Shown here one piece after another: positions 1-64,000 of a DNA stretch of 64,000 nucleotides. Location of the stretch: contig NZ_CP149788.1 of the NCBI RefSeq assembly GCF_037914945.1, positions 124,001 through 188,000 on the forward strand. The letters are read 5' to 3'. Source of the DNA: Haloterrigena sp. KLK7. Lineage in GTDB: Archaea > Halobacteriota > Halobacteria > Halobacteriales > Natrialbaceae. Each line of letters starts with the position of its first letter. Positions within the stretch are counted from its first letter, which is position 1. Made by a program: the position numbers and the translations under genes. Under the pieces are notes generated by a model. It made no database searches. It saw only the letters and a program-made list of their open reading frames with translations, and was not told the origin of the DNA.

Positions 1-842
1 TCTTTTCGAGCGTGATGCTCAGCTTTCTGGTCATGGCGGAGGGAATCTGTCTCCTGAGCGGGAACTTCGATCTCTCGGTCGGTCAGGCCGCGGGTTTCGC
101 AGGAATGTTCAACGCGATGTTGCTGACGAGCTGGGCGCCGTGGATGCCATGGTATCTCGGCGTTGCGACGATCCTCTTCGTCGGCGCCGTGATCGGCGCG
201 ACGAACGGGTTCCTCATTGCGTACATGGATCTCAATCCGTTCCTAGTGACACTCGGGACGTTCTTCATCCTCCAGTACGCGACGCTCGAGATCAGCCTCA
301 ACCCGATCAGCGGGCTCGCGGATGCGTACCTCGCGCTCGGGGGCGACACGGTCGCCGGCGTCCCGATCGCTATCTTCCTGCTCGTCGTCGCGGCCGTCCT
401 CCTGCACGTCCTGCTTCGTCACACGCGGTTCGGGAGTAACGTCTACTCCGTCGGCGGCGATCCGGAAGCGTCCAGCCGCGTCGGGATCAGCACGACGCGG
501 ACGGTCTTCCTCGTCTTCGTTCTCTCCGGAATGCTAAGCGCGTTCTCGGGGCTCCTTTACACCGGGTTCCTCTACTCGGCGACGCCGGGAATGGCCGACG
601 GGGCGTTGTTCATGGCGTTCGCCGGCGCGGTCATCGGCGGTGCGAGCCTCTCGGGAGGCCGCGGATCGATCGTCAACATGATCGGCGGTGCACTGCTCAT
701 TGGGGTCTTCGACGCCGGGCTCGTGCAGACCGGTCTGAGCGGGAACCAGGTCAACATCTTCTTCGGGGTGCTGGTGATCGTCGCGATCATCATCAACCGC
801 TACCGCGAACAGAAGCGAGACGACCTGCTGACGCCGAGCTGA
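1..842 (+). CDS. RbsC-type sugar ABC transporter permease, 5' end outside the window
   Basis: This is an integral membrane permease of the ribose/rhamnose-type ABC importers. The reading frame is open to the left edge, and the residues before the first possible start (GTG at 12) already resemble the family (a hydrophobic run leading to GNFDLSVGQ, the RbsC-family SGxxDLSVG signature). The gene therefore begins upstream. About 280 residues are visible against roughly 320-340 for the family. Several hydrophobic segments and the late GGxSLSGGRG motif are present. RbsC-like permeases are used for L-rhamnose uptake in rhizobia (RhaP/RhaQ). With a rhamnosidase next door, rhamnose is the likely substrate, but that is inferred from context. 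The ATPase and binding protein must lie to the left. Confidence 0.85.
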   Translation, partial: FSSVMLSFLVMAEGICLLSGNFDLSVGQAAGFAGMFNAMLLTSWAPWMPWYLGVATILFVGAVIGATNGFLIAYMDLNPFLVTLGTFFILQYATLEISLNPISGLADAYLALGGDTVAGVPIAIFLLVVAAVLLHVLLRHTRFGSNVYSVGGDPEASSRVGISTTRTVFLVFVLSGMLSAFSGLLYTGFLYSATPGMADGALFMAFAGAVIGGASLSGGRGSIVNMIGGALLIGVFDAGLVQTGLSGNQVNIFFGVLVIVAIIINRYREQKRDDLLTPS

Positions 843-1172
843 TCGATCTCGAGCGGTTTTCGCGGTTCGGCCTCACAGTAGGACGATTACGCTGTGACGA
901 TCCCTGTCTCTGACGTGCTGTTCCCGGACGAACACGCGACGAGCGCCACGACGGATATCAGATTCTGGCGGTGAGGAATTCGTCGTCTCCACCGGCAGAG
1001 GGCCGGTCTGGAACCTTCGGTTATCGATTTTGAGTGCGTTCTGGTAGTTGGATTTTCCCGAAATCTCGTATTTATCCGCTTTCGGATGTTCTCAATTGTT
1101 GAATCGGTGGGCCACGTTATTATCAGACTGCATTGTTAGTAACCCACACTTGGTATGTGATGCCAAGTATCG
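843..1172. other. Intergenic region with the promoter of the exported rhamnosidase
   Basis: This 330-base stretch has no supportable gene. Near its right end an AT-rich TATA-like element (ttattatc, about 1112-1119) lies some 55-60 bases before the first ATG of the following rhamnosidase gene. Nothing else recognisable was seen. Confidence 0.5.
1148..1168. promoter_or_regulatory. Inverted repeat ACTTGG-N9-CCAAGT in the leader of the GH78 gene
   Basis: A perfect 6+6 inverted repeat lies between the TATA-like element and the first ATG at 1173. It could be an operator just downstream of the transcription start or a small leader hairpin. I did not find a second copy in the window. Confidence 0.35.
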
Positions 1173-4100
1173 ATGCAGCAATCCCCGAACGGTAGGGAGA
1201 ACGGGCTGTACGACAGCGAGTGGACCATGAGTGATGGATACGACGAATCGACGACAGCAGAATCGCACGCGACAGACGAGAACGGATACATCGATCGACG
1301 GGAGTACCTGCGATACACGGGCGCCCTTGCAGGCGCCTCAGTAGTCGCCGGCACTGGTGTGCAGACGGCTGCGGCCGGCGGCAGCGGGCCAACCGAGAAC
1401 GGGTCGATCGCCCCAGCGGACCTTCGAGTCGAGTACGCTGAGGAGCCGAACACGGTGCTTCCCGCGGACGGTGACTCCGACGACGGGGAACTCGAGGACC
1501 TGCGGTTCTCTTGGGAGGTAGCCGGACCGCGAGGTGTCGCCCAGTCCGCGTACCGAATCCGCGTCGCGGAGGAGAGCACCCCGCTCGAAAGTGGCGAGGA
1601 TCTCGTCTGGGACAGCGGCGTGGTCGAGTCGACGCAATCGACCCACGTCCCGTACGACGGCGAGCCGCTCAAGGCCGACACGACCTACTACTGGAGCGTC
1701 CGGCTCTGGGACGGCGACGAGGCCAGTGACTGGAGCGAAGCGACTCGGTTCGTGACGGCGTTGCCCGACGACGAGCACTGGGAGGGCGAGTGGATCGGCC
1801 CCGACTATGGCGAGTGGGACGAAGACGACCCGATCGACTACGATTTCCTCGAAGAGGGCGACTACGACGACCGTCCCGAACCGCTTCTCCGCCGTGAGTT
1901 CGACCTTGAGAGGGACGTCGTCGAAGCGCGCATCCACATCAGCGGCCTGGGATGCTACGAGTTGTACATTAACGGTGAACGCGTCGGGGACCGCGTCCTC
2001 GATCCCGCTCAGACCCAGTACAACGAGCGTGCGCTCTACTCGACGTACGACGTGACCGAGCACGTAAACGAGGGTCGAAACGCGATCGCGACCGCGTTAG
2101 GTCGTCTCCGCTTCGGCGAGATGGTCGCGGACAACGGAGACTGGAGATGGAGCCACGCTCCATGGTGGAGCGATCCGCAACTGCTGGTCCAACTGAACGT
2201 CGAGTTCGCCGACGGGACGAGCGCGTCGATCGTCACTGACAACGACTGGCGGATGACCGACGGGCCGACGCGATTCGACTCCCTGTTCGCTGGGGAAGTA
2301 TACGACGCCCGCGAGGAGAAGCCCGGTTGGACCGAGCCGGACTACGACGACGGCGACTGGGAGACCGCGCCGACCGCAGACGATCCGGGCGTTGACCTGA
2401 CGCCCCAGCACGTCCAGCCGATGCGCGTCCGGAATACCCTGGACCCCATCGAGATCACCGAACCGGAGGACGGCGTCTATGTCTTCGACTTCGGACAGGT
2501 AATGACCGGGTGGGCGGAGCTGACGGTCGAGGGCGACGCAGGGACCGGAGTCACGGTGAGCTACGGCGAAAAGCTCAACGACGACGGCACGGTAGACAAC
2601 TCGAACTTCCTCGTCGCCGCCCCGATGCAACGGGACCACTACATCCTCGGCGGCGACGGAACGGAGCAGTGGGAGCCGAGCTACAGCTACAAGGGCTTCC
2701 GGTACGTACAGATCGAGGGTTATCCCGGCGAGCCGGAGCCCGATGCGCTCGAGGCGAAGCACATTTACACCGCTTTCGACGAGGACGTCGAGAGCGGCTT
2801 CGAGTCCTCGAACGACCTGTTCAATCAGCTCCACGAGAACACACTGTGGGCGTATCGGAACAACATGCAGGGGCTACCGACGGACACCCCGAAGTACGAG
2901 AAAAACGGGTGGACGGGCGACGCCCAGCTGACGGCGGAGACTGGGATATACAACTACGACATGGCCCGGTTCTGGAAGAAGTGGCTCCGTGACTTCGCCG
3001 ACGCCCAGCGCGACGACGGGGAGACGCCGACCGTCGTTCCCAACAACACGGAGTACAGTTTCGTCGACTTCCAACCGAACTTCGATGCCGTTCAGGGCCC
3101 GACGCCGGGGTGGGACGCAGCGTTCATCCTCATCCCGTGGTGGGTCTACCAGTACTACGGCGACGAGCGGATCCTCGAAACGCACTACGAGAACTGGACG
3201 CAGTACATCGAGTGGATCCAGCTCTGGTCCGAAGGAGACATCCTCGAGGACCTCCCCGAGTCGGTCTCGGACCAAGAGGAGGTCATCCGTGCCTTCGAGG
3301 ACAGCCACGTCCTCCCGGTCGGGCTCGGTGACTGGGGCGGTGCGCCGCTGACCGATACGGACGACGGGTACGGCGGCGGCGGTGACGAGGTACCGATCTC
3401 CTCCACGGCCTACTACTACCGTTTCACGCAGGTGCTCGCCGAGACCGCTTCACTCATCGGCCGGGACGAGGAGGCCGCCGAGTGGGACGCTCTCGCCGAG
3501 GAGATCCGCGAGGACTTCAACGACGAGTTCCTCGATACGGAGCGGGGGTACTATCGAACCGGCCAGCACGAGGCGTACCTCCAGACCTCGAACCTCCTTC
3601 CGCTCGCGTTCGACATGGTTCCGGAAGAGTACGAAGACGTCGTCGTGGAAAACCTAGTCGAGAACGTCATGGAAACCCACGACGGTCACCTCAATACCGC
3701 GACGCTGGGGTCGAAGTACATTCTCCCCGTCCTCACCGAACACGGTCACCACGACGCTGCCTACACCGTGGCGACCCAGACCGACTACCCGAGCTGGGGC
3801 CACTGGATCGCGAACGGCCGTACGTCGCTGCTCGAGTTCTGGGAACTCGACTCCCGCTCGTGGAACCACCACTTCCTCGGGGTGACCGACGAGTGGTTCT
3901 ACAAGCACCTCGCGGGCATCCAGGTCGGCGAGCCCGGCTTCGAACACGTCCGGATCGCCCCGAAGCCCGCCGGCGACCTCGAGTGGGCCAGCGGGAAGAC
4001 AGACACGGTCAGAGGCGTCGTCGAGTCCAGCTGGGAACTCGTCGAATCGCCAGGGAAGGGTCGGGACGGCCAAGGTATCCGTCTTGACGTGACGATCCCC

Positions 4101-4307
4101 GGGAACGCGACGGCGACCGTCGAGATTCCGACGCTGGGCGGCGAGAAGGTCCGCGTCTGTGAAAGCGGAACCAACGTCTGGAACAACGGCCACCGGACGA
4201 AACAGGACCACCCCGGGATCGAATCGATCGAGCGAACGGACGAGGCCGTCGTCGTCGAGGTGGCGTCGGGCGAGTACGGCTTCGAACTCGAACGGATCGG
4301 GAACTGA
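1173..4307 (+). CDS. Exported alpha-L-rhamnosidase, GH78
   Basis: This enzyme hydrolyses terminal alpha-L-rhamnose from rhamnogalacturonan or other glycosides, outside the cell. A Tat signal is visible: RRE followed by a hydrophobic stretch and an AAA region, about residues 47-70. After it come the GH78 N-terminal beta-sandwich (DLRVEYAEEPN, then SAYRIRVA), the jelly-roll domains and the (alpha/alpha)6 catalytic barrel with TPKYEKNGWTGDAQ near residue 580. The last equals the DxPxRxExxGWxGDAQ signature carrying the general-acid region. At 1044 residues it is normal for an exported family member. ATG 1227 is an alternative start that leaves a shorter N-region before the twin arginines. A second, non-exported GH78 lies at 50106-52859. 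Confidence 0.93.
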   Translation: MQQSPNGRENGLYDSEWTMSDGYDESTTAESHATDENGYIDRREYLRYTGALAGASVVAGTGVQTAAAGGSGPTENGSIAPADLRVEYAEEPNTVLPADGDSDDGELEDLRFSWEVAGPRGVAQSAYRIRVAEESTPLESGEDLVWDSGVVESTQSTHVPYDGEPLKADTTYYWSVRLWDGDEASDWSEATRFVTALPDDEHWEGEWIGPDYGEWDEDDPIDYDFLEEGDYDDRPEPLLRREFDLERDVVEARIHISGLGCYELYINGERVGDRVLDPAQTQYNERALYSTYDVTEHVNEGRNAIATALGRLRFGEMVADNGDWRWSHAPWWSDPQLLVQLNVEFADGTSASIVTDNDWRMTDGPTRFDSLFAGEVYDAREEKPGWTEPDYDDGDWETAPTADDPGVDLTPQHVQPMRVRNTLDPIEITEPEDGVYVFDFGQVMTGWAELTVEGDAGTGVTVSYGEKLNDDGTVDNSNFLVAAPMQRDHYILGGDGTEQWEPSYSYKGFRYVQIEGYPGEPEPDALEAKHIYTAFDEDVESGFESSNDLFNQLHENTLWAYRNNMQGLPTDTPKYEKNGWTGDAQLTAETGIYNYDMARFWKKWLRDFADAQRDDGETPTVVPNNTEYSFVDFQPNFDAVQGPTPGWDAAFILIPWWVYQYYGDERILETHYENWTQYIEWIQLWSEGDILEDLPESVSDQEEVIRAFEDSHVLPVGLGDWGGAPLTDTDDGYGGGGDEVPISSTAYYYRFTQVLAETASLIGRDEEAAEWDALAEEIREDFNDEFLDTERGYYRTGQHEAYLQTSNLLPLAFDMVPEEYEDVVVENLVENVMETHDGHLNTATLGSKYILPVLTEHGHHDAAYTVATQTDYPSWGHWIANGRTSLLEFWELDSRSWNHHFLGVTDEWFYKHLAGIQVGEPGFEHVRIAPKPAGDLEWASGKTDTVRGVVESSWELVESPGKGRDGQGIRLDVTIPGNATATVEIPTLGGEKVRVCESGTNVWNNGHRTKQDHPGIESIERTDEAVVVEVASGEYGFELERIGN

Positions 4308-4471
4308 GTCGTCCCCGATCTCACATCTCAGTGAGGACGTCTCGTATTCGTTCTCTTCAGAAGAGGTTCTAAGCCACGTCGTCGTCAAATCAATTGGAGT
4401 CAGTGATCGTGTCGATCCGTAGTCTTGGCTGTCGCGAAGATTTACTATGCGGCCTCGATAACTGGTCGAAT

Positions 4472-5341
4472 ATGCTTGAGACCCATACGCACGCATGGGG
4501 TGCAGCGAGCTGAGACCATCCCTGAGTGGACGGCCCACTGCTGGACGTCGTCGACGACTTCGACGTCCACACCGTCTACACGACCGATCGGCTCCTCGCA
4601 GACATGGACCGCAACGGGATCGACGAGGCCGTCGTCGTCGGCTATCCCATCTGCGACTGGACGGACAACTGGTACACGCTGCAGGCCGCCGAGGAGTACG
4701 ATTGGCTGTACGGCATCGTCATGCTCGATCCGTTCGCCGACGACGCGGCCGAACAGCTTCGCCGCTGTATGGACACCGACGGCGTCGTCGGATTCCGCCT
4801 CGGCGCGGCCTATCACTACGAGGAGATGTGGGAGCAGTTCAATTCCGACGTCACCTAGCTCCACGACGCGATCGAGGAAACCGAGTTCTGGGAGGCGGCC
4901 CTCGAGACGGACGCCGCCGTGCAGATCCTCTGTGACCATCGGCAGCTGGATCAGGCCCTCGAACTCGTCGAAACCTATCCTGAGCTCACCTACCTGTTCG
5001 ATCACTTCGCACACGCGGGCCCGGAGACGCCGACCGACGAGGGGACGTTCGCACGGTTCGCCGACCTCGCCGAGTACGACACCGTCGCCGTGAAGGTCTC
5101 GGAGATTCCGCATATGTCCGAGACGACGTTCCCCTACGAGGACATGCACGACCACGTGCGCTGGTTCCTCGAGACGTTCGGCCGCGAGCGCGTTATCTGG
5201 GGCTCGGACTATCCGAACGTCAGGGACGTCGCCGACTACGCCGAGTCGTACAACTGGCTTCGAGAAGTCGACTCAGTCTCCGAGACCGACCGCGACTGGC
5301 TCACCGAGAAGGCGTTCCGACGCCACGTGGGGCTCTCCTGA
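4472..5341 (+). pseudogene. Inactivated COG3618-type amidohydrolase (lactonase) with three nonsense codons
   Basis: The frame from ATG 4472 aligns end to end with the intact amidohydrolase at 19895-20764, and both are 290 codons including the stop. It is broken by TGA at 4511-4513, TGA at 4523-4525 and TAG at 4856-4858. The intact paralogue has Arg, Trp and Trp at these places, so each stop can arise by a single C-to-T or G-to-A change from CGA or TGG. There is no frameshift, and the metal-binding HTHAW motif is kept at the start. The open pieces 4526-4858 and 4919-5341 should not be read as two genes. A TATA-like element (tttactat, near 4440) remains upstream. The ancestral role was probably L-rhamnono-lactone hydrolysis. 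Confidence 0.85.
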
Positions 5342-5424
5342 CGCGTCCGGCTCGTCAACAGCAGTTGCTCCGGTGATAACTAACCCGAATTTTTATTATT
5401 GTCTTTCTTTATGTTCTGATTGCT

Positions 5425-6750
5425 ATGGTCAGTGAAATCATGTTAGCCGCCAATATTGGCATCGCCGTAGCGATTGTGCTCTCGTTGATCATCCTGCTCG
5501 ATATCGATCCCGCCGTCTCGCTCATCATCGGATCGTTGTACATGGGTATCGCGTCCGGTCTGGGACTCACCGAGACGGTCTCGAGTATCGGCGAGGGATT
5601 CGGCAATCTCATGCAGGGGATCGGCATTCCGATCATCTTCGGCATCATGATCGGAATGCTGTTGGCTCGCTGTGGAGGGGCCACGCGGATCGCGACCACG
5701 CTCACGGACGCGGTGCCGTCGCGGTACGTTCCCTACGCACTCGGACTGTCCGGTGCCATCGTCGCGGTACCGGTGTTCTTCGACGTCGCGTTTCTGGTCC
5801 TGATCCCGATGGTCATCGCGCTCTGGCACGAGACGGAACACTCCTACCCCGTCGTCATCGGATCGCTCGTCATCGGTGCGGCCGGAGCACACACGTTCGT
5901 TCCGCCGACGCCGAACCCTCTCGCTGCGCCGGACCTGCTCGGGTTCGGACTCGGCGAGATGATGATCGCCGGACTGCTGGTCGGCTTCCCCGCGGTCGCG
6001 CTGGCGATCGCCGTCTACGTCCGCGTCGTCGATCGGCTGTGGGACGACGCGGCCGACGTCGACGACATTCCGTTCGAAGAGGACGATGACGGGCGGACCG
6101 ATCGTCCCTCGTTCGTCGCGTCGGTGCTGCCGATCGCGACGCCGATCCTCTTGATCCTCCTCCAGACCACGACGGAGGCCGTCACCGGCGAACCGAACGT
6201 CTACCTCGAGTTCCTCGGCAGCCGAATCATCGCGCTGCTTGCGGGGCTCCTGATCGCGATCGGCGTGTACGTTCGGACCGTCGGCCGCGAAGAACTCTCG
6301 GATACCTTCTCCGAGGCGACCCGACCGGCCGGCGTTGTCCTGGCGATCACCGGTGCCGGGGGCGCATTCGGGTTCGTCATTCAGGAGACCGAAGCGGCCG
6401 ACACCCTCGTGAACCTCATCGGCGTCAGCGGCGACGGCGTCGTCATCGTCCTCCTGGCGTTCGCGATCGGACTCATCATGCGTGTCGCGCAGGGCTCGGG
6501 AACGGTTGCCGGAATCACGGCGATGACGATCATGGGCGGCGTCGAGACGAGCGTCGCGGGCTCGGCTATCGCGTTAGCATCGCTCTCGGGCGGGATGAGT
6601 ATCGGCCACATCAACGACAGCGGCTTCTGGGTCGTGACCGAACTGACGGGCCTCGAGGTGACCGGCGGACTGAAGACCTACACGCTGAGCGAGGCGATCC
6701 TCTCGGCGTTCGGTCTCCTCGGCGCAATCACCATCGCCGTCGTCACGTAG
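5425..6750 (+). CDS. GntP-family permease (gluconate/sugar-acid symporter)
   Basis: This is a secondary transporter of the GntP family, which takes up gluconate and related sugar acids with H+. The 441 residues carry about a dozen hydrophobic segments. Two family motifs are clear: HTFVPPTPNPLAAPDLLG around residues 154-171, and SIGHINDSGFW around residue 392, matching the S/G-H-V/I-NDSGFW signature. An AT-rich box (tttttattattg, near 5390-5401) sits before the ATG. Its position between rhamnose-pathway genes suggests an aldonate such as rhamnonate or galactonate, but the sequence does not show the substrate. Confidence 0.88.
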   Translation: MVSEIMLAANIGIAVAIVLSLIILLDIDPAVSLIIGSLYMGIASGLGLTETVSSIGEGFGNLMQGIGIPIIFGIMIGMLLARCGGATRIATTLTDAVPSRYVPYALGLSGAIVAVPVFFDVAFLVLIPMVIALWHETEHSYPVVIGSLVIGAAGAHTFVPPTPNPLAAPDLLGFGLGEMMIAGLLVGFPAVALAIAVYVRVVDRLWDDAADVDDIPFEEDDDGRTDRPSFVASVLPIATPILLILLQTTTEAVTGEPNVYLEFLGSRIIALLAGLLIAIGVYVRTVGREELSDTFSEATRPAGVVLAITGAGGAFGFVIQETEAADTLVNLIGVSGDGVVIVLLAFAIGLIMRVAQGSGTVAGITAMTIMGGVETSVAGSAIALASLSGGMSIGHINDSGFWVVTELTGLEVTGGLKTYTLSEAILSAFGLLGAITIAVVT

Positions 6751-6841
6751 CGCTCGTCGCGTTCGACCGATTACCGACTCCGAACTCGGACGGGGAGACG
6801 ACCGATCACGAATCTGCTTCGTGCCGAAAACGGGGCCGGCG

Positions 6842-7834
6842 TTACTCGGTGAGCAGTTCGATCGGATGCCGCGGCCGGCGCTCCAGCAGCGAATCGATCT
6901 GCTCGAGACAGGAGGGACCGCTGGCGACGACCGGCCGCTCGAGGACCCCCTCGTCCCGCAGTTGCTCGCGCAGGCGGTCGCCGACGTCCATGCTCAGTTC
7001 GTAGTAGTCGCCCTTGTAGCCGAAGCTGCCGGCCATCCCGCAACACTCGACGTCGGAGGTGACCACGTCGTAGTCGCACTCCTAGAGGACGGCGACCATG
7101 TGTGTCTCGAGGCCGAGCATGCGCTGCTGACAGTGGCTGTGGTAGGCGATCTCGCCGCCGTCGGCGGAAAGCGCCGACGCGTCGGCGCCGGTCTCGAGGA
7201 GGCCGTAAACGTACTCGAGCACCTCGTAATTGTTCTCCGCGAGGGCGGTGAACGTCGCCTCGTCGAGGAGCTTCTCGTACTCCCGCTGGAACATCGCGTG
7301 GTCACTGGGCTCGACGACGTCGACGCCCAATGCCTCGAGGACCCCGACGGCGGCCTTCCCGCGCTCGACCCGAACGTGGTTCGGATAGAGGGCGGAATAG
7401 AGAACGGGCCCGTCGTCGGGGGTTCTCGCCGTTCTCGATCGTCGACTCCCGGTCGTCGAACCAGTCGACGAGCGTCTCGCGCTCGAAGGTCGGCAGTTCG
7501 CGACGGGGATCGATATCGAGGAGCCGCGCCATGAGCCACCGCAAGAGGTCGGCGTCGGCAACCCAGTTCGAGAGCGGGGCCGTAGTGCTGCCGAGCTTCT
7601 CGCGGGCGAAGCAGGTCACTCCTCGGCCGTCTCGAGGGCTTCTCCGGATCGAACCGCTCGTTGAACAGGTCAGCGATGCTCTCGCGAGACTTGTGGATGG
7701 CCAGGGTGACGATGTGCGAGGGGGCTTCGTCGGCCACCTAGAGCACCCGCTCGGCCGAGGTCGGTCTCGATAACGTCGGCGCCGTCCCGTTCCAGCGCGT
7801 CGTTGACCTCAAGCGACGACTCTCTGGCAGTCAT
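6842..7834 (-). pseudogene. Decayed LutB-LutA-like iron-sulfur protein gene with two internal deletions
   Basis: Read on the minus strand, this stretch is a broken relative of the intact lut fusion at 21679-23904. It starts at an ATG equivalent to residue 111 of that protein (MTARESSL against MTTEEIDL). It continues through VADEAPSH, then jumps from the FARE motif (about residue 187) to KLGSxTAPxSNW (about 439), which removes both 4Fe-4S clusters. A second deletion joins EALGV (about 528) to EPSD (about 576). Several frameshifts and stops, including a TAG near 7083-7085, separate the pieces 7302-7619, 7082-7561 and 6842-7066. The last piece still holds SDVECCGMAGSFGYK. No functional product is expected. 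Confidence 0.85.
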
Positions 7835-8193
7835 CAGTATACGGAACGTGGTGCGACATCACCACTTAGTTTTGGTTCGCACGCCGTCGGTCGGCGATCC
7901 CGAACCAATCCGTCGGTAACGCGATGCTCGAGGCGTTTAACCTGCGTATTCGGTAATAACGGAAGATCGTTACTTACAGCCATATCCGTGTAAATAGCCG
8001 GCAGAAATACACGTTATTGAATACCACATTCGTCTTCGATCCGAGGCGTTCCCGACGGTCGCTGTTTGAGTATGGTATCACCGGAACCAGAACGAAAGTG
8101 CGAGCCGGAGCACGACGAAGCGCCGTCCAAAAATTTATATCTGGACATATCCAATAGATCAGTTATCAGGGAGAGCCTGAGGTAGCAGTACAA
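7835..8193. other. Intergenic region with the promoter of the first zinc dehydrogenase gene
   Basis: This 359-base stretch has no convincing gene. Its right end holds a TATA element (aaatttatat, 8131-8140). GTCCA at 8125-8129 and TGGAC at 8142-8146 flank it as an inverted repeat, and TGGA-CATA-TCCA follows at 8142-8153. Overlap of the repeat with the TATA box suggests regulator binding at this promoter. Confidence 0.5.
8125..8153 (+). promoter_or_regulatory. TATA box enclosed by GTCCA/TGGAC inverted repeat
   Basis: GTCCA-N12-TGGAC brackets the TATA element, with an overlapping TGGA-N4-TCCA palindrome. The start codon at 8194 lies about 55 bases downstream. The promoter of the paralogous gene at 16908 also has GTCCA just before its TATA element, which hints at a shared control site. 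The evidence is inspection only. Confidence 0.4.
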
Positions 8194-9225
8194 ATGAAGG
8201 CGATCGTACAGACGGGAGCCGAAGAAGTCGAAGTACAGGAACGCGAGAAACCAACTCCCGGTCCGGACGAGGTACTCGTCGCGGTTCACTCGGCGGGTCT
8301 CTGCGGCAGCGACGCGCACGCGTATAAATACGACGGGGGATACGAGTGGATACCGATCCCGCGTATCATGGGCCACGAGTACTCGGGTCGGGTCGCCGAC
8401 GTCGGTGAAAACGTCGATCAGTTCGACGTCGGAGAGAAGGTCATCGAGGAACCGATCCACGACTGTGGGACCTGTTTCCAGTGCAAGAACGGTCAGGGGA
8501 ACGTCTGTCAGAACTTCTCTATCACCGGGATGCACAAGGACGGAGCCTACACGGAGTACGTCACCGTCGAAACCCAACACCTCCACGCCGTCCCCGACGC
8601 CGTTCCGCTCAATCACGCGGCGATTACGGAACCGACGAGCATCGCCACCCGCGCCGTCCTCGATCAGTCGGCGACGACCCCGGGGGACAACGTCCTTGTC
8701 GAGGGGCCGGGCCCCATCGGCGTCCTCGTCGCCGCTGTCGCCGACTCGCTGGGCGCTAACGTTCTCGTCTCCGGCCTCGAGCAGGACGCGAAGTACCGTC
8801 TCCCGCTGCTCGAGAACCTCGGTATCGAGACGATCAACGCCCAGTCAGCGGACCTCGAAGAGTGTGCCGAGGAGTACGCCGACGGGATCGGATTCGACGT
8901 CGTCTTCGACGCAACGGGCCACCACACCGGCCTCGGGACCGCCCTCGACCACGTCCGAAAGGGCGGCCAGGTCGTCGTCGTCGGGATCCCCAACGCCGCC
9001 AGCGAGGTCACGTTCACGGCGGCCGTCCGCGGCGAGCTCGAGGTCAACACCTCGTACGGCTCGACGTGGACGAACTTCGAACAGGCGCTCCGACTGATGG
9101 AACGCGGCGAGATCGCCGTCGACGAGATCGTCGATACGTCCTACAGTGCAGACGAGCCGGCGGCCGCCTTCGAGGCGTTCCTCGAGTCCGAGACCTGCAA
9201 ACCTGTGTTCCAGTTCTCGGACTGA
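8194..9225 (+). CDS. Zinc-dependent medium-chain dehydrogenase, sugar/sugar-acid type (copy 1)
   Basis: This NAD(P)-dependent alcohol dehydrogenase of the MDR superfamily resembles L-threonine/sorbitol dehydrogenases. The catalytic zinc region is C37 in LCGSD and H61-E62 in GHEYSG. The structural zinc ligands C91, C94, C97 and C105 are all present. The Rossmann motif GPGPIG lies near residue 170. It is a clear paralogue of the gene at 16908-17942 with the same length. In the oxidative L-rhamnose pathway it could be the L-rhamnose dehydrogenase or the 2-keto-3-deoxy-L-rhamnonate dehydrogenase, and sequence alone does not decide. It is intact although neighbouring pathway copies (4472, 6842, 9342) are degraded. 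Confidence 0.88.
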   Translation: MKAIVQTGAEEVEVQEREKPTPGPDEVLVAVHSAGLCGSDAHAYKYDGGYEWIPIPRIMGHEYSGRVADVGENVDQFDVGEKVIEEPIHDCGTCFQCKNGQGNVCQNFSITGMHKDGAYTEYVTVETQHLHAVPDAVPLNHAAITEPTSIATRAVLDQSATTPGDNVLVEGPGPIGVLVAAVADSLGANVLVSGLEQDAKYRLPLLENLGIETINAQSADLEECAEEYADGIGFDVVFDATGHHTGLGTALDHVRKGGQVVVVGIPNAASEVTFTAAVRGELEVNTSYGSTWTNFEQALRLMERGEIAVDEIVDTSYSADEPAAAFEAFLESETCKPVFQFSD

Positions 9226-9574
9226 GACTAGCCCGCGACGTTCGAACGGCCGAAGGAGCGACAGCGGGATCGCGACGAGTCGTCTGCTGCTCGGCCGATG
9301 AAAGATTTTAGCACTGACGACTAGACTATAGAAAGTATACGATGGAGATTACGGACGTATCTGCGACCAAAGTCAACTAGACAGTCACGTAGAACCATCA
9401 TTCTCAAAATCGAATGATCCCGGCGATTTATCGTCCGCTTACAGGGCGAATGCAGGGGCAAGGGATCGTAGTCGATGACCCGAAGAGCGTGCCTGCGGGA
9501 CGGGGAGTCGTTCGAAAGAGCTTCAATTCGTTGTGATCACGAGAGAGCGAGGTGCTCTCGGCCGACCTCGACGT
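9226..9574. other. Intergenic region holding a rhamnonate-dehydratase-like stub
   Basis: This 349-base stretch lies between the zinc dehydrogenase and the convergent heparinase-like gene. Apart from the 13-codon frame at 9342-9380 I see no coding signal. The part after 9380 does not visibly continue the dehydratase in any frame. Confidence 0.45.
9342..9380 (+). pseudogene. 5' stub resembling rhamnonate dehydratase
   Basis: A 12-codon frame reads MEITDVSATKVN and stops at TAG. The intact rhamnonate dehydratase at 15459-16664 begins MEITNINVTKVS, so 8 of 12 residues match, including both ends. The sequence after the stop shows no further similarity, so this looks like the surviving start of a deleted gene that followed the dehydrogenase. 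A functional short leader peptide is the other possibility. The match is short, so confidence is limited. Confidence 0.45.
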
Positions 9575-11458
9575 TTACGGCGAGGGAAATGTCATCCGTA
9601 GCTGTAGCGATGTCACGCAACTACTGACAGTCTGCGTAATGCGAGCGCGCCAGACGTCGCGTGTCCCGTCGGCCGTCTCGATAGCGTCCGTAAGCCGTTC
9701 GACGCTGCGGTTGGCATCCGGATCGTTCGGCGTCACTCGCACGCGACCGCGTTCGCCAGTGACGATGAGACTTCGCTCGTCGTTTCGAATCGGGAACGTG
9801 GAGACGAGCGTGGACTCGAACGTGTTGTCCGCGTTCGTGAACACCGCGTCGTCGCCGACCGTGACGACGCCGTCGGTTCGGTCGAGCGTTACGGTCCGGC
9901 GAAGCGACTCGAGACCAGCGTCCTCAGGGTAGCAGTCCGCGAGATCCACCTCGAACGCGTCGACCGTCGACGAGGAGCGACGGTCGAGTACCGTCGCGGC
10001 GAACTCCTCGCCGGACGCCTGTTCGACGCCGTTCACGTACGGGACGGAGTGGCCGAGAGAGCGCGCGGTAAGGTATTCGTAGCGGGCCGGGCCGAAGTAG
10101 TCTCGGTCGTACTCGGGACGCCCCGGATCGGTGAGGAGCGACTCGCCGTTCGCGTGAACGACGAACGAGCCACAGTCGTTGTGGTTGTGTGGCTCGCCGT
10201 TGTGGCCGGCTTTCGCGGCGACGACGAGCCCGTCCGGGTCGGCCGGGCTCGCCCGCGTGATCCACCACTCACAGCCCTCGAAGTATCGACGGGTCGGTGG
10301 GGTGGCACGCGACCACGACGCGGGCACCGTCCGCGTCCAGTGGAGGTCGCGGACGATCTCGGGGAGCGATGCGACGTTCGGGCCTGCGAACGCGTCCGTA
10401 CGGCGCGCCATCTCCCATCGTCCGCGAGCCGCCAGTCCCGGTTCGTCCAGGCGACGTCCGAGCCACGCGGCCGCGCGCGGTGCGACGACGCTCTCCTCGT
10501 CCGAGTCCGAAAACGGAACGAAGTGTCCGGGGCTGAGTTCGACGGCGAGGGGATACGTAGCGAGGCGCTCGAGTTTCAGGGGCGAGCACAGCGAGTACGA
10601 GCCGTCGGTCGCGCTCTCGAGGGCGTCCGCGAGCGCGACGTAGTTGCCCACGCCGTAATTCCAGTAGCCGACGCCTTCCGGCGTTCCGCCGTCGGCGCCG
10701 AAGCCGTCGAGATAGTAGCCGAGACTGTCGGCGACGCGTGCGACGATGCGCGCCTGTCGGCCGGCGTCGTCGAGGAGGTAGAGCGCGGCGAGCGCGACGC
10801 CCGCGCTACAGACCGCGTTCCAGTTGTTCGTCGCCGTCGTCCACCAGAGATCGTCGCGCGCCTCGTAGGGGGTGAAGACGCGACGGTCGACTTCGGAACG
10901 GATGCGCTCGCGGAGAGCGGGATGGAGACGGTCGCCGAGAATCGCGTCGACCTCCGCGAGGAGGAGCGCCGCACCGACGGTGAAGAGCGCGACCGTCCGC
11001 TCTTCGCTCGGGACGGCGCCGGGGAGCCCCTCTCGAGAGTCGTCCCCGAGGTGTGCGGGCCACGTCCACGTCGCCTGCTCGCAGAGCGCCCACGCGTAGT
11101 CCAGAATCGGATCGAAGTCGTCGTCGCGTTCGACGCACGCGGCGACGACGAGCGCGGAGAGGCGACGCCGGCGTTCGCGTGCAGCGGCTTCGTAGCGCTT
11201 CCGAGTCCCCGTTCGCTCGTAGTCGAGATACCGGCTGGCCCTGAGTGACGGGATGTCGCCGTCACGAGCCGATTCGGCGTCGTCGAGCAGCGCCTCGACC
11301 GGCTCGCGGGTCAGTTCGTCCGTGCGGAGGGCCGTCCACGCCGCTTCGTCTTCGTACGTCGGAAGCGTGAACGCCTTCCCGGGGCCATCGAGGGCGTCTC
11401 GGAGGCCGCCGACCGTCCATTCGCACGGCGGGTAGTCGTGGTCGTGCGCCGTCGGCAT
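9575..11458 (-). CDS. Heparinase II/III-like family protein
   Basis: This protein has the two-domain plan of heparinase II/III-like polysaccharide lyases: an N-terminal alpha/alpha toroid and a C-terminal beta-sandwich. The C-terminal domain carries HNHNDCGSFVVHANGE, the family's HNHxDxGSF motif. The start chosen is ATG 11458 (MPTAHDHDY), giving 627 residues. The longer open frame to 11578 would run into the likely promoter. There is no signal peptide, so it probably acts inside the cell on imported oligosaccharides. The actual substrate (unsaturated or sulfated/uronic oligomers) is unknown. It is divergent from the TIM-barrel gene at 11629, so the 170-base gap between them likely serves both. 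Confidence 0.8.
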   Translation of the reverse strand: MPTAHDHDYPPCEWTVGGLRDALDGPGKAFTLPTYEDEAAWTALRTDELTREPVEALLDDAESARDGDIPSLRASRYLDYERTGTRKRYEAAARERRRRLSALVVAACVERDDDFDPILDYAWALCEQATWTWPAHLGDDSREGLPGAVPSEERTVALFTVGAALLLAEVDAILGDRLHPALRERIRSEVDRRVFTPYEARDDLWWTTATNNWNAVCSAGVALAALYLLDDAGRQARIVARVADSLGYYLDGFGADGGTPEGVGYWNYGVGNYVALADALESATDGSYSLCSPLKLERLATYPLAVELSPGHFVPFSDSDEESVVAPRAAAWLGRRLDEPGLAARGRWEMARRTDAFAGPNVASLPEIVRDLHWTRTVPASWSRATPPTRRYFEGCEWWITRASPADPDGLVVAAKAGHNGEPHNHNDCGSFVVHANGESLLTDPGRPEYDRDYFGPARYEYLTARSLGHSVPYVNGVEQASGEEFAATVLDRRSSSTVDAFEVDLADCYPEDAGLESLRRTVTLDRTDGVVTVGDDAVFTNADNTFESTLVSTFPIRNDERSLIVTGERGRVRVTPNDPDANRSVERLTDAIETADGTRDVWRARITQTVSSCVTSLQLRMTFPSP

Positions 11459-11628
11459 ACGCGATAGGACCGGCGGTATGGCAATAAACCTCGTGGTGAT
11501 AGTCGCTCCGTCGGCCACGAGTATGGGCGGACCGGCACCGCTGTACGATCGGTCGGGAGACACCGGACTTGCGACCAATCAGTGCCGTTTCACCAAAACC
11601 TACGTGTGATCGGCGAGTTGTGTCATCC

Positions 11629-12453
11629 ATGCAACTCGCACTGTCGACGCTTAGCTGCCCCGACTGGGACCTCGAGCGAATACTGTCCGTCGGTCGGGAC
11701 GCCGGCTACGACGGCGTGGACTTCCGAGGGTACCGGGACGAGATCGACGTCACGCGCCATCCCCTGTTCACCGACCGAGCCGACGAAACGCGGTCGAGAC
11801 TCGACGACGCCGGGCTGAGTATCAGCGCCCTCAGCTCGAGTATCACTCTCTGTGAACCCGGCGACCGGTCGGACCGCGTGGCGGAGGCGCGCAGACTGCT
11901 CGAGGTCGCCGACGCGTTCGACGTCGACCGCATCCGCGTGTTCGGCGGTGGCGACCTCGACGCCCACTCGAGAGCCGAACTCGCCCGTTCCGGGGGCGAA
12001 ACCATGCGGGAGATCCTCTCGATCGACGGCGCGGAGAACGTCCGGTGGGTTCTCGAGACCCACGACGCCTGGACCGCCTCGGCCGACTGCCGGCGACTCC
12101 TCGACGAGCTTCCCGCGGACGACGTCGGCGTCCTGTGGGACGCCGCGCACACCGTCCGCCTCGCCGACGAATCCCCGCGCGAGACCCTCGACGCACTCGG
12201 CGATCGGATCGAGTACGTGCACCTGAAAGACGCCGTCTACGACCCGGACCACCACGACGCGACCGCCGACGGCTACGTGTACGCGGTCCCCGGCGAGGGC
12301 GAGCTGCCGATGGCCGACGTCGTCGCGGCGCTCCGCGAGCGAGGCTACGATGGCTGGCTCGTCTTCGAACACGAGAAGCGATGGCACCCCTCGATCACCG
12401 ACCCCGAAGTCGCCCTGCCGGCGTTCGTCGAGTGGTTCCGCGACCAGCGGTGA
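11629..12453 (+). CDS. Sugar phosphate isomerase/epimerase family TIM-barrel protein
   Basis: This 274-residue protein belongs to the xylose-isomerase-like TIM-barrel family (IolE/hydroxypyruvate isomerase/epimerase type). Typical elements are the N-terminal LALSTLSCPDWDLERIL and GYDGVDFRG, the metal-site residues in VLETHDAW and VGVLWDAAH, YVHLKDA, and the C-terminal GYDGWLVFEHEKRW. The ATG at 11629 is chosen over 11569 because the family begins directly with the first strand (MQLALST). It is followed after 46 bases by a D-2-hydroxyacid dehydrogenase, so the two probably form an operon. It likely isomerises or epimerises a sugar or keto acid from polysaccharide breakdown, but the specific substrate is not visible. 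Confidence 0.8.
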   Translation: MQLALSTLSCPDWDLERILSVGRDAGYDGVDFRGYRDEIDVTRHPLFTDRADETRSRLDDAGLSISALSSSITLCEPGDRSDRVAEARRLLEVADAFDVDRIRVFGGGDLDAHSRAELARSGGETMREILSIDGAENVRWVLETHDAWTASADCRRLLDELPADDVGVLWDAAHTVRLADESPRETLDALGDRIEYVHLKDAVYDPDHHDATADGYVYAVPGEGELPMADVVAALRERGYDGWLVFEHEKRWHPSITDPEVALPAFVEWFRDQR

Positions 12454-12499
12454 GCGGACGGATCCCTGCGTTTATAGTATCGGAGGAGTTACGAGAGAT

Positions 12500-13489
12500 A
12501 TGGAAATTTTCGTCACGTTACCGGACGGGGAACTCCGGGACGACTTCTTTCCGAACGAGGTTCGCCACCGACTCGAGTCACTGGGCACGGTCGCCTGGAA
12601 CCCGTCGACCGACGATCTCTCCGAGGACGGCCTCCGTGACCGCATCGACGGCGTCGACGTACTGGTCACGGGGTGGGGCAGTCCGCGGGTCACCGCCGAC
12701 GTCCTCGAGGCGGCCGACGATCTACAACTGATCGCCCACACCGGCGGGAGCGTCGGGACGCTCGTCTCCGAAGCGGTCTACGACGCGGAGATCCGCGTCG
12801 TGAGCGCCAACGACGTGATGGCCGACTACACGGCGGAACACACGCTCGGCTCGATCCTCGCGAAACTGCGCGCCGTTCCGGAACTCGACGCGTCGATGAA
12901 AGCGGGCGGGTTCAGTGCCGACGACGTCGACATTCGGACCCTCCACGGGAAGGACGTCGGACTCGTCGGGCTGGGAACCATCGGCCGGAAACTGCTCGAC
13001 CACCTGGCTTCGTTCGACGTGTCCGCCAGTATCTACGATCCCTACGTGGACGCGGCGGAGATCGCGGAGTATCCGTTCGCGACGCTGACGGATCTGGAGA
13101 CGGCGCTGGACTCGGCGGTCGTCTCCGTCCACGCTGCGCGGACCGAAGAGACGATCGGCATGCTGGACGCGGATCGCCTGGCACGGATCCCCGACGGGGC
13201 GCTGTTCGTCAACACTGCACGCGCCGAAATCGTCGAGGAAGCGGCGCTCATGGAGGAACTGCGGTCGGGTCGGCTCTCCGGCGTCTTCGACGTCTACCAT
13301 CGGGAACCGCTTCCCGCCGATCACGACCTCCGAGAACTCGATAACGTCTTGCTCACCCCTCACGTCGGCGGGTCCCAGATCCGTGGACCGCTAACGGAGA
13401 CCGTCATCGAGGACATCGAGCGGTTTCAGCGAGACCAACCGCTCGAACACGAAATCTCGAGGCGACAATGGCGGACGATGACTCGATGA
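12500..13489 (+). CDS. D-2-hydroxyacid dehydrogenase family protein
   Basis: This NAD(P)-dependent 2-hydroxyacid dehydrogenase is of the phosphoglycerate dehydrogenase/glyoxylate reductase type. The nucleotide-binding motif GLGTIGRKLLDHL and the catalytic Arg (NTARAEIVEE), Glu (YHREPLP) and His (TPHVGGSQ) are all present. The 329 residues start at ATG 12500 (MEIFVTLPDG); the longer frame from 12350 overlaps the preceding gene and has no family similarity. It is probably co-transcribed with the TIM-barrel gene just upstream. A role in reducing or oxidising a keto acid from uronate or aldonate degradation is plausible, but the substrate cannot be read from sequence. Confidence 0.83.
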   Translation: MEIFVTLPDGELRDDFFPNEVRHRLESLGTVAWNPSTDDLSEDGLRDRIDGVDVLVTGWGSPRVTADVLEAADDLQLIAHTGGSVGTLVSEAVYDAEIRVVSANDVMADYTAEHTLGSILAKLRAVPELDASMKAGGFSADDVDIRTLHGKDVGLVGLGTIGRKLLDHLASFDVSASIYDPYVDAAEIAEYPFATLTDLETALDSAVVSVHAARTEETIGMLDADRLARIPDGALFVNTARAEIVEEAALMEELRSGRLSGVFDVYHREPLPADHDLRELDNVLLTPHVGGSQIRGPLTETVIEDIERFQRDQPLEHEISRRQWRTMTR

Positions 13490-13652
13490 GACGGACGTGA
13501 CGAGCGGGTGCGGGGATCGCAGGTTCGTCTCGAACGGTACCGCTCTCAGCGTCCGCCATCGGCGGAAAAAGATGACAGATGGGAGCAGTCAGCCGGTACC
13601 CGGCGCTTCGAACTCGTTTTCGGCGCGCTCCGACGAACGACCGCAGTCGGCC

Positions 13653-13669
13653 GTCCGGTGACACCGGAC
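13653..13669. promoter_or_regulatory. Palindromic operator candidate GTCCGG-TGACA-CCGGAC
   Basis: This is a perfect copy of the 17-bp palindrome found six times in intergenic DNA of this window. It pairs with 13811-13827, 158 bases away. Confidence 0.7.
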
Positions 13670-13810
13670 ACATCACTGCGATCACTGGCCGTTCTCTGAC
13701 GCGTTCGATTACGTTCGTATGATTGTAAATAAATCCGCGAATGCCGTCAGAATATCGTTCCAACGGCCGAGTCAGAGAGGGAGAAGGGTGCACAACTGGA
13801 GTCCACTACT

Positions 13811-13827
13811 GTCCGGCATCACCGGAC
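13811..13827. promoter_or_regulatory. Palindromic operator candidate GTCCGG-CATCA-CCGGAC
   Basis: This is a perfect copy of the 17-bp palindrome. With the copy at 13653 it brackets an AT-rich, TATA-like element. Confidence 0.7.
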
Positions 13828-13916
13828 GCCCGTGATAAACACTACCAAGACAGGACCACTGGAGCGTGGCGATCCGGAAACGATCGATTTACGCAACGAG
13901 CGACCCGCTGTGCCCG

Positions 13917-14222
13917 TCAGATCATTCGATACACTTCGTCCATCCACTGATCGGTGTCGTCGTCGACGAGGATGCCGTCCATTTCCTCGGCCCAGCGAGC
14001 CTGCTCGTCGCTCGTCTCCATCACGTCGCGAATCGCGTCCGGATCGTCGAGTTCCATGAACCCGAAGACGTGGCCGTCCGATTCGAAGACGCTGTAGGTC
14101 TCGAGGCCGGCATCGGACTCGAGATACGCCTCCTCGAGCCACGTGGGAACGTCCTCGTGGGCCTCGCGATACGCCTCGCGCTGTCCGTCGGCGATTTCCA
14201 GATGGAACGCAATGCGTGCCAT
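13917..14222 (-). CDS. rhaM: L-rhamnose mutarotase
   Basis: This small protein (101 residues, against 104 for E. coli RhaM) interconverts the anomers of L-rhamnose so that the downstream enzyme gets the form it uses. The ferredoxin-like fold pattern is recognisable: RIAFHLEI, YREAHEDVPTWLEE with the conserved His near the helix, YSVFESDGHVFGFMEL, and the tail pattern RWAEEMDGIL. It lies downstream of the rhamnonate dehydratase and LLM genes on the same strand, 201 bases after the latter. A mutarotase is expected beside a rhamnose dehydrogenase in the oxidative pathway, and its presence strongly supports L-rhamnose as the substrate of this cluster. Confidence 0.88.
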   Translation of the reverse strand: MARIAFHLEIADGQREAYREAHEDVPTWLEEAYLESDAGLETYSVFESDGHVFGFMELDDPDAIRDVMETSDEQARWAEEMDGILVDDDTDQWMDEVYRMI

Positions 14223-14423
14223 ACGAGAGGGAAATCGGACGGAAGTCCCATAGCTATTCCCCTGTCTTTCGACCGCGCGAACGGGACTCGAGTCGGTAGC
14301 TGCCGACCGGCAGCGCCGGACGCGTCCGTACGCGGTAACATCGATCCGAAGGAAGAGGGGAAAGGCAGTGAACGAAAGTCAAAACGGAATTCGTGACCGT
14401 TGTGTGGTGGCTGCAGCGAGGTG

Positions 14424-15455
14424 CTACCGGAACTGCGGCATGACTTCGTCAGCGAATAGTTCCATGCCGCCGGTGTCGGGGAAGTCGACGAACCAGCACT
14501 GGAACTTCGTGACACCGGCGTCGATCCGCCGCTGGATCCCTTCGGCGCACTCCTCGGGCGTGCCCATGACGAAGTAGTCGCGGGCGTCGTCCTCGGTCTC
14601 GATGTCGGCCTGATCGACGTACTCCTCCTCGAACTGGATCGGCAACATCAGGTCCAGCAGTTCGTCGAGTGTCTCCTCGTCGCGCGTACAGATGACGTGG
14701 CCGTCCCAGGAGTACTCGATCTCGTCGGGATCGCGACCGACCGTCTCGCAGTGGTCCTCGATGACGCCGATCTTGTGCTCGAGCGTCTCCGGCGTCCCCT
14801 TGAACACGTCCGTGTTCCAGACGTCAGCGTGTTTCGCGACGAGTTTCAGCGTCACGTCCTCGCCCTGGCCGCCGACGAGAATCGGCGGGTGTGGATCCTG
14901 TACCGGTCCGGGCTCGCAGTAGGCGCCGTCGATCTCGTAGTGATCGCCCGCGAAGGAGGCACCGTCGCCGGAATCAGCGGTCCACATCTCCTTCATCAGG
15001 CGGATGCTCTCGTCCAAGCGCATCAGCCGCTCGAAGCCATCGCGGTACTCCCAGCCGTAGGCCTCGTACTCGGGTTCGTGCCAGCCCGCCCCGAGCCCGA
15101 GCTCGAGGCGGCCGCCGGAGATGACGTCGAGCGTCGCGGCCATCTTCGCGACGAGCGCGGGGTTGCGGTAGTCGTTACAGAGGACGAGCGAGCCGAGGTT
15201 GATGTCGTCGGTGAGCCCCGCCAGCGCGGACAGCAGCGTCCAGCACTCGTACTCGGCGTTGTCGCGACCCAGCATGAGGTGGTCCGGCGCCCACGCGGCG
15301 TCGAAGTCGAGTTCCTCGGCTTTCAGGACGCTCTCCTTCGTGGTCTCCCAGTCGAGTCGCTCGTAACACGGCGTGTCGCGGTGGGTCGGATCCGTTCCCG
15401 ACTTCGGTGCGCCCGCGAACACCGGCACGTTGTACTCGAAGGTGACGTCGGTCAT
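14424..15455 (-). CDS. LLM-class (luciferase-like) oxidoreductase, probably F420-dependent
   Basis: This is a 343-residue TIM-barrel oxidoreductase of the luciferase-like monooxygenase superfamily; archaeal members usually use F420. Family features include WAPDHLMLG near residue 55, LGSLVLCNDYRNPALVAKMAATLDVISGGRLELGLG split over about residues 90-125, GWHEPEYEAYG, and GGQGEDVTLKLVAKHADVWN. It starts 3 bases after the stop of the rhamnonate dehydratase gene, so the two are surely co-transcribed, and rhamnose mutarotase follows. The F420-dependent glucose-6-phosphate dehydrogenases belong to this same superfamily, so a sugar-oxidising role (L-rhamnose dehydrogenase) is an open possibility. It is not part of the classical pathway. 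Confidence 0.85.
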   Translation of the reverse strand: MTDVTFEYNVPVFAGAPKSGTDPTHRDTPCYERLDWETTKESVLKAEELDFDAAWAPDHLMLGRDNAEYECWTLLSALAGLTDDINLGSLVLCNDYRNPALVAKMAATLDVISGGRLELGLGAGWHEPEYEAYGWEYRDGFERLMRLDESIRLMKEMWTADSGDGASFAGDHYEIDGAYCEPGPVQDPHPPILVGGQGEDVTLKLVAKHADVWNTDVFKGTPETLEHKIGVIEDHCETVGRDPDEIEYSWDGHVICTRDEETLDELLDLMLPIQFEEEYVDQADIETEDDARDYFVMGTPEECAEGIQRRIDAGVTKFQCWFVDFPDTGGMELFADEVMPQFR

Positions 15456-15458
15456 CGG

Positions 15459-16664
15459 TTACTCCACGCTGTAGTGCTCGAGGGCCTCAGGGTTGGTCGC
15501 CGAGCTCAGGCCGACGGTCTCGGGAAGCGGGATGGTGCCGCCCTCGGCCTGGGGCGGGTTCGCGTAGATGGCGTCGGCGTAGGTCGACTCCTGCTCGCCC
15601 TGGCGCTCCTTGTACCACTCCGGAATGGGGAAGTACTCCGCCATCGGCGCGTTGGTCGAGGCGGCGATGAAGTGCAGCGTCGGGTTCGTTCCGGAGTGGG
15701 GGATCACCGGCACGTCGCGGGCGCTGGCCATGGCGTCGATCCGCTGGAGTTCGGTCAGCCCGCCACAGCGGTGGATGTCGGGCTGGAGGATGTCCACGGC
15801 CTCGCGCTCGAGGAGTTCCTTGTGGCCCCAGCGGGTGAACTCGTGTTCCCCGCCCGAGATGGGGACGTTCGAGGCCTCGCGGACCTCAGCGTAGCCGTCG
15901 ATGTCGTCCGGGATGACCGGCTCCTCGACCCACTCCATGTCGTAGCGCTCGAGGCGCTTGAGCATCTTCTTGGCGTAGCGGACGTCCCAGCCCATGTAGG
16001 CGTCGCCGGCGATCGCGATCTCGTCGCCGACGGCGTCGCGGACCGTCTCGACGATCTTCTCGTTCTCCTTCATCCCCTTGCGGCCCGCTTCCGGCCCGTA
16101 GCGGAACCGCAGTTTCATCGCGTCGAAGCCCTGTTCCGCGTAGTTCTGGGCCTCCCGCTCGAGTTTCTCGTGGTCGACCGGGTGGAGGTTGCTGGCGTAG
16201 CAGGGGATCTCGTCCGTGACCGGCCCGCCCAGCAGTTCGTACACCGGTTTCTCCGCTTCCTTGCCGGCGATGTCCCAGAGCGCGAGGTCGACCGCGCTGA
16301 TGGCCTCGATGGCCGCCCCCTTCCGCCCGAAGGGAATCGTTGCCCGGTACATCATGTCCCAGAGTCGTTCGCGCTCGTGGGGGTCCTCGCCGACGACGAG
16401 CTTCGAGAGCGTCTCGTCGACGATCGTCTCGATCGACCCCGTCGCCCAGTTGCCGACGCCGACGCCGGTGATGCCCGCGTCCGTCTCGACTTCCACGACG
16501 ACGTCGCCCACTGGACCCATCCATTTCCGGCGGGCCTGCGGATTGTCACCGTCGGCGTTGTTGTACTCGTCGAACTTGCTCATCACGGTGACGAGCGGGA
16601 ATTCGACGAACTCGCCCCAGGAATCGGTACTGACCTTCGTGACGTTGATGTTCGTTATCTCCAT
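15459..16664 (-). CDS. rhmD: L-rhamnonate dehydratase (enolase superfamily)
   Basis: This enzyme dehydrates L-rhamnonate to 2-keto-3-deoxy-L-rhamnonate with Mg2+. The 401-residue length equals that of enterobacterial RhmD. RhmD-like stretches include MSKFDEY near the start, DLALWDIAGK, PVYELLGGPVTDEIPCYA, the metal ligands in AGDAYMGWD, WVEEP and SGGEHEFTRWG, and the late VPHSG. The ATG at 16664 (MEITNINVTKV) is chosen; the frame stays open to 17330 but that part overlaps the divergent dehydrogenase gene. It is first in an operon with the LLM oxidoreductase. The divergent gene at 16908 and the 243-base spacer suggest joint control. Another aldonate substrate is possible, but the neighbouring mutarotase favours rhamnonate. 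Confidence 0.85.
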   Translation of the reverse strand: MEITNINVTKVSTDSWGEFVEFPLVTVMSKFDEYNNADGDNPQARRKWMGPVGDVVVEVETDAGITGVGVGNWATGSIETIVDETLSKLVVGEDPHERERLWDMMYRATIPFGRKGAAIEAISAVDLALWDIAGKEAEKPVYELLGGPVTDEIPCYASNLHPVDHEKLEREAQNYAEQGFDAMKLRFRYGPEAGRKGMKENEKIVETVRDAVGDEIAIAGDAYMGWDVRYAKKMLKRLERYDMEWVEEPVIPDDIDGYAEVREASNVPISGGEHEFTRWGHKELLEREAVDILQPDIHRCGGLTELQRIDAMASARDVPVIPHSGTNPTLHFIAASTNAPMAEYFPIPEWYKERQGEQESTYADAIYANPPQAEGGTIPLPETVGLSSATNPEALEHYSVE

Positions 16665-16907
16665 GAATTGACGTTCACTTCCGATGGACTCACCCTGACG
16701 TGTGTTCATTAGCCACATAAGTGTTTGTGATGGCACGGCGCGCCCTACCCACGAGACGACCGCTCCGTTCCCTCTCGGCGAGGGCTCGAGTTCCCACGGT
16801 TGGCGAGTCCGGGAGTCGCCGTCCCGGTCGGCGGTGTGTCCACCTAAAGTTATATATGTGAGAGTCCCCCACGTATTGATAGCTCGACCAGAGCGAGGTA
16901 ACCCCAG
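16665..16907. promoter_or_regulatory. Divergent promoter region of rhmD and the second zinc dehydrogenase
   Basis: This spacer separates two divergent pathway genes. On the plus strand a TATA element (ttatatat, about 16850-16857) follows GTCCA, the arrangement also seen before the paralogue at 8194. On the minus strand an acttatgtgg element near 16706-16715 could serve rhmD. Confidence 0.55.
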
Positions 16908-17942
16908 ATGAAGGCCATAGTACATACCGGTCCCAGAGCCATCGAGATCCGCGAACGCGAGAAGGCAGTCCCCGACGACGACGAAGTCCTCGTTCGCGTT
17001 CACTCGGCGGGTCTGTGCGGCAGCGACGCGCACGCGTACAAGTACGAAGACGGCTACGAGTGGATCCCGATCCCGCGGACCATGGGCCACGAGTACTCCG
17101 GCGAGGTCGTCGACGTCGGCGACGACGTCACCGACTTCGCGGTCGGCGACCACGTCGTCGAGGAGCCCATCCACGACTGCGGCTCGTGTTTCCAGTGCAA
17201 GAACGGGCAGCCGAACGTCTGCCAGAACTTCGAGATCACGGGCATGCACAACGACGGCGCGTACACCGAGTACACGACGGTCCGTCCGCGCGATCTGCAC
17301 CAGATCCCGAAGGACGTGCCGCTCGGACACGCGAGCATCACCGAACCGCTCAGCATCGCGACGCGGGCGGTATTCGATCAGTCCGCGGTGACGCCGGGCG
17401 ACACCGTTCTCGTCGAAGGCCCCGGTCCGATCGGTGTGCTCGTCGCAGCCGTCGCGGACTCGATGGGTGCTAACGTCCTCGTCTCCGGACTCGGCAAGGA
17501 CACGGCGTATCGACTGCCGCTAGTCGAAGAGCTCGGGATCGAAACGGTCGATGTCGAGACGACCGACCTCTCCGATATCGTCGACGAGCGAACCGACGGC
17601 GTCGGCTTCGACGCGGTGTTCGATACGACCGGCCACTCGAGCGGCGTCGAGATGGCTATCGACCACGTCCGGAAGGGCGGACAGGTCGTCGTCGTTGGGC
17701 TCCCCGGCTCCCCCAGCGAGGTGTTCATGACGCCGGTCGTCCGCGGCGAGGTCGACGTGAACACGTCCTACGGCTCGACCTGGCGGAACTTCGAACAGGC
17801 CATTCGACTCCTCTCGGCCGGCGCGATCGACGCCGACGCGATCATCGATCGCTCCTTCAGCGTCGACGACCCGACCGCCGCGTTCGAGGCGTTCCTCGAG
17901 TCGGAGACCTGCAAGCCGGTCTTCTCGTTTGCAGAGAGCTGA
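16908..17942 (+). CDS. Zinc-dependent medium-chain dehydrogenase, sugar/sugar-acid type (copy 2)
   Basis: This is a paralogue of the 8194-9225 protein, with long identical stretches (for example AGLCGSDAHAYKYE/D and the block around GHEYSG). All catalytic and structural zinc ligands (C37, H61-E62; C91, C94, C97, C105) and the GPGPIG nucleotide-binding motif are kept in its 344 residues. It stands divergently from rhamnonate dehydratase and upstream of the GH97, lactonase and hydrolase genes, so it is the copy belonging to the intact pathway. It is probably the NAD(P)-dependent 2-keto-3-deoxy-L-rhamnonate dehydrogenase of the diketo-hydrolase route. L-rhamnose dehydrogenase is the alternative. 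No short-chain dehydrogenase is visible in the window to take the other step. Confidence 0.87.
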   Translation: MKAIVHTGPRAIEIREREKAVPDDDEVLVRVHSAGLCGSDAHAYKYEDGYEWIPIPRTMGHEYSGEVVDVGDDVTDFAVGDHVVEEPIHDCGSCFQCKNGQPNVCQNFEITGMHNDGAYTEYTTVRPRDLHQIPKDVPLGHASITEPLSIATRAVFDQSAVTPGDTVLVEGPGPIGVLVAAVADSMGANVLVSGLGKDTAYRLPLVEELGIETVDVETTDLSDIVDERTDGVGFDAVFDTTGHSSGVEMAIDHVRKGGQVVVVGLPGSPSEVFMTPVVRGEVDVNTSYGSTWRNFEQAIRLLSAGAIDADAIIDRSFSVDDPTAAFEAFLESETCKPVFSFAES

Positions 17943-18085
17943 GCGCTCGGCTCCTCCGACAGGTGCGCCCGCTCGTCGGTCGCATCGACCGTCATCGGCG
18001 GCGTCCAACCAAGGTGGCAGTACCGTCTCTACGTCTACAGCACACGAGTCGAGTCTTTGATATAGATGACTCGCGGACGGTGCGT

Positions 18086-19801
18086 ATGGTTCAGATCACG
18101 GATCCCGACGGTACCATCTCGATCGACGTGGACCCGAACGGGACGTTGCGCGTCGACCGATCCGGAGAGACTGTTTTCGAACCGTCTCCCTACGGGCTTC
18201 CGACGCCGTACGGCTCGTTTCCCGAGGAATTCGAGCTCGACGACGTGCGAACCCGGACGATCGACGAATCGTACGAGCTCGTTCACGGGAAACGGTCGAG
18301 CCCGCGCCACCGAGCGGTCGAGAAGACGCTCTCGTTCGAGGGCGACGGTGGCTCGGTGGACTTTCAGGTCCGCGCCGCGGACGACGGCATCGCATACCGA
18401 TATCGGTTGCGAGGCGAACGGGACGAGTACCTCCACCCGGGCGACGAGTCCGGCTTTCGATTCCCCACGGGCGCCGTCGCGTGGCTCTCCGACTATCAGG
18501 CCAACCACGAGGGACACAGCCGGCAGGTCCCGGTAACCGCCGTCGACGGGGAGTACAATCTCCCCGGCCTCTTTCAGGTTGACGACACCTGGGCGCTCGT
18601 GTGCGAGGCCGGCGTCGACGGCGACTGGATGGCCGGCCGACTCGTCGGGGCGCGCGACGACGCGCCGGGCGTCGACATCGGATTTCCCGAGTCCCACCCG
18701 ACGTCACACGTGTGGACCGACGATCCCGCGACGACGCCGTGGCGTGTCGCGATTATCGGCGACCTCGCGACCGTGGTCGAGTCGACCCTCCCGACCGATC
18801 TCGTCGACGGACCGCGGATCGACGGCGACTGGGTCGAACCCGGTCGCGTCGCGTGGTCGTGGTGGTCGAGCGACTCGAGCGTCCGATCGCTCGAGGAGCA
18901 GCGGGCGTACGTCGACTACGCCGCGGAGCGAGGGTGGGAGTACGTGTTGGTCGACGCCGGCTGGGACGACGAGTGGCTCCCCGACCTCGTCGCGTACGCG
19001 AACGACGTCGGCGTCGACGTCGAACTCTGGTCCCATTTCATCGACCTGAACACCGAGTCCAAGCGCGAAGAGCGCCTCTCGAAGTGGGCCGAGTGGGGGG
19101 TCGCCGGCATCAAGGTCGACTTCATGGACAGCGACGACCAGGGGCGGATGCAGTTCTACGACGACCTCGCTCGCGCCGCCGCCGAACACGAACTACTCGT
19201 GAACTTCCACGGGTCGGCCGTCCCGACGGGGCTCCGTCGACGCTGGCCCCACGTCATGACGTACGAGGGCGTTCGCGGCGCCGAGTACTACAAGTGGACG
19301 ACGAACACGCCCGAGCACAACGCGACGCTCCCGTACACCCGCAACGTCGTCGGTCCGATGGACTACACGCCCGTGACGTTCTCCGCCGAGCGACGCTCGA
19401 CGTCGGCGGGTCACGAACTCGCGCTGTCGGTCGTCTACGAGTCCGGACTCCAGCACTACGCCGACGGGATCGAGACCTACGAGTCGTATCCGATCGCAGA
19501 GCGCGTCCTCGAGTCCGTTCCGGCGGCCTGGGACGAGACGAGGTTCCTCCGCGGACGACCCGGGTCGGAGGCCACGTTCGCGCGGCGGACGGACGACGAC
19601 TGGTTCGTCGGCTCGATCACCGCCGGTCCGGCGGGATCGATCGAGGTGCCGCTCTCGTTTCTCGACGGGGAGACGACGGCCGTCGTCGCGACCGACGCCG
19701 ACGAGGGCACCGGTCTCGAGGAGTGCGAACGCGCGGTGTCGCCGGACGAATCGCTCCGCGTGTCAGTCGCGGAGAACGGCGGCTTCGTCGTTCGGCTCTG
19801 A
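18086..19801 (+). CDS. GH97 family glycoside hydrolase
   Basis: This GH97 enzyme (alpha-glucosidase or alpha-galactosidase family) has 571 residues. The N-terminal beta-super-sandwich is followed by the TIM barrel with WSWWSSD, VDAGWD and GIKVDFMDSDDQ (Asp about residue 345, candidate nucleophile), then MTYEGVRGAEYYKW (Glu about residue 394, candidate acid/base) and YTRNVVGPMDYTP. The retaining GH97 members use an Asp nucleophile at the equivalent place, which suggests alpha-galactosidase-type chemistry. The start is ATG 18086, because the frame further upstream has no family similarity. No signal peptide is seen, so it likely acts on imported oligosaccharides. It lies between the dehydrogenase and lactonase genes on the same strand. 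Confidence 0.85.
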   Translation: MVQITDPDGTISIDVDPNGTLRVDRSGETVFEPSPYGLPTPYGSFPEEFELDDVRTRTIDESYELVHGKRSSPRHRAVEKTLSFEGDGGSVDFQVRAADDGIAYRYRLRGERDEYLHPGDESGFRFPTGAVAWLSDYQANHEGHSRQVPVTAVDGEYNLPGLFQVDDTWALVCEAGVDGDWMAGRLVGARDDAPGVDIGFPESHPTSHVWTDDPATTPWRVAIIGDLATVVESTLPTDLVDGPRIDGDWVEPGRVAWSWWSSDSSVRSLEEQRAYVDYAAERGWEYVLVDAGWDDEWLPDLVAYANDVGVDVELWSHFIDLNTESKREERLSKWAEWGVAGIKVDFMDSDDQGRMQFYDDLARAAAEHELLVNFHGSAVPTGLRRRWPHVMTYEGVRGAEYYKWTTNTPEHNATLPYTRNVVGPMDYTPVTFSAERRSTSAGHELALSVVYESGLQHYADGIETYESYPIAERVLESVPAAWDETRFLRGRPGSEATFARRTDDDWFVGSITAGPAGSIEVPLSFLDGETTAVVATDADEGTGLEECERAVSPDESLRVSVAENGGFVVRL

Positions 19802-19894
19802 GGCCGATCGTCGGGTACCGCTCTCCTCGCCGCGAGCGGCCGCCGCTTTCCTCGCAAGGTTTAGTAGCGTTCGACACATCATCGCTCGTGAACG

Positions 19895-20764
19895 ATGGTG
19901 CTGGACACGCATACCCACGCCTGGACGCGACCGAACCGGGACCACCCCTGGGTGAACGGCCCGCTCGTCGAGACCGTCGACGAGTTCGACGTCGACGCGG
20001 TCTACACCGCGGAGAAACTCCTCGCGGATATGGACGCCGTCGGGGTCGACGAGGCGGTCGTCGTCGGCTACCCGATCTGCGAGTGGACCGACAACCGGTA
20101 CACGATCGACTGCGTCGAGGATCACGACGGGCTCTCAGGGGTCGTCATGCTCGACCAGTTCGCCGACGACGCGGCCGACCAGCTGCGCGAGTCGATGGCC
20201 GTCGACGGCGTGCTCGGCTTCCGCCTCGGTGCGATCTGCCCGTACGACCGCATGTGGGAGACGTTCGATCCCAGCGTGGAGTGGCTTCGCGAGGCGATCG
20301 ACGAGAGCGACTTCTGGACGGCCGCCCGCGAGACCGACGCGCTGGTCCAGATCCTGGCCCACGTCGACCAGCTCGAGCAGGTGATCGATCTCGTCGAGGC
20401 CTATCCCGAGCTCTCCTACGCGCTCGATCACTTCTGTCACGCGGGCCCCGACGTCCCGCCCGAAGCGGCGCTCGGCGCGCTCGAGCCCCTCGCCGGCGAC
20501 GAGTACGACGTGGCCGTGAAGATCTCCGAGGTCGTCCACCGCTCCGAGGAGGGGTTCCCCTACCGCGATATGCACGACCACGTCCGCTGGTTGCTCGAGA
20601 CCTTCGGGCGCGAGCGGGTCGTCTGGGGCTCGGACTTTCCGAACGTCAGCGACGAGGCGAGCTACGAGGAGAGTCTGCGGTGGCTCGAGCACGTCGACTG
20701 TCTCTCGAAGACCGACCGTGAGTGGCTCACCGGTCGGGCAATGGAAGAGCTGTGTGGGATGTGA
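19895..20764 (+). CDS. COG3618-type amidohydrolase, probable L-rhamnono-lactonase
   Basis: This 289-residue metal-dependent TIM-barrel hydrolase carries the HTHAW metal motif at residues 5-9. Other family marks are GVDEAVVVGYPICEW, the central DHFCHAG, and RVVWGSDFPN near the end. COG3618 proteins hydrolyse sugar lactones such as L-rhamnono-1,4-lactone and L-fucono-lactone. In this cluster it fits the step converting L-rhamnono-lactone to L-rhamnonate. It ends 3 bases before the stop of the convergent FAH-family hydrolase. A dead paralogue of the same length lies at 4472-5341. Confidence 0.83.
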   Translation: MVLDTHTHAWTRPNRDHPWVNGPLVETVDEFDVDAVYTAEKLLADMDAVGVDEAVVVGYPICEWTDNRYTIDCVEDHDGLSGVVMLDQFADDAADQLRESMAVDGVLGFRLGAICPYDRMWETFDPSVEWLREAIDESDFWTAARETDALVQILAHVDQLEQVIDLVEAYPELSYALDHFCHAGPDVPPEAALGALEPLAGDEYDVAVKISEVVHRSEEGFPYRDMHDHVRWLLETFGRERVVWGSDFPNVSDEASYEESLRWLEHVDCLSKTDREWLTGRAMEELCGM

Positions 20765-20767
20765 GCG

Positions 20768-21604
20768 CTACTCTTCGACGACGTGGTTCTCGAGCGTTCC
20801 GATCCCTTCGACCTCGGCTTCGACCGTGTCACCGGGCGAGAGCAGTTCCGGCGGATCGCGGAAGATGCCGACGCCGCCCGGGGTGCCGGTCGAGATGACG
20901 GTGCCGGGCTGCAGCGTCATTCGGTGGCTGAGGAACTCGATGGTGTCGCCGACGTCGAAGATGAACTCGGCCGTCGAGGACTCCTGTTTCACCTCGCCGT
21001 TGACCCGGAGCTCGACGTCGACGTCGTTGGCGTCGATCGCGTCGGGCGCGGTCAGCGCCGGGCCCATCGGGGCGAACGTGTCGTAACTCTTGCCGCGGAA
21101 GAACTGGCCGTCCTCGAACTGGGCGTCGCGCGCGCTGACGTCGTTGACGACCGTGTAGCCCGCGACGTACTCCTCAGCCTCGTCGGCCGAGACGTCGCAG
21201 GCGGTCCGCCCGATGACGACGCCGAGCTCGACCTCGTAGTCGACCTGCTCGACGTCCTCGGGGTGGACGATCGGCGCGTCGGGCCCGGTGACGCTCGAGG
21301 GCGACTTCGCGAACAGCATCGGGGTGTCGGGGATCTCCTCATCCTGCTCCTCGGCGTGGTCGTAGTAGTTCAGGCCGACGCAGACGATCTGCTCGACGGA
21401 CGGAATCGGTACCAGATACGTCTCCGGCTCGTCGATCTCCGGGAGTTCGCCGGTCTCGACGGCGCGACGGACGCGGCGGCGGTAGCCGGGCGTCGCGAGG
21501 TCCTCGAGCGACGGTTCTCCGTAGCGGTCCAGCGCGTACGTCCGGTCGTCGACGGTGACGCCCCAGCGGACGCCGCCGTCGGTCGCGAATCGAACGAATT
21601 GCAT
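20768..21604 (-). CDS. FAH-family hydrolase, probable 2,4-diketo-3-deoxy-L-rhamnonate hydrolase
   Basis: This 278-residue fumarylacetoacetate-hydrolase-fold enzyme shows CVGLNYYDHAEE, the metal-site EVELGVVIGR, and GYTVVNDVSARDAQ, then RGKSYDTFAPMGP and ISTGTPGGVG. In the oxidative rhamnose pathway an FAH enzyme (LRA6 in bacteria, DKDRH in Haloferax volcanii) splits the diketo acid into pyruvate and L-lactate. ATG 21604 is used; the frame stays open far upstream through the lut gene, but that is a shadow. It is last in the minus-strand operon lutC, lutBA, hydrolase, with 74 bases to lutBA. The enzyme releasing L-lactate is thus made together with the enzymes that oxidise it. Confidence 0.85.
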   Translation of the reverse strand: MQFVRFATDGGVRWGVTVDDRTYALDRYGEPSLEDLATPGYRRRVRRAVETGELPEIDEPETYLVPIPSVEQIVCVGLNYYDHAEEQDEEIPDTPMLFAKSPSSVTGPDAPIVHPEDVEQVDYEVELGVVIGRTACDVSADEAEEYVAGYTVVNDVSARDAQFEDGQFFRGKSYDTFAPMGPALTAPDAIDANDVDVELRVNGEVKQESSTAEFIFDVGDTIEFLSHRMTLQPGTVISTGTPGGVGIFRDPPELLSPGDTVEAEVEGIGTLENHVVEE

Positions 21605-21678
21605 CGTGTCGAAATTCCTGTCCTGGATCTTGAATCTTTCTCTCGGCTGCGGGGGGGAGACGAACCGCACCCGTTCGA

Positions 21679-23904
21679 TCACCCGGAGCTGTCCGGCGCG
21701 ACGAGCGAGATCGGATGCCGCGGCCGGCGGGCCAACAGTCCGTCCAGTTGCTCGAGACACGACGTCCCGCTCGCCACGACCGTTCGATCGGCGGCGTCGG
21801 ACGCCTCGAACTGCTCCTCGAGTCTCTCGCCGACGTCCACGCTCAGCTCGTAGTACTCGCTCTTGTACCCGAAGCTCCCCGCCATCCCGCAACACTCGAC
21901 GTCGGAGGTGAGGACGTCGTACCCCAGTCGCTCGAGAACGTTCGTCGTATAGGTCTCCAGTTCGAGCGTCCGCTGCTGGCAGTGGGAGTGGTAGGCGATA
22001 TCGGAGCCGACGCTGCCCGCATCGTCGGCGCGTCCCAGCGGCGCGGGATCGGCCCCGTTCTCGAGTAGGCCGTAGACGTACTCGAAGACCTCGTAGCTGC
22101 GCTCGGCGAGGGCCTCGTAGCGCTCCGCGTCGAGGAGGCGCTCGTACTCTCCGCGGAACATCGCGAGGTCGCTGGGCTCGATGGCGACCACGTCGTAGCC
22201 TGCCTCGAGGTAGGGCTCGAGGTCGGCGGCGACGTCGCGAGCGTGGTCTTCCGCGGTGGCGATCATCCCCTGGGAGAGCGGCGCGCGGCCCGAGGAGGCG
22301 ACGTCGGGGACTTCGACCGCGACGCCGAGCGCCTCGAGCGTGCGGACGGCGGCCTTCCCGCGGTCGGTCCGGATGTAGTTCGTGTAGAGGTCGGGATAGA
22401 CGACCGCATGGTAGTCGGCGTCGACGGGCCGGGGAACGTCTCTCGTTCGGAACCACTCGACGAACGTCTCGCGCTCGAACTCGGGCAGATCGCGGCGGCG
22501 GTCGACACCGATGAGTCGTTCCATGAGCGCTCTCGAGGGGAGCGTGTCCGCGATCCAGTTCGACGCGGGCGCGGTCGCGGATCCGAGCTTCGCCAGCGTC
22601 GAGAAGTTGCCGAAGAACCGCTTTTGCAGGTCGAGCCCCGCGGGCTCCTCGTCCGGCGTGAGCCCTTCGACCAGGAAGTCGAACTGGCCGTCCTCGGCGC
22701 CGCGGTTGCGTCGATCGCGGACAACGGTGTTGATCCACGGGATATCGATCTTCACCGGACACTGGTTGACGCAGCGCGAACAGCCGGTACAGAGGTCGTT
22801 GAACTCGTCGGCCGACTCCTGGCCGTGGACGCCGGCCTCCCAGCCGGTCGCGATCCCGCCCGAGTAGGTCTCGCCGCCGAAGACGTGGCCGCCGACGGAC
22901 TGGAAGTTCGCACACGAGTTGGCACAGGCCGAACACCGGATACAGTACAGCGTCTCCCGGAGCTGGTCGTCCTCGCGCATGTCCATCCGGCCGTTGTCGA
23001 GCAGGACGAGGTGGAACTCCCGATCGTTCGGCTCGTCGGCGATCGGTTCGTCGCCGTCGAAGTCGACCGGCGGCGTCGAGACCGGCGGTGAGAACAGCGA
23101 GACGTAGGAAGTGATGTCCTGGCCCGTCCCCGAGCGCGCGATCAGTTCGACGAACGGCTGGAGGTCCTCGAACGTCGGGACGATCTTCTCGACGCCCGCC
23201 ACCGCGACGTGCGTGTCGGGTACGGCGACGGTCTTGCGAGCGTTGCCCTCGCTCGTGACGAGCGCCATCGTCCCCGTGTCCGCGGTCACGAAGTTCGCGC
23301 CGGTGACGCCGATGTCCGCGTCCTCGATCCGTTCGCCGAGGTACTCCCGCGCGAACGCGGTCAGCTCCTCGGCCGTCTCGAGTTCCGCCTCGGGCTCGAA
23401 GTACTCGTTGAACAGGGCGGCGATCTCCTCGCGCGACTGATGGATCGCCGGCGCGACGAGGTGGCTGGGCGCCTCGTCGGCCACCTGCAGGACGAACTCG
23501 CCGAGGTCGGTCTCCCAGACCTCGCAGTCCTCGTCTTCGAGGTGCTCGTTGAGATCGATCTCCTCGGTCGTCATCGATTTCGACTTGACGACGGTCTCGG
23601 CATCCCGTTCGCGGGCGAGTTCGCGGACGTACCGGTTCGCGTCGGCGGCGTCCTCGGCGACGTAGACGGTTCCGCCGTTCGCCTCGACCGCCTCGCGCAC
23701 CTGCTCGATCAGCTCGGGAAGGCGTTCGATCGCGTCCTCCTTGATCGCCCGCGCTCGGTCCTTGTACGCGTCGTAGTCCTCGAGTCGGGCGACGGACTCG
23801 TATCGGCCCTCGTTGAATCCGCGGGCGTTGCGCTCGACGCTGTCGCCCTCCGTTTCCATGACGTGCCGGATCCGCTCGGCCTTCCGGGATCGCTCGCTCG
23901 ACAT
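21679..23904 (-). CDS. LutB-LutA fusion: LUD domain, two 4Fe-4S clusters and CCG domains
   Basis: This 741-residue protein is a candidate subunit of the LutABC-type L-lactate dehydrogenase complex. Residues 1-300 form the LUD (LutB/YkgF) domain with VADEAPSHLV and TGANFVTADTG. The ferredoxin clusters are CIRCSACANSC (321-331) and CTGCSRCVNQC (372-382), followed by a linker. A C-terminal LutA/GlpC-like part has HCQQR (641-645) and ECCGMAGSFG (670-679), the CCG heterodisulfide-type motif. In most bacteria LutA and LutB are separate, so this is a fusion. It overlaps the end of lutC by one base (TAATG). In context it should oxidise L-lactate coming from rhamnose, passing electrons to the respiratory chain. 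A damaged paralogue lies at 6842-7834. Confidence 0.87.
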   Translation of the reverse strand: MSSERSRKAERIRHVMETEGDSVERNARGFNEGRYESVARLEDYDAYKDRARAIKEDAIERLPELIEQVREAVEANGGTVYVAEDAADANRYVRELARERDAETVVKSKSMTTEEIDLNEHLEDEDCEVWETDLGEFVLQVADEAPSHLVAPAIHQSREEIAALFNEYFEPEAELETAEELTAFAREYLGERIEDADIGVTGANFVTADTGTMALVTSEGNARKTVAVPDTHVAVAGVEKIVPTFEDLQPFVELIARSGTGQDITSYVSLFSPPVSTPPVDFDGDEPIADEPNDREFHLVLLDNGRMDMREDDQLRETLYCIRCSACANSCANFQSVGGHVFGGETYSGGIATGWEAGVHGQESADEFNDLCTGCSRCVNQCPVKIDIPWINTVVRDRRNRGAEDGQFDFLVEGLTPDEEPAGLDLQKRFFGNFSTLAKLGSATAPASNWIADTLPSRALMERLIGVDRRRDLPEFERETFVEWFRTRDVPRPVDADYHAVVYPDLYTNYIRTDRGKAAVRTLEALGVAVEVPDVASSGRAPLSQGMIATAEDHARDVAADLEPYLEAGYDVVAIEPSDLAMFRGEYERLLDAERYEALAERSYEVFEYVYGLLENGADPAPLGRADDAGSVGSDIAYHSHCQQRTLELETYTTNVLERLGYDVLTSDVECCGMAGSFGYKSEYYELSVDVGERLEEQFEASDAADRTVVASGTSCLEQLDGLLARRPRHPISLVAPDSSG

Positions 23905-24416
23905 TATTCCTCCGCGTCCTCCACGACGACCGCGTGGGTCTCTCTCGGTCCGTGTACACCATAGACAAGTTCGCCCATGTCGGCGGTCGCGCTCGGGCCG
24001 GTCGCGAGGACGGCGTCGCCGTTGCCGTCACGGAACCGCTCGCCCAGGCGCTCGAAGACCGCGGCCATGTCGTCGACGAGGTCCCGCTCGCGGACGACGA
24101 TCACGTGTCGGTCGGGGAAGAGCCCGGCGAGCTCGGCGCCGTCCGGCGTCGACTCGAGGACGACCGTCCCGTAGTCGGCGACGCCGAGCGCGGCGGCCGT
24201 GACGCCACAGGCCGCCTCGCGGAGCTGGTCGGGCGTCGGCTCGAGGACGACATCTGTCCCCTCGAGCGTGACGTCCTCGAAGGGGAGCGGCGCACCGATC
24301 GCGGACTCGTCGATGACGTCGGCGAGCGTCTCCTGAAACGCTGCCGGCGAGGTTCGGGTGACGGCGGTCCGGACGCTTCCGAGGTTCGTTTCGAACGTCT
24401 CTAGCTGTGTCTCCAT
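23904..24416 (-). CDS. lutC: LutC-like LUD domain protein
   Basis: This 170-residue protein has a single LUD domain. It reads DVTLEGTDVVLEPTP, CGVTAAALGVADYGTVVLES, DRHVIVVRERDLV and ATGPSATADMGELVYGVHGP; the last block is the LutC signature region. ATG 24416 (METQLETF) is chosen over the longer frame to 24473. The stop overlaps the ATG of the LutB-LutA fusion by one base, which points to coupled translation. With the fusion it would complete LutABC. It is the first gene of the minus-strand operon, and its promoter lies in the 323-base spacer shared with the IclR gene. Confidence 0.83.
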   Translation of the reverse strand: METQLETFETNLGSVRTAVTRTSPAAFQETLADVIDESAIGAPLPFEDVTLEGTDVVLEPTPDQLREAACGVTAAALGVADYGTVVLESTPDGAELAGLFPDRHVIVVRERDLVDDMAAVFERLGERFRDGNGDAVLATGPSATADMGELVYGVHGPRETHAVVVEDAEE

Positions 24417-24739
24417 TGCGCGGTCGTGACTAACCGATGCCAGGGATTTGGATCTTGCCATTGACCACCACATCGCGTGACGGGTCGTCGTCGATCCCGG
24501 GTCGAGTTCGCTGGAACTCGAGTACGCGGCGCGGGTCCGTCCGGTAACACCGAAGATATTCGGCGCGACGAGCCGGCGGACGCTTCGATATCGGTACTGG
24601 CGGAAACGCCCTCATCGCCGCTCTCGAGGGAACGGTCGGGACGGCTGGCGGCTCCCATCCATCGAGAGCGAGAGCACCGGACGGACATGTCCGGCGTGGC
24701 CGGACAACTATTAAATAGATCTTACTCGTATGGGAGAGT
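24417..24739. promoter_or_regulatory. Divergent control region between lutC and the IclR regulator
   Basis: This 323-base spacer contains one perfect palindrome at 24689-24705 directly before the regulator's TATA element (attaaatag, about 24709-24718). A degenerate copy (GTCCGG-TAACA-CCGAAG, 10 of 12 positions) lies at 24539-24555 towards lutC, and the two sites start 150 bases apart. The ATG at 24740 lies about one TATA-to-start distance downstream, so the regulator mRNA is probably leaderless. Confidence 0.6.
24689..24705. promoter_or_regulatory. Palindromic operator candidate GTCCGG-CGTGG-CCGGAC before the IclR gene
   Basis: This perfect copy of the palindrome ends a few bases upstream of the TATA element, in the position of a factor B recognition element or a proximal activator site. 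It suggests the IclR regulator controls its own gene through this motif. Confidence 0.7.
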
Positions 24740-25504
24740 ATGTCGAGCAAACCACGCCAACCGGTCCAGGCCGCCGCGACGACGTTTCGGATCATCGAGA
24801 CGCTTCACGAGCTCAACGGAGCCGGCGTCTCCGAACTCGCGGACGAACTCGAGATGCCCAAGAGCACGGTCCACGACCACCTCCAGACGCTGACCGAAGC
24901 CGAGTATCTCGTCAAACGGGACGGACGGTACCACGTCGGTGCCCGGTTCCTCGAGTTAGGCGGGTTCGCTCGAAGCCAGATGAAACTGTACCAGATCGCC
25001 TCCCCGGAAATCGAGAAGTTGGCGGAGGAGACCGGAGAGCACGCGAACCTCATGATCGAAGAGCACGGCAAGGGGATCTTCCTCAACAAGGCGAAGGGCC
25101 GGGACGCCGTGAACCTCGATACGCACATCGGCAAGCGCGTTCACCTCCACACCACCGCCATGGGGAAGGCGATCCTCTCGAAACGGTCGGAAGCGGCCGT
25201 CGACGAAATTATCGACCGCCACGGCCTCCCCGGCGTGACCGAGAAGACGATCACGGACGCCGAGGAACTGAAGAGTGAACTGGCGGAAATACGCGAGCGG
25301 GGATACGCGATCGACGACGAGGAACGGGTCGCCGGAATGCGGTGTGTCGCGGCGCCGATCTGTGACAGCGACGAGAATCCCATCGGGGCGATCAGCGTCT
25401 CGGGACCGACGAACCGATTTAACGACGAGACGTTCACGACCGAGATCCCGAAGACCGTGCTGAGCACTGCGAACGTCATCGAAGTGAACATGACCTATTC
25501 CTGA
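24740..25504 (+). CDS. IclR-family transcriptional regulator
   Basis: This 254-residue regulator has an N-terminal winged helix-turn-helix (about residues 10-75: TTFRIIETLHEL, GVSELADELEMPKSTVHDHLQTL split around the turn, GRYHVG). A C-terminal ligand-binding IclR domain follows, with HTTAMGKAILS, GYAIDDEERVAGMRCVAAPI and GAISVSGP. In Haloferax volcanii an IclR-type protein (RhcR) activates the rhamnose cluster, and similar regulators control xylose genes. Its position at the end of the intact rhamnose module suggests the same function, with a rhamnose-pathway intermediate as ligand. The palindrome at 24689-24705 in its promoter is the natural candidate binding site. Confidence 0.88.
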   Translation: MSSKPRQPVQAAATTFRIIETLHELNGAGVSELADELEMPKSTVHDHLQTLTEAEYLVKRDGRYHVGARFLELGGFARSQMKLYQIASPEIEKLAEETGEHANLMIEEHGKGIFLNKAKGRDAVNLDTHIGKRVHLHTTAMGKAILSKRSEAAVDEIIDRHGLPGVTEKTITDAEELKSELAEIRERGYAIDDEERVAGMRCVAAPICDSDENPIGAISVSGPTNRFNDETFTTEIPKTVLSTANVIEVNMTYS

Positions 25505-25707
25505 TCGCCTGCTGCTAGCTGCTACCGGCGGTCATCAATACCCTTCGACGCTGGACCGAACACGAGAACTGGACCGCTGCCCTGTCGGCGAGGTTTCGTC
25601 GAACTCACAGTCGGAGACTGTACCCGCTGCGTCGACGTTACAACACCGCAGAGAGCGACTGTTCGCGATCACGACAAAGCGCCATGTGATCGAACGGACG
25701 GCCGGGA
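25505..25707. other. Short spacer after the regulator
   Basis: This 203-base region lies between the regulator and the convergent small membrane protein gene. No gene or motif was recognised. Confidence 0.4.
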
Positions 25708-25962
25708 CTACGAGCCGTAGTGATACCAGATCCGGTACGCGACGGAACCGACGACAGTGGTCGCGAGGAGTGAAATCCCCCACAGCCCGAGCACGCCTGC
25801 CATCGGCCCGTCGAAGAGGAACAGTCCGGCGAGCAGCAGTAGGATCGCGATCGCGACCGAGATCTGGGACGCTCGACTACCGGGGAGGCTCACGGATCGA
25901 CGCCGGCCGGAGTTCGATTCGGTGGACGGTTCCATCGTCGTGTTGTCGGTCATATCTGACAT
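25708..25962 (-). CDS. Small membrane protein downstream of the ABC transporter
   Basis: This hypothetical protein has 84 residues. The first 30 are polar and rich in Ser/Thr/Asn; two hydrophobic segments follow (about 33-50 and 56-75), ending in a short YRIWYHYGS tail. It lies 16 bases after the last ATPase gene on the same strand, so it is probably the final gene of the transporter operon. No family is recognised and the function is unknown. Confidence 0.6.
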   Translation of the reverse strand: MSDMTDNTTMEPSTESNSGRRRSVSLPGSRASQISVAIAILLLLAGLFLFDGPMAGVLGLWGISLLATTVVGSVAYRIWYHYGS

Positions 25963-25978
25963 GGCTGTGGTGTGTGCT

Positions 25979-27067
25979 TCACGGTGAGTCGACCGGCGGC
26001 TCGTCCGCTATCTCGGGGCTGTTCCAGTACTCGTGGGTGTCGTCCGCCCGGAAGCACCGGGCGTAGTTCTCCTCGTCGCCGCCCGCGTGGATTCGCCCCG
26101 GATGCTGGCGTTTGCACACCTCGCGCGCGTTCGGACAGCGCGGGTGGAAGCTGCAGCCGGAGGGGAGGTTCGTCGGATCGGGAACGTCGATCTTCCGCAG
26201 GGGGAACTCCTCGTCGTCCTCGTCCTCGTAGAGGTTCGCCGTCGCCCACTGCAGCGCCTTCGTGTAGGGGTGTTGCGGGTTCTCGACGATTTCATCGACG
26301 GTACCGATCTCGACGATCTCGCCGAGGTACATCACGGCGATCCGGCCGCCGGACTTCTCGGCGATGTACCGCGCGTTCGAGAGGTCGTGCGAGATGAACA
26401 GGTACGAGGTCTGGAACAGGTCCTGGAGCTCGAGCATGAGATCCATCATCTCGACGCGCAGGGAGACGTCCAGCGCCGAGATGGCCTCGTCGGCCAGGAT
26501 CAGGTCGGGGTTCAACAACAGCGCGCGAACGAGGACCGCGCGCTGGGTCTCCCCGCCGCTCAGCTGGTGTGGGTACCGGTTCAGGTAATCGCTCGGCGGC
26601 GACATCCCGACGCGTTCGAACAGCGTGTGGATGCGCTCCTCTCGCTCCTCGCGGCCGAGGTCGGGATACCACTTCTTCAGCGGGAGCTGCAGCGAGGTGA
26701 GGATCCGCTGGTTCGGATTGAGCGCGCTCCCCGGATCCTGGTGAATGATCTGGAGCGAGTGGCGGATCTCGTCGAACGGGATCGACACGTCGCCGGAGCC
26801 GTTTCGCGCCTCCCAGATGTCCTGCCCGCGGTAGCTGACCGTGCCGCTGGTCGGCTTCTGGGCGCCGATCGCCGTCTTCCCGAGCGTCGATTTCCCGCAG
26901 CCGCTCTCGCCGATCAGCGTGAGCGTCTCCTGTTCGCCGAGCTCGAGGGAGACGTCGTTGACCGCGCGGACCGTCTCCGAGTCGCCGAAGAGATCGAGCA
27001 GTCCCCCGTCGTCGGTGAACTCGACGGAGACGCCGTCCATCGAGAGCATCGGCTCGGACGGCGCCAT
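25979..27067 (-). CDS. Opp/Dpp-type ABC transporter ATP-binding protein (OppF-like)
   Basis: This is the second ATPase of the transporter, with 362 residues. It has Walker A GESGCGKSTLGK (about residue 57), the signature QLSGGETQRAVLVRALLLN and Walker B LILADEA. The C-terminal oligopeptide-transporter extension has its CSFHPRCPNAREVCKRQHPG cysteine cluster, which often binds an Fe-S centre in this family. Its ATG overlaps the stop of the preceding ATPase gene by one base (TGATG). Together with the OppD-like protein it should drive import through the permeases at 28201-30208. Confidence 0.9.
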   Translation of the reverse strand: MAPSEPMLSMDGVSVEFTDDGGLLDLFGDSETVRAVNDVSLELGEQETLTLIGESGCGKSTLGKTAIGAQKPTSGTVSYRGQDIWEARNGSGDVSIPFDEIRHSLQIIHQDPGSALNPNQRILTSLQLPLKKWYPDLGREEREERIHTLFERVGMSPPSDYLNRYPHQLSGGETQRAVLVRALLLNPDLILADEAISALDVSLRVEMMDLMLELQDLFQTSYLFISHDLSNARYIAEKSGGRIAVMYLGEIVEIGTVDEIVENPQHPYTKALQWATANLYEDEDDEEFPLRKIDVPDPTNLPSGCSFHPRCPNAREVCKRQHPGRIHAGGDEENYARCFRADDTHEYWNSPEIADEPPVDSP

Positions 27068-28131
27068 CAGTTTTCACCTCCGTCGGTCGCGGCGCTTTGA
27101 CTGGTCGTCGGGGGAGTATCGGGCGCGGCGCTGATCGGCACCGCGTCATCGGCCTCGTCGTAGTAGAAGCACGCGGACTCGTGGGAGTCGCTCACTGTCA
27201 TCATCGGCGGGTCGTCGGATCGACACTGCTCGTCGGCCATCGGACACCGGGGGTGGTACGAACAGCCCGGAATGTGATCGACCGGATCCGGCTTGCTCCC
27301 CTCGATGATGTTCATCTCCTCGACCGGCACGTTCAGATCCGGCGTCGTGTCGAGGAGCGCGCGCGTGTAGGGGTGCGACGCGTTGTAAAGCAGATCGTCG
27401 GTCGTCCCGATCTCGACGATGTTGAACGCGTACATCACGGCGATGCGATCGGCGAGCTTGGTCAACAGCGGGAGGTCGTGCGTGATGAACACGAGCGTCA
27501 GATCGTACTCCTCCTGGAGCTCGCGCAGGAGCGTGACGATCGAACGCTGCATCAGCAGGTCCAACGCGGCCGTCGGCTCGTCGAGCACGAGGAGGTCCGG
27601 CTCGAGCACCAGAGAGAGCGCGATGAGCGCGCGCTGTTTCATCCCGCCCGAGAGCTCGTGCGCGTACGAGTCGAGGATCCGATCCGGATCGAGGTAGACG
27701 CTCTCGAGGAGTTCTCGCGCGCGATCCATCCCGGCGGGAATGTCGCGGTTGTGGTCCTGCAGGGTCTCCCTGAAGTGCGTTCGGATCTTCGTGACGGGGT
27801 TGAACGAGCTCATCGCCCCCTGGAACACCATGGCGACTTCCTCCCAGCGGAACCGATTCAGTTCGGATTCGGAGAGTTCCAGCACGGAGATCGGCTCGCC
27901 GTCTTCCGGGTAGTACGTGACATCGCCGGTCGAGACGCCGGGTTCGACGACGGCGTTGAGAAACGACGAGGCGAGCATGGACTTCCCGCTCCCGCTCTCG
28001 CCGATGATGCCGAGCGTCTCGTTGCGAGCGACGTCGATATCGGCGTCGCGGACGACGCGCGACTGCCCACGATTCATCTCGAACGTGACGTTGAGGTCGC
28101 GGACCTCCACGATCGTGTCTGAGTTACTCAT
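27067..28131 (-). CDS. Opp/Dpp-type ABC transporter ATP-binding protein (OppD-like)
   Basis: This is the first ATPase of the transporter, with 354 residues. Walker A is GESGSGKSMLASSF, the signature is ELSGGMKQRALIALSLVLE, and Walker B is LLVLDEPTAALD. The C-terminal domain contains CSYHPRCPMADEQC. It follows the OppC-like permease after 69 bases, in which an AT-rich stretch (near 28160-28190) might act as an internal promoter. Peptide-type transporters of archaea often carry oligosaccharides, and the surrounding genes suggest that here. Confidence 0.9.
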   Translation of the reverse strand: MSNSDTIVEVRDLNVTFEMNRGQSRVVRDADIDVARNETLGIIGESGSGKSMLASSFLNAVVEPGVSTGDVTYYPEDGEPISVLELSESELNRFRWEEVAMVFQGAMSSFNPVTKIRTHFRETLQDHNRDIPAGMDRARELLESVYLDPDRILDSYAHELSGGMKQRALIALSLVLEPDLLVLDEPTAALDLLMQRSIVTLLRELQEEYDLTLVFITHDLPLLTKLADRIAVMYAFNIVEIGTTDDLLYNASHPYTRALLDTTPDLNVPVEEMNIIEGSKPDPVDHIPGCSYHPRCPMADEQCRSDDPPMMTVSDSHESACFYYDEADDAVPISAAPDTPPTTSQSAATDGGEN

Positions 28132-28200
28132 GCGTTGTCTTGTCGGAGTGAATTGCGGACAGTAGTATAGTACTATCGTTATATCTATTCGTTGATCGTT

Positions 28201-29196
28201 TCATGTTTCGGGCCCTCCGTCGTCGTCGATCGTCGACGAGTGACGCGCCCTAAGCCGGACGTTGAACACGCTGTCCATCCCCTGGGAGAACAGCACGAGT
28301 CCGAACGACATCAGGAAGATCGTCAGTAACGGGAACGCGAGGAAGTGGTACATGTCCGGCTTACTCAGCGCGTTCCCCTCGTAGGCGATGTTCATCATGA
28401 CGCCCCAGTTGAGCGTCGTGAACGGGAGGATCCCGAGGAAGTACAGTCCGACGGACTCGAAGATGATGCGTCGGGACGCCAGCGCCGAGTTCACCGTGAT
28501 GTAGGGCATCAGCTGGGCGAGGACGTCCCGACGGAGGATCGTCCCCGTCGAGATGCCCATGATCTGCGACGCCTCCACGTACGACTCCTCCCGGATGCTG
28601 AGCACCTGTGAGCGCACGGTCCTCGCCAGCCCGGGCCAGTTGTCGAGCCCGAGCAAGACGCCGATGACGTACGGGTCTCCGGGCTGGAAGATGGCGATGA
28701 GGACGATGACCAGCGGGAGTCCGGGGATGGTGATAATGATGTCGGTGATCGACATCAGAATCGTGTCGATCTTCGACCCCCGGAGGAACCCCGAAAGGAT
28801 GCCGACCAGCGCCGCGAACCCGATGCTCACGACCGCCCCGGCGAACACCATTCGGAACATGTCCGGCGTCGCGTGGATGAGTTGTGCCCCGATCGGCTGC
28901 CCGAAGGTGTCCGTCCCGAGAATGTAGTTCGGGTTCTGGAACGGCGGTGCGAGAACGGGCGCGTCGCCGCTCGTCGGTCTGTCGACGAGCCAGACGCCGA
29001 CGGTCCCCATCAGGACGAACATCGTGATGATCGCCGTCCCGACGATGGCTCGCCAGTCGGTCATCGCCACCCGGGCGGGGGCGAGGACGTACAGGTCGAA
29101 CTGCCGCTTGAGCCGCTGCGATCGCGGCGTCGGCTCTCGGTCGATATCCGCGTCGAAGAGCGTCTCGAGTTCGTCGTCAGGTTGTTCGTTACTCAT
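28201..29196 (-). CDS. Opp/Dpp-type ABC transporter permease (OppC-like)
   Basis: This 331-residue membrane protein has the OppC plan: a polar N-terminus, a first hydrophobic segment (IVGTAIITMFVLMGTVGVWL), a large extracellular loop with YILGTDTFGQPIG, then the permease core. The core includes GLDNWPGLARTVRSQVLSIREESYVEA, the EAA-like loop that contacts the ATPases. Its start overlaps the end of the OppB-like gene by 8 bases. It pairs with that protein to form the channel. Confidence 0.9.
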   Translation of the reverse strand: MSNEQPDDELETLFDADIDREPTPRSQRLKRQFDLYVLAPARVAMTDWRAIVGTAIITMFVLMGTVGVWLVDRPTSGDAPVLAPPFQNPNYILGTDTFGQPIGAQLIHATPDMFRMVFAGAVVSIGFAALVGILSGFLRGSKIDTILMSITDIIITIPGLPLVIVLIAIFQPGDPYVIGVLLGLDNWPGLARTVRSQVLSIREESYVEASQIMGISTGTILRRDVLAQLMPYITVNSALASRRIIFESVGLYFLGILPFTTLNWGVMMNIAYEGNALSKPDMYHFLAFPLLTIFLMSFGLVLFSQGMDSVFNVRLRARHSSTIDDDGGPET

Positions 29197-30208
29197 TGTT
29201 ACCTCCAGATGAGATTCGGGGGTCGATGAAACCGTACGTCAGATCCGCGATCAGGATCGCGACGATCGTCACGAGCGTGAAGACGATGAGCGATCCCATG
29301 AGGACGGGGTAGTTGCGCACCTGGATGGCGTCGTACACCAGCAGTCCAACGCCCGGGTAGGAGAAGATCTCCTCGACGATGACGGAGCTGCTGAGCACGC
29401 CGGCGATACCGATCATGAACTGCGTGTACATCGGCAGGATGGCGTTCCGTCCCACGTACTGGGTCGCGATACGGGAGTTTCGCAGTCCGCGTAGCTCCGC
29501 GACGCGGAGGTAGTCCTCTCCGAGGACGCGGATGGAATTACCCCGCATCGTCAGCGCCGTGCCGAGTCCGAGAACGCTCATCGAAAGTATCGGGAGCGCG
29601 GCGTGGAGGGCGATGCTTTGCATGAACGCCAGATTGAATCCCTCTTCCACGCCGAGTCCGACCCGTCCGCCGGTCGGGAAGATCGTGTTCCGAATGCTGA
29701 AGAAGAAAATGAACAGGATCCCCGCAACGTAGTACGGCGTGGAGTTGAGCCCGATAACGACGACGGACGACACGGAGTCGAATCGGGACTTCTCCTTGAA
29801 CGCCATCACTGCGCCGAGCACGATGCTCACGGTGTAACCGATGACCATCGCGTAAACGCTGATGAGCATCGACCACGGGAGCCGCTCGGCGAGCAGCGAC
29901 GTCACGGAAGCGTCCTCGTAGAGCGACTCGCCGAGATCGAACTCGAGGAAGACGCTGCTCATGTACTGGACGTACTGGACGTAAATCGGCGCATCGCTCT
30001 CGAGATTCGTGTAGTTCTCGACCAACTGTTCGATCTGCGCCGGACTGATCGTGTTCGACGAGCCCATCTGCTGGCTGAGGATCTGGTTTCGAAGTGCCTG
30101 GGCGGGACCGCCCGGCATCAGTTGGTACAGAACGAACGTCAACGTTACTGTCGCAAAGAACGTCAGCACTGCCTGTCCAACGCGTTTTGCGAAATAGTTC
30201 CCTTGCAT
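29189..30208 (-). CDS. Opp/Dpp-type ABC transporter permease (OppB-like)
   Basis: This 339-residue membrane permease has an N-terminal hydrophobic segment (AVLTFFATVTLTFVLYQLMPGGPA), the DLGESLYED motif, and a C-terminal core with the EAA-type loop GEDYLRVAELRGLRNSRI. The end reads SYPGVGLLVYDAI, then FTLVTIVAILIADLTYGFIDPRI, typical of OppB/DppB. It is preceded by the two binding-protein genes and followed by the OppC-like permease with an 8-base overlap. Confidence 0.9.
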   Translation of the reverse strand: MQGNYFAKRVGQAVLTFFATVTLTFVLYQLMPGGPAQALRNQILSQQMGSSNTISPAQIEQLVENYTNLESDAPIYVQYVQYMSSVFLEFDLGESLYEDASVTSLLAERLPWSMLISVYAMVIGYTVSIVLGAVMAFKEKSRFDSVSSVVVIGLNSTPYYVAGILFIFFFSIRNTIFPTGGRVGLGVEEGFNLAFMQSIALHAALPILSMSVLGLGTALTMRGNSIRVLGEDYLRVAELRGLRNSRIATQYVGRNAILPMYTQFMIGIAGVLSSSVIVEEIFSYPGVGLLVYDAIQVRNYPVLMGSLIVFTLVTIVAILIADLTYGFIDPRISSGGNNE

Positions 30209-30250
30209 GGCCTATATCCTGTTGTGTGGAGTTTGGTGATCGAGAGGGTG

Positions 30251-32026
30251 CTAGTTCGTCGAGATACGTCCTCGTAGCAGCGCGAACGGACCTGGGTTCG
30301 GACGGTCCATCCGGAACTCGTCCTCGCTCGGGAAGTCGAAGTTCTCGGTGTCGCCGGCGAAGCCGCGGTTCTCCTGCAGGTGGATGATCGCTGGCAGGTC
30401 GAAGTTGACCCACTGAACCAGCGTTCGCGTGATCTCCATCGTCTCCTCTTCGGAGGACGCGGCCTCGAGGTCGACCATGAGCTGGGCCGGGTTGATCTCC
30501 TCGCCGCTGCCCTCGACCTCCATCGCGCCGACTTCCTCGGGAATCTCGAGCGAGAACGGCACGCCGGTCGGCCCCGTGTCACTGTCGCTGGTGACGTCGC
30601 CGGCCAGCAGGCCGTAGAAGTCGTTCGAGAAGTACGCCATGGGATGCCAGTACGGCAGCGCGACGTGCCACATCCAGGCGATATCGAACTCCCACTCCTG
30701 GACCCGCGAGTAGTAGTCCTGCCCAACGGCCTCCATCTCCGCGTTCAGCCCGAACGAGTTGAGGTGGTCGGTGAAGACTTTCGTCGGCTGGGACTGCGAA
30801 ACGGCGGACTGCGTGATGACGGTGAAGTCGGTCGCGTTACCGTCGGGACTGATCCATTCACCGTCCTCCCTCGAGTAACCGGCGTCTTCCATGAAGGCGA
30901 TCGCCGTTTCCTCGTCGGCCTCGACGGGATACTCGATGAGCTGGTCGACGAAGTCCTCGCCGAGGTACTGGTCTTCGATGGTCTCTCGGATCCCCGTCTG
31001 GACCTGCGTCGGACTCGCGAGCATCCCCGTCTGCGTCGCGGCGTCGATGATCGAGGGAATGTCGATCGCGGAGATGATCGCTCGGCGAACCGATCGGTTC
31101 GCGAGGTGCTCGTTGTTCCAGTTCAACATGTACTTCTGGCAGTTGTAGTGACTCAGTTCGTAGATGTTCTCGATGTTGTCGGGGTATTCCGAGCGCTGAC
31201 TCTCGGTGATGTACTGAGTCATGTCGAGCTTGTCGCTCTTCTCGAGTTGCTCGACCTGCGTCCCCGATTCGATGTTCGGGAGGACCCGAATCTGCTCGAG
31301 ATCCGTCTCGTCCGCCCACGGATGGTCCTCCCATTTGGTCGCCAGCGTCTCGGAGGAGTTGAAGTCCTCGATCTTGAACAGCGAGCTTCCGTATCCCTCG
31401 TCGACGAACTCCTGGGTGTCGATCGTCATCTGGAGGAGATCCTCGGTGACCGCCTGACGGCCGCTCTCTCCGCCCGCGTCCTCGTAGCGCTCGTAGTACT
31501 CGCGGAAGACCGATTTCGGGGCACCCGTCCCGAGGCCCGCGTTCGATTTCGCGATAACCGGCGAAACCTCGTCCTTGTAAATTCGCTTGACGGTGTAGTC
31601 GTCGACGAGTTCGTGGCCTTCGAACGGGGAGGCCTCCGGGTCCTGATAGCGCCAGAGCTCTGCCTCGATGAAGTAGTCTTCGGCTGTGATGTCGTTGCCG
31701 TTCCAGAAGCTCCACTGGTCCTTGAGCTCGATCGTGACCTCGCGGCCGTCGACGCTGATGTCCTCGAAGAAGTCCGTGGACACCGTCCCGTCGGAATGCG
31801 TCGCGAGCGTTTCCTGCGTCCAGTAGATACTGTACGTCTGTGCGTGGTCCGAGGCGTTCCACGGATTGAAGTGGACCTCCGTCGGCGGGCGACCGCCTTC
31901 GAACGCCGTGACGAACTCTGCCGCGTTATCCCCACCGCCGACACAGCCTGCGAGCGTAGCGGCGAGCGTGCCGGCGCTCGCGCCGATAAACTGCCGTCTA
32001 TTCACCCGAGTGTGATTGTGTCTCAT
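30251..32026 (-). CDS. Solute-binding protein family 5, Tat lipoprotein (copy 2)
   Basis: This extracellular binding protein of the Opp/Dpp-type transporter has 591 residues. The N-terminus carries RRQFIGASAG and a lipobox LAGC, so it is exported by Tat and anchored by a lipid. The start at ATG 32026 (MRHNHTRVNRRQF) is supported by the identical start in the neighbouring copy; the open frame up to 32314 is a shadow. Family 5 features include FNPWNASD, the ligand-domain WSFWNGNDITAEDY, and the C-terminal SBP fold. It is a near-copy of the protein at 32152-33921. Likely ligands are rhamnogalacturonan oligosaccharides, inferred from the neighbouring lyases. Confidence 0.9.
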   Translation of the reverse strand: MRHNHTRVNRRQFIGASAGTLAATLAGCVGGGDNAAEFVTAFEGGRPPTEVHFNPWNASDHAQTYSIYWTQETLATHSDGTVSTDFFEDISVDGREVTIELKDQWSFWNGNDITAEDYFIEAELWRYQDPEASPFEGHELVDDYTVKRIYKDEVSPVIAKSNAGLGTGAPKSVFREYYERYEDAGGESGRQAVTEDLLQMTIDTQEFVDEGYGSSLFKIEDFNSSETLATKWEDHPWADETDLEQIRVLPNIESGTQVEQLEKSDKLDMTQYITESQRSEYPDNIENIYELSHYNCQKYMLNWNNEHLANRSVRRAIISAIDIPSIIDAATQTGMLASPTQVQTGIRETIEDQYLGEDFVDQLIEYPVEADEETAIAFMEDAGYSREDGEWISPDGNATDFTVITQSAVSQSQPTKVFTDHLNSFGLNAEMEAVGQDYYSRVQEWEFDIAWMWHVALPYWHPMAYFSNDFYGLLAGDVTSDSDTGPTGVPFSLEIPEEVGAMEVEGSGEEINPAQLMVDLEAASSEEETMEITRTLVQWVNFDLPAIIHLQENRGFAGDTENFDFPSEDEFRMDRPNPGPFALLRGRISTN

Positions 32027-32151
32027 ATGACTACAGTACCTCCATAACCATCTATCCTTATGTATGTTTGGACTAGTCCGCCTGCTGTTGCGCTCGGACG
32101 AGTTCCGAGCGACGTCTGCCCTCGTTCGAGTTCCATCGAGTTCAGACGGAC

Positions 32152-33921
32152 TCAGTTGACCGAAATATGGCCGTTCAGCAGCGCGTTCGGCCCCGGATTG
32201 GAACGATCCATCCGGAACTCGTCCTCGCTCGGGAAGTCGAAGTTCTCGGTGTCGCCAGCGAACCCGCGTTTCTCCTGTAGGTGGACGATCACGGGCAGAT
32301 CGAAGTTGACCCACTGGGCGAGGGTTCGCGTGATCTCGATCGTTTCCTCCTCGGAGGACGCTCCCTCGAGGTCGACCATGAGCTGGGCCGGGTTGATCTC
32401 CTCGCCGTTGCTCCCGACCTCCGTCGCGCCGACTTCCCCGGGAATCTCAAGCGAGAACGGCACGCCGGTCGGACCGGTGTCGCTGTCGCTGTTGACGTCG
32501 CCGGCCAGCAGGCCGTAGAAGTCGTTCGAGAAGTACGCCACGGGATGCCAGTACGGCAGCGCGACGTGCCACATCCAGGCGATGTCGAACTCCCACTCCT
32601 GAACCCGGGAGTAGTAGTCTTGCCCGACGGCCTCCATCTCTACGTTGAAGCCGAACTCGCTGAGGTGGTCGGTGAGGACCTTCATCGGCTGGGACTTCCT
32701 GACGCCCGCCTGCGTGATGGCGGTGAAGTCGGTCGCGTCGCCGTCGGGACCGATCCACTCGCCGCCCTCCCTGGAGTAGCCGGCCTCCTGCATGTACTCG
32801 ACGGCCGTCTCCTCGTCAGCCTCGACGGGGTAGTCGATGAGGTTATCGACGAAGTCCTCGCCGAGGTACTTCTCCTCGATGGACGCTCGGATCCCCGTCT
32901 GGACCTGCGTCGGACTCGCCATCAACCCGGTCTGGTTCGCGGCGTCGACGATCGAGGGGATGTCGATCGCGGAGATGATCGCCCGCCGGACCGGCCGCCG
33001 CGCGAGGTGCTTGTTGTTCCAGTTCAGGATGTACTTCCGGCAGCTGTAGTGGTCTAGCTCGTAAATGTTCTCGATGTTGTCGGGGTAGTCCGAGCGCTGA
33101 TTCTCGGTGATGTACTGGGTCATGTCGAGCTCGTCGCTCTTCTCGAGTTGCTCGACTTGGGTCCCCTCAGTGGGCTTTACGCGGATCTGCTCGATGTCCG
33201 TCCGGTCCGACCACGGGTGATCCTCCCATTTGGTCGCCAGCGTCTCGGAGGAATTGAAGTCCTCGATCTTGAACAGCGAGCTTCCGTACCCCTCGTCGAC
33301 GAACTCCTGGGTGTCGATCGTCATCTGGAGGAGGTCATCGGTCACGGCCTCCCGCTCGCTCGCCGTGGTGGCGTCCTCGTAGCGCTCGTAGTACTCGCGG
33401 AAGACCGACTTGGGTGCAGATGTCCCGGCGCCCGCGTTCGATTTCGCGATCGTCGGCGAGATATCGTCCTTGTAGATCCGCTTGACGGTGTAATCGTCGA
33501 CCAGTTCGTGGCCTTCGATCGGCGAGGCCTCCGGATCTTGGTAGCGCCAGATCTCCTGTTCGATGAGATAGTCCTCGGCAGTGATGTCGTTGCCGTTCCA
33601 GAAGCTCCACTCGTCCGAGAACTCGAGCGTGACCTCCCGACCGTCGACGCTGAGATCCTCGAAGAACTCGGTCGACACGGTCCCGTCGGCGTGTGTCACG
33701 ACCGTCCCCTGGAGCCAGTAGATGCTGTAGGTCTGTGCGTAGTCCGACGCGTTCCACGGATTGAAGTGGACCTGCGTCGGCTGGCGGCCGCCTGCAAACG
33801 CCGTAACGAACTCCGTCGAGTTGCTGCTGCCCCCGAGACAGCCCGCGAGCGTGGCGGCGACCGTGCCAGCGCTCGCGCCGATAAACTGCCGTCTATTCAC
33901 CCGAGTGTGATTGTGTCTCAT
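32152..33921 (-). CDS. Solute-binding protein family 5, Tat lipoprotein (copy 1)
   Basis: This is the first binding protein of the transporter operon, with 589 residues. It aligns with the 30251-32026 protein over its whole length, including identical signal regions and long identical blocks. Differences cluster in loops, for example around residues 190 and 235. Promoter DNA is also shared: both genes have a catacat/atacata-type AT element and a conserved stretch ending gtagtcat before the ATG. The tandem pair therefore arose by duplicating gene plus promoter. Two binding proteins on one channel would broaden or raise ligand capture. Confidence 0.9.
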   Translation of the reverse strand: MRHNHTRVNRRQFIGASAGTVAATLAGCLGGSSNSTEFVTAFAGGRQPTQVHFNPWNASDYAQTYSIYWLQGTVVTHADGTVSTEFFEDLSVDGREVTLEFSDEWSFWNGNDITAEDYLIEQEIWRYQDPEASPIEGHELVDDYTVKRIYKDDISPTIAKSNAGAGTSAPKSVFREYYERYEDATTASEREAVTDDLLQMTIDTQEFVDEGYGSSLFKIEDFNSSETLATKWEDHPWSDRTDIEQIRVKPTEGTQVEQLEKSDELDMTQYITENQRSDYPDNIENIYELDHYSCRKYILNWNNKHLARRPVRRAIISAIDIPSIVDAANQTGLMASPTQVQTGIRASIEEKYLGEDFVDNLIDYPVEADEETAVEYMQEAGYSREGGEWIGPDGDATDFTAITQAGVRKSQPMKVLTDHLSEFGFNVEMEAVGQDYYSRVQEWEFDIAWMWHVALPYWHPVAYFSNDFYGLLAGDVNSDSDTGPTGVPFSLEIPGEVGATEVGSNGEEINPAQLMVDLEGASSEEETIEITRTLAQWVNFDLPVIVHLQEKRGFAGDTENFDFPSEDEFRMDRSNPGPNALLNGHISVN

Positions 33922-34052
33922 ATGACTACGATTCCACCATTGCTATCTATCTATATGTATTTTTTGACTAGTACCAGGTGACGGCGCGCTCGGAGCCCGT
34001 TCGATCGAAGCGGACTGCGAGAACGCGGCTCCGATCGCCCGAGCGGTCGCCG

Positions 34053-34277
34053 TCAATCGGCGCGTCGCGCACAGACGACCATCATTCCGAACGAGAAGGC
34101 GCCGATCACGGCGAACGTCACGAGCTGGACGATCGTAATGACGTACGTTCCGGTCCCCCGCTCGATGACCCCCAAGGCGGCGCCGAGGACGATCAGCGAT
34201 AGCAGCGAGACCATAAACAGCAACCGGTAGTGATGACGGAACCGACAGAACGCGTCGACGAGGGTTTCCTCTGCCAT
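34053..34277 (-). CDS. Small two-segment membrane protein
   Basis: This hypothetical protein has 74 residues. A short polar start (MAEETLVDAFCRFRHHYR) precedes two hydrophobic segments (about 19-37 and 44-66) and a tail CARRAD. It lies upstream of the binding-protein genes on the same strand, 131 bases away. No family or function is recognised. The hydrophobic pattern and an ordinary start make it a probable real gene. Confidence 0.55.
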   Translation of the reverse strand: MAEETLVDAFCRFRHHYRLLFMVSLLSLIVLGAALGVIERGTGTYVITIVQLVTFAVIGAFSFGMMVVCARRAD

Positions 34278-34543
34278 ATCAGGCCCTGTTTTCGCTCGTC
34301 CGATACAAGTGTTACTGTGTGGTACAGTAGCACGGGACTCACGCTCGACCGAGAGACGAGTCCGTCGAATGGCGCTCTGAGACGGTTCAGTTCCGGGGAC
34401 GTGTATGACCGGACGGCGACGCTACGGTCAGTCACACTCGAGATTTGGAGACGCCTCGAACACGAGAGGAATTGCAGAATGCGCTTCTCGGCATAAACTT
34501 CTAATAACAGATGATAAATTGAGGAACTGTAGTGTGATCGATA

Positions 34544-36577
34544 ATGACTGATTCAGATTCGAATAATCCACGATATCGACGATACCGACGCGAGTTGCTG
34601 AGCGGGATAGCAGCCGGAACGACGGCGATCACGGCCAGCGGCGTCGGTGTGGCAACCCCTGGCGATCGGACTCACCGGTCCGCCGGCGGAAACAGAGGCA
34701 GTACCGAGACGAGCGAGTATACGCGACAGATGGAATCGCTCGACCGGGGCCTCGTGGCCGTTCCGGTGGAAGACGGGGTACTCGTCCGCTGGCGACTGTT
34801 CGGGACCGACCCCGCCGACCTGGGATTCCACGTGTTCCGCGACGGTGAGCGAGTGAACGATAAACCGATCACCGACAGCACGAACCTCCTCGATCCCGAG
34901 GGAACGACGGACTCGACGTACGCGGTTCGAGCGGTCGGAAACGGTCGGGCTGGCGGAAGGAAACACGACGGAAACCGTGGTGACCGCAAACCGGGCATGT
35001 CGAAGTCCGTCGAGGTGTGGGACAACCAGTACAAGGAGATCCCGCTGAACAAGCCCGATCCGGTCGAGGGTGAGGACGGGGAGACCGTCACGTACCACGC
35101 GAACGACGCGAGCGTCGGCGACCTCACCGGCGACGGGACGCTCGACATCGTCCTGAAGTGGACTCCATCGGACTCGAAGGTAAACCCGCTCGACGGATAT
35201 ACGAGCGATGTCCTGATCGACGGGTACACGATCGAGGGCGAACACCTCTGGCGAATCAATCTCGGGCAGAACATTCAGGCCGGGCCGGCATACACGTCGT
35301 TCGCCGTCTACGACTTCGACGCCGACGGGACGGCGGAAGTGGCGATGCGGACGTCCGACGGTGCCACTGACGGAACTGGGACGGTTATCGGTGATCCGGA
35401 CGCTGACCACGCAACCGAGGACGGACGGATCCTCGAGGGGCCGGAGTATCTCACCGTCTTCGACGGGGAAACGGGCGAAGCCCTCGCGACGGAAGACTTC
35501 GAGCCCGCACGCGGAGACGTCTGTGACTGGGGCGACTGCTACGGCCATCGCGTTAATCATTTCCTCCCGACGCCCGCCTACCTCGACGGCGAGCGACCGA
35601 GCCTCGTCATGGGTCGCGGCTACTACGAGAAGACGATGCTGGCCGCGTGGGACTTCCGCGACGGCGACCTCGAACTCCGCTGGATCTTCGACAGCGACGA
35701 CGGCAACGAGGAGTACGAGGGGCAGGGCAACCACCAACTCTCCATCGCCGACGTCGACGGCGACGGGAAGGACGAGATCGTCTACGGCGCGATGGTCGTC
35801 GACCACGACGGCACCGGACTGTACTCGACCGGCTGGGGTCACGGCGACGCCCTTCACGTGAGCGATTTCGTCCCGGACCGAGAGGGCCTCGAGGTCTTCC
35901 AGCCCCACGAGTACGGGACATACGGAGCGACGCTCCGCGACGCCGGAACGGGCGAGTTGCTCTGGAGCGAGGGCGACGGGGACGCAGACATCGGCCGAGC
36001 CATGATCGCGGACATCGATCCGAACTACGACGGTGCCGAAGCGTGGGCGGGCATTCCCCTGTCCGACAACGATATCGGCTTGTGGTCCGCTCAGGGCGAG
36101 CAGATCAATGAGAACGCCGTCAACTCGATGAACTTCGGGATCTGGTGGACCGGTGACCTGCACCGGGAGCTGCTGGACCACGACTTCCTCGGCTACGACG
36201 AGGGAGGATACGGCCACGGCTGGATCAAGAAGTGGAGCCCCGAAACCGAGGAACTCGAGCTGCTGAAGTCCTTCGACGGCACGCGGTCGAACAATGGCTC
36301 GAAGGGGACGCCGTGTTTCTCCGGAGATATCCTCGGCGACTGGCGCGAAGAAGTGATCTGGCGGACCGACGACAGCGAGGCGCTGCGTCTGTACGCGACA
36401 CCCCACGAAACCGACCATCGGCTGTACACGCTGTTGCACGACCCGCAGTACCGGGTGGCGCTCTCGTGGCAGAACGTGATCTACAACCAACCGCCGTGGC
36501 CGAGTTACTTCCTCGGTCACGGGATGGACGACCCGCCGAAACCCAATATCGAACTCGTCTCCGCCGACGATGACTGA
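34544..36577 (+). CDS. Exported rhamnogalacturonan lyase, PL11 (copy 1)
   Basis: This enzyme cleaves the rhamnose-galacturonic acid backbone of rhamnogalacturonan I by beta-elimination, outside the cell. The 677-residue protein starts with a Tat signal (RRYRRELLSGIAAGTTA). It has the N-terminal domain with VPVEDGVLVRWRLFGTDPADLGFHVFRDG, then the calcium-binding beta-propeller with NDASVGDLTGDGTLDIV, YDFDADGTAEVAMRTSDGA, VDGDGKDEIVYGAMVVDHDG and DPNYDGAEAWAG. These match the PL11 YesW/YesX layout. It is the first and most diverged of three tandem paralogues, with a promoter region unlike the other two. Confidence 0.93.
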   Translation: MTDSDSNNPRYRRYRRELLSGIAAGTTAITASGVGVATPGDRTHRSAGGNRGSTETSEYTRQMESLDRGLVAVPVEDGVLVRWRLFGTDPADLGFHVFRDGERVNDKPITDSTNLLDPEGTTDSTYAVRAVGNGRAGGRKHDGNRGDRKPGMSKSVEVWDNQYKEIPLNKPDPVEGEDGETVTYHANDASVGDLTGDGTLDIVLKWTPSDSKVNPLDGYTSDVLIDGYTIEGEHLWRINLGQNIQAGPAYTSFAVYDFDADGTAEVAMRTSDGATDGTGTVIGDPDADHATEDGRILEGPEYLTVFDGETGEALATEDFEPARGDVCDWGDCYGHRVNHFLPTPAYLDGERPSLVMGRGYYEKTMLAAWDFRDGDLELRWIFDSDDGNEEYEGQGNHQLSIADVDGDGKDEIVYGAMVVDHDGTGLYSTGWGHGDALHVSDFVPDREGLEVFQPHEYGTYGATLRDAGTGELLWSEGDGDADIGRAMIADIDPNYDGAEAWAGIPLSDNDIGLWSAQGEQINENAVNSMNFGIWWTGDLHRELLDHDFLGYDEGGYGHGWIKKWSPETEELELLKSFDGTRSNNGSKGTPCFSGDILGDWREEVIWRTDDSEALRLYATPHETDHRLYTLLHDPQYRVALSWQNVIYNQPPWPSYFLGHGMDDPPKPNIELVSADDD

Positions 36578-36866
36578 GCGGGACGCGTACCGTAGCGTCA
36601 CGATCTACCGACATCCGACGTCACGCGCCTGAGTAGCCGGGACGGCACACAAGGCGTGGGACCATCGGCTCGGTCCCCGTTCAGGTATCGACGATCAAGG
36701 GCTACCGCTGCGACTCGCTCTCGAGAGTAGTGCGAGTGATCCCGAAGTTGGTTGTCGGCAAAAGCGGTGTTAATACCGGCTCGCATAATACCTATGGCAA
36801 CTGTATTTATAATAGAAAATATTTATATAGAGTGATCTGGACGGAGAAGGTGCGGTGTGAAAGACA
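36578..36866. repeat. Spacer between PL11 copies 1 and 2, homologous to the next spacer
   Basis: This 289-base spacer resembles 38886-39172. Shared blocks include acgatctaccg, acgtcacgcg, gcgtgggacca and, at the right end, tatttatatag then gatctggacggagaag and gtgtgaaagaca before the ATG. The duplication unit was thus gene plus spacer. The TATA element is at about 36820-36829. Confidence 0.7.
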
Positions 36867-38885
36867 ATGACTAATCCAGACACGAATAAGACACGGCTTC
36901 GACGGTATCGACGCGAGATTCTGAGTGGAGTAGCGGCCGGGACAGCAGTGTTCGCAACTAGCGGTGCGACGACTGCCGCGGGTCGAAACGGCCGGTCTGC
37001 CGTCGGGAACGGAAACGGCGACGAGAAGAGCGACTCGACGCGTCAGATGGAGGCACTCGACCGAGGCCTCGTGGCCGTTCCGGTGGAAGACGGAGTACTC
37101 GTCCGCTGGCGACTGCTCGGGACTGAACCAGCCGATCTGGGATTCCACGTGTTCCGCGACGGTGAGCGGGTGAACAATAAGCCGATCACCGACAGCACGA
37201 ACTTCCTCGATCCCGAGGGCACGAGGGAGTCGACGTACGCGGTTCGACCGGTGGGCAACGGACGGGCCGGCGGAAGGGAACACGGCGGAAACCGTGGTAA
37301 CCGCAAACCGGGCATGTCGGAGGCCGTCGAAGTATGGGAGAACCAGTACAAGGAGATCCCGTTAAACAAACCCGACCCGGTCGAGGGTGAGAACGGGGAG
37401 ACGGTCACGTACCACGCGAACGACGCGAGCGTCGGCGACCTCACCGGCGACGGCACGCTCGATATCGTCCAGAAGTGGACGCCATCGAATGCGGGGGACA
37501 ACCTGCCAGGTCATAGGAGCGACGTCCTGCTCGACGGATATACGATCGAGGGTGAGCACCTCTGGCGTATCAACCTCGGACAGAACATCCGGGCTGGACC
37601 CCACTATACGCCGTTCGTCGTCTACGACTTCGACGGTGACGGGACGGCGGAACTGGCCGTGCGGACGTCCGACGGTGCTACGGACGGAACCGGGACGGTC
37701 ATCGGGGACCCCGACGCCGACTACACGAACGAGGAGGGATACGTCCTCGAGGGACCGGAGTATCTCACCGTCTTCGATGGCGAGACGGGCGAGGCGCTCG
37801 CGACGAAGGACTTCGAGCCTGCGCGCGGAGATGTCTGCGACTGGGGCGACTGCTACGGGAATCGCGTCGATCGATTCCTGGCCGGCGTCGCCTACCTCGA
37901 CGGCGAGCGACCGAGCATTCTCATGACGCGGGGCTACTACGAGAAGTCGATGCTGGCCGCGTGGGATTTCCGCGACGGCGACCTCGAGACCCGCTGGATC
38001 TTCGACAGCGACGATGGCAACGAGGAGTACGAGGGACAGGGAAACCACCAGCTCGCCACCGCCGACGTCGACGGCGACGGGAAGGACGAGATCGTCTACG
38101 GTGCCGCGGTCATCGACCACGACGGCACCGGGCTGTACTCGACCGGGTGGAACCACGGCGACGCCCTCCACGTTGGCGACTTCGATCCCAGTCGAGACGG
38201 ACTCGAGGTCTTCATGCCCCACGAGTGGGGACCGTACGGCGCGACGTTCCGCGACGCCGGCACGGGCGAGTTACTGTGGGGCAAGGAAGGTGAGGGAGAC
38301 ATCGGCAGGGGGCTGATCGCCGACATTGATCCGAACTACGACGGTGCGGAAGCGTGGGCGGGGATCCCCCTGTCCGACGGCGGACTCGGCACGTGGACCG
38401 CTCACGGCGAGCAGATCGACGGGGCCAGCGTCGACTCGATCAACTCCGCAGTCTGGTGGACGGGCGACCTGCACCGGGAACTGCTGGATCACGATTTCCT
38501 CGGCTGGGACGCGGGGTACGGCGTCGGGTGGATCAAGAAGTGGAACCCCGAGACCCAGGAACTGGATCTCCTGAAATCCTTCGAGGGAACTCGCTCGAAC
38601 AACTCGTCGAAGGGCAATCCGTGTCTCTCGGGAGACATCGTAGGCGACTGGCGCGAGGAAGTGATCTGGCGGACCGAAGACAGCGAGGCGCTGCGCTTGT
38701 ACGCGACGCCCCACGAGACCGACCACCGACTGCACACGCTGTTGCACGACCCGCAGTACCGGACTGGAATCGCGCGGCAGAACGCCGGCTACAATCAGCC
38801 GCCGTGGCCGAGTTACTTCCTCGGACACGGGATGGACGAGCCGCCGAAACCCGACATCGAACTCGTCTCCGCCGACGATGACTGA
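36867..38885 (+). CDS. Exported rhamnogalacturonan lyase, PL11 (copy 2)
   Basis: This 672-residue paralogue has the same plan as copy 1: Tat signal RRYRREILSGVAAGTAV, the N-terminal domain, and the propeller with repeated DGDG calcium-type motifs. Copies 2 and 3 share the promoter and the first 30 residues almost exactly (MTNPDTN, TRLRRYRREILSGVAAGTA). Local differences from the other copies (for example GDNLPGHRSDVL and GLGTWTAHGEQIDGASV) lie in loops that could shape substrate binding. Gene dosage or slightly different cutting preferences are both possible. Confidence 0.93.
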   Translation: MTNPDTNKTRLRRYRREILSGVAAGTAVFATSGATTAAGRNGRSAVGNGNGDEKSDSTRQMEALDRGLVAVPVEDGVLVRWRLLGTEPADLGFHVFRDGERVNNKPITDSTNFLDPEGTRESTYAVRPVGNGRAGGREHGGNRGNRKPGMSEAVEVWENQYKEIPLNKPDPVEGENGETVTYHANDASVGDLTGDGTLDIVQKWTPSNAGDNLPGHRSDVLLDGYTIEGEHLWRINLGQNIRAGPHYTPFVVYDFDGDGTAELAVRTSDGATDGTGTVIGDPDADYTNEEGYVLEGPEYLTVFDGETGEALATKDFEPARGDVCDWGDCYGNRVDRFLAGVAYLDGERPSILMTRGYYEKSMLAAWDFRDGDLETRWIFDSDDGNEEYEGQGNHQLATADVDGDGKDEIVYGAAVIDHDGTGLYSTGWNHGDALHVGDFDPSRDGLEVFMPHEWGPYGATFRDAGTGELLWGKEGEGDIGRGLIADIDPNYDGAEAWAGIPLSDGGLGTWTAHGEQIDGASVDSINSAVWWTGDLHRELLDHDFLGWDAGYGVGWIKKWNPETQELDLLKSFEGTRSNNSSKGNPCLSGDIVGDWREEVIWRTEDSEALRLYATPHETDHRLHTLLHDPQYRTGIARQNAGYNQPPWPSYFLGHGMDEPPKPDIELVSADDD

Positions 38886-39172
38886 GTGGGACGCGTATCC
38901 TCGCATCACGATCTACCGGCAGCCAACGTCACGCGTCTAAGTAGCCAGTGCGGGACATGAAAGCGTGGGACCAGCAGCTCGGTCCCGTTCGGCTATCGGC
39001 GATTCGAGTCCGCGGCCGCGACTCGCTCGAGTCTAGTGCGCGGGTCCCGAGGTCGGCTGCCAGCGAAATCGACGTTAATACTGTCCCGGATAGTATCTAC
39101 GGTAAGCTATATTCACTGTCAAAAATATTTATATAGCGCGATCTGGACGGAGAAGATGCGGTGTGAAAGACA
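38886..39172. repeat. Spacer between PL11 copies 2 and 3, homologous to the previous spacer
   Basis: This 287-base spacer is homologous to 36578-36866. It ends with the same promoter block: an AT-rich element at about 39121-39136, then gatctggacggagaagatg and gtgtgaaagaca before the ATG at 39173. Confidence 0.7.
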
Positions 39173-41182
39173 ATGACTAATCCAGACACGAATGAGACAC
39201 GACTGCGACGGTACCGACGCGAGATTCTGAGCGGAGTGGCGGCCGGGACGGCAGCGCTCGCAACTAGCGGTGCAGCGACCGCCAGCGGTCGGAACGGCCG
39301 ATCCGCCGCCGGAAACGGAAACGACAGCGAGAAGAACGGGTCGACACGGCAGATGGAGGCACTCGACCGGGGACTCGTGGCCGTTCCGGCGGAAGACGGG
39401 GTACTCGTCCGCTGGCGACTGCTCGGGACCGAGCCCGCCGATCTGGGATTCCACGTGTATCGCGACGGTGAACGAGTGAATAACAAACCGATCACCGACA
39501 GCACGAATTACCTCGATCCCGAGGGAACGACGGACTCGACGTACGCGGTTCGAGCGGTCGGAAACGGTCGAGCCAGCGGCAGGAAAGGCGGCGGCCGGAA
39601 ACCCGGCATGTCGGAGTCGGTCGAGGTGTGGGACGAGCAGTACAAGGAGATCCCGCTGAACAAGCCCGACCCGGTCGAAGGCGAGGACGGCGAAACGGTC
39701 ACGTACCACGCGAACGACGCGAGCGTAGCCGACCTCACGGGCGACGGAACGCTCGACATCGTCCAGAAGTGGACGCCGTCGAACGCGAAGGACAACGCCC
39801 ACGAGGGGCACACGAGCGACGTCCTGATCGACGGGTACACGATCGAGGGCGAGCACCTCTGGCGAATCAATCTCGGGCAGAACGTCCGGGCCGGCGCACA
39901 CTACACGCCGTTTGCCGTCTACGACTTCGACGGCGACGGGATAGCGGAACTGGCCGTGCGGACGTCCGACGGTGCCACGGACGGAACCGGGACGGTCATC
40001 GGAGATCCGGACGCCGACTACGCGAATGAAGAAGGTCGCATCCTCGAGGGGCCGGAGTATCTCACCGTCTTCGACGGCGAGACGGGCGAAGCGCTCGCGA
40101 CGGAAGATTTCGAACCCGCGCGCGGCGACATCTGCGACTGGGGCGACTGCTACGGCAACCGTGCCGATCGGTTCCTCGCCGGCGTCGGTTACTTCGACGG
40201 CGAGCGCCCGAGTATCCTCATGACGCGGGGCTACTACGAGAAATCGATGCTGGCCGCCTGGGACTTCCGCGACGGCGAACTCGAGACTCGCTGGATCTTC
40301 GATAGCGACGACGGAAACCAGGAGTACGAGGGCCAGGGTAACCACCAGCTCGCCACCGCCGACGTCGACGGTGACGGAAAAGACGAGGTTGTCTACGGCT
40401 CGTGTGTCATCGATCACGACGGCACCGGGCTCTACTCGACCGGCTGGAATCACGGCGACGCACTCCACGTGAGCGACTTCGATCCCAGTCGAGACGGACT
40501 CGAGGTCTTCATGCCCCACGAGTGGGGACCGTACGGCGCGACGTTCCGCGACGCGGAAACGGGCGAGTTACTGTGGGGCGTCGAGGCGGAGGGCGACATC
40601 GGCCGAGGGATGATCGCGGATATCGATCCGAACTACGACGGTGCCGAAGCGTGGGCAGGCATTCCCCTGTCCGACAACGATATCGGCCTGTGGTCCGCTC
40701 GGGGCGAGCAGATCGATGAGAACGCCGTCAACTCGATGAACTTCGGGATCTGGTGGACCGGCGACCTGCACCGCGAGCTGCTGGATCACGACTTCCTCGG
40801 CTGGGACGAGGGATACGGCCACGGCTGGCTCAAGAAGTGGAACCCCGAAACCGAGGAACTGGAGCTGTTGAAGTCCTTCGACGGCACGCGGTCGAACAAC
40901 GGCTCGAAGGGGACGCCGTGTCTCTCGGGCGACATCCTCGGGGACTGGCGCGAGGAAGTGATCTGGCGCCGAGAGGACGACGAAGCGCTGCGTCTGTACG
41001 CGACGCCCCACGAGACCGATCACCGGCTGTACACGCTGTTGCACGACTCACAGTATCGGACCGCGCTCGCGTGGCAGAACGCCGGCTACAACCAGCCGCC
41101 CTGGCCGAGTTACTTCCTCGGGCACGGGATGGACGACCCGCCGAAGCCCGACATCGAACCCGTCTCAGCGGATCGCGATTGA
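39173..41182 (+). CDS. Exported rhamnogalacturonan lyase, PL11 (copy 3)
   Basis: This 669-residue third tandem PL11 lyase has Tat signal RRYRREILSGVAAGTAA and the full set of propeller motifs (DLTGDGTLDIV, DFDGDGIAELAVRTSDGA, VDGDGKDEVVYGS, DPNYDGAEAWAG). Its start and promoter match copy 2. Its C-terminal third matches copy 1 more closely (for example LSDNDIGLWSA and NAVNSMNFGIWWTGDLH), while copy 2 differs there. That pattern suggests gene conversion or recombination between copies. The three lyases are followed directly by GH42 and galactonate dehydratase genes. Confidence 0.93.
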   Translation: MTNPDTNETRLRRYRREILSGVAAGTAALATSGAATASGRNGRSAAGNGNDSEKNGSTRQMEALDRGLVAVPAEDGVLVRWRLLGTEPADLGFHVYRDGERVNNKPITDSTNYLDPEGTTDSTYAVRAVGNGRASGRKGGGRKPGMSESVEVWDEQYKEIPLNKPDPVEGEDGETVTYHANDASVADLTGDGTLDIVQKWTPSNAKDNAHEGHTSDVLIDGYTIEGEHLWRINLGQNVRAGAHYTPFAVYDFDGDGIAELAVRTSDGATDGTGTVIGDPDADYANEEGRILEGPEYLTVFDGETGEALATEDFEPARGDICDWGDCYGNRADRFLAGVGYFDGERPSILMTRGYYEKSMLAAWDFRDGELETRWIFDSDDGNQEYEGQGNHQLATADVDGDGKDEVVYGSCVIDHDGTGLYSTGWNHGDALHVSDFDPSRDGLEVFMPHEWGPYGATFRDAETGELLWGVEAEGDIGRGMIADIDPNYDGAEAWAGIPLSDNDIGLWSARGEQIDENAVNSMNFGIWWTGDLHRELLDHDFLGWDEGYGHGWLKKWNPETEELELLKSFDGTRSNNGSKGTPCLSGDILGDWREEVIWRREDDEALRLYATPHETDHRLYTLLHDSQYRTALAWQNAGYNQPPWPSYFLGHGMDDPPKPDIEPVSADRD

Positions 41183-41458
41183 TCGGTAGTTCCGTCGTGG
41201 GACCGCTACGGCGCCGTTCAGTGTAGAGTCTGACAGAACGAGGTGGTGGAGTTCGTGGTCTCGATCCCGAGATCCACCCCCTGAGCGATTCTAACACGGA
41301 GACTCGAGTAGCGTTGTGGAGCGTGACAGGATCGCGAGCGGTGTTGCGGTTCAGTACTCGGCTGCTGAATCGCGGGAGCGAGAGCGGACGAATGCGACCG
41401 GAGACAACGCTCCACCCTGCATGACAACGTTTACAACGGTCGGTGCGAACGTTCACCT

Positions 41459-43468
41459 ATGTCAATCGGAGTGTGCTACTTTCCGGAGCATTGGCCGCGC
41501 GAACGGTGGGAGACGGATATCCGGCAGATGGCCGACGCTGGGATCGAGTACGTCCGCATGGCCGAGTTCTCGTGGCGGGTCCTCGAACCCGAACGCGGCG
41601 AGTTCGACTTCGAGTGGCTCGACGAGATCGTCGGCCTGATCGGCGAGCACGGGATGCAGGCGGTTCTGTGTACGCCGACGGCGGCGCCGCCGCGGTGGCT
41701 CGTCGAGGAACGGCCCGAGATCCTCCAGCGGGACCGCGACGGGACCGTCAGAGACGTCGGGAGCCGGCGCCACTACTGTTTCAACTCTGCGGCCTATCGT
41801 GAGGAGACCGAACGCGTCGTCCGGGTGATGGCGGACCGCTACGCCGACGACCCGCGCGTCGTCGGCTGGCAGACCGACAACGAGTACGGCTGTCACGGCA
41901 CGACGCGCTGTTACTGCGACGACTGCGCCGCCGCGTTCCGGGACTGGGTCCGCGAGGAGTACGGGACCGTCGACGCGCTCAACGAGGCGTGGGGAACGAC
42001 GTTCTGGAGTCAACAGTACGACGACTTCGAACAGGTCGATCTCCCGCGGCCGACGCCCGCACAGGATCACCCGTCGATGATGCTCGATTTCGCCCGCTTC
42101 TCGAGCGACAGCGTCGTCGAGTACAATCGGCTGCAGGCGGACCTGCTTCGCGAGGCGAACGACGAGTGGTTCGTCACGCACAACTTCATGAACCTGTTCG
42201 AGTCGGTGGACACATACGATTTCGACGAGGACCTCGATCTGATCGCCTGGGACTCGTACCCGACGGGTCACGTCCAGCAGGCCGGCGACGAGACGACGAC
42301 CGACGAGCTCCGCGCGGGGAATCCCGATCTGCTCTCGTTCAACCACGACCTCTACCGAAGCGTGCTCGACCGACCGTTCTGGGTGATGGAACAGCAACCG
42401 GGCGACGTTAACTGGCCGCCCCATTCGACCCAGCCCGCGGAGGGGGCGATGCGGCTGTGGGCCCACCACGCGACCGCCCACGGTGCCGACGCCGTCGTCT
42501 ACTTCCGCTGGCGGCGCTGCCTCGAAGGTCAGGAGCAGTACCACGCCGGGCTCCGCAAGCAGGACGGGTCGCCGGACCGAGGCTACGACGACGCGACGCG
42601 GGCCGCCGAGGAGCTGTTCGACCTCGACCACGTCGACGCGCCCGTCGCCCTGCTACACGACTACGAGAACGCGTGGGCGCTCGGCGAACAGCCCCATGCG
42701 CCCGACTTCGACTACTGGCAGCTGTTACAGTCGTTCTACGCAGCGCTCCGAGCGCACGGCGTGCAGGTAGACATCGTGCATCCCGAAAGCGACCTCGAGT
42801 CGTACGACGCGGTCGTCGCGCCGACGCTCCACCTGGCGACCGAATCGCTGGCCGACCGGTTGACTGCGTACGTCAAGTCCGGCGGCGAACTGCTGCTCGG
42901 CCCGCGGACGGGTGTCAAAGACGAGTACAATAAACTCCGACCCGAGCCCCAGCCCGGTCCGCTGTCGGATCTCGTCGGCGCGAGCGTCGACCAGCACGAG
43001 ACGCTTCCGACGCAGTTCGAGCCGACCGTCGGCCGAACCGACGAGACGAATACTGACTACGCGTTCCGGACATGGGCCGAGTGGCTCGACGTCGACGCGG
43101 CCGAGCCGCTACTCGAGTACGCGGGCGACGACGTCGAAGGCGGACGAACGGCGGCCGTTCGAAACGCGGTCGGCGATGGACGCGTCGTCTACTGCGGCGT
43201 CTGGCCCGAGACCGACCTCGCGAACGAGCTCGTCGGCTCGCTCCTCGACCGCGCCGGCGTCCGCCGTACGGCGGTGCTCCCAGACGGCGTTCGCGTCGCC
43301 CGGCGCGACGGTCACACCTGGGTGCTGAACTTCAGGAGCGATCCGATCGCGGTGACGCTCGAGGGGGACGCGTCGTGGCGACTCGGCGGTCCGGAGATCG
43401 ACCCGTTCGATCTCGCAATCGCCGAGACCGACGCGGTTGACGGCCTCTCGGTACGGATTCGAGAGTGA
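41459..43468 (+). CDS. Beta-galactosidase, GH42
   Basis: This enzyme releases beta-linked galactose, here probably from galactan side chains of rhamnogalacturonan I. The 669-residue protein has no signal, so it acts in the cytoplasm on imported oligosaccharides. The TIM barrel starts with GVCYFPEHWP. The acid/base is E142 in QTDNEYGCH, the nucleophile about E311 in FWVMEQQPGDVNW. Cysteines 107, 151, 153 and 156 match the zinc site of Thermus A4 beta-galactosidase. The trimerisation (glutamine-amidotransferase-like) and small beta domains follow. Confidence 0.93.
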   Translation: MSIGVCYFPEHWPRERWETDIRQMADAGIEYVRMAEFSWRVLEPERGEFDFEWLDEIVGLIGEHGMQAVLCTPTAAPPRWLVEERPEILQRDRDGTVRDVGSRRHYCFNSAAYREETERVVRVMADRYADDPRVVGWQTDNEYGCHGTTRCYCDDCAAAFRDWVREEYGTVDALNEAWGTTFWSQQYDDFEQVDLPRPTPAQDHPSMMLDFARFSSDSVVEYNRLQADLLREANDEWFVTHNFMNLFESVDTYDFDEDLDLIAWDSYPTGHVQQAGDETTTDELRAGNPDLLSFNHDLYRSVLDRPFWVMEQQPGDVNWPPHSTQPAEGAMRLWAHHATAHGADAVVYFRWRRCLEGQEQYHAGLRKQDGSPDRGYDDATRAAEELFDLDHVDAPVALLHDYENAWALGEQPHAPDFDYWQLLQSFYAALRAHGVQVDIVHPESDLESYDAVVAPTLHLATESLADRLTAYVKSGGELLLGPRTGVKDEYNKLRPEPQPGPLSDLVGASVDQHETLPTQFEPTVGRTDETNTDYAFRTWAEWLDVDAAEPLLEYAGDDVEGGRTAAVRNAVGDGRVVYCGVWPETDLANELVGSLLDRAGVRRTAVLPDGVRVARRDGHTWVLNFRSDPIAVTLEGDASWRLGGPEIDPFDLAIAETDAVDGLSVRIRE

Positions 43469-43570
43469 TTCGAGACCAGGTTCGAGGACTCGAGATCACG
43501 GTCGGAGACGACGCGACGCCGTCGGACCCCTGTATCGCTATATCGCTACGGAGAGCCCGAACCGGCGCGG

Positions 43571-44056
43571 TCAGTCCATTTTCAGCGTCACGGTGCCGTC
43601 GAAGTTGAGGAGGATACGCTGGGCGACGTCGCCGAACAGCGCCTTCCCGGTCGGCGAGCGCCGTCGGCCGACGATGAAGACGTGGTCGCAGTCGAGTCGC
43701 TCCGCGGTGTCGATGATCGCGTCGGCGCGCTCATTCTCCGTGGTAACGATCCCGTCGGCGGTGAACTCGATCGACTCGTCGAACGACTCGAAGACGTCCT
43801 CCGCGAACTGTCGGGCGAACTGCGCCGCGGTGGCGGTCGGTTCGGGCTCGCTGTAGGACGTTCCCTCTACCTGTTCGATCGCTTCCAGATTGTCGGCCGT
43901 CTCGTCGACCTGATCCGGCGTGATCCACGCGAGGACGGTCAGCTTTGCGCCGGTATCGTGTGCGAGGCGTCCGGCTTCCGCGAGCAACGCTCGATGCATA
44001 TCGGTGTCGTCGACGACGACCAGTGCGTTATCCATGCCACCGTTTTGATCAGACAT
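43571..44056 (-). CDS. Universal stress protein (UspA family)
   Basis: This 161-residue UspA-fold protein has ALVVVDDTDMHRALLAEAGRLA at the N-terminus and the C-terminal ATP-loop pattern FIVGRRRSPTGKALFGDVAQRILLN (G2xG9xGxS/T-like). ATG 44056 is used; ATG 44035 (MDNALVV), preceded by a GGTGG sequence, is an equally reasonable start. It sits between galactose genes but on the other strand, and its role there is not evident. Such proteins are common in haloarchaea. Confidence 0.8.
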   Translation of the reverse strand: MSDQNGGMDNALVVVDDTDMHRALLAEAGRLAHDTGAKLTVLAWITPDQVDETADNLEAIEQVEGTSYSEPEPTATAAQFARQFAEDVFESFDESIEFTADGIVTTENERADAIIDTAERLDCDHVFIVGRRRSPTGKALFGDVAQRILLNFDGTVTLKMD

Positions 44057-44158
44057 CGAAATAAGTGTACTGTCTATCGCGTCGTTGGACTGCTGACGGA
44101 GGCGAATCCGATCGAGTTCCCGCAACCACTAAATGAGACGGAGGGAAAGAGGGCTACC

Positions 44159-45313
44159 ATGACAGAAATCGTCGACTACGAACTGTTCGAGGTCCCGCCG
44201 CGATGGCTCTTCCTGCGTCTCGAGACGGCCGACGGAACGGTCGGCTGGGGCGAACCGGTCGTGGAGGGGCGCGCGAAGACCGTTCGGACCGCGGTGGAGG
44301 AACTCCTCGACAACTACCTGCTGGGTGAGGATCCGGACCGGATCGAGGACCACTGGCAGGCGATGTACCGCGGCGGCTTCTATCGCGGCGGCCCGGTGTT
44401 GATGAGCGCCATCGCCGGGATCGATCAGGCCCTCTGGGACATCAAGGGCAAGCGGCTGGGCGTTCCGGTCCACGAACTGCTCGGCGGTGCAACCCGGGAC
44501 CGGATCCGTGTCTATCAGTGGATCGGCGGCGACCGCCCCTCCGACGTGGCCGAACAGGCTCGAGCGCAGGTCGAGGCGGGCTTTACGGCGCTCAAGATGA
44601 ACGCGACGGAAGAGATCGAGCGCGTCGACGATCCCGCGACGATCGAGGCCGCGGTCACTCGACTCCGCGAGGTCCGCGAGGCCGTCGGCGACGAGGTCGA
44701 CATCGGCGTCGACTTCCACGGTCGCGTTTCGAAACCGATGGCGAAGCGGCTCGTCGAGAAGCTGGAACCTCACGAGCCGATGTTCGTCGAGGAGCCCGTC
44801 CTGCCGGAGCACAACGACGCGCTGCCGGAGATCGCGTCGCATACCACGATCCCGATCGCCACCGGCGAGCGGATGTTCTCCCGGTGGGACTTCAAACAGG
44901 TGTTCGAGAACGGGGCCGTCGACGTGATTCAGCCCGATCTGAGCCACGCCGGCGGGATCACGGAGGTCAAAAAGATCGCCGCGATGGCCGAAGCGTACGA
45001 CGTGGCGATGGCCCCGCACTGCCCGCTCGGTCCGATCGCGCTCGCCTCCTGTCTCCAGGTAGACGCCAGCTCTCACAACGCGTTCATTCAGGAGCAGAGC
45101 CTGAACATCCACTACAACGAGACCAGCGACGTGCTCGAGTACCTGGCCGATCCGTCCGTCTTCGACTACGAAGACGGGTACGTCCAGATCCCGGACGAGC
45201 CGGGGCTCGGCATCGAGATCGACGAGGACCACGTCCGCGACCAGGCCGACGTCGGCCACGACTGGCACAACCCCGTCTGGCGACACGACGACGGCAGCGT
45301 CGCCGAGTGGTAA
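44159..45313 (+). CDS. dgoD: D-galactonate dehydratase
   Basis: This enzyme dehydrates D-galactonate to 2-keto-3-deoxy-D-galactonate. The 384-residue protein follows E. coli DgoD almost motif for motif: PPRWLFLRLET, VGWGEPVVEGRA, YRGGPVLMSAIAGIDQALWD, then VDFHGRVS with D185 and H187, FVEEPVLPE, GERMFSRWDFK, QPDLSHAGGI, APHCPLGPIAL with H287, and the ending WRHDDGSVAEW. It suggests galactose from GH42, GH2 and perhaps GH97/GH4 is oxidised by a De Ley-Doudoroff-type route. The galactose dehydrogenase and the KDGal kinase/aldolase are not in this window. ATG 44159 is chosen because the upstream frame overlaps the stress-protein gene. Confidence 0.93.
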   Translation: MTEIVDYELFEVPPRWLFLRLETADGTVGWGEPVVEGRAKTVRTAVEELLDNYLLGEDPDRIEDHWQAMYRGGFYRGGPVLMSAIAGIDQALWDIKGKRLGVPVHELLGGATRDRIRVYQWIGGDRPSDVAEQARAQVEAGFTALKMNATEEIERVDDPATIEAAVTRLREVREAVGDEVDIGVDFHGRVSKPMAKRLVEKLEPHEPMFVEEPVLPEHNDALPEIASHTTIPIATGERMFSRWDFKQVFENGAVDVIQPDLSHAGGITEVKKIAAMAEAYDVAMAPHCPLGPIALASCLQVDASSHNAFIQEQSLNIHYNETSDVLEYLADPSVFDYEDGYVQIPDEPGLGIEIDEDHVRDQADVGHDWHNPVWRHDDGSVAEW

Positions 45314-45333
45314 CGGACGGCCACTGACATCTC

Positions 45334-45353
45334 CCCGCGCCTAAAGACGCGGG
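45334..45353. mobile_element. Hairpin possibly marking an IS200/IS605-type element end
   Basis: CCCGCG and CGCGGG pair around an 8-base loop (cctaaaga), followed by aatccac. Similar hairpins end haloarchaeal IS200/IS605 elements, but no transposase or TnpB gene is recognisable nearby. It could equally be the terminator of the galactonate dehydratase transcript. Confidence 0.3.
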
Positions 45354-45507
45354 AATCCACGTGTAACGCGGCGGGTATTCGGTCGGTGTCCGCCGGTGTG
45401 AGTTCTCTCGCTCGTTCTCATCGTCCTCGGGGTAGCGTCTGCACTGGACTCGGCAGCGAGTTCTCGTGTCGGTCCCGGTTCGGGCTCTCGAGCGGTTCCA
45501 TCCCAGC

Positions 45508-45524
45508 GTCCGCTCTAGCCGGAC
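45508..45524. promoter_or_regulatory. Palindromic operator candidate, one mismatch (GTCCGC-TCTAG-CCGGAC)
   Basis: This is the most distant of three sites upstream of the GH4 gene. Eleven of the 12 conserved positions match. Confidence 0.6.
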
Positions 45525-45609
45525 ATCACCGTGAGACCGATAGAGACGGACGAACGTAGCCGTTAGAAGATTCTCCTCGGCTCGCTCCGGCGAGTTCTCT
45601 CGAGAGGGC

Positions 45610-45626
45610 GTCCGCCATGGCCGGAC
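45610..45626. promoter_or_regulatory. Palindromic operator candidate, one mismatch (GTCCGC-CATGG-CCGGAC)
   Basis: This is the middle site, 102 bases after the first and 155 before the third. Eleven of 12 conserved positions match. Confidence 0.6.
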
Positions 45627-45764
45627 GCGAGGATAGTCCAACCAGTTGTTCCCGGGCCATCTGTTACAGTCGTACCGCCGTAAATTGTTTCGATCGGTCG
45701 ATCCGGTTTCGCTCGAGCAAACGAATTCGTCCGAGACAGGGACGGAAAGACGAGTTTAGGTATC

Positions 45765-45781
45765 GTCCGGTAAGACCGGAC
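45765..45781. promoter_or_regulatory. Palindromic operator candidate GTCCGG-TAAGA-CCGGAC
   Basis: This is a perfect copy about 90 bases upstream of the TATA element of the GH4 gene, a distance that fits an upstream activator or looping site better than direct blocking of the promoter. Confidence 0.7.
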
Positions 45782-45900
45782 GCCACATGCGTGTCATTGT
45801 CATGGTGGTGTCTGGGAACGGGGATGCGATGCGCTCATTCCGTCGGTACCGAACCGCAACCGACACAACTACTATATACTCCGATCTCCGTACAGTTCGT

Positions 45901-47328
45901 ATGCATCGACTCGAAGAGAGATCTTCGTCGCAGTCGCGTTCGTCGATAAAAATCGGCTATATCGGTGGCGGCAGTCACGGGTGGGCACACACGCTCATCA
46001 ACGACCTGCTCCAGTGCGACGATCTCGCGGGGACGGTATCGCTCTACGACGTTGACTACGAAGCGGCTGAGCAGAACGCGAGACTGGCGAACGGCCTCGC
46101 GGACCGGTCGGACGCCAACGGAGCGTGGACGTTCGAGGCGCATCGGGACGTCGACGACGCGCTCGCGGACGCCGACTTCGTCATCTGCTCGATTCAGGAT
46201 CCGGTCGCGGAGACGTTCGTCCACGACATCGACGTCCCGCAGGAGTACGGGATTTACCAGACCGTCGCGGACACGGTGGGCCCCGGCGGCGTCCTGCGCT
46301 CGTTGCGAGCGATCCCGCAGTACCGCGAGATCGCGGCGACGGTCCGCGAACAGTGCCCCGACGCGTGGGTGATCAACTACACGAACCCGATGACCGTCTG
46401 TACGCGGGCGCTCTACGAGGAGTACCCCGACATCAACGCGATCGGGCTCTGTCACGAGGTGTTCGAAACGCAGCGACTGCTGGCCGACATCGCCGAGCGG
46501 TACGTCGACGGCACCGAGGACGTCGCCCGCGAGGAGATCGACGTGAACGTGAAGGGGATCAACCACTTCACGTGGGTCGACGAGGCGTACTGGAACGGAC
46601 ACGACCTCTTCCAGTACCTCGACCGCGAACTCGAGGAACGGAAACCGATTCCGGGGTTCGAACCCGGCGAGTTGAACGACGAGTCCTACTGGACGAACCA
46701 CCACCAGATCGCCTTCGATCTCTACGATCGGTTCGGGCTACTCGGCGCGGCGGGCGACCGCCACCTCGCCGAGTTCGTTCCCTGGTACCTCGACATCGAC
46801 GAGCCCGAGGAGATCCAGCGCTGGGGCGTTCGGCTGACGCCCAGTTCCGCCCGTACCGGCGACAGCGAAGGTCCGGCGAAGATGGAACGATATCTGTCCG
46901 GCGACGAGGAGTTCGAGTTCACCGAGTCCGGCGAGGAGGTCGTCGATATCATGCGCGCGCTCGAGGGACTCGAGCCGATCAAGACGCACGTCAACCACCC
47001 GAATCGGGGGCAGACGCCCGACCTGCCGACGGGCGCCGTCGTCGAGACTAACGCCGTCATCACCGGCGGCGGCGTCGCGCCGATCACCGCCGGCGAACTC
47101 CCGCGCGAAGTGCGGTCGATGGTACTGACGGCCGTGCACAATCAGGAGACGCTCATCGAGGCCGGTTTCGCCGGCGATCTGGACCTCGCCTTCCAGGCGT
47201 TCCTCAACGAACCGCTAGTTTCCGTCCAACGCGACGAAGCCCGAGACCTGTTCGCCGAACTCGTCGACCTCGAGCGCGACTACCTCCGAGCGTACGATCT
47301 GGAGGGCGCCGACGTCCTCGAGGACTGA
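45901..47328 (+). CDS. GH4 family glycoside hydrolase (alpha-galactosidase or alpha-galacturonidase type)
   Basis: GH4 enzymes cleave glycosides by an NAD- and Mn-dependent redox mechanism. The 475-residue protein has the Rossmann start KIGYIGGGSHGW, the substrate motif NYTNPM, the metal-binding C184-H185 in GLCHEV, and the second metal region GINHFTW. The family includes alpha-galactosidases (MelA), alpha-glucuronidases and alpha-galacturonidases (LplD), the last a good fit to rhamnogalacturonan breakdown; the sequence alone does not settle which. ATG 45901 is chosen because a TATA element lies about 26 bases before it, implying a leaderless mRNA. The frame is open back to 45787. Three copies of the palindromic site lie upstream. 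Confidence 0.87.
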   Translation: MHRLEERSSSQSRSSIKIGYIGGGSHGWAHTLINDLLQCDDLAGTVSLYDVDYEAAEQNARLANGLADRSDANGAWTFEAHRDVDDALADADFVICSIQDPVAETFVHDIDVPQEYGIYQTVADTVGPGGVLRSLRAIPQYREIAATVREQCPDAWVINYTNPMTVCTRALYEEYPDINAIGLCHEVFETQRLLADIAERYVDGTEDVAREEIDVNVKGINHFTWVDEAYWNGHDLFQYLDRELEERKPIPGFEPGELNDESYWTNHHQIAFDLYDRFGLLGAAGDRHLAEFVPWYLDIDEPEEIQRWGVRLTPSSARTGDSEGPAKMERYLSGDEEFEFTESGEEVVDIMRALEGLEPIKTHVNHPNRGQTPDLPTGAVVETNAVITGGGVAPITAGELPREVRSMVLTAVHNQETLIEAGFAGDLDLAFQAFLNEPLVSVQRDEARDLFAELVDLERDYLRAYDLEGADVLED

Positions 47329-47639
47329 CGGCGGGACGGTTGCGGGGCAGAACTGGAGACCACAACGGCTGTTCTCCGTGTCGTCGAAGCCGGTGACGAC
47401 GAACCACCGTGGCGTTCGACTGGAGACGACGAAACCGACACTCGGTCGGTGTTCGTTCTGACTGTCATCGCGGAAAACCCATTCCTCGAGTCCTCACTCG
47501 ATCGATCGAGCGGGACGAGCCCTCTCGCTCGGTAGCGTTGTGTTTACGATCGAGTCGGCACAGCTTTACTGAAGGGATAATAATTATATTCTAGAAATAA
47601 AGTTTAATAATATTGTTCTCGATAGCTACTGATGGAAAT
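47329..47639. other. Intergenic region with AT-rich promoter of the beta-helix gene
   Basis: This 311-base spacer has no gene. Its last 70 bases are very AT-rich (ttatatt near 47584-47590, tttaataatatt near 47603-47614), giving one or two TATA elements in front of the ATG at 47640. Confidence 0.5.
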
Positions 47640-48884
47640 ATGCCACAAGGTAGCACGCCAGAACGCGATAGCGAAGAGACCGGGTGTCCCGACTCGAGCA
47701 CTGCGACTCCGCGCGTAACACGTCGCCGCACATTGACACTCGCAGCGACGGGGCTGACAGCGGGTGCGATCGGTACCGCGCAGGCGAGCGACCACGACGC
47801 CGAGGTCTGGCAGACCGACGGTACCTGGTACGCCGCGAACGACGGAACGGTCTACGAGGGACCGGACCACATGGACGCGATTCAGGCGGCCGTCGATAGC
47901 CTCACCGCCGGTCGAACCTCGAAGGAGAAGGTCCTGGTCAAAAATTCCGGATCGGTCGGTCCCCACTCGTGGGACGGCGACCTCAAGGCCGTCGATCTGC
48001 CGAGCTACACCGTGATCGAACACAACGGGACGATCTCCGTCGAAGACACCGGCGAGGACCTGATCGTTCCGTTTCGCGCACGGAGCGTCGAATCGATCGA
48101 GATTCAGAACGTTACCATCGAGGGCAACCCGCGCTACGGGATCTGGATCCAGAGCTGTTCGGACGTTCAGCTGGGCACCGTCGACATGTCGCTGTGGGAC
48201 ACCGAGACCGTCGGAATCGGGGTTCGGATCGACGACAGCGACGGCGGACGGAGTCAGAACGTCTCGCTCGAGTACGCCTCCGTCGAGGGATCCCAGCACC
48301 ACGCGGTCGAGACGTACGGCGTCGACGACGTCGATATCGGCACCGTCGAGACCGTCGACACGGGCGGCTGCGGACTGCTGCTGAACGACACGGCCTACGC
48401 GACGGTCGATTACGTCAACGCCACGCGAGCGGACCAGGGCGGCGGCTACGCCGGCTTCCGGTGTGCGAACGGCGCCGGGCCGGAGATCGTCGTCAATCGG
48501 GTCGACGCCGTCGACTGCGGACGCGGGATCTTCACCGTCTCCGGGAGCGAGGGCATCGAGATCTACGACGTCTACCTCGACGGCAACGGCGGGAACCTCG
48601 TCCAAGACACCCGGTATCTACTCATCGACGGCGGGACCGTTACGAACACCGGCAGCAGCGGGATCCGCATCGACTCGCGGGACAGCGATACCCATCCGCA
48701 CACGTCCGACGTCACGGTCCGCAACCTCGAGCTCACGGGCAACGCCGAGTACGGCGTCTACGAGACCGGACCCGACACGGAATCGAACGCGATCGTCGAC
48801 AACCACTTCTGTAACAACGCCAGCGGAGCAGTCGAGACGTACGCGAACAATACGGACGTCAGCGGGAACTCGTACTGCGGCTAA
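47640..48884 (+). CDS. Exported right-handed beta-helix protein, possible pectin-active enzyme
   Basis: This secreted protein of 414 residues has a Tat signal (RRRTLTLAATGLTAGAIG, ending AQA). The mature part is a parallel beta-helix: regular short strands with N/G turns, such as SIEIQNVTIEGNPRYGIWI and DIGTVETVDTGGCGLLLN. It shares motifs in the same order with residues 80-500 of the 52993 protein: GNPRxG, GIGVRID, HAxETYxVD, GCGxLLN, GGGYAGFRxANG, GRGIFxVSGS. I do not see the GH28 polygalacturonase active site or standard pectate-lyase motifs. The fold and the location suggest a lyase or hydrolase on pectin, but no activity can be assigned. ATG 47640 is preferred to the TTG at 47613. Confidence 0.8.
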   Translation: MPQGSTPERDSEETGCPDSSTATPRVTRRRTLTLAATGLTAGAIGTAQASDHDAEVWQTDGTWYAANDGTVYEGPDHMDAIQAAVDSLTAGRTSKEKVLVKNSGSVGPHSWDGDLKAVDLPSYTVIEHNGTISVEDTGEDLIVPFRARSVESIEIQNVTIEGNPRYGIWIQSCSDVQLGTVDMSLWDTETVGIGVRIDDSDGGRSQNVSLEYASVEGSQHHAVETYGVDDVDIGTVETVDTGGCGLLLNDTAYATVDYVNATRADQGGGYAGFRCANGAGPEIVVNRVDAVDCGRGIFTVSGSEGIEIYDVYLDGNGGNLVQDTRYLLIDGGTVTNTGSSGIRIDSRDSDTHPHTSDVTVRNLELTGNAEYGVYETGPDTESNAIVDNHFCNNASGAVETYANNTDVSGNSYCG

Positions 48885-49039
48885 GACGGATCACACGACG
48901 GCGGAGACCATGGGGACTGATCGTTCGAAGCGGTCTGAGAGCAGTACGCGTCGCTCGTATCACACGAGCGCGAGAACGAACAACGACCGCGGCTCGAGCC
49001 ACCGAATAGTTGATACGAAAACGGGGTAACGTATCCGCT

Positions 49040-50068
49040 ATGCACCGCGACGGGATCCAGTTTCACAACGTCGGCGACGTGCGATCGATCGAGGGTCGAG
49101 ACGGACAGTTACTGCAGCGCGTTCCGGAAACGGTCAGAACGGAACTCAACGACGGCGCACAGTCGCGAATGCGTCATCCCGCGGGCGTCGAACTCCGGTT
49201 CGTTCCCGACGGTACCGCGAGGGTGACGCTCTCGATAATTCCCAACGAAAACGCCGAGGAGAGCACCGTCCGGGTCTTCTGGGGCCCGGTTCAGGGCTCG
49301 ACCGAGGTCGTCGTCGGTCCCGAGCCGACGGCGATCGAGGTCTCGCTGCCCGAGAAACTCGCCGACCTCGAGCCGTCGGCCGTCGAGGACCTCGCGTTCG
49401 ATCCGCGGGTCTGTCGAATCCAGTTATCGGGCGAGCACCGCAGCGGGCCGATAGCCTATCACGGGCTCGAGGGCGACGTCCGGCCGCCCCGCGACGAGGA
49501 ACTGCCCGACCGGCGCTACCTCGCGTACGGTACCTCGATCACCGAAGGCGCGTCGCCGCTGGCCGAGCACCTGACCTACGTCAGCCAGACGGCCCGTCGG
49601 CTCGCCGCCGACCCGATCAACCTCGGCTCCTGTGGCACCGCCTACTGCGACGCCGAGATGACCGACCACATCGCCGAGCGCGACGACTGGGATATCGCGA
49701 CGCTCGCGATCTCGGTGAACATGATCGGTACGTTCGACCCCGAGGCGTTCCGCGACCGTGCCGAGCGAATGATCGACCGCGTGGCGAGCGCCCACCCCGA
49801 GAAGCCTGTCGTCGCCATCACCATCTTCCCTCACTCTCGGGACGTCTGTCGGAGCAACGGGGAGACCGAACGCTGCGAGCGGTTCCGCGAGGAACTCCGC
49901 GAGATCGTCGCCGAAACGCCCCACGGGAACGTGTCACTGCTCGAGGGTCCTGATCTGCTACCGACTATCGGCGGGCTCACTGCCGATCTGGTCCACCCCG
50001 GTGACAACGCGATGATCACGATGGGCGAGACGCTCGCCGCCGAACTCGAGCCGTTGCTCGAGGACTGA
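49040..50068 (+). CDS. SGNH/GDSL-type hydrolase, probable carbohydrate esterase
   Basis: This 342-residue protein has an N-terminal beta-sandwich (about 1-150) followed by an SGNH hydrolase domain. Block I is YGTSITEG with the nucleophile about S166, block II is the glycine in LGSCGTAYC, block III is the Asn in ISVNMIG, and block V is DLVHPG with D316 and H319. Such two-domain SGNH proteins commonly remove acetyl groups from polysaccharides. Rhamnogalacturonan is often acetylated, so a deacetylase role fits. There is no clear signal peptide, so the substrate may be imported oligosaccharides. ATG 49040 is used because the upstream frame has no similarity. Confidence 0.82.
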   Translation: MHRDGIQFHNVGDVRSIEGRDGQLLQRVPETVRTELNDGAQSRMRHPAGVELRFVPDGTARVTLSIIPNENAEESTVRVFWGPVQGSTEVVVGPEPTAIEVSLPEKLADLEPSAVEDLAFDPRVCRIQLSGEHRSGPIAYHGLEGDVRPPRDEELPDRRYLAYGTSITEGASPLAEHLTYVSQTARRLAADPINLGSCGTAYCDAEMTDHIAERDDWDIATLAISVNMIGTFDPEAFRDRAERMIDRVASAHPEKPVVAITIFPHSRDVCRSNGETERCERFREELREIVAETPHGNVSLLEGPDLLPTIGGLTADLVHPGDNAMITMGETLAAELEPLLED

Positions 50069-50105
50069 CGCCGGAAACGGTACCGAGCCGCTGAGTCTGA
50101 CCGGT

Positions 50106-52859
50106 CTACCGCGGCACGTCCGCGGAGTCACCGAAAGTGAACCGATAGGTCCCCGATTCGACGTCGATCTCGAGCCGATCGCCCTCCCGAACGGCCGAGA
50201 CGCCGTCGGGGAGCGTCGCCGCTCCCTCACTGTCCCGAACCGGCTCACCGTTCACCGTCGCGACGGCGTCTCGCTCCCCTATCGGGAGGGCGACCGTCGC
50301 CGACGCGTTCCACGGGATCGTCGCCTCGAGTCGGAACGACGCGCCGTCCTCGCGGTCCCCGTCCGCTTCGCGACTCCACGAGACCTCGACGGTGCCCCGC
50401 TCGGTCGGGATCCGACCGGACGCCGACTCGAGTCCCGCCTCGGGCGGACGGATCTCGACGCGGTCGCCCGCGACGCCGTCGGGGCGCACGCCCAGGAGCG
50501 TCCGGAGGATGTACACCAGCACCGTCGCGCCCATGGCGTGGGACTCGCTGCGGTTGTGCCGCTGGTCGTCCGGCAGCGAGGAGTCGCGGCAGTGCCAGGT
50601 CTCCCAGGTGAACGTGCCGCCCCGCTCGAGGATGTTCGCCCAGCCGTCGTCCTCGGCGTTCGTCAGCAGGTCGACGACGGCGTCGGGGCGACCGGCGGTC
50701 TCGAGGGCCTCGAGCAGCCACGGCACCATCATCGGCCCCATCGACATCCCCTGCTCGGCCACGCGCTCGGCGACGGCGTCGACGCGCGCGTCGGGAACGA
50801 GATCGAACGCCAGCGGCAGTGCGTTGGCGTGCTGGGACGCGGAGTCGCTCGCGTCGGTCGCGTCGCGGCCGTCGACGTAGCGGTCGCCCTGCCGGAGACG
50901 ATCGTCGATCGCCGCCTCGAGCGCGCGCTGTCGGTCGCGGTAGTGCGCTCGCTCGCGGTCCGGACGGTCGAGCGCGGCCGCGACGTCGGCCGCCCGTCCG
51001 AGCGCGCTCGTACAGAGGACGTTGACCGTGGTCCTGACGGGCCAGTCGCGGTCGTAGCCGTAGCGCATCTCGGGCGGCCAGTCGACGATCCCCTCCTCGT
51101 AGGGGCCGCCCTCGCCGCCCGAGAGGTTCGCGACGAGCCCGGTATCGCCGTCGACGTGGCGCTCGACGTACGCCGCGATCGCCGTGATGACCGGATAGGC
51201 GCGCTCGAGCGTCGCCCGGTCGCCGGTCGTGCGGTAGTACCGCCAGACCCACTCGGGGAACGAGACCGTGAAATCGGGGATGTCGCGCTTGCCGTCGCCG
51301 TTCGGGTAGACGGCGTTCAGCCGGCCCTCGCCGGCCCAGTACCGGTAGTGCGAGCGGCAGAACTCGTCGATCGCCTGGCGGCTCAGCGTGCGCTCCGCGA
51401 ACGCTCGAGTCGTCGTCCGCGAAACGTTGAAGCCGTCCATCAGGAACTGGCCTTTCTCGCGGGTCGGCGTGTCGACGAACTGCCCCTGACAGCCGTACAG
51501 CGCCGAGTGGCGCGCGAGGTCGAAGACCGCGTCGACCGTCTCGTCGCCGGACTCGAACGTCGCCGCCCGCTCGTCGGGGACGGCGTTGCGCGTCGCCAGC
51601 AGCCGCACCTGTTCGGGCTCGAGTTCCTCGCCCGGATCGTCGATCTGCAGGTAGCGGACGCCGAGGTAGTTGAACGGACGGAACGTCTCCTCGCCGCCTC
51701 GCTGGACGTACTCGTAGCGCATGTCCGTCCACTGGGTCCCCTCCGTCTCGTCGACCGAGCCGTCGTCCGCGAGCCGGTAGCCCGCCCTGAGCGCGACCCG
51801 GTGTCCGTCGGTTCCGTCCGCGAAGTGCACCTCAGGGAGTCCGGCGTAGACCCGCCCGAAGTCGACCACGTACGTCCCGTCCTCGAGTCGGTCCATCGAG
51901 ACGGGCTCGATCGGCGACCGAACGACTTCGGATTGCTGGGCGACGAGCCGTTCCCACGGCTCCGTGGGATGGGTGCCGACGACGGTCGCGGGGTCCCACG
52001 CTCCCGCGTCGAATCCCGGCTCGCTCCAGCCGAGCGGGGCCCGCCGACCGTCGACGATCTCGACCGGCTCCGCGATCTCGTCGTTTCGCAGCGGCGCGTC
52101 CTCTCGCCACTCGGCCTCGCGGACGCGCCACGACCCGTCGGTGACGACGGTGCGCTCGGTCCCGTCGGCGAACGTCACCTCGAGCTGGCAGACGAAGCCG
52201 GGTTCGGCGGCGGGCCGTCCCTGTCCGGCGCCGCTCCAGTTGCACAGCGCGCCGATCGCGTTCTCGCCCGTTTCGAGGGCGTCTGTGAGATCGATGGTCC
52301 TGTAGTACTGATAGTCCGGGTAGGACGCCGACTGGCCCCAGTCGATCACGTCGCCGTTGACCGAGAGTTCGTACTGATGACTGGCGGAGACGTACGCTCG
52401 GGCTCGCTCGATTTCCCCCTCGAGGGAGAACTCGCGACGCAGATAGGTGAATCGGCCGCGCTCGAACGCGCCGTCTCCCGGGCGACGGATCCAGGCGGCC
52501 TCCCAGTCGGCGGGCTCGAGCGGTCCCGTCTCCCACCGGGCTGGATCGCTCCACGCGCTCGGCTCGTCGGACTCGTCCCACACGCGAACCGCCCAGTGGT
52601 ATTCGGTTCCGGACTCGAGCGACTCGCCGTCGTAGGTCACCGCCGGACGGTCCGACGACCGCTTTCCGGTGTCCCAGAGGTCCCCTTCACCGTCCTCGAG
52701 GCGGTCCGGCGTCGACGCGACGAGCACTCGGAACGCGGTCTGGCGCGCCCCGCGGCGATCCGTGTCGACCCGCCAGCGCAGGTCGGGCGTCGAAGCGTCG
52801 ATCCCGATCGGATTCGACGCGTACTCGGTTCGCAGGTCTACTGGCTGGTTCCCTGACAT
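50106..52859 (-). CDS. Intracellular alpha-L-rhamnosidase, GH78
   Basis: This second GH78 enzyme has 917 residues and no signal peptide. It begins directly with the N-terminal fibronectin-like domain (DLRTEYASNPIGID, LRWRVDTDRRGARQTAFRV). The jelly-roll domains and the barrel with the catalytic block FVDTPTREKGQFLMDGFN (about residue 465) follow, and the late WETWHCRDSSLP and SHAMGATVLVYILRTLLGV complete it. It presumably removes rhamnose from oligosaccharides after import, complementing the exported enzyme at 1173-4307. It is convergent with the SGNH hydrolase gene, 37 bases apart. Confidence 0.92.
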   Translation of the reverse strand: MSGNQPVDLRTEYASNPIGIDASTPDLRWRVDTDRRGARQTAFRVLVASTPDRLEDGEGDLWDTGKRSSDRPAVTYDGESLESGTEYHWAVRVWDESDEPSAWSDPARWETGPLEPADWEAAWIRRPGDGAFERGRFTYLRREFSLEGEIERARAYVSASHQYELSVNGDVIDWGQSASYPDYQYYRTIDLTDALETGENAIGALCNWSGAGQGRPAAEPGFVCQLEVTFADGTERTVVTDGSWRVREAEWREDAPLRNDEIAEPVEIVDGRRAPLGWSEPGFDAGAWDPATVVGTHPTEPWERLVAQQSEVVRSPIEPVSMDRLEDGTYVVDFGRVYAGLPEVHFADGTDGHRVALRAGYRLADDGSVDETEGTQWTDMRYEYVQRGGEETFRPFNYLGVRYLQIDDPGEELEPEQVRLLATRNAVPDERAATFESGDETVDAVFDLARHSALYGCQGQFVDTPTREKGQFLMDGFNVSRTTTRAFAERTLSRQAIDEFCRSHYRYWAGEGRLNAVYPNGDGKRDIPDFTVSFPEWVWRYYRTTGDRATLERAYPVITAIAAYVERHVDGDTGLVANLSGGEGGPYEEGIVDWPPEMRYGYDRDWPVRTTVNVLCTSALGRAADVAAALDRPDRERAHYRDRQRALEAAIDDRLRQGDRYVDGRDATDASDSASQHANALPLAFDLVPDARVDAVAERVAEQGMSMGPMMVPWLLEALETAGRPDAVVDLLTNAEDDGWANILERGGTFTWETWHCRDSSLPDDQRHNRSESHAMGATVLVYILRTLLGVRPDGVAGDRVEIRPPEAGLESASGRIPTERGTVEVSWSREADGDREDGASFRLEATIPWNASATVALPIGERDAVATVNGEPVRDSEGAATLPDGVSAVREGDRLEIDVESGTYRFTFGDSADVPR

Positions 52860-52992
52860 CGTCGTGTTCGTGTGCTATCTCGTCCGGAGACCGTAAAAAT
52901 ACCGACACAGCTGCTCCGACGCTCGAGATCCGACGATATCTTTCAGAAACCACGATTGTATGACTACCAACAATAAATATTTATGAAAGGGA

Positions 52993-55206
52993 ATGGTTCA
53001 ACGTATCGTGGTACGAGATACCGAATCACAGGGAAGTGGCAACGCGAGCGCACACGAATCCGGTCTGACGTTCGATCGACGGACGATCCTCGGTCTGTTG
53101 GGTGTCGGCGGTCTCGCCGCAGCGTACGGAAGTGGGACGGCGCGAGCCGACGGCGGCCGATCCGTCACAGGAGGGGGTGAGTCAGGTCCGACACGCAAGT
53201 GGAACCAGGACATCGACGCGCAGGGACACGACCTCTCGAATCTGGGGTCACTCGAGGTCGATAACGTCTACACCGCGGCGCGGAACGCGGACGTGATCGT
53301 CTGGAAGGACGACGACGGCGTCTTCCACGCCGACGGAACCGATGGACACGTCGCGAGCGGCGAGGACGTGATCGACGTCACGCAGGCGGCGGTCGACAGC
53401 CTGACCGACGGTCGCGACTGGAAGGAGACGGTCGCGGTGGTCTCGCCGAGTACCGTTGGGCCGGTCGACGGAAGCGGCGACGTGCCGACCTACGAGGGCT
53501 CGAGCGACATCAGGGGGATCGAACTGCCGAGCTACACCGTGCTGGATATGCCCGCGACGATGCGCGTCGAAGACGAGGGCGATCAGGCGCTCGTCGTTCC
53601 GGTCACGGCCTACGACGCCGAACACATCGAGATTCCGAACTTCAGAGTGGTCGGGAACCCCCGGTTCGGGATGTTCCTCCGGAGCGTTCGGAACCTCCGA
53701 CTCGGGAACGTGAACGTCGAGATGACCGGCGACAGCCCCCGTGGCGGCATCGGCGTCCGCATCGACGGCTTCGCTCACGGTCGCGGCGAGGACACGGTTC
53801 GCTGTACGGATATCCAGGTCGACTCGGTCTACGTCGAGAACTCGGGCGGCCACGCATTCGAGACGTACGCGGTCGATCGCATCCAGGTCGGACAGGTAAT
53901 CGCGAACGGCGTCGAGTCGGGCTGTGGCGTCCTGCTCAACGAGACCACCGACGCGACGGTCGGCTCCGTCGTCGGGAGGGAGATCGATCCCGGCGGGGGC
54001 TACGCCGGCTTCCGCGTGGCCAACGGCACCCACGACGTCACCTGCGATCAGGTGGTCGTCCGCGGCGGCGCCCGCGGGATCTTCGGCGTCTCCGGGTCGC
54101 ACAACGTCACCATCGGCGAGGCGAACGTCTCGGAGATGGACGTCACCGGGATCTTCATCGAGGACAACCAGAACTTCACGGTCGAGGGCGGCGTCGTCAA
54201 GAACTGCGCCGCGGAGGCCGTGCGGATCCACTCGCGGTCGGACTACCAGCACGATCCCACGAACGGCGTGACGATCTCGAACCTCCGAACCTACGACGAT
54301 CGGCCGGAGGAAGACCGCGAACAGAGTTACGGCATCTACGTCTCCGGCGGACAGACCTCGAACGTGCGGATCATCGACTGTGACGTGCGCGGCGGCGGCA
54401 CCGAACGGAACATCCGCGTCGACGCCGACGACACGATCCTCCGGGGCAACCACGGCGGCGGGCTCGCGAAGGGGACCGTTACTCTCGAGTCCGGGGCCGA
54501 CCCCGCCGCGACCGTCGCGGGCGTCAGTCCGTTCGGCTACCAGCAGCCGTCGCTGCGGGCCGATCCCGTCGAGGCCGCGGGCGCGACGTTCGCGTACGAT
54601 CACTACTTCCTCTGGAACGCCGACACGGGAGAATGGGATCTCCACTTCGAGTGGAAGCGCGACCCCGGCCAGAACGTGGACGTCCAGTACGTCGTCGACA
54701 ATCCGCGGGCGAACCTCGGTACCCACGAGTCGATGGCCGGCGGGGGAGAGCTCACGGAACTCGAGGCGGGGACCTACCGACTCACCTCGGCGCTCAACGG
54801 CGACGAGATCGTGATGAGCGTCGACGGCGACCTCGCCGACGGCGCGAACGTCTACAACGACACCTGGGGCGAGGCGAACGGCCAGGTGTGGGACGTCACT
54901 GAACTCGAGGACGGCGTCTTCCGCATCAGCCCGGTCGACGCCGACGGGCTCGCGCTCGAGACGGCCGACGGCGGGACTGACACCGGCACGAACCTCGAAC
55001 TGGGCGCGTGGGAGGACGCCGACCACCAGAAGTTCGAGGCGAATCCGGTCGCACCCGACCGATACACGCTCGAGCCGACCCACGCGGACGATCTCGCGAT
55101 CGACGTCTGGGAGGTCGACCCCGAACCGGGCGCCGACCTGCGCCACTGGAACGTGACGAACGGCAGCAACCAGCTCTGGAAGTTCCAGGATCCCGAGGAC
55201 GGGTAG
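52993..55206 (+). CDS. Exported beta-helix protein with C-terminal ricin-type lectin domain
   Basis: This secreted 737-residue protein carries a Tat signal (DRRTILGLLGVGGLAAAYG, ending ARA). Residues about 80-500 form a parallel beta-helix homologous to the 47640 protein, with conserved GNPRFG, GIGVRID, GCGVLLN, GGGYAGFRVANG and GIFGVSGS. From about residue 590 a beta-trefoil ricin/CBM13-like domain follows, with repeated QxW-type ends (GQVWDVTEL, HQKFEANPV, NQLWKFQDP). It likely binds and modifies a plant polysaccharide. The TATA element (aataaatatt, about 52971-52980) lies so close to ATG 52993 that the GTG at 53008 may be the true leaderless start. The activity is unknown. Confidence 0.8.
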   Translation: MVQRIVVRDTESQGSGNASAHESGLTFDRRTILGLLGVGGLAAAYGSGTARADGGRSVTGGGESGPTRKWNQDIDAQGHDLSNLGSLEVDNVYTAARNADVIVWKDDDGVFHADGTDGHVASGEDVIDVTQAAVDSLTDGRDWKETVAVVSPSTVGPVDGSGDVPTYEGSSDIRGIELPSYTVLDMPATMRVEDEGDQALVVPVTAYDAEHIEIPNFRVVGNPRFGMFLRSVRNLRLGNVNVEMTGDSPRGGIGVRIDGFAHGRGEDTVRCTDIQVDSVYVENSGGHAFETYAVDRIQVGQVIANGVESGCGVLLNETTDATVGSVVGREIDPGGGYAGFRVANGTHDVTCDQVVVRGGARGIFGVSGSHNVTIGEANVSEMDVTGIFIEDNQNFTVEGGVVKNCAAEAVRIHSRSDYQHDPTNGVTISNLRTYDDRPEEDREQSYGIYVSGGQTSNVRIIDCDVRGGGTERNIRVDADDTILRGNHGGGLAKGTVTLESGADPAATVAGVSPFGYQQPSLRADPVEAAGATFAYDHYFLWNADTGEWDLHFEWKRDPGQNVDVQYVVDNPRANLGTHESMAGGGELTELEAGTYRLTSALNGDEIVMSVDGDLADGANVYNDTWGEANGQVWDVTELEDGVFRISPVDADGLALETADGGTDTGTNLELGAWEDADHQKFEANPVAPDRYTLEPTHADDLAIDVWEVDPEPGADLRHWNVTNGSNQLWKFQDPEDG

Positions 55207-55665
55207 CTCCGTTCTGTTCGCGCTCGAAACCGCTCGGGCGTTCGCGTCGATCACCGATCGACTGCGAGACAATGATATGTTGTAACAACCCAAATATTGA
55301 TATTCGTCCATCGAGTATATCGATTTGCGCACTGAAACGTGCGCGGTACACGGAATAGCCTCTGGCAAGCCTATTCTCGTACGTCTCCCGCCAGTGGGTG
55401 AACCCCCACTAACCCACTGGCAGGAGAACGTTCGCGACGGACGAGACGAACGTGACAAACGAATCGCTACAGCCGCGAGCAAACGGAATGCGCTCGAGAA
55501 TCGTAGCACAGATCCTCGAGCGCTTTGAGCCGTCTCACACTTCTGAGGACGACGCAGGTTCCGTGGGATGTGAAGCGTCCGTGACGACTCCGTAGTCGGA
55601 TCACAGATGTTCCCCGTTGCAAGGCTGTCCTGACGACCGTGTCGCGATCGCTCGCTCGCGCGGGA
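55207..55665. other. Intergenic region with a strong hairpin
   Basis: This 459-base region lies between convergent genes, with no credible protein gene. An AT-rich part (55270-55325) is followed by a 15-bp imperfect stem at 55384-55427. It could be a terminator, a small RNA or the scar of a mobile element. Confidence 0.5.
55384..55427. repeat. Long inverted repeat with alternative inner stem
   Basis: The arms are a perfect 10-bp pair (GCCAGTGGGT at 55390-55399, ACCCACTGGC at 55412-55421). After a single mismatch they extend by TCTCC/GGAGA. The left arm's GTGGG can also pair with CCCAC in the loop (55405-55409), so two hairpins compete. This is unusual for a plain terminator in this genome. 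Confidence 0.6.
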
Positions 55666-56844
55666 CTACTCCGCTACGCCCTCGAATGCCGGGAGTTCGT
55701 CGCGGTCGTCGGGAATCTCGACGAGGTAGACGTCGCTGCCGGTGCCGCCCCGGCTGCTGTCGAAGACGACGCGGTTCCCGTCGGGGCTCAGCCTCGAGTG
55801 GGGGTGAACGTCGTCGTCGCCGCTCCAGCCGTGTGCGGCCAGCTTGCGTGGAGTCCGGTACTCGTCGGCGTCGTCGTCCCACTCCCAGAGAAGATCGAAG
55901 GGAGCGCTGCGGTACGTACCGTCTCCGACGACCAGTTTGCGGGTATTGCCGTGGAAATGCGTGTAGATGTCCGGCGCCGGCCACTCGCGGCAGTCCGCGC
56001 CGTCGTACCGAACGTGACCGAAGAACGCCTCGGGGTCGTCGCGGCCGCCCCGCCAGCCGTGGTAGCCGATCGTCTCGCCGTCGGCGAGCCAGTACTCGTG
56101 GCCGACGGCCTCGTCATCGTCGGTCGGCCGGACGAGCCACGTCTCGTCCGTCTCGAGGTTCAGCGCCCGGATTCGGTCGACGTCCTCCCACGTGCCCTCT
56201 TCGCAGTACGTGACGAGTTCGGGCCGGGTCGGCGACGCGTTGACGTGGTTGAGCCACCGGTCCTCCTCGACGTGAACGGTCGGCTCGCCGCCGGAGAGCG
56301 GGACCGAGATCACCCTCGAGTGCGGGCCGGCGCGCATTCGGTCGGCGATCCACTGTTCGCGATCGTTCGACCGCCCTTCGAGGTCGAGTTCCTCCGAGAG
56401 CGCGACGACGGCTCGCGCTCCGTCGGCCGTTCCCGCAGCGATGCTTCCGGTATAGCCGTCGGGGAGCTCGTACAGCGGTGTCACCGCGAGCGACTCGAGG
56501 TCGAGCGCGACGAGCCGATCGGCACACCAGCACAGCGCCGTCGGTTCGGTCGCGACGCGGGTGACGCCACTGATCTCGGCCGGGAGATCGGTCAACTGTG
56601 TGATCTCGCCGGATTCGAGAGCAATCGAGTAGAGCTGCTGCGTTCCGTCTCGATCCGAGCGAACGAGCAGCCGGCGGCCGTCGTCGTACCACCCCGGTTC
56701 GGTGAAGTACAGGTGTCGGCTGTCGGCGTCCGGATCGCTCGTCAACCGCGTAACCTGCGCGCCGGTCTCCGGATCCGCGTATCGGTCGCGCTCCGCGGGT
56801 AGCGTTCGACCGGCGTTCGGCCCCTGTCGTAATTCGTCTGCCAT
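55666..56844 (-). CDS. ogl: Oligogalacturonate lyase, PL22
   Basis: This enzyme cleaves short, often unsaturated, oligogalacturonates to monomers in the cytoplasm, by Mn-dependent beta-elimination. The 392 residues match the length of bacterial Ogl (388). Recognisable stretches are DPETGAQVTRLTSD near the start, GHEYWLADGETIGYHG, YTHFHGN followed by LVVGDG, and HPHSRLSPDG, which contain the histidines of the metal site in the seven-bladed propeller. There is no signal peptide. It shows that galacturonic acid oligomers are used, and it lies on the same strand as the DUF2264 gene, 64 bases downstream of it. Confidence 0.88.
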   Translation of the reverse strand: MADELRQGPNAGRTLPAERDRYADPETGAQVTRLTSDPDADSRHLYFTEPGWYDDGRRLLVRSDRDGTQQLYSIALESGEITQLTDLPAEISGVTRVATEPTALCWCADRLVALDLESLAVTPLYELPDGYTGSIAAGTADGARAVVALSEELDLEGRSNDREQWIADRMRAGPHSRVISVPLSGGEPTVHVEEDRWLNHVNASPTRPELVTYCEEGTWEDVDRIRALNLETDETWLVRPTDDDEAVGHEYWLADGETIGYHGWRGGRDDPEAFFGHVRYDGADCREWPAPDIYTHFHGNTRKLVVGDGTYRSAPFDLLWEWDDDADEYRTPRKLAAHGWSGDDDVHPHSRLSPDGNRVVFDSSRGGTGSDVYLVEIPDDRDELPAFEGVAE

Positions 56845-56908
56845 CTGGCTCGGGGAACGTGGTCGAAACGCAAAAAGCTACTCGACGGAGCGGTCGACTC
56901 GAGTCCGA

Positions 56909-58771
56909 CTACTCCGTCCCGTCGGCCCCCGAAATCTCGCCCGCCGTACACTCGAGGAGTCGGTCGCCGTCGGCCGTCTCGATCGCGACGCGGTCGTCGC
57001 CGTCGGCCGTCACGAGTTCCGGCGTCCGATCGAAATCGACCGGCCCCTCGGCCGTCGCTCGGACGGCAGTGGCCAGCCAGTGTTCACCGGCGTCGTACTG
57101 CTTTCGGAGCGTCGGGACGACCGTACGCGGGTGCATGAGGTTCGTGTTCGGTTCCTCCGGGACGATCTCCGGTCGGCGGTCGCCGCGCAGGTCGGTGACG
57201 AGGCTCGTCCCGTTCGGATACGCGGCGCGGGCGGTCGCTCCCTCGGTCTCGTTGGTAAACTGCGTCGGGTCGTCGTCGCCCGTCCGATCGAGCGCGAACC
57301 CGCCCTCCTCGCTGTGAAGCGGTCGCGACGTCTCGAGGCGGTGGACCCGGACGTGCCAGGGGAGCGCCGGCGCCAGCCAGGTTTCGACGCGGACGTCGTC
57401 CCACGGGGTCCACAGCGATTTGAGGGTCGTCCCGTCGACGTCGGTCGCGGCGACCGACTCGGGGGCGGGGGTTTTGTACAGGTCTCCGTCCGGGCTGAGC
57501 GCGAGCGAGCTGTCGTGTCCCGCCTCCCCGAGGCCCACGTTCTGCCCGGCCATGGAGAACCCGAAGGTCGCGGAGTAGGCGAACTTCCCGTACTTCTCCG
57601 GCCCGTAGATGCTGTCCTGGGCGAGCGAGAGCGCGAACAGGTGGTCGTCGTCCCGACAGATGACCTTCCGGGGCTCGGACTGGACGACCGTCTCGGGTCG
57701 GTCGGGGAGCGGTTCCTCGTCGGCCTGCCAGAACGGGTGCGTCGGCTCGAGCGCGAGCGGCAGGAACGCCTTCGTCGCCCAGTACGGCGAGTTCGGCGAG
57801 TTGTACACCTCCGACGTTTTGAGCGTCGGATACCGGTAGCCGACCGACAGCAGGCCGCCGTCCGTGAAGATCGGCTGGTTCAGCCACCAGCGGATATTCC
57901 GCGCCCAGAGCCCTCTGAGGACGCCCCACGGGAGCGGGTTCAGATCGGCAAAGGCGAGCGCGCCCCAGAACCCGGCCTGCGCGAAGCGGTAGGTGAGGCT
58001 CCGTCCGTAGGGGAGCGCGCGTCCCTCGTCGTCGAACCAGTGGACGTGCTCGGTCGCGAACTCGGCGGCCCGCTCGCGAAACCGGCTGGCCCGCTCCGGG
58101 TCCTCGTCGCCGCAGACGGCGGCGTAGACGAGCCCGTAGAAGTGCATCGCCCACGGCAGGTAGTAGTCGACCGGACTCCCGTCCCCCTTCGGACCGTCGG
58201 TGTACCAGCCCCCGCCCTGATAGAACGACTCGAGTCGATCGAGCGACGCCTGTGTCTGCTCCCAGTCGTGGTCCGCCCCGACCGACCGGAGCCCCATGTT
58301 GACCATGACCCGGAAGAACAGCCAGTTGCAGTCGTGGAGTTCGGCGTCGTTGATCTGGTTCAGCCAGCGGACGAGTCGCTCCCGCTCCGGTTCGGAGAGC
58401 GGGTCCCAGATTCGTTCGGGCGTCAGCGCGAGTCCGAGCCCGATCGCGGCCATCTCGACGTGTTTCTGGGCGTAGTCGTCCGCCTCGCCCCAGTACTCGT
58501 CGTGGCTCGGGTCCGTGCCGTTGACGAGACCGCGTCGAACGAGGTCCCACTGCTCGGACGTCCCGTGGACGCTCAGCGGAACGAGCCCCCACAGCGGTCG
58601 TGCGAACCCCTCGAGTTCGGCGGCGACGGCGGGAAAGTGAGCGCCGGTCGCCATCGGTCGCACCCGCGCGCCGCCGGGACTGGCATGATCGTACAACGGG
58701 TCGACGAGCTGTTCGACCGCCTGTTCGAAGTCGGTTCGCGTCCGAAGCGGGTTCCCCGCGACCGGATTCAT
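56909..58771 (-). CDS. DUF2264 family protein (possible GH154-type glycosidase)
   Basis: This 620-residue protein matches the DUF2264 family: an N-terminal alpha/alpha barrel (PLWGLVPLSVHG, HDEYWGEADDYAQKHVEMAAIGLGL around the first helices, LHDCNWLFFRVMVNMGLRSVG, WYTDGPKGDGSPVDYYLPWAMHFYGL), and a C-terminal beta-sandwich. Some members of this family have been reported as beta-glucuronidases (GH154) acting on plant cell wall polysaccharides; that link is from memory and moderate. There is no signal peptide, so the substrate would be an imported oligosaccharide. It is first in a likely two-gene unit with oligogalacturonate lyase and divergent from the GH2 gene at 58896. Confidence 0.78.
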   Translation of the reverse strand: MNPVAGNPLRTRTDFEQAVEQLVDPLYDHASPGGARVRPMATGAHFPAVAAELEGFARPLWGLVPLSVHGTSEQWDLVRRGLVNGTDPSHDEYWGEADDYAQKHVEMAAIGLGLALTPERIWDPLSEPERERLVRWLNQINDAELHDCNWLFFRVMVNMGLRSVGADHDWEQTQASLDRLESFYQGGGWYTDGPKGDGSPVDYYLPWAMHFYGLVYAAVCGDEDPERASRFRERAAEFATEHVHWFDDEGRALPYGRSLTYRFAQAGFWGALAFADLNPLPWGVLRGLWARNIRWWLNQPIFTDGGLLSVGYRYPTLKTSEVYNSPNSPYWATKAFLPLALEPTHPFWQADEEPLPDRPETVVQSEPRKVICRDDDHLFALSLAQDSIYGPEKYGKFAYSATFGFSMAGQNVGLGEAGHDSSLALSPDGDLYKTPAPESVAATDVDGTTLKSLWTPWDDVRVETWLAPALPWHVRVHRLETSRPLHSEEGGFALDRTGDDDPTQFTNETEGATARAAYPNGTSLVTDLRGDRRPEIVPEEPNTNLMHPRTVVPTLRKQYDAGEHWLATAVRATAEGPVDFDRTPELVTADGDDRVAIETADGDRLLECTAGEISGADGTE

Positions 58772-58874
58772 ACTCGGTGAATGCGGTACGAGTGAGAAAA
58801 CGTTTGCCCAATCGAGACCCGCCGTCCGCGCTCTCGATCGGCCTCGATCGCCCGCGTCCGAGGATTAATAATAA

Positions 58875-62084
<3,210 letters not shown>

Positions 62085-62246
62085 GAGCTGCACGCCGTTC
62101 GGTTCAGTGCCGACCGGTTTCGATATGGCGAACGGCGCATAGATTCGAGCTACCTGAGGGAACGGTGGTTTTATGCCTCGATGCGACACACTGTGCGTCA
62201 ACATGCCACGTACTACGGATACACTGGCAGCAGCGACGTGGTTACG

Positions 62247-64000
62247 ATGATAACCGACAGCCCCTCAGACGGCGACGTCCCGATCGTGTCCGAGGACGCG
62301 ATCGCCGATATCTACGTCGACGGGAACGATCACGAGGTCGCGACCGTCGCGGCGACCGACCTCGGCGACGATATCGAACGCGTCACCGGACGCCGGCCCG
62401 CGGTTACCGGGTCGCTCGCCGACCTCTCAGAGACCGCCGTGATCGTCGGCACGATCGGTCGCTCCGAGGGCGTCGATCGATGCCTGGAGTCGAGCGACGT
62501 CGACGTCGCGACGCTGACGGACCAGCGGGAGAGTTTCGTCATCGGAACGGTCGACGAACCGCTCCCGGGCCTCGAGTCGTGCGTGCTGATCGCTGGGAGC
62601 GATCGCCGCGGGACGGCCTACGGGGCGTACGAGCTGTCGAAGCGAATCGGCGTCTCGCCGTGGTACTGGTGGGCCGACGTCCCGACGCCCGACCGGGACG
62701 CTCTCTACATGACCGAGGGCGTAGAGCGGGAGGGTCCGCCATCGGTTCGGTACCGCGGCGTGTTCGTCAACGACGAGGACTTCGGATTCCGCGAGTGGGC
62801 ACAGGAGACGCACGATCCGGCGACGGCGGACGGAATCGGGCCGAAGACCTACGAGCGACTGTTCGAACTGCTCTTGCGGCTCAGGGGGAACACGATCTGG
62901 CCGGCGATGCACGACGGGACGAAGGCGTTCTACCGGTGCGACGGCAATCGCGAGGCCGCCGAGCGGTACGCCATCGTCGTCGGCACCTCCCACTGCGAGC
63001 CGATGCATCGGAACAACGTCGACGAGTGGGACTCGGAAGAAGACGGCGAGTGGAACTACGCGACCAACGCGGAGCGGATCCGCGAGTACTGGACTGACCG
63101 CGTCGACGAGGTCGCCGGCCACGAGAACCTGTTCACGGTCGGCATGCGCGGGATCCACGACTCGGGGATGCCCGGCGGCGACACGCTCACGGAACGCGTC
63201 GACCTGCTCCAGCGGGTGATCGACGATCAGCGCGAGATTCTCGAGGAACACCTCAAGCCGCCGGTCGAGACCGTCCCGCAGATTTTCTGTCCGTACAAGG
63301 AGACGCTCGACCTCTACCGGAACGGCCTCGAGGTGCCCGAGGACGTCTGCGTCGTCTGGCCCGACGACAACTTCGGCTACCTCCGGCGGCTGCCGACCGG
63401 CGAGGAGCGAGCGCGAGCCGGTGGCCACGGCGTCTACTACCACCTCTCGTACTGGGGGCGTCCGCACGACCACCAGTGGCTGTGTTCGATCCCGCCGGCA
63501 CTGATTCGCGAGGAACTGCACCGAGCCTATCGACACGGTGTCGACACGCTGTGGATGGCCAACGTCGGCGACCTCAAGCCGGCGGAAAAGGAGACGGAGT
63601 ACTTCTTCGAGCTGGCCTGGGACGTTGAGGGCGTCGCGGAGCGGTCGACGAGCGACTGGCTCACTGAGTGGGCCGCCCGCGAGTTCGGTCCCGCCCACGC
63701 GGACGACATCGCCGACGTGCTCGCGGCGTACTACCGACTCGCGCTCGCCCGCAAGCCGGAGCACGTGGGCTGGAACGCGGTGTACCCGAACACTGAGAAG
63801 AACGAACCGACGTTCAGCGCGGTCCACCACGGCGACGAGGCCCGGCGACGGCTCGAGGCCTACGAGCGAATCGACGAGACGGCCAGAGAGATCGGCGAGG
63901 CGCTACCCGAGGAGTCGCGAACGGCGTACTTCCACCTCGTCGAGTACCCGATCCGGTGTGCGCGGGCGATGAACGAGGGGGCCCTCGAGGCGATGCGGAG
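62247..64000 (+). CDS. GH115 alpha-glucuronidase, 3' end outside the window
   Basis: This GH115 enzyme removes alpha-linked (4-O-methyl-)glucuronic acid from xylan or other plant glycans. 584 codons are visible and the frame is still open at the right edge; the family usually has 800 or more residues. Clear family blocks are the N-terminal domain with VIVGTIGRS, YGAYELSKRIGVSPWYWWADV, YRGVFVNDEDFG, LLRLRGNTIWPAMHDGTKAF, GTSHCEPMHRNN and VGMRGIHDSGMPG. Then come WPDDNFGYLRRLP and HLSYWGRPHDHQWL. ATG 62247 is chosen; an in-frame GTG at 62193 is a longer alternative. No signal peptide is seen. Glucuronic acid also occurs on rhamnogalacturonan side chains, so it fits the locus. Confidence 0.9.
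   Translation, partial: MITDSPSDGDVPIVSEDAIADIYVDGNDHEVATVAATDLGDDIERVTGRRPAVTGSLADLSETAVIVGTIGRSEGVDRCLESSDVDVATLTDQRESFVIGTVDEPLPGLESCVLIAGSDRRGTAYGAYELSKRIGVSPWYWWADVPTPDRDALYMTEGVEREGPPSVRYRGVFVNDEDFGFREWAQETHDPATADGIGPKTYERLFELLLRLRGNTIWPAMHDGTKAFYRCDGNREAAERYAIVVGTSHCEPMHRNNVDEWDSEEDGEWNYATNAERIREYWTDRVDEVAGHENLFTVGMRGIHDSGMPGGDTLTERVDLLQRVIDDQREILEEHLKPPVETVPQIFCPYKETLDLYRNGLEVPEDVCVVWPDDNFGYLRRLPTGEERARAGGHGVYYHLSYWGRPHDHQWLCSIPPALIREELHRAYRHGVDTLWMANVGDLKPAEKETEYFFELAWDVEGVAERSTSDWLTEWAAREFGPAHADDIADVLAAYYRLALARKPEHVGWNAVYPNTEKNEPTFSAVHHGDEARRRLEAYERIDETAREIGEALPEESRTAYFHLVEYPIRCARAMNEGALEAMR

Follow-up and report, generated by a model that had tools for sequence, protein, structure and literature searches.

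A luciferase-like oxidoreductase gene coupled to L-rhamnonate dehydratase belongs to the core rhamnose gene set of haloarchaea and may encode an F420-dependent L-rhamnose dehydrogenase

The stretch of DNA analysed here (hereafter referred to as the window; 64,000 nucleotides) carries a rhamnose/rhamnogalacturonan locus. It comes from a Natrialbaceae genome of 4.64 Mb that is 99.4% complete, in which the locus sits on a contig of 397 kb. The interval 14424–16664 holds two minus-strand genes, encoding a luciferase-like (LLM) superfamily oxidoreductase and an L-rhamnonate dehydratase, and a mutarotase gene lies just beyond it. The features of the locus are as follows.

1173–4307, plus strand: GH78 alpha-L-rhamnosidase
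13917–14222, minus strand: L-rhamnose mutarotase (rhaM family, PF05336), 201 bp after the LLM gene
14424–15455, minus strand: LLM-superfamily oxidoreductase, 343 residues, near TIGR03560; proposed to be of the F420 type and possibly an L-rhamnose 1-dehydrogenase
15459–16664, minus strand: RhcD-type L-rhamnonate dehydratase of the enolase superfamily (MR_MLE), 401 residues
16665–16907: intergenic gap between the divergent rhcD–LLM pair and rhcE; judging by the layout, presumably a shared promoter region
16908–17942, plus strand: RhcE-type zinc (MDR) dehydrogenase, 2-keto-3-deoxy-L-rhamnonate dehydrogenase; the orthologue in Haloarcula halophila is named rhcE
18086–19801, plus strand: GH97 glycoside hydrolase
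19895–20764, plus strand: RhcC-type L-rhamnono-1,4-lactonase (amidohydrolase family); the orthologue in Natronococcus sp. CG52 is named rhcC
20768–21601, minus strand: RhcF-type 2,4-didehydro-3-deoxy-L-rhamnonate hydrolase (FAH family); 215 bits to NF053535 (cut-off 500), with orthologues named rhcF in RefSeq
21679–23904, minus strand: LUD/FeS L-lactate oxidation protein (LdhH/LutB-like), for the L-lactate product
23904–24416, minus strand: LutC-like LUD protein; the H. turkmenica orthologue is annotated as a LUD-domain protein
24740–25504, plus strand: IclR-family regulator in an RhcR-like position; the H. turkmenica orthologue is annotated as IclR
34544–36577: rhamnogalacturonan lyase family 11

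The open reading frame coordinates place the ATG of the LLM gene 3 bp after the stop codon of the dehydratase gene, as an earlier sequence-only reading of this DNA had stated, and that reading was also right to put a rhamnose mutarotase after the LLM gene: the gene at 13917–14222 passes the Pfam rhaM model (52.5 bits, cut-off 23.4), while falling short of the TIGR02625 equivalog model (24.3 bits, cut-off 99.6). The best NCBIfam match of the dehydratase is L-rhamnonate dehydratase NF011968 (255.8 bits, below the cut-off of 393), and the protein shares 74–75% identity with RefSeq-named RhcD proteins. The rhamnose context is independently backed by the GH78 rhamnosidase and the family 11 rhamnogalacturonan lyase.

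Five enzymes are required by the diketo-hydrolase pathway of rhamnose breakdown: a dehydrogenase for the sugar, then a lactonase and a dehydratase, followed by another dehydrogenase and finally a hydrolase. The genes flanking the rhcD–LLM pair match this pathway, with RhcE, RhcC and RhcF types, LUD proteins and an IclR regulator. The haloarchaeal rhc cluster and its pathway were described by Reinhardt et al. (2019, Mol Microbiol 111:1093), which we cite through PMC8305020 and PMC11519228; in these two papers it is the reference for lactate and pyruvate as the products and for RhcR and RhcJ. The window resembles the rhc cluster in having orthologues of RhcC, RhcD, RhcE and RhcF together with the regulator and the lactate-oxidation proteins, but differs in that the LLM protein bears no rhc name in the RefSeq records examined, although it is 88–91% identical to the Haloferax protein. 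RefSeq gives the names rhcC, rhcD, rhcE and rhcF to orthologues of the locus genes, and these names reach proteins about 80–82% or more identical to those of Haloferax; since LLM proteins at 88–91% are left unnamed, the curated set seems to hold no function for them. We found none in the curated names or in the accessible literature, Reinhardt et al. itself excepted, and the RefSeq names agree with the earlier view that the known pathway has no LLM enzyme.

A second, decaying rhamnose module lies within the window (4472–5326, 6771–7740 and 8194–9225). Its RhcC-like gene contains three in-frame stops and is 61% identical to the intact copy, its LdhH-like gene is broken, and its GntP permease (5425–6750) and its RhcE-like dehydrogenase, which shares 71% identity with the first RhcE, are intact. 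Natrialba asiatica has the same order, RhcC–GntP–LdhH–RhcE. Between this module and the mutarotase gene, at 11629–13489, lie an IolE-like TIM-barrel protein and a D-2-hydroxyacid dehydrogenase; the opposite strand encodes a heparinase II/III-like protein, and all three accompany the locus in Haloterrigena.

The earlier reading had suggested looking for co-occurrence of the LLM and dehydratase genes across haloarchaea, and we did so in 212 haloarchaeal genomes from 68 genera. With identity thresholds of at least 77% for LLM, 73% for RhcD and 58% for RhcC, the three orthologues occur in an identical set of 24 genomes, spread over four families, in which the LLM proteins are 77–92% identical to that of the window. 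Two identical sets of this size would arise by chance with a probability of about 10^-31 if genomes were independent, a figure that ignores kinship and conveys scale rather than serving as a test. RhcE is present in all 24 (and in 4 other genomes) and RhcF in 23 (and in 6 others). Within Haloferax, 8 of 15 genomes have both LLM and rhcD and the remaining 7 have neither, H. volcanii itself lying outside the comparison. In all 47 intact pairs, from many genera, the distance from the rhcD stop to the LLM start is −4 to +13 bp, mostly 2 or 3 bp, and in the group of genomes to which the window belongs the mutarotase gene adjoins the pair.

The LLM orthologue group, which includes WP_012944975.1 of H. 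turkmenica, is confined to haloarchaea above 48% identity and evolves under purifying selection, with dN/dS values of 0.10–0.19 against relatives. RhcD comprises two types with 75% mutual identity, and the partner LLM proteins split differently; Haloterrigena salina differs from H. turkmenica in RhcD type, and its rhcD lies beside a gene for an LLM protein 92% identical to that of the window. Retention of the LLM gene where the dehydratase type has been exchanged speaks against mere hitch-hiking. In a Salinarchaeum metagenome-assembled genome (MAG), the LLM gene and rhaM are divergently oriented; rhcD is absent from the 14-kb stretch, and nothing above 41% identity to it occurs in the 1.9-Mb MAG, which is small and probably incomplete; in Halocatena marina DFN5, extra copies are broken. 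The link between LLM and rhcD is far beyond chance, and these data argue strongly that the LLM gene is an obligate, core member of the haloarchaeal rhamnose gene set that carries no assigned function.

In the 24 LLM genomes, the lactonase, the dehydratase, the second dehydrogenase and the hydrolase are each represented by a universal or nearly universal enzyme. For the initial oxidation of L-rhamnose, a cluster-borne SDR (SDR-A; Haloferax, Haloarcula and Halorubrum) is found in 11 of the 24, always together with LLM, and is absent from the other 13. Its best NCBIfam matches are unspecific, and from its place in the cluster it is likely an NAD-type L-rhamnose dehydrogenase. A second protein, SDR-B, occurs in three of the 24 genomes at 80% identity or more and is nearer than SDR-A to the L-rhamnose 1-dehydrogenase Lra1 (NF053807), scoring 184 bits against a cut-off of 400. 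Lra1 catalyses the step proposed here for LLM; its fold is unrelated, and no such gene lies near LLM in the window genome. At the thresholds used (E-values of 1e-40 and 1e-60, with only the best first-look candidates scored), the window genome and two others (G026 and G186) have neither SDR-A nor SDR-B. The clusters of Haladaptatus halobius and Natronococcus sp. CG52 contain RhcC, RhcD, RhcE, RhcF and LLM and no further annotated sugar oxidoreductase. Some clusters have genes for an aldehyde dehydrogenase or a PGDH-like protein nearby; these were set aside, as they are not common to the clusters.

With the other steps filled and SDR-A present in 11 of the 24 genomes, the LLM protein is by elimination the best, and the sole universal, candidate for the first step, and a role as an L-rhamnose-oxidising aldose dehydrogenase is a serious prospect to which we give somewhat less than an even chance. 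The tightest coupling of the LLM gene, which is to rhcD and not to the lactonase gene, counts against this role, as does the fact that we know of no TIGR03560 protein that oxidises a free sugar; moreover, the step could be performed by a generic dehydrogenase encoded at some other place in the genome. The sequence-only reading had proposed an alternative, F420-dependent L-rhamnose dehydrogenase. Its substance is upheld in that LLM is a core rhamnose gene, has a cofactor-site sequence that looks to be of the F420 type and is in several clusters the only oxidoreductase left for the step; the word "alternative" has to be dropped, because LLM is present in every SDR-A genome and is therefore more than a stand-in for SDR-A. 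Nor is the adjoining zinc dehydrogenase a good candidate for the rhamnose oxidiser, as that reading had allowed: proteins related to it bear the name RhcE and are assigned as 2-keto-3-deoxy-L-rhamnonate dehydrogenase.

The LLM protein belongs to the PF00296 superfamily (178.1 bits, cut-off 27.9). Its best NCBIfam match is TIGR03560 (Rv1855c type), with which it has the W-H-E-x-E motif region in common but whose cut-off of 231.4 it misses by 3.5 bits (227.9); the miss is marginal, because an 80–81% identical orthologue from Halocatena marina carries that family name in RefSeq. To our knowledge, no substrate has been assigned to any member of TIGR03560, which NCBI labels as F420-dependent. The predicted structure (mean pLDDT 88.3, pTM 0.89) has a TIM-barrel fold, and fold comparison (VIA) gave near-tied Z-scores of about 33–34.5 for FMN monooxygenases, Mer, FGD and Adf, so that the fold decides nothing between F420 and FMN enzymes. 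In both sequence and fold, the closest solved structures are 3rao, a putative luciferase-like monooxygenase from Bacillus cereus, and the group C enzymes SfnG and MsuD.

In MsuD, the FMN phosphate is held by the side chains of H123, Y127 and S178 (PMC8234197), which correspond to Gly140, Leu144 and Gly198 in the LLM protein, so that the group C signature for FMN-phosphate binding is missing. Whereas 3rao, SfnG and MsuD have H-x-x-R-Y and GGxS motifs (in the solved structures, 3rao and 8vw6 both contain them), the LLM protein has G140-x-x-R143-L144 and G195-G196-Q197-G198, and all 49 orthologues have Gly198. FGD1, Adf and Mer likewise lack the FMN-phosphate residues. On these sequence grounds, the site looks to be of the F420 type rather than the FMN-monooxygenase type; the gene cofD, for F420, is present in the window genome, and we consider F420 the probable cofactor.

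The protein is nearer to TIGR03560 than to the known F420 dehydrogenases. The F420 dehydrogenases of the LLM fold form one clade comprising FGD, FSD and ADH, and free sugars are poor substrates of FSD (PMC6279831). The LLM protein shares with FGD1, FSD and Adf the TIM-barrel LLM fold, the Asp–His pair (Asp58–His59, matching FGD1 Asp39–His40, in 49/49 orthologues) and the lack of the FMN-phosphate serine, but is only 24–27% identical to them, has no phosphate pocket and scores far below the F420 dehydrogenase cut-offs (76 against 210.4 bits for TIGR03557; 64.7 against 420 bits for TIGR03554). FGD1 Glu109 binds and protonates F420 (PMC11448927); Adf has it too, and Mer and Rv0132c have a functional equivalent (PMC3859598). 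The position of Glu109 is occupied by Trp125 in all 49 orthologues, and that of FGD1 Trp44 by Met or Leu (residue 61); both replacements argue against an FGD-like mechanism. The previously asserted kinship with F420-dependent glucose-6-phosphate dehydrogenases thus holds at the level of superfamily and fold and fails at the level of family scores and of Glu109.

We tentatively propose that the LLM protein carries out an F420-dependent oxidation of L-rhamnose. As a luciferase-like hydride transferase that most likely binds coenzyme F420, it would oxidise C1 of L-rhamnose, with RhaM providing the right anomer, to yield L-rhamnono-1,4-lactone; RhcC would open the lactone, RhcD, encoded on the same message as LLM, would dehydrate rhamnonate, RhcE and RhcF would complete the final steps, and of the two products, pyruvate and L-lactate, the latter would be oxidised by the LUD proteins. 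The operon position, invariant co-occurrence, purifying selection and F420-type phosphate site are read from the sequences; F420 as the cofactor, L-rhamnose as the substrate and the direction of the reaction are what we infer. Other work has established the steps of the diketo-hydrolase pathway and the presence of F420 in haloarchaea. A more speculative corollary, which may well prove wrong, is an F420-dependent L-rhamnose dehydrogenase outside the FGD/FSD/Adf clade, with Trp in place of the F420-protonating Glu, and F420 serving aerobic halophiles as an electron carrier in catabolism.

One review calls the role of F420 in halophiles undetermined (PMC8498797), and another mentions a single reported F420-dependent reaction for them (PMC8305020). 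If the proposal is correct, F420 would gain a role in rhamnose-eating haloarchaea, the first step of rhamnose breakdown would be filled, or shown to be double, in many of them, and the large TIGR03560-like group would obtain its first substrate. The conserved gene and the clean growth phenotype of the pathway make the role of F420 approachable by a single deletion.

Other functions for the LLM protein have to be weighed against this proposal. SDR-A, another SDR or generic dehydrogenases may oxidise L-rhamnose, with LLM as an accessory enzyme beside RhcD, for example one that reduces (with F420H2) or oxidises a keto compound formed by the dehydratase as a side product, or one that oxidises an acid-level intermediate. 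This would suit its retention in all 11 SDR-A genomes, by which it is not redundant with SDR-A, the coupling to RhcD (−4 to +13 bp, 47/47), which is tighter than for any other step, the score of SDR-B against Lra1 (184 bits, cut-off 400) and the missing FGD glutamate. It fits less well with the 13 of 24 genomes that lack SDR-A, three of which also lack SDR-B, and with the incomplete Salinarchaeum MAG, in which LLM lies by rhaM and not rhcD; moreover, no known side reaction of the pathway requires such an enzyme. We regard an accessory role as possible but doubtful.

An FMNH2-dependent, O2-using monooxygenase acting on modified rhamnose or rhamnonate, such as methylated, sulfonated or acylated side chains of rhamnogalacturonan or ulvan, is improbable. 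Although FMN monooxygenases (3rao, SfnG, MsuD and SsuD) rank among the best matches in sequence and in fold, the fold comparison also lists a sulfoquinovose monooxygenase (7oh2) and RefSeq labels the protein "flavin-dependent", the side chains that hold the FMN phosphate in MsuD are missing, the annotated clusters contain no flavin reductase gene, and one would not expect every rhamnose degrader to retain a tailoring enzyme. Still less likely, in our estimation, is an F420-dependent 2-keto-3-deoxy-L-rhamnonate dehydrogenase that converts the secondary alcohol to the ketone, as Adf does, alongside or in place of RhcE: Adf is an F420-dependent secondary alcohol dehydrogenase of the same fold and the LLM gene directly follows that of the dehydratase, but RhcE, named in RefSeq for that very step, is present in 24 of 24 genomes, and the Adf glutamate is absent.

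Paralogues of the LLM protein (LLM2, 46–48% identity) are encoded beside mutarotase, lactonase and mannonate dehydratase genes in Haloarcula and Haladaptatus, and perhaps other aldoses are oxidised likewise through them. In at least one other genome, LLM2 lies beside BKACE-like and cyclase-like genes, identified by reading their sequences, and for this reason LLM2 adds little support. The LLM2 cluster (L090:19989–24530 and L093:8395–15101) comprises an SDR, an AKR, a rhamnose-mutarotase paralogue, a mannonate dehydratase and an SMP-30 lactonase; in Haladaptatus, GH92 and GH47 genes are nearby, which makes oxidation of D-mannose possible. A third LLM clade (84–98% identical internally, about 30% to the window LLM) is found about 10 kb or less from the rhcD–LLM pair at seven loci (L055, L056, L061, L064, L069, L092 and L108), where its genes mostly adjoin oligopeptide-type transporter genes. 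About 7 kb downstream of the LLM–mutarotase genes, pHTUR01 of H. turkmenica carries a cluster for mycofactocin biosynthesis (mftE, A, B2, C and F; L087:26293–31098).
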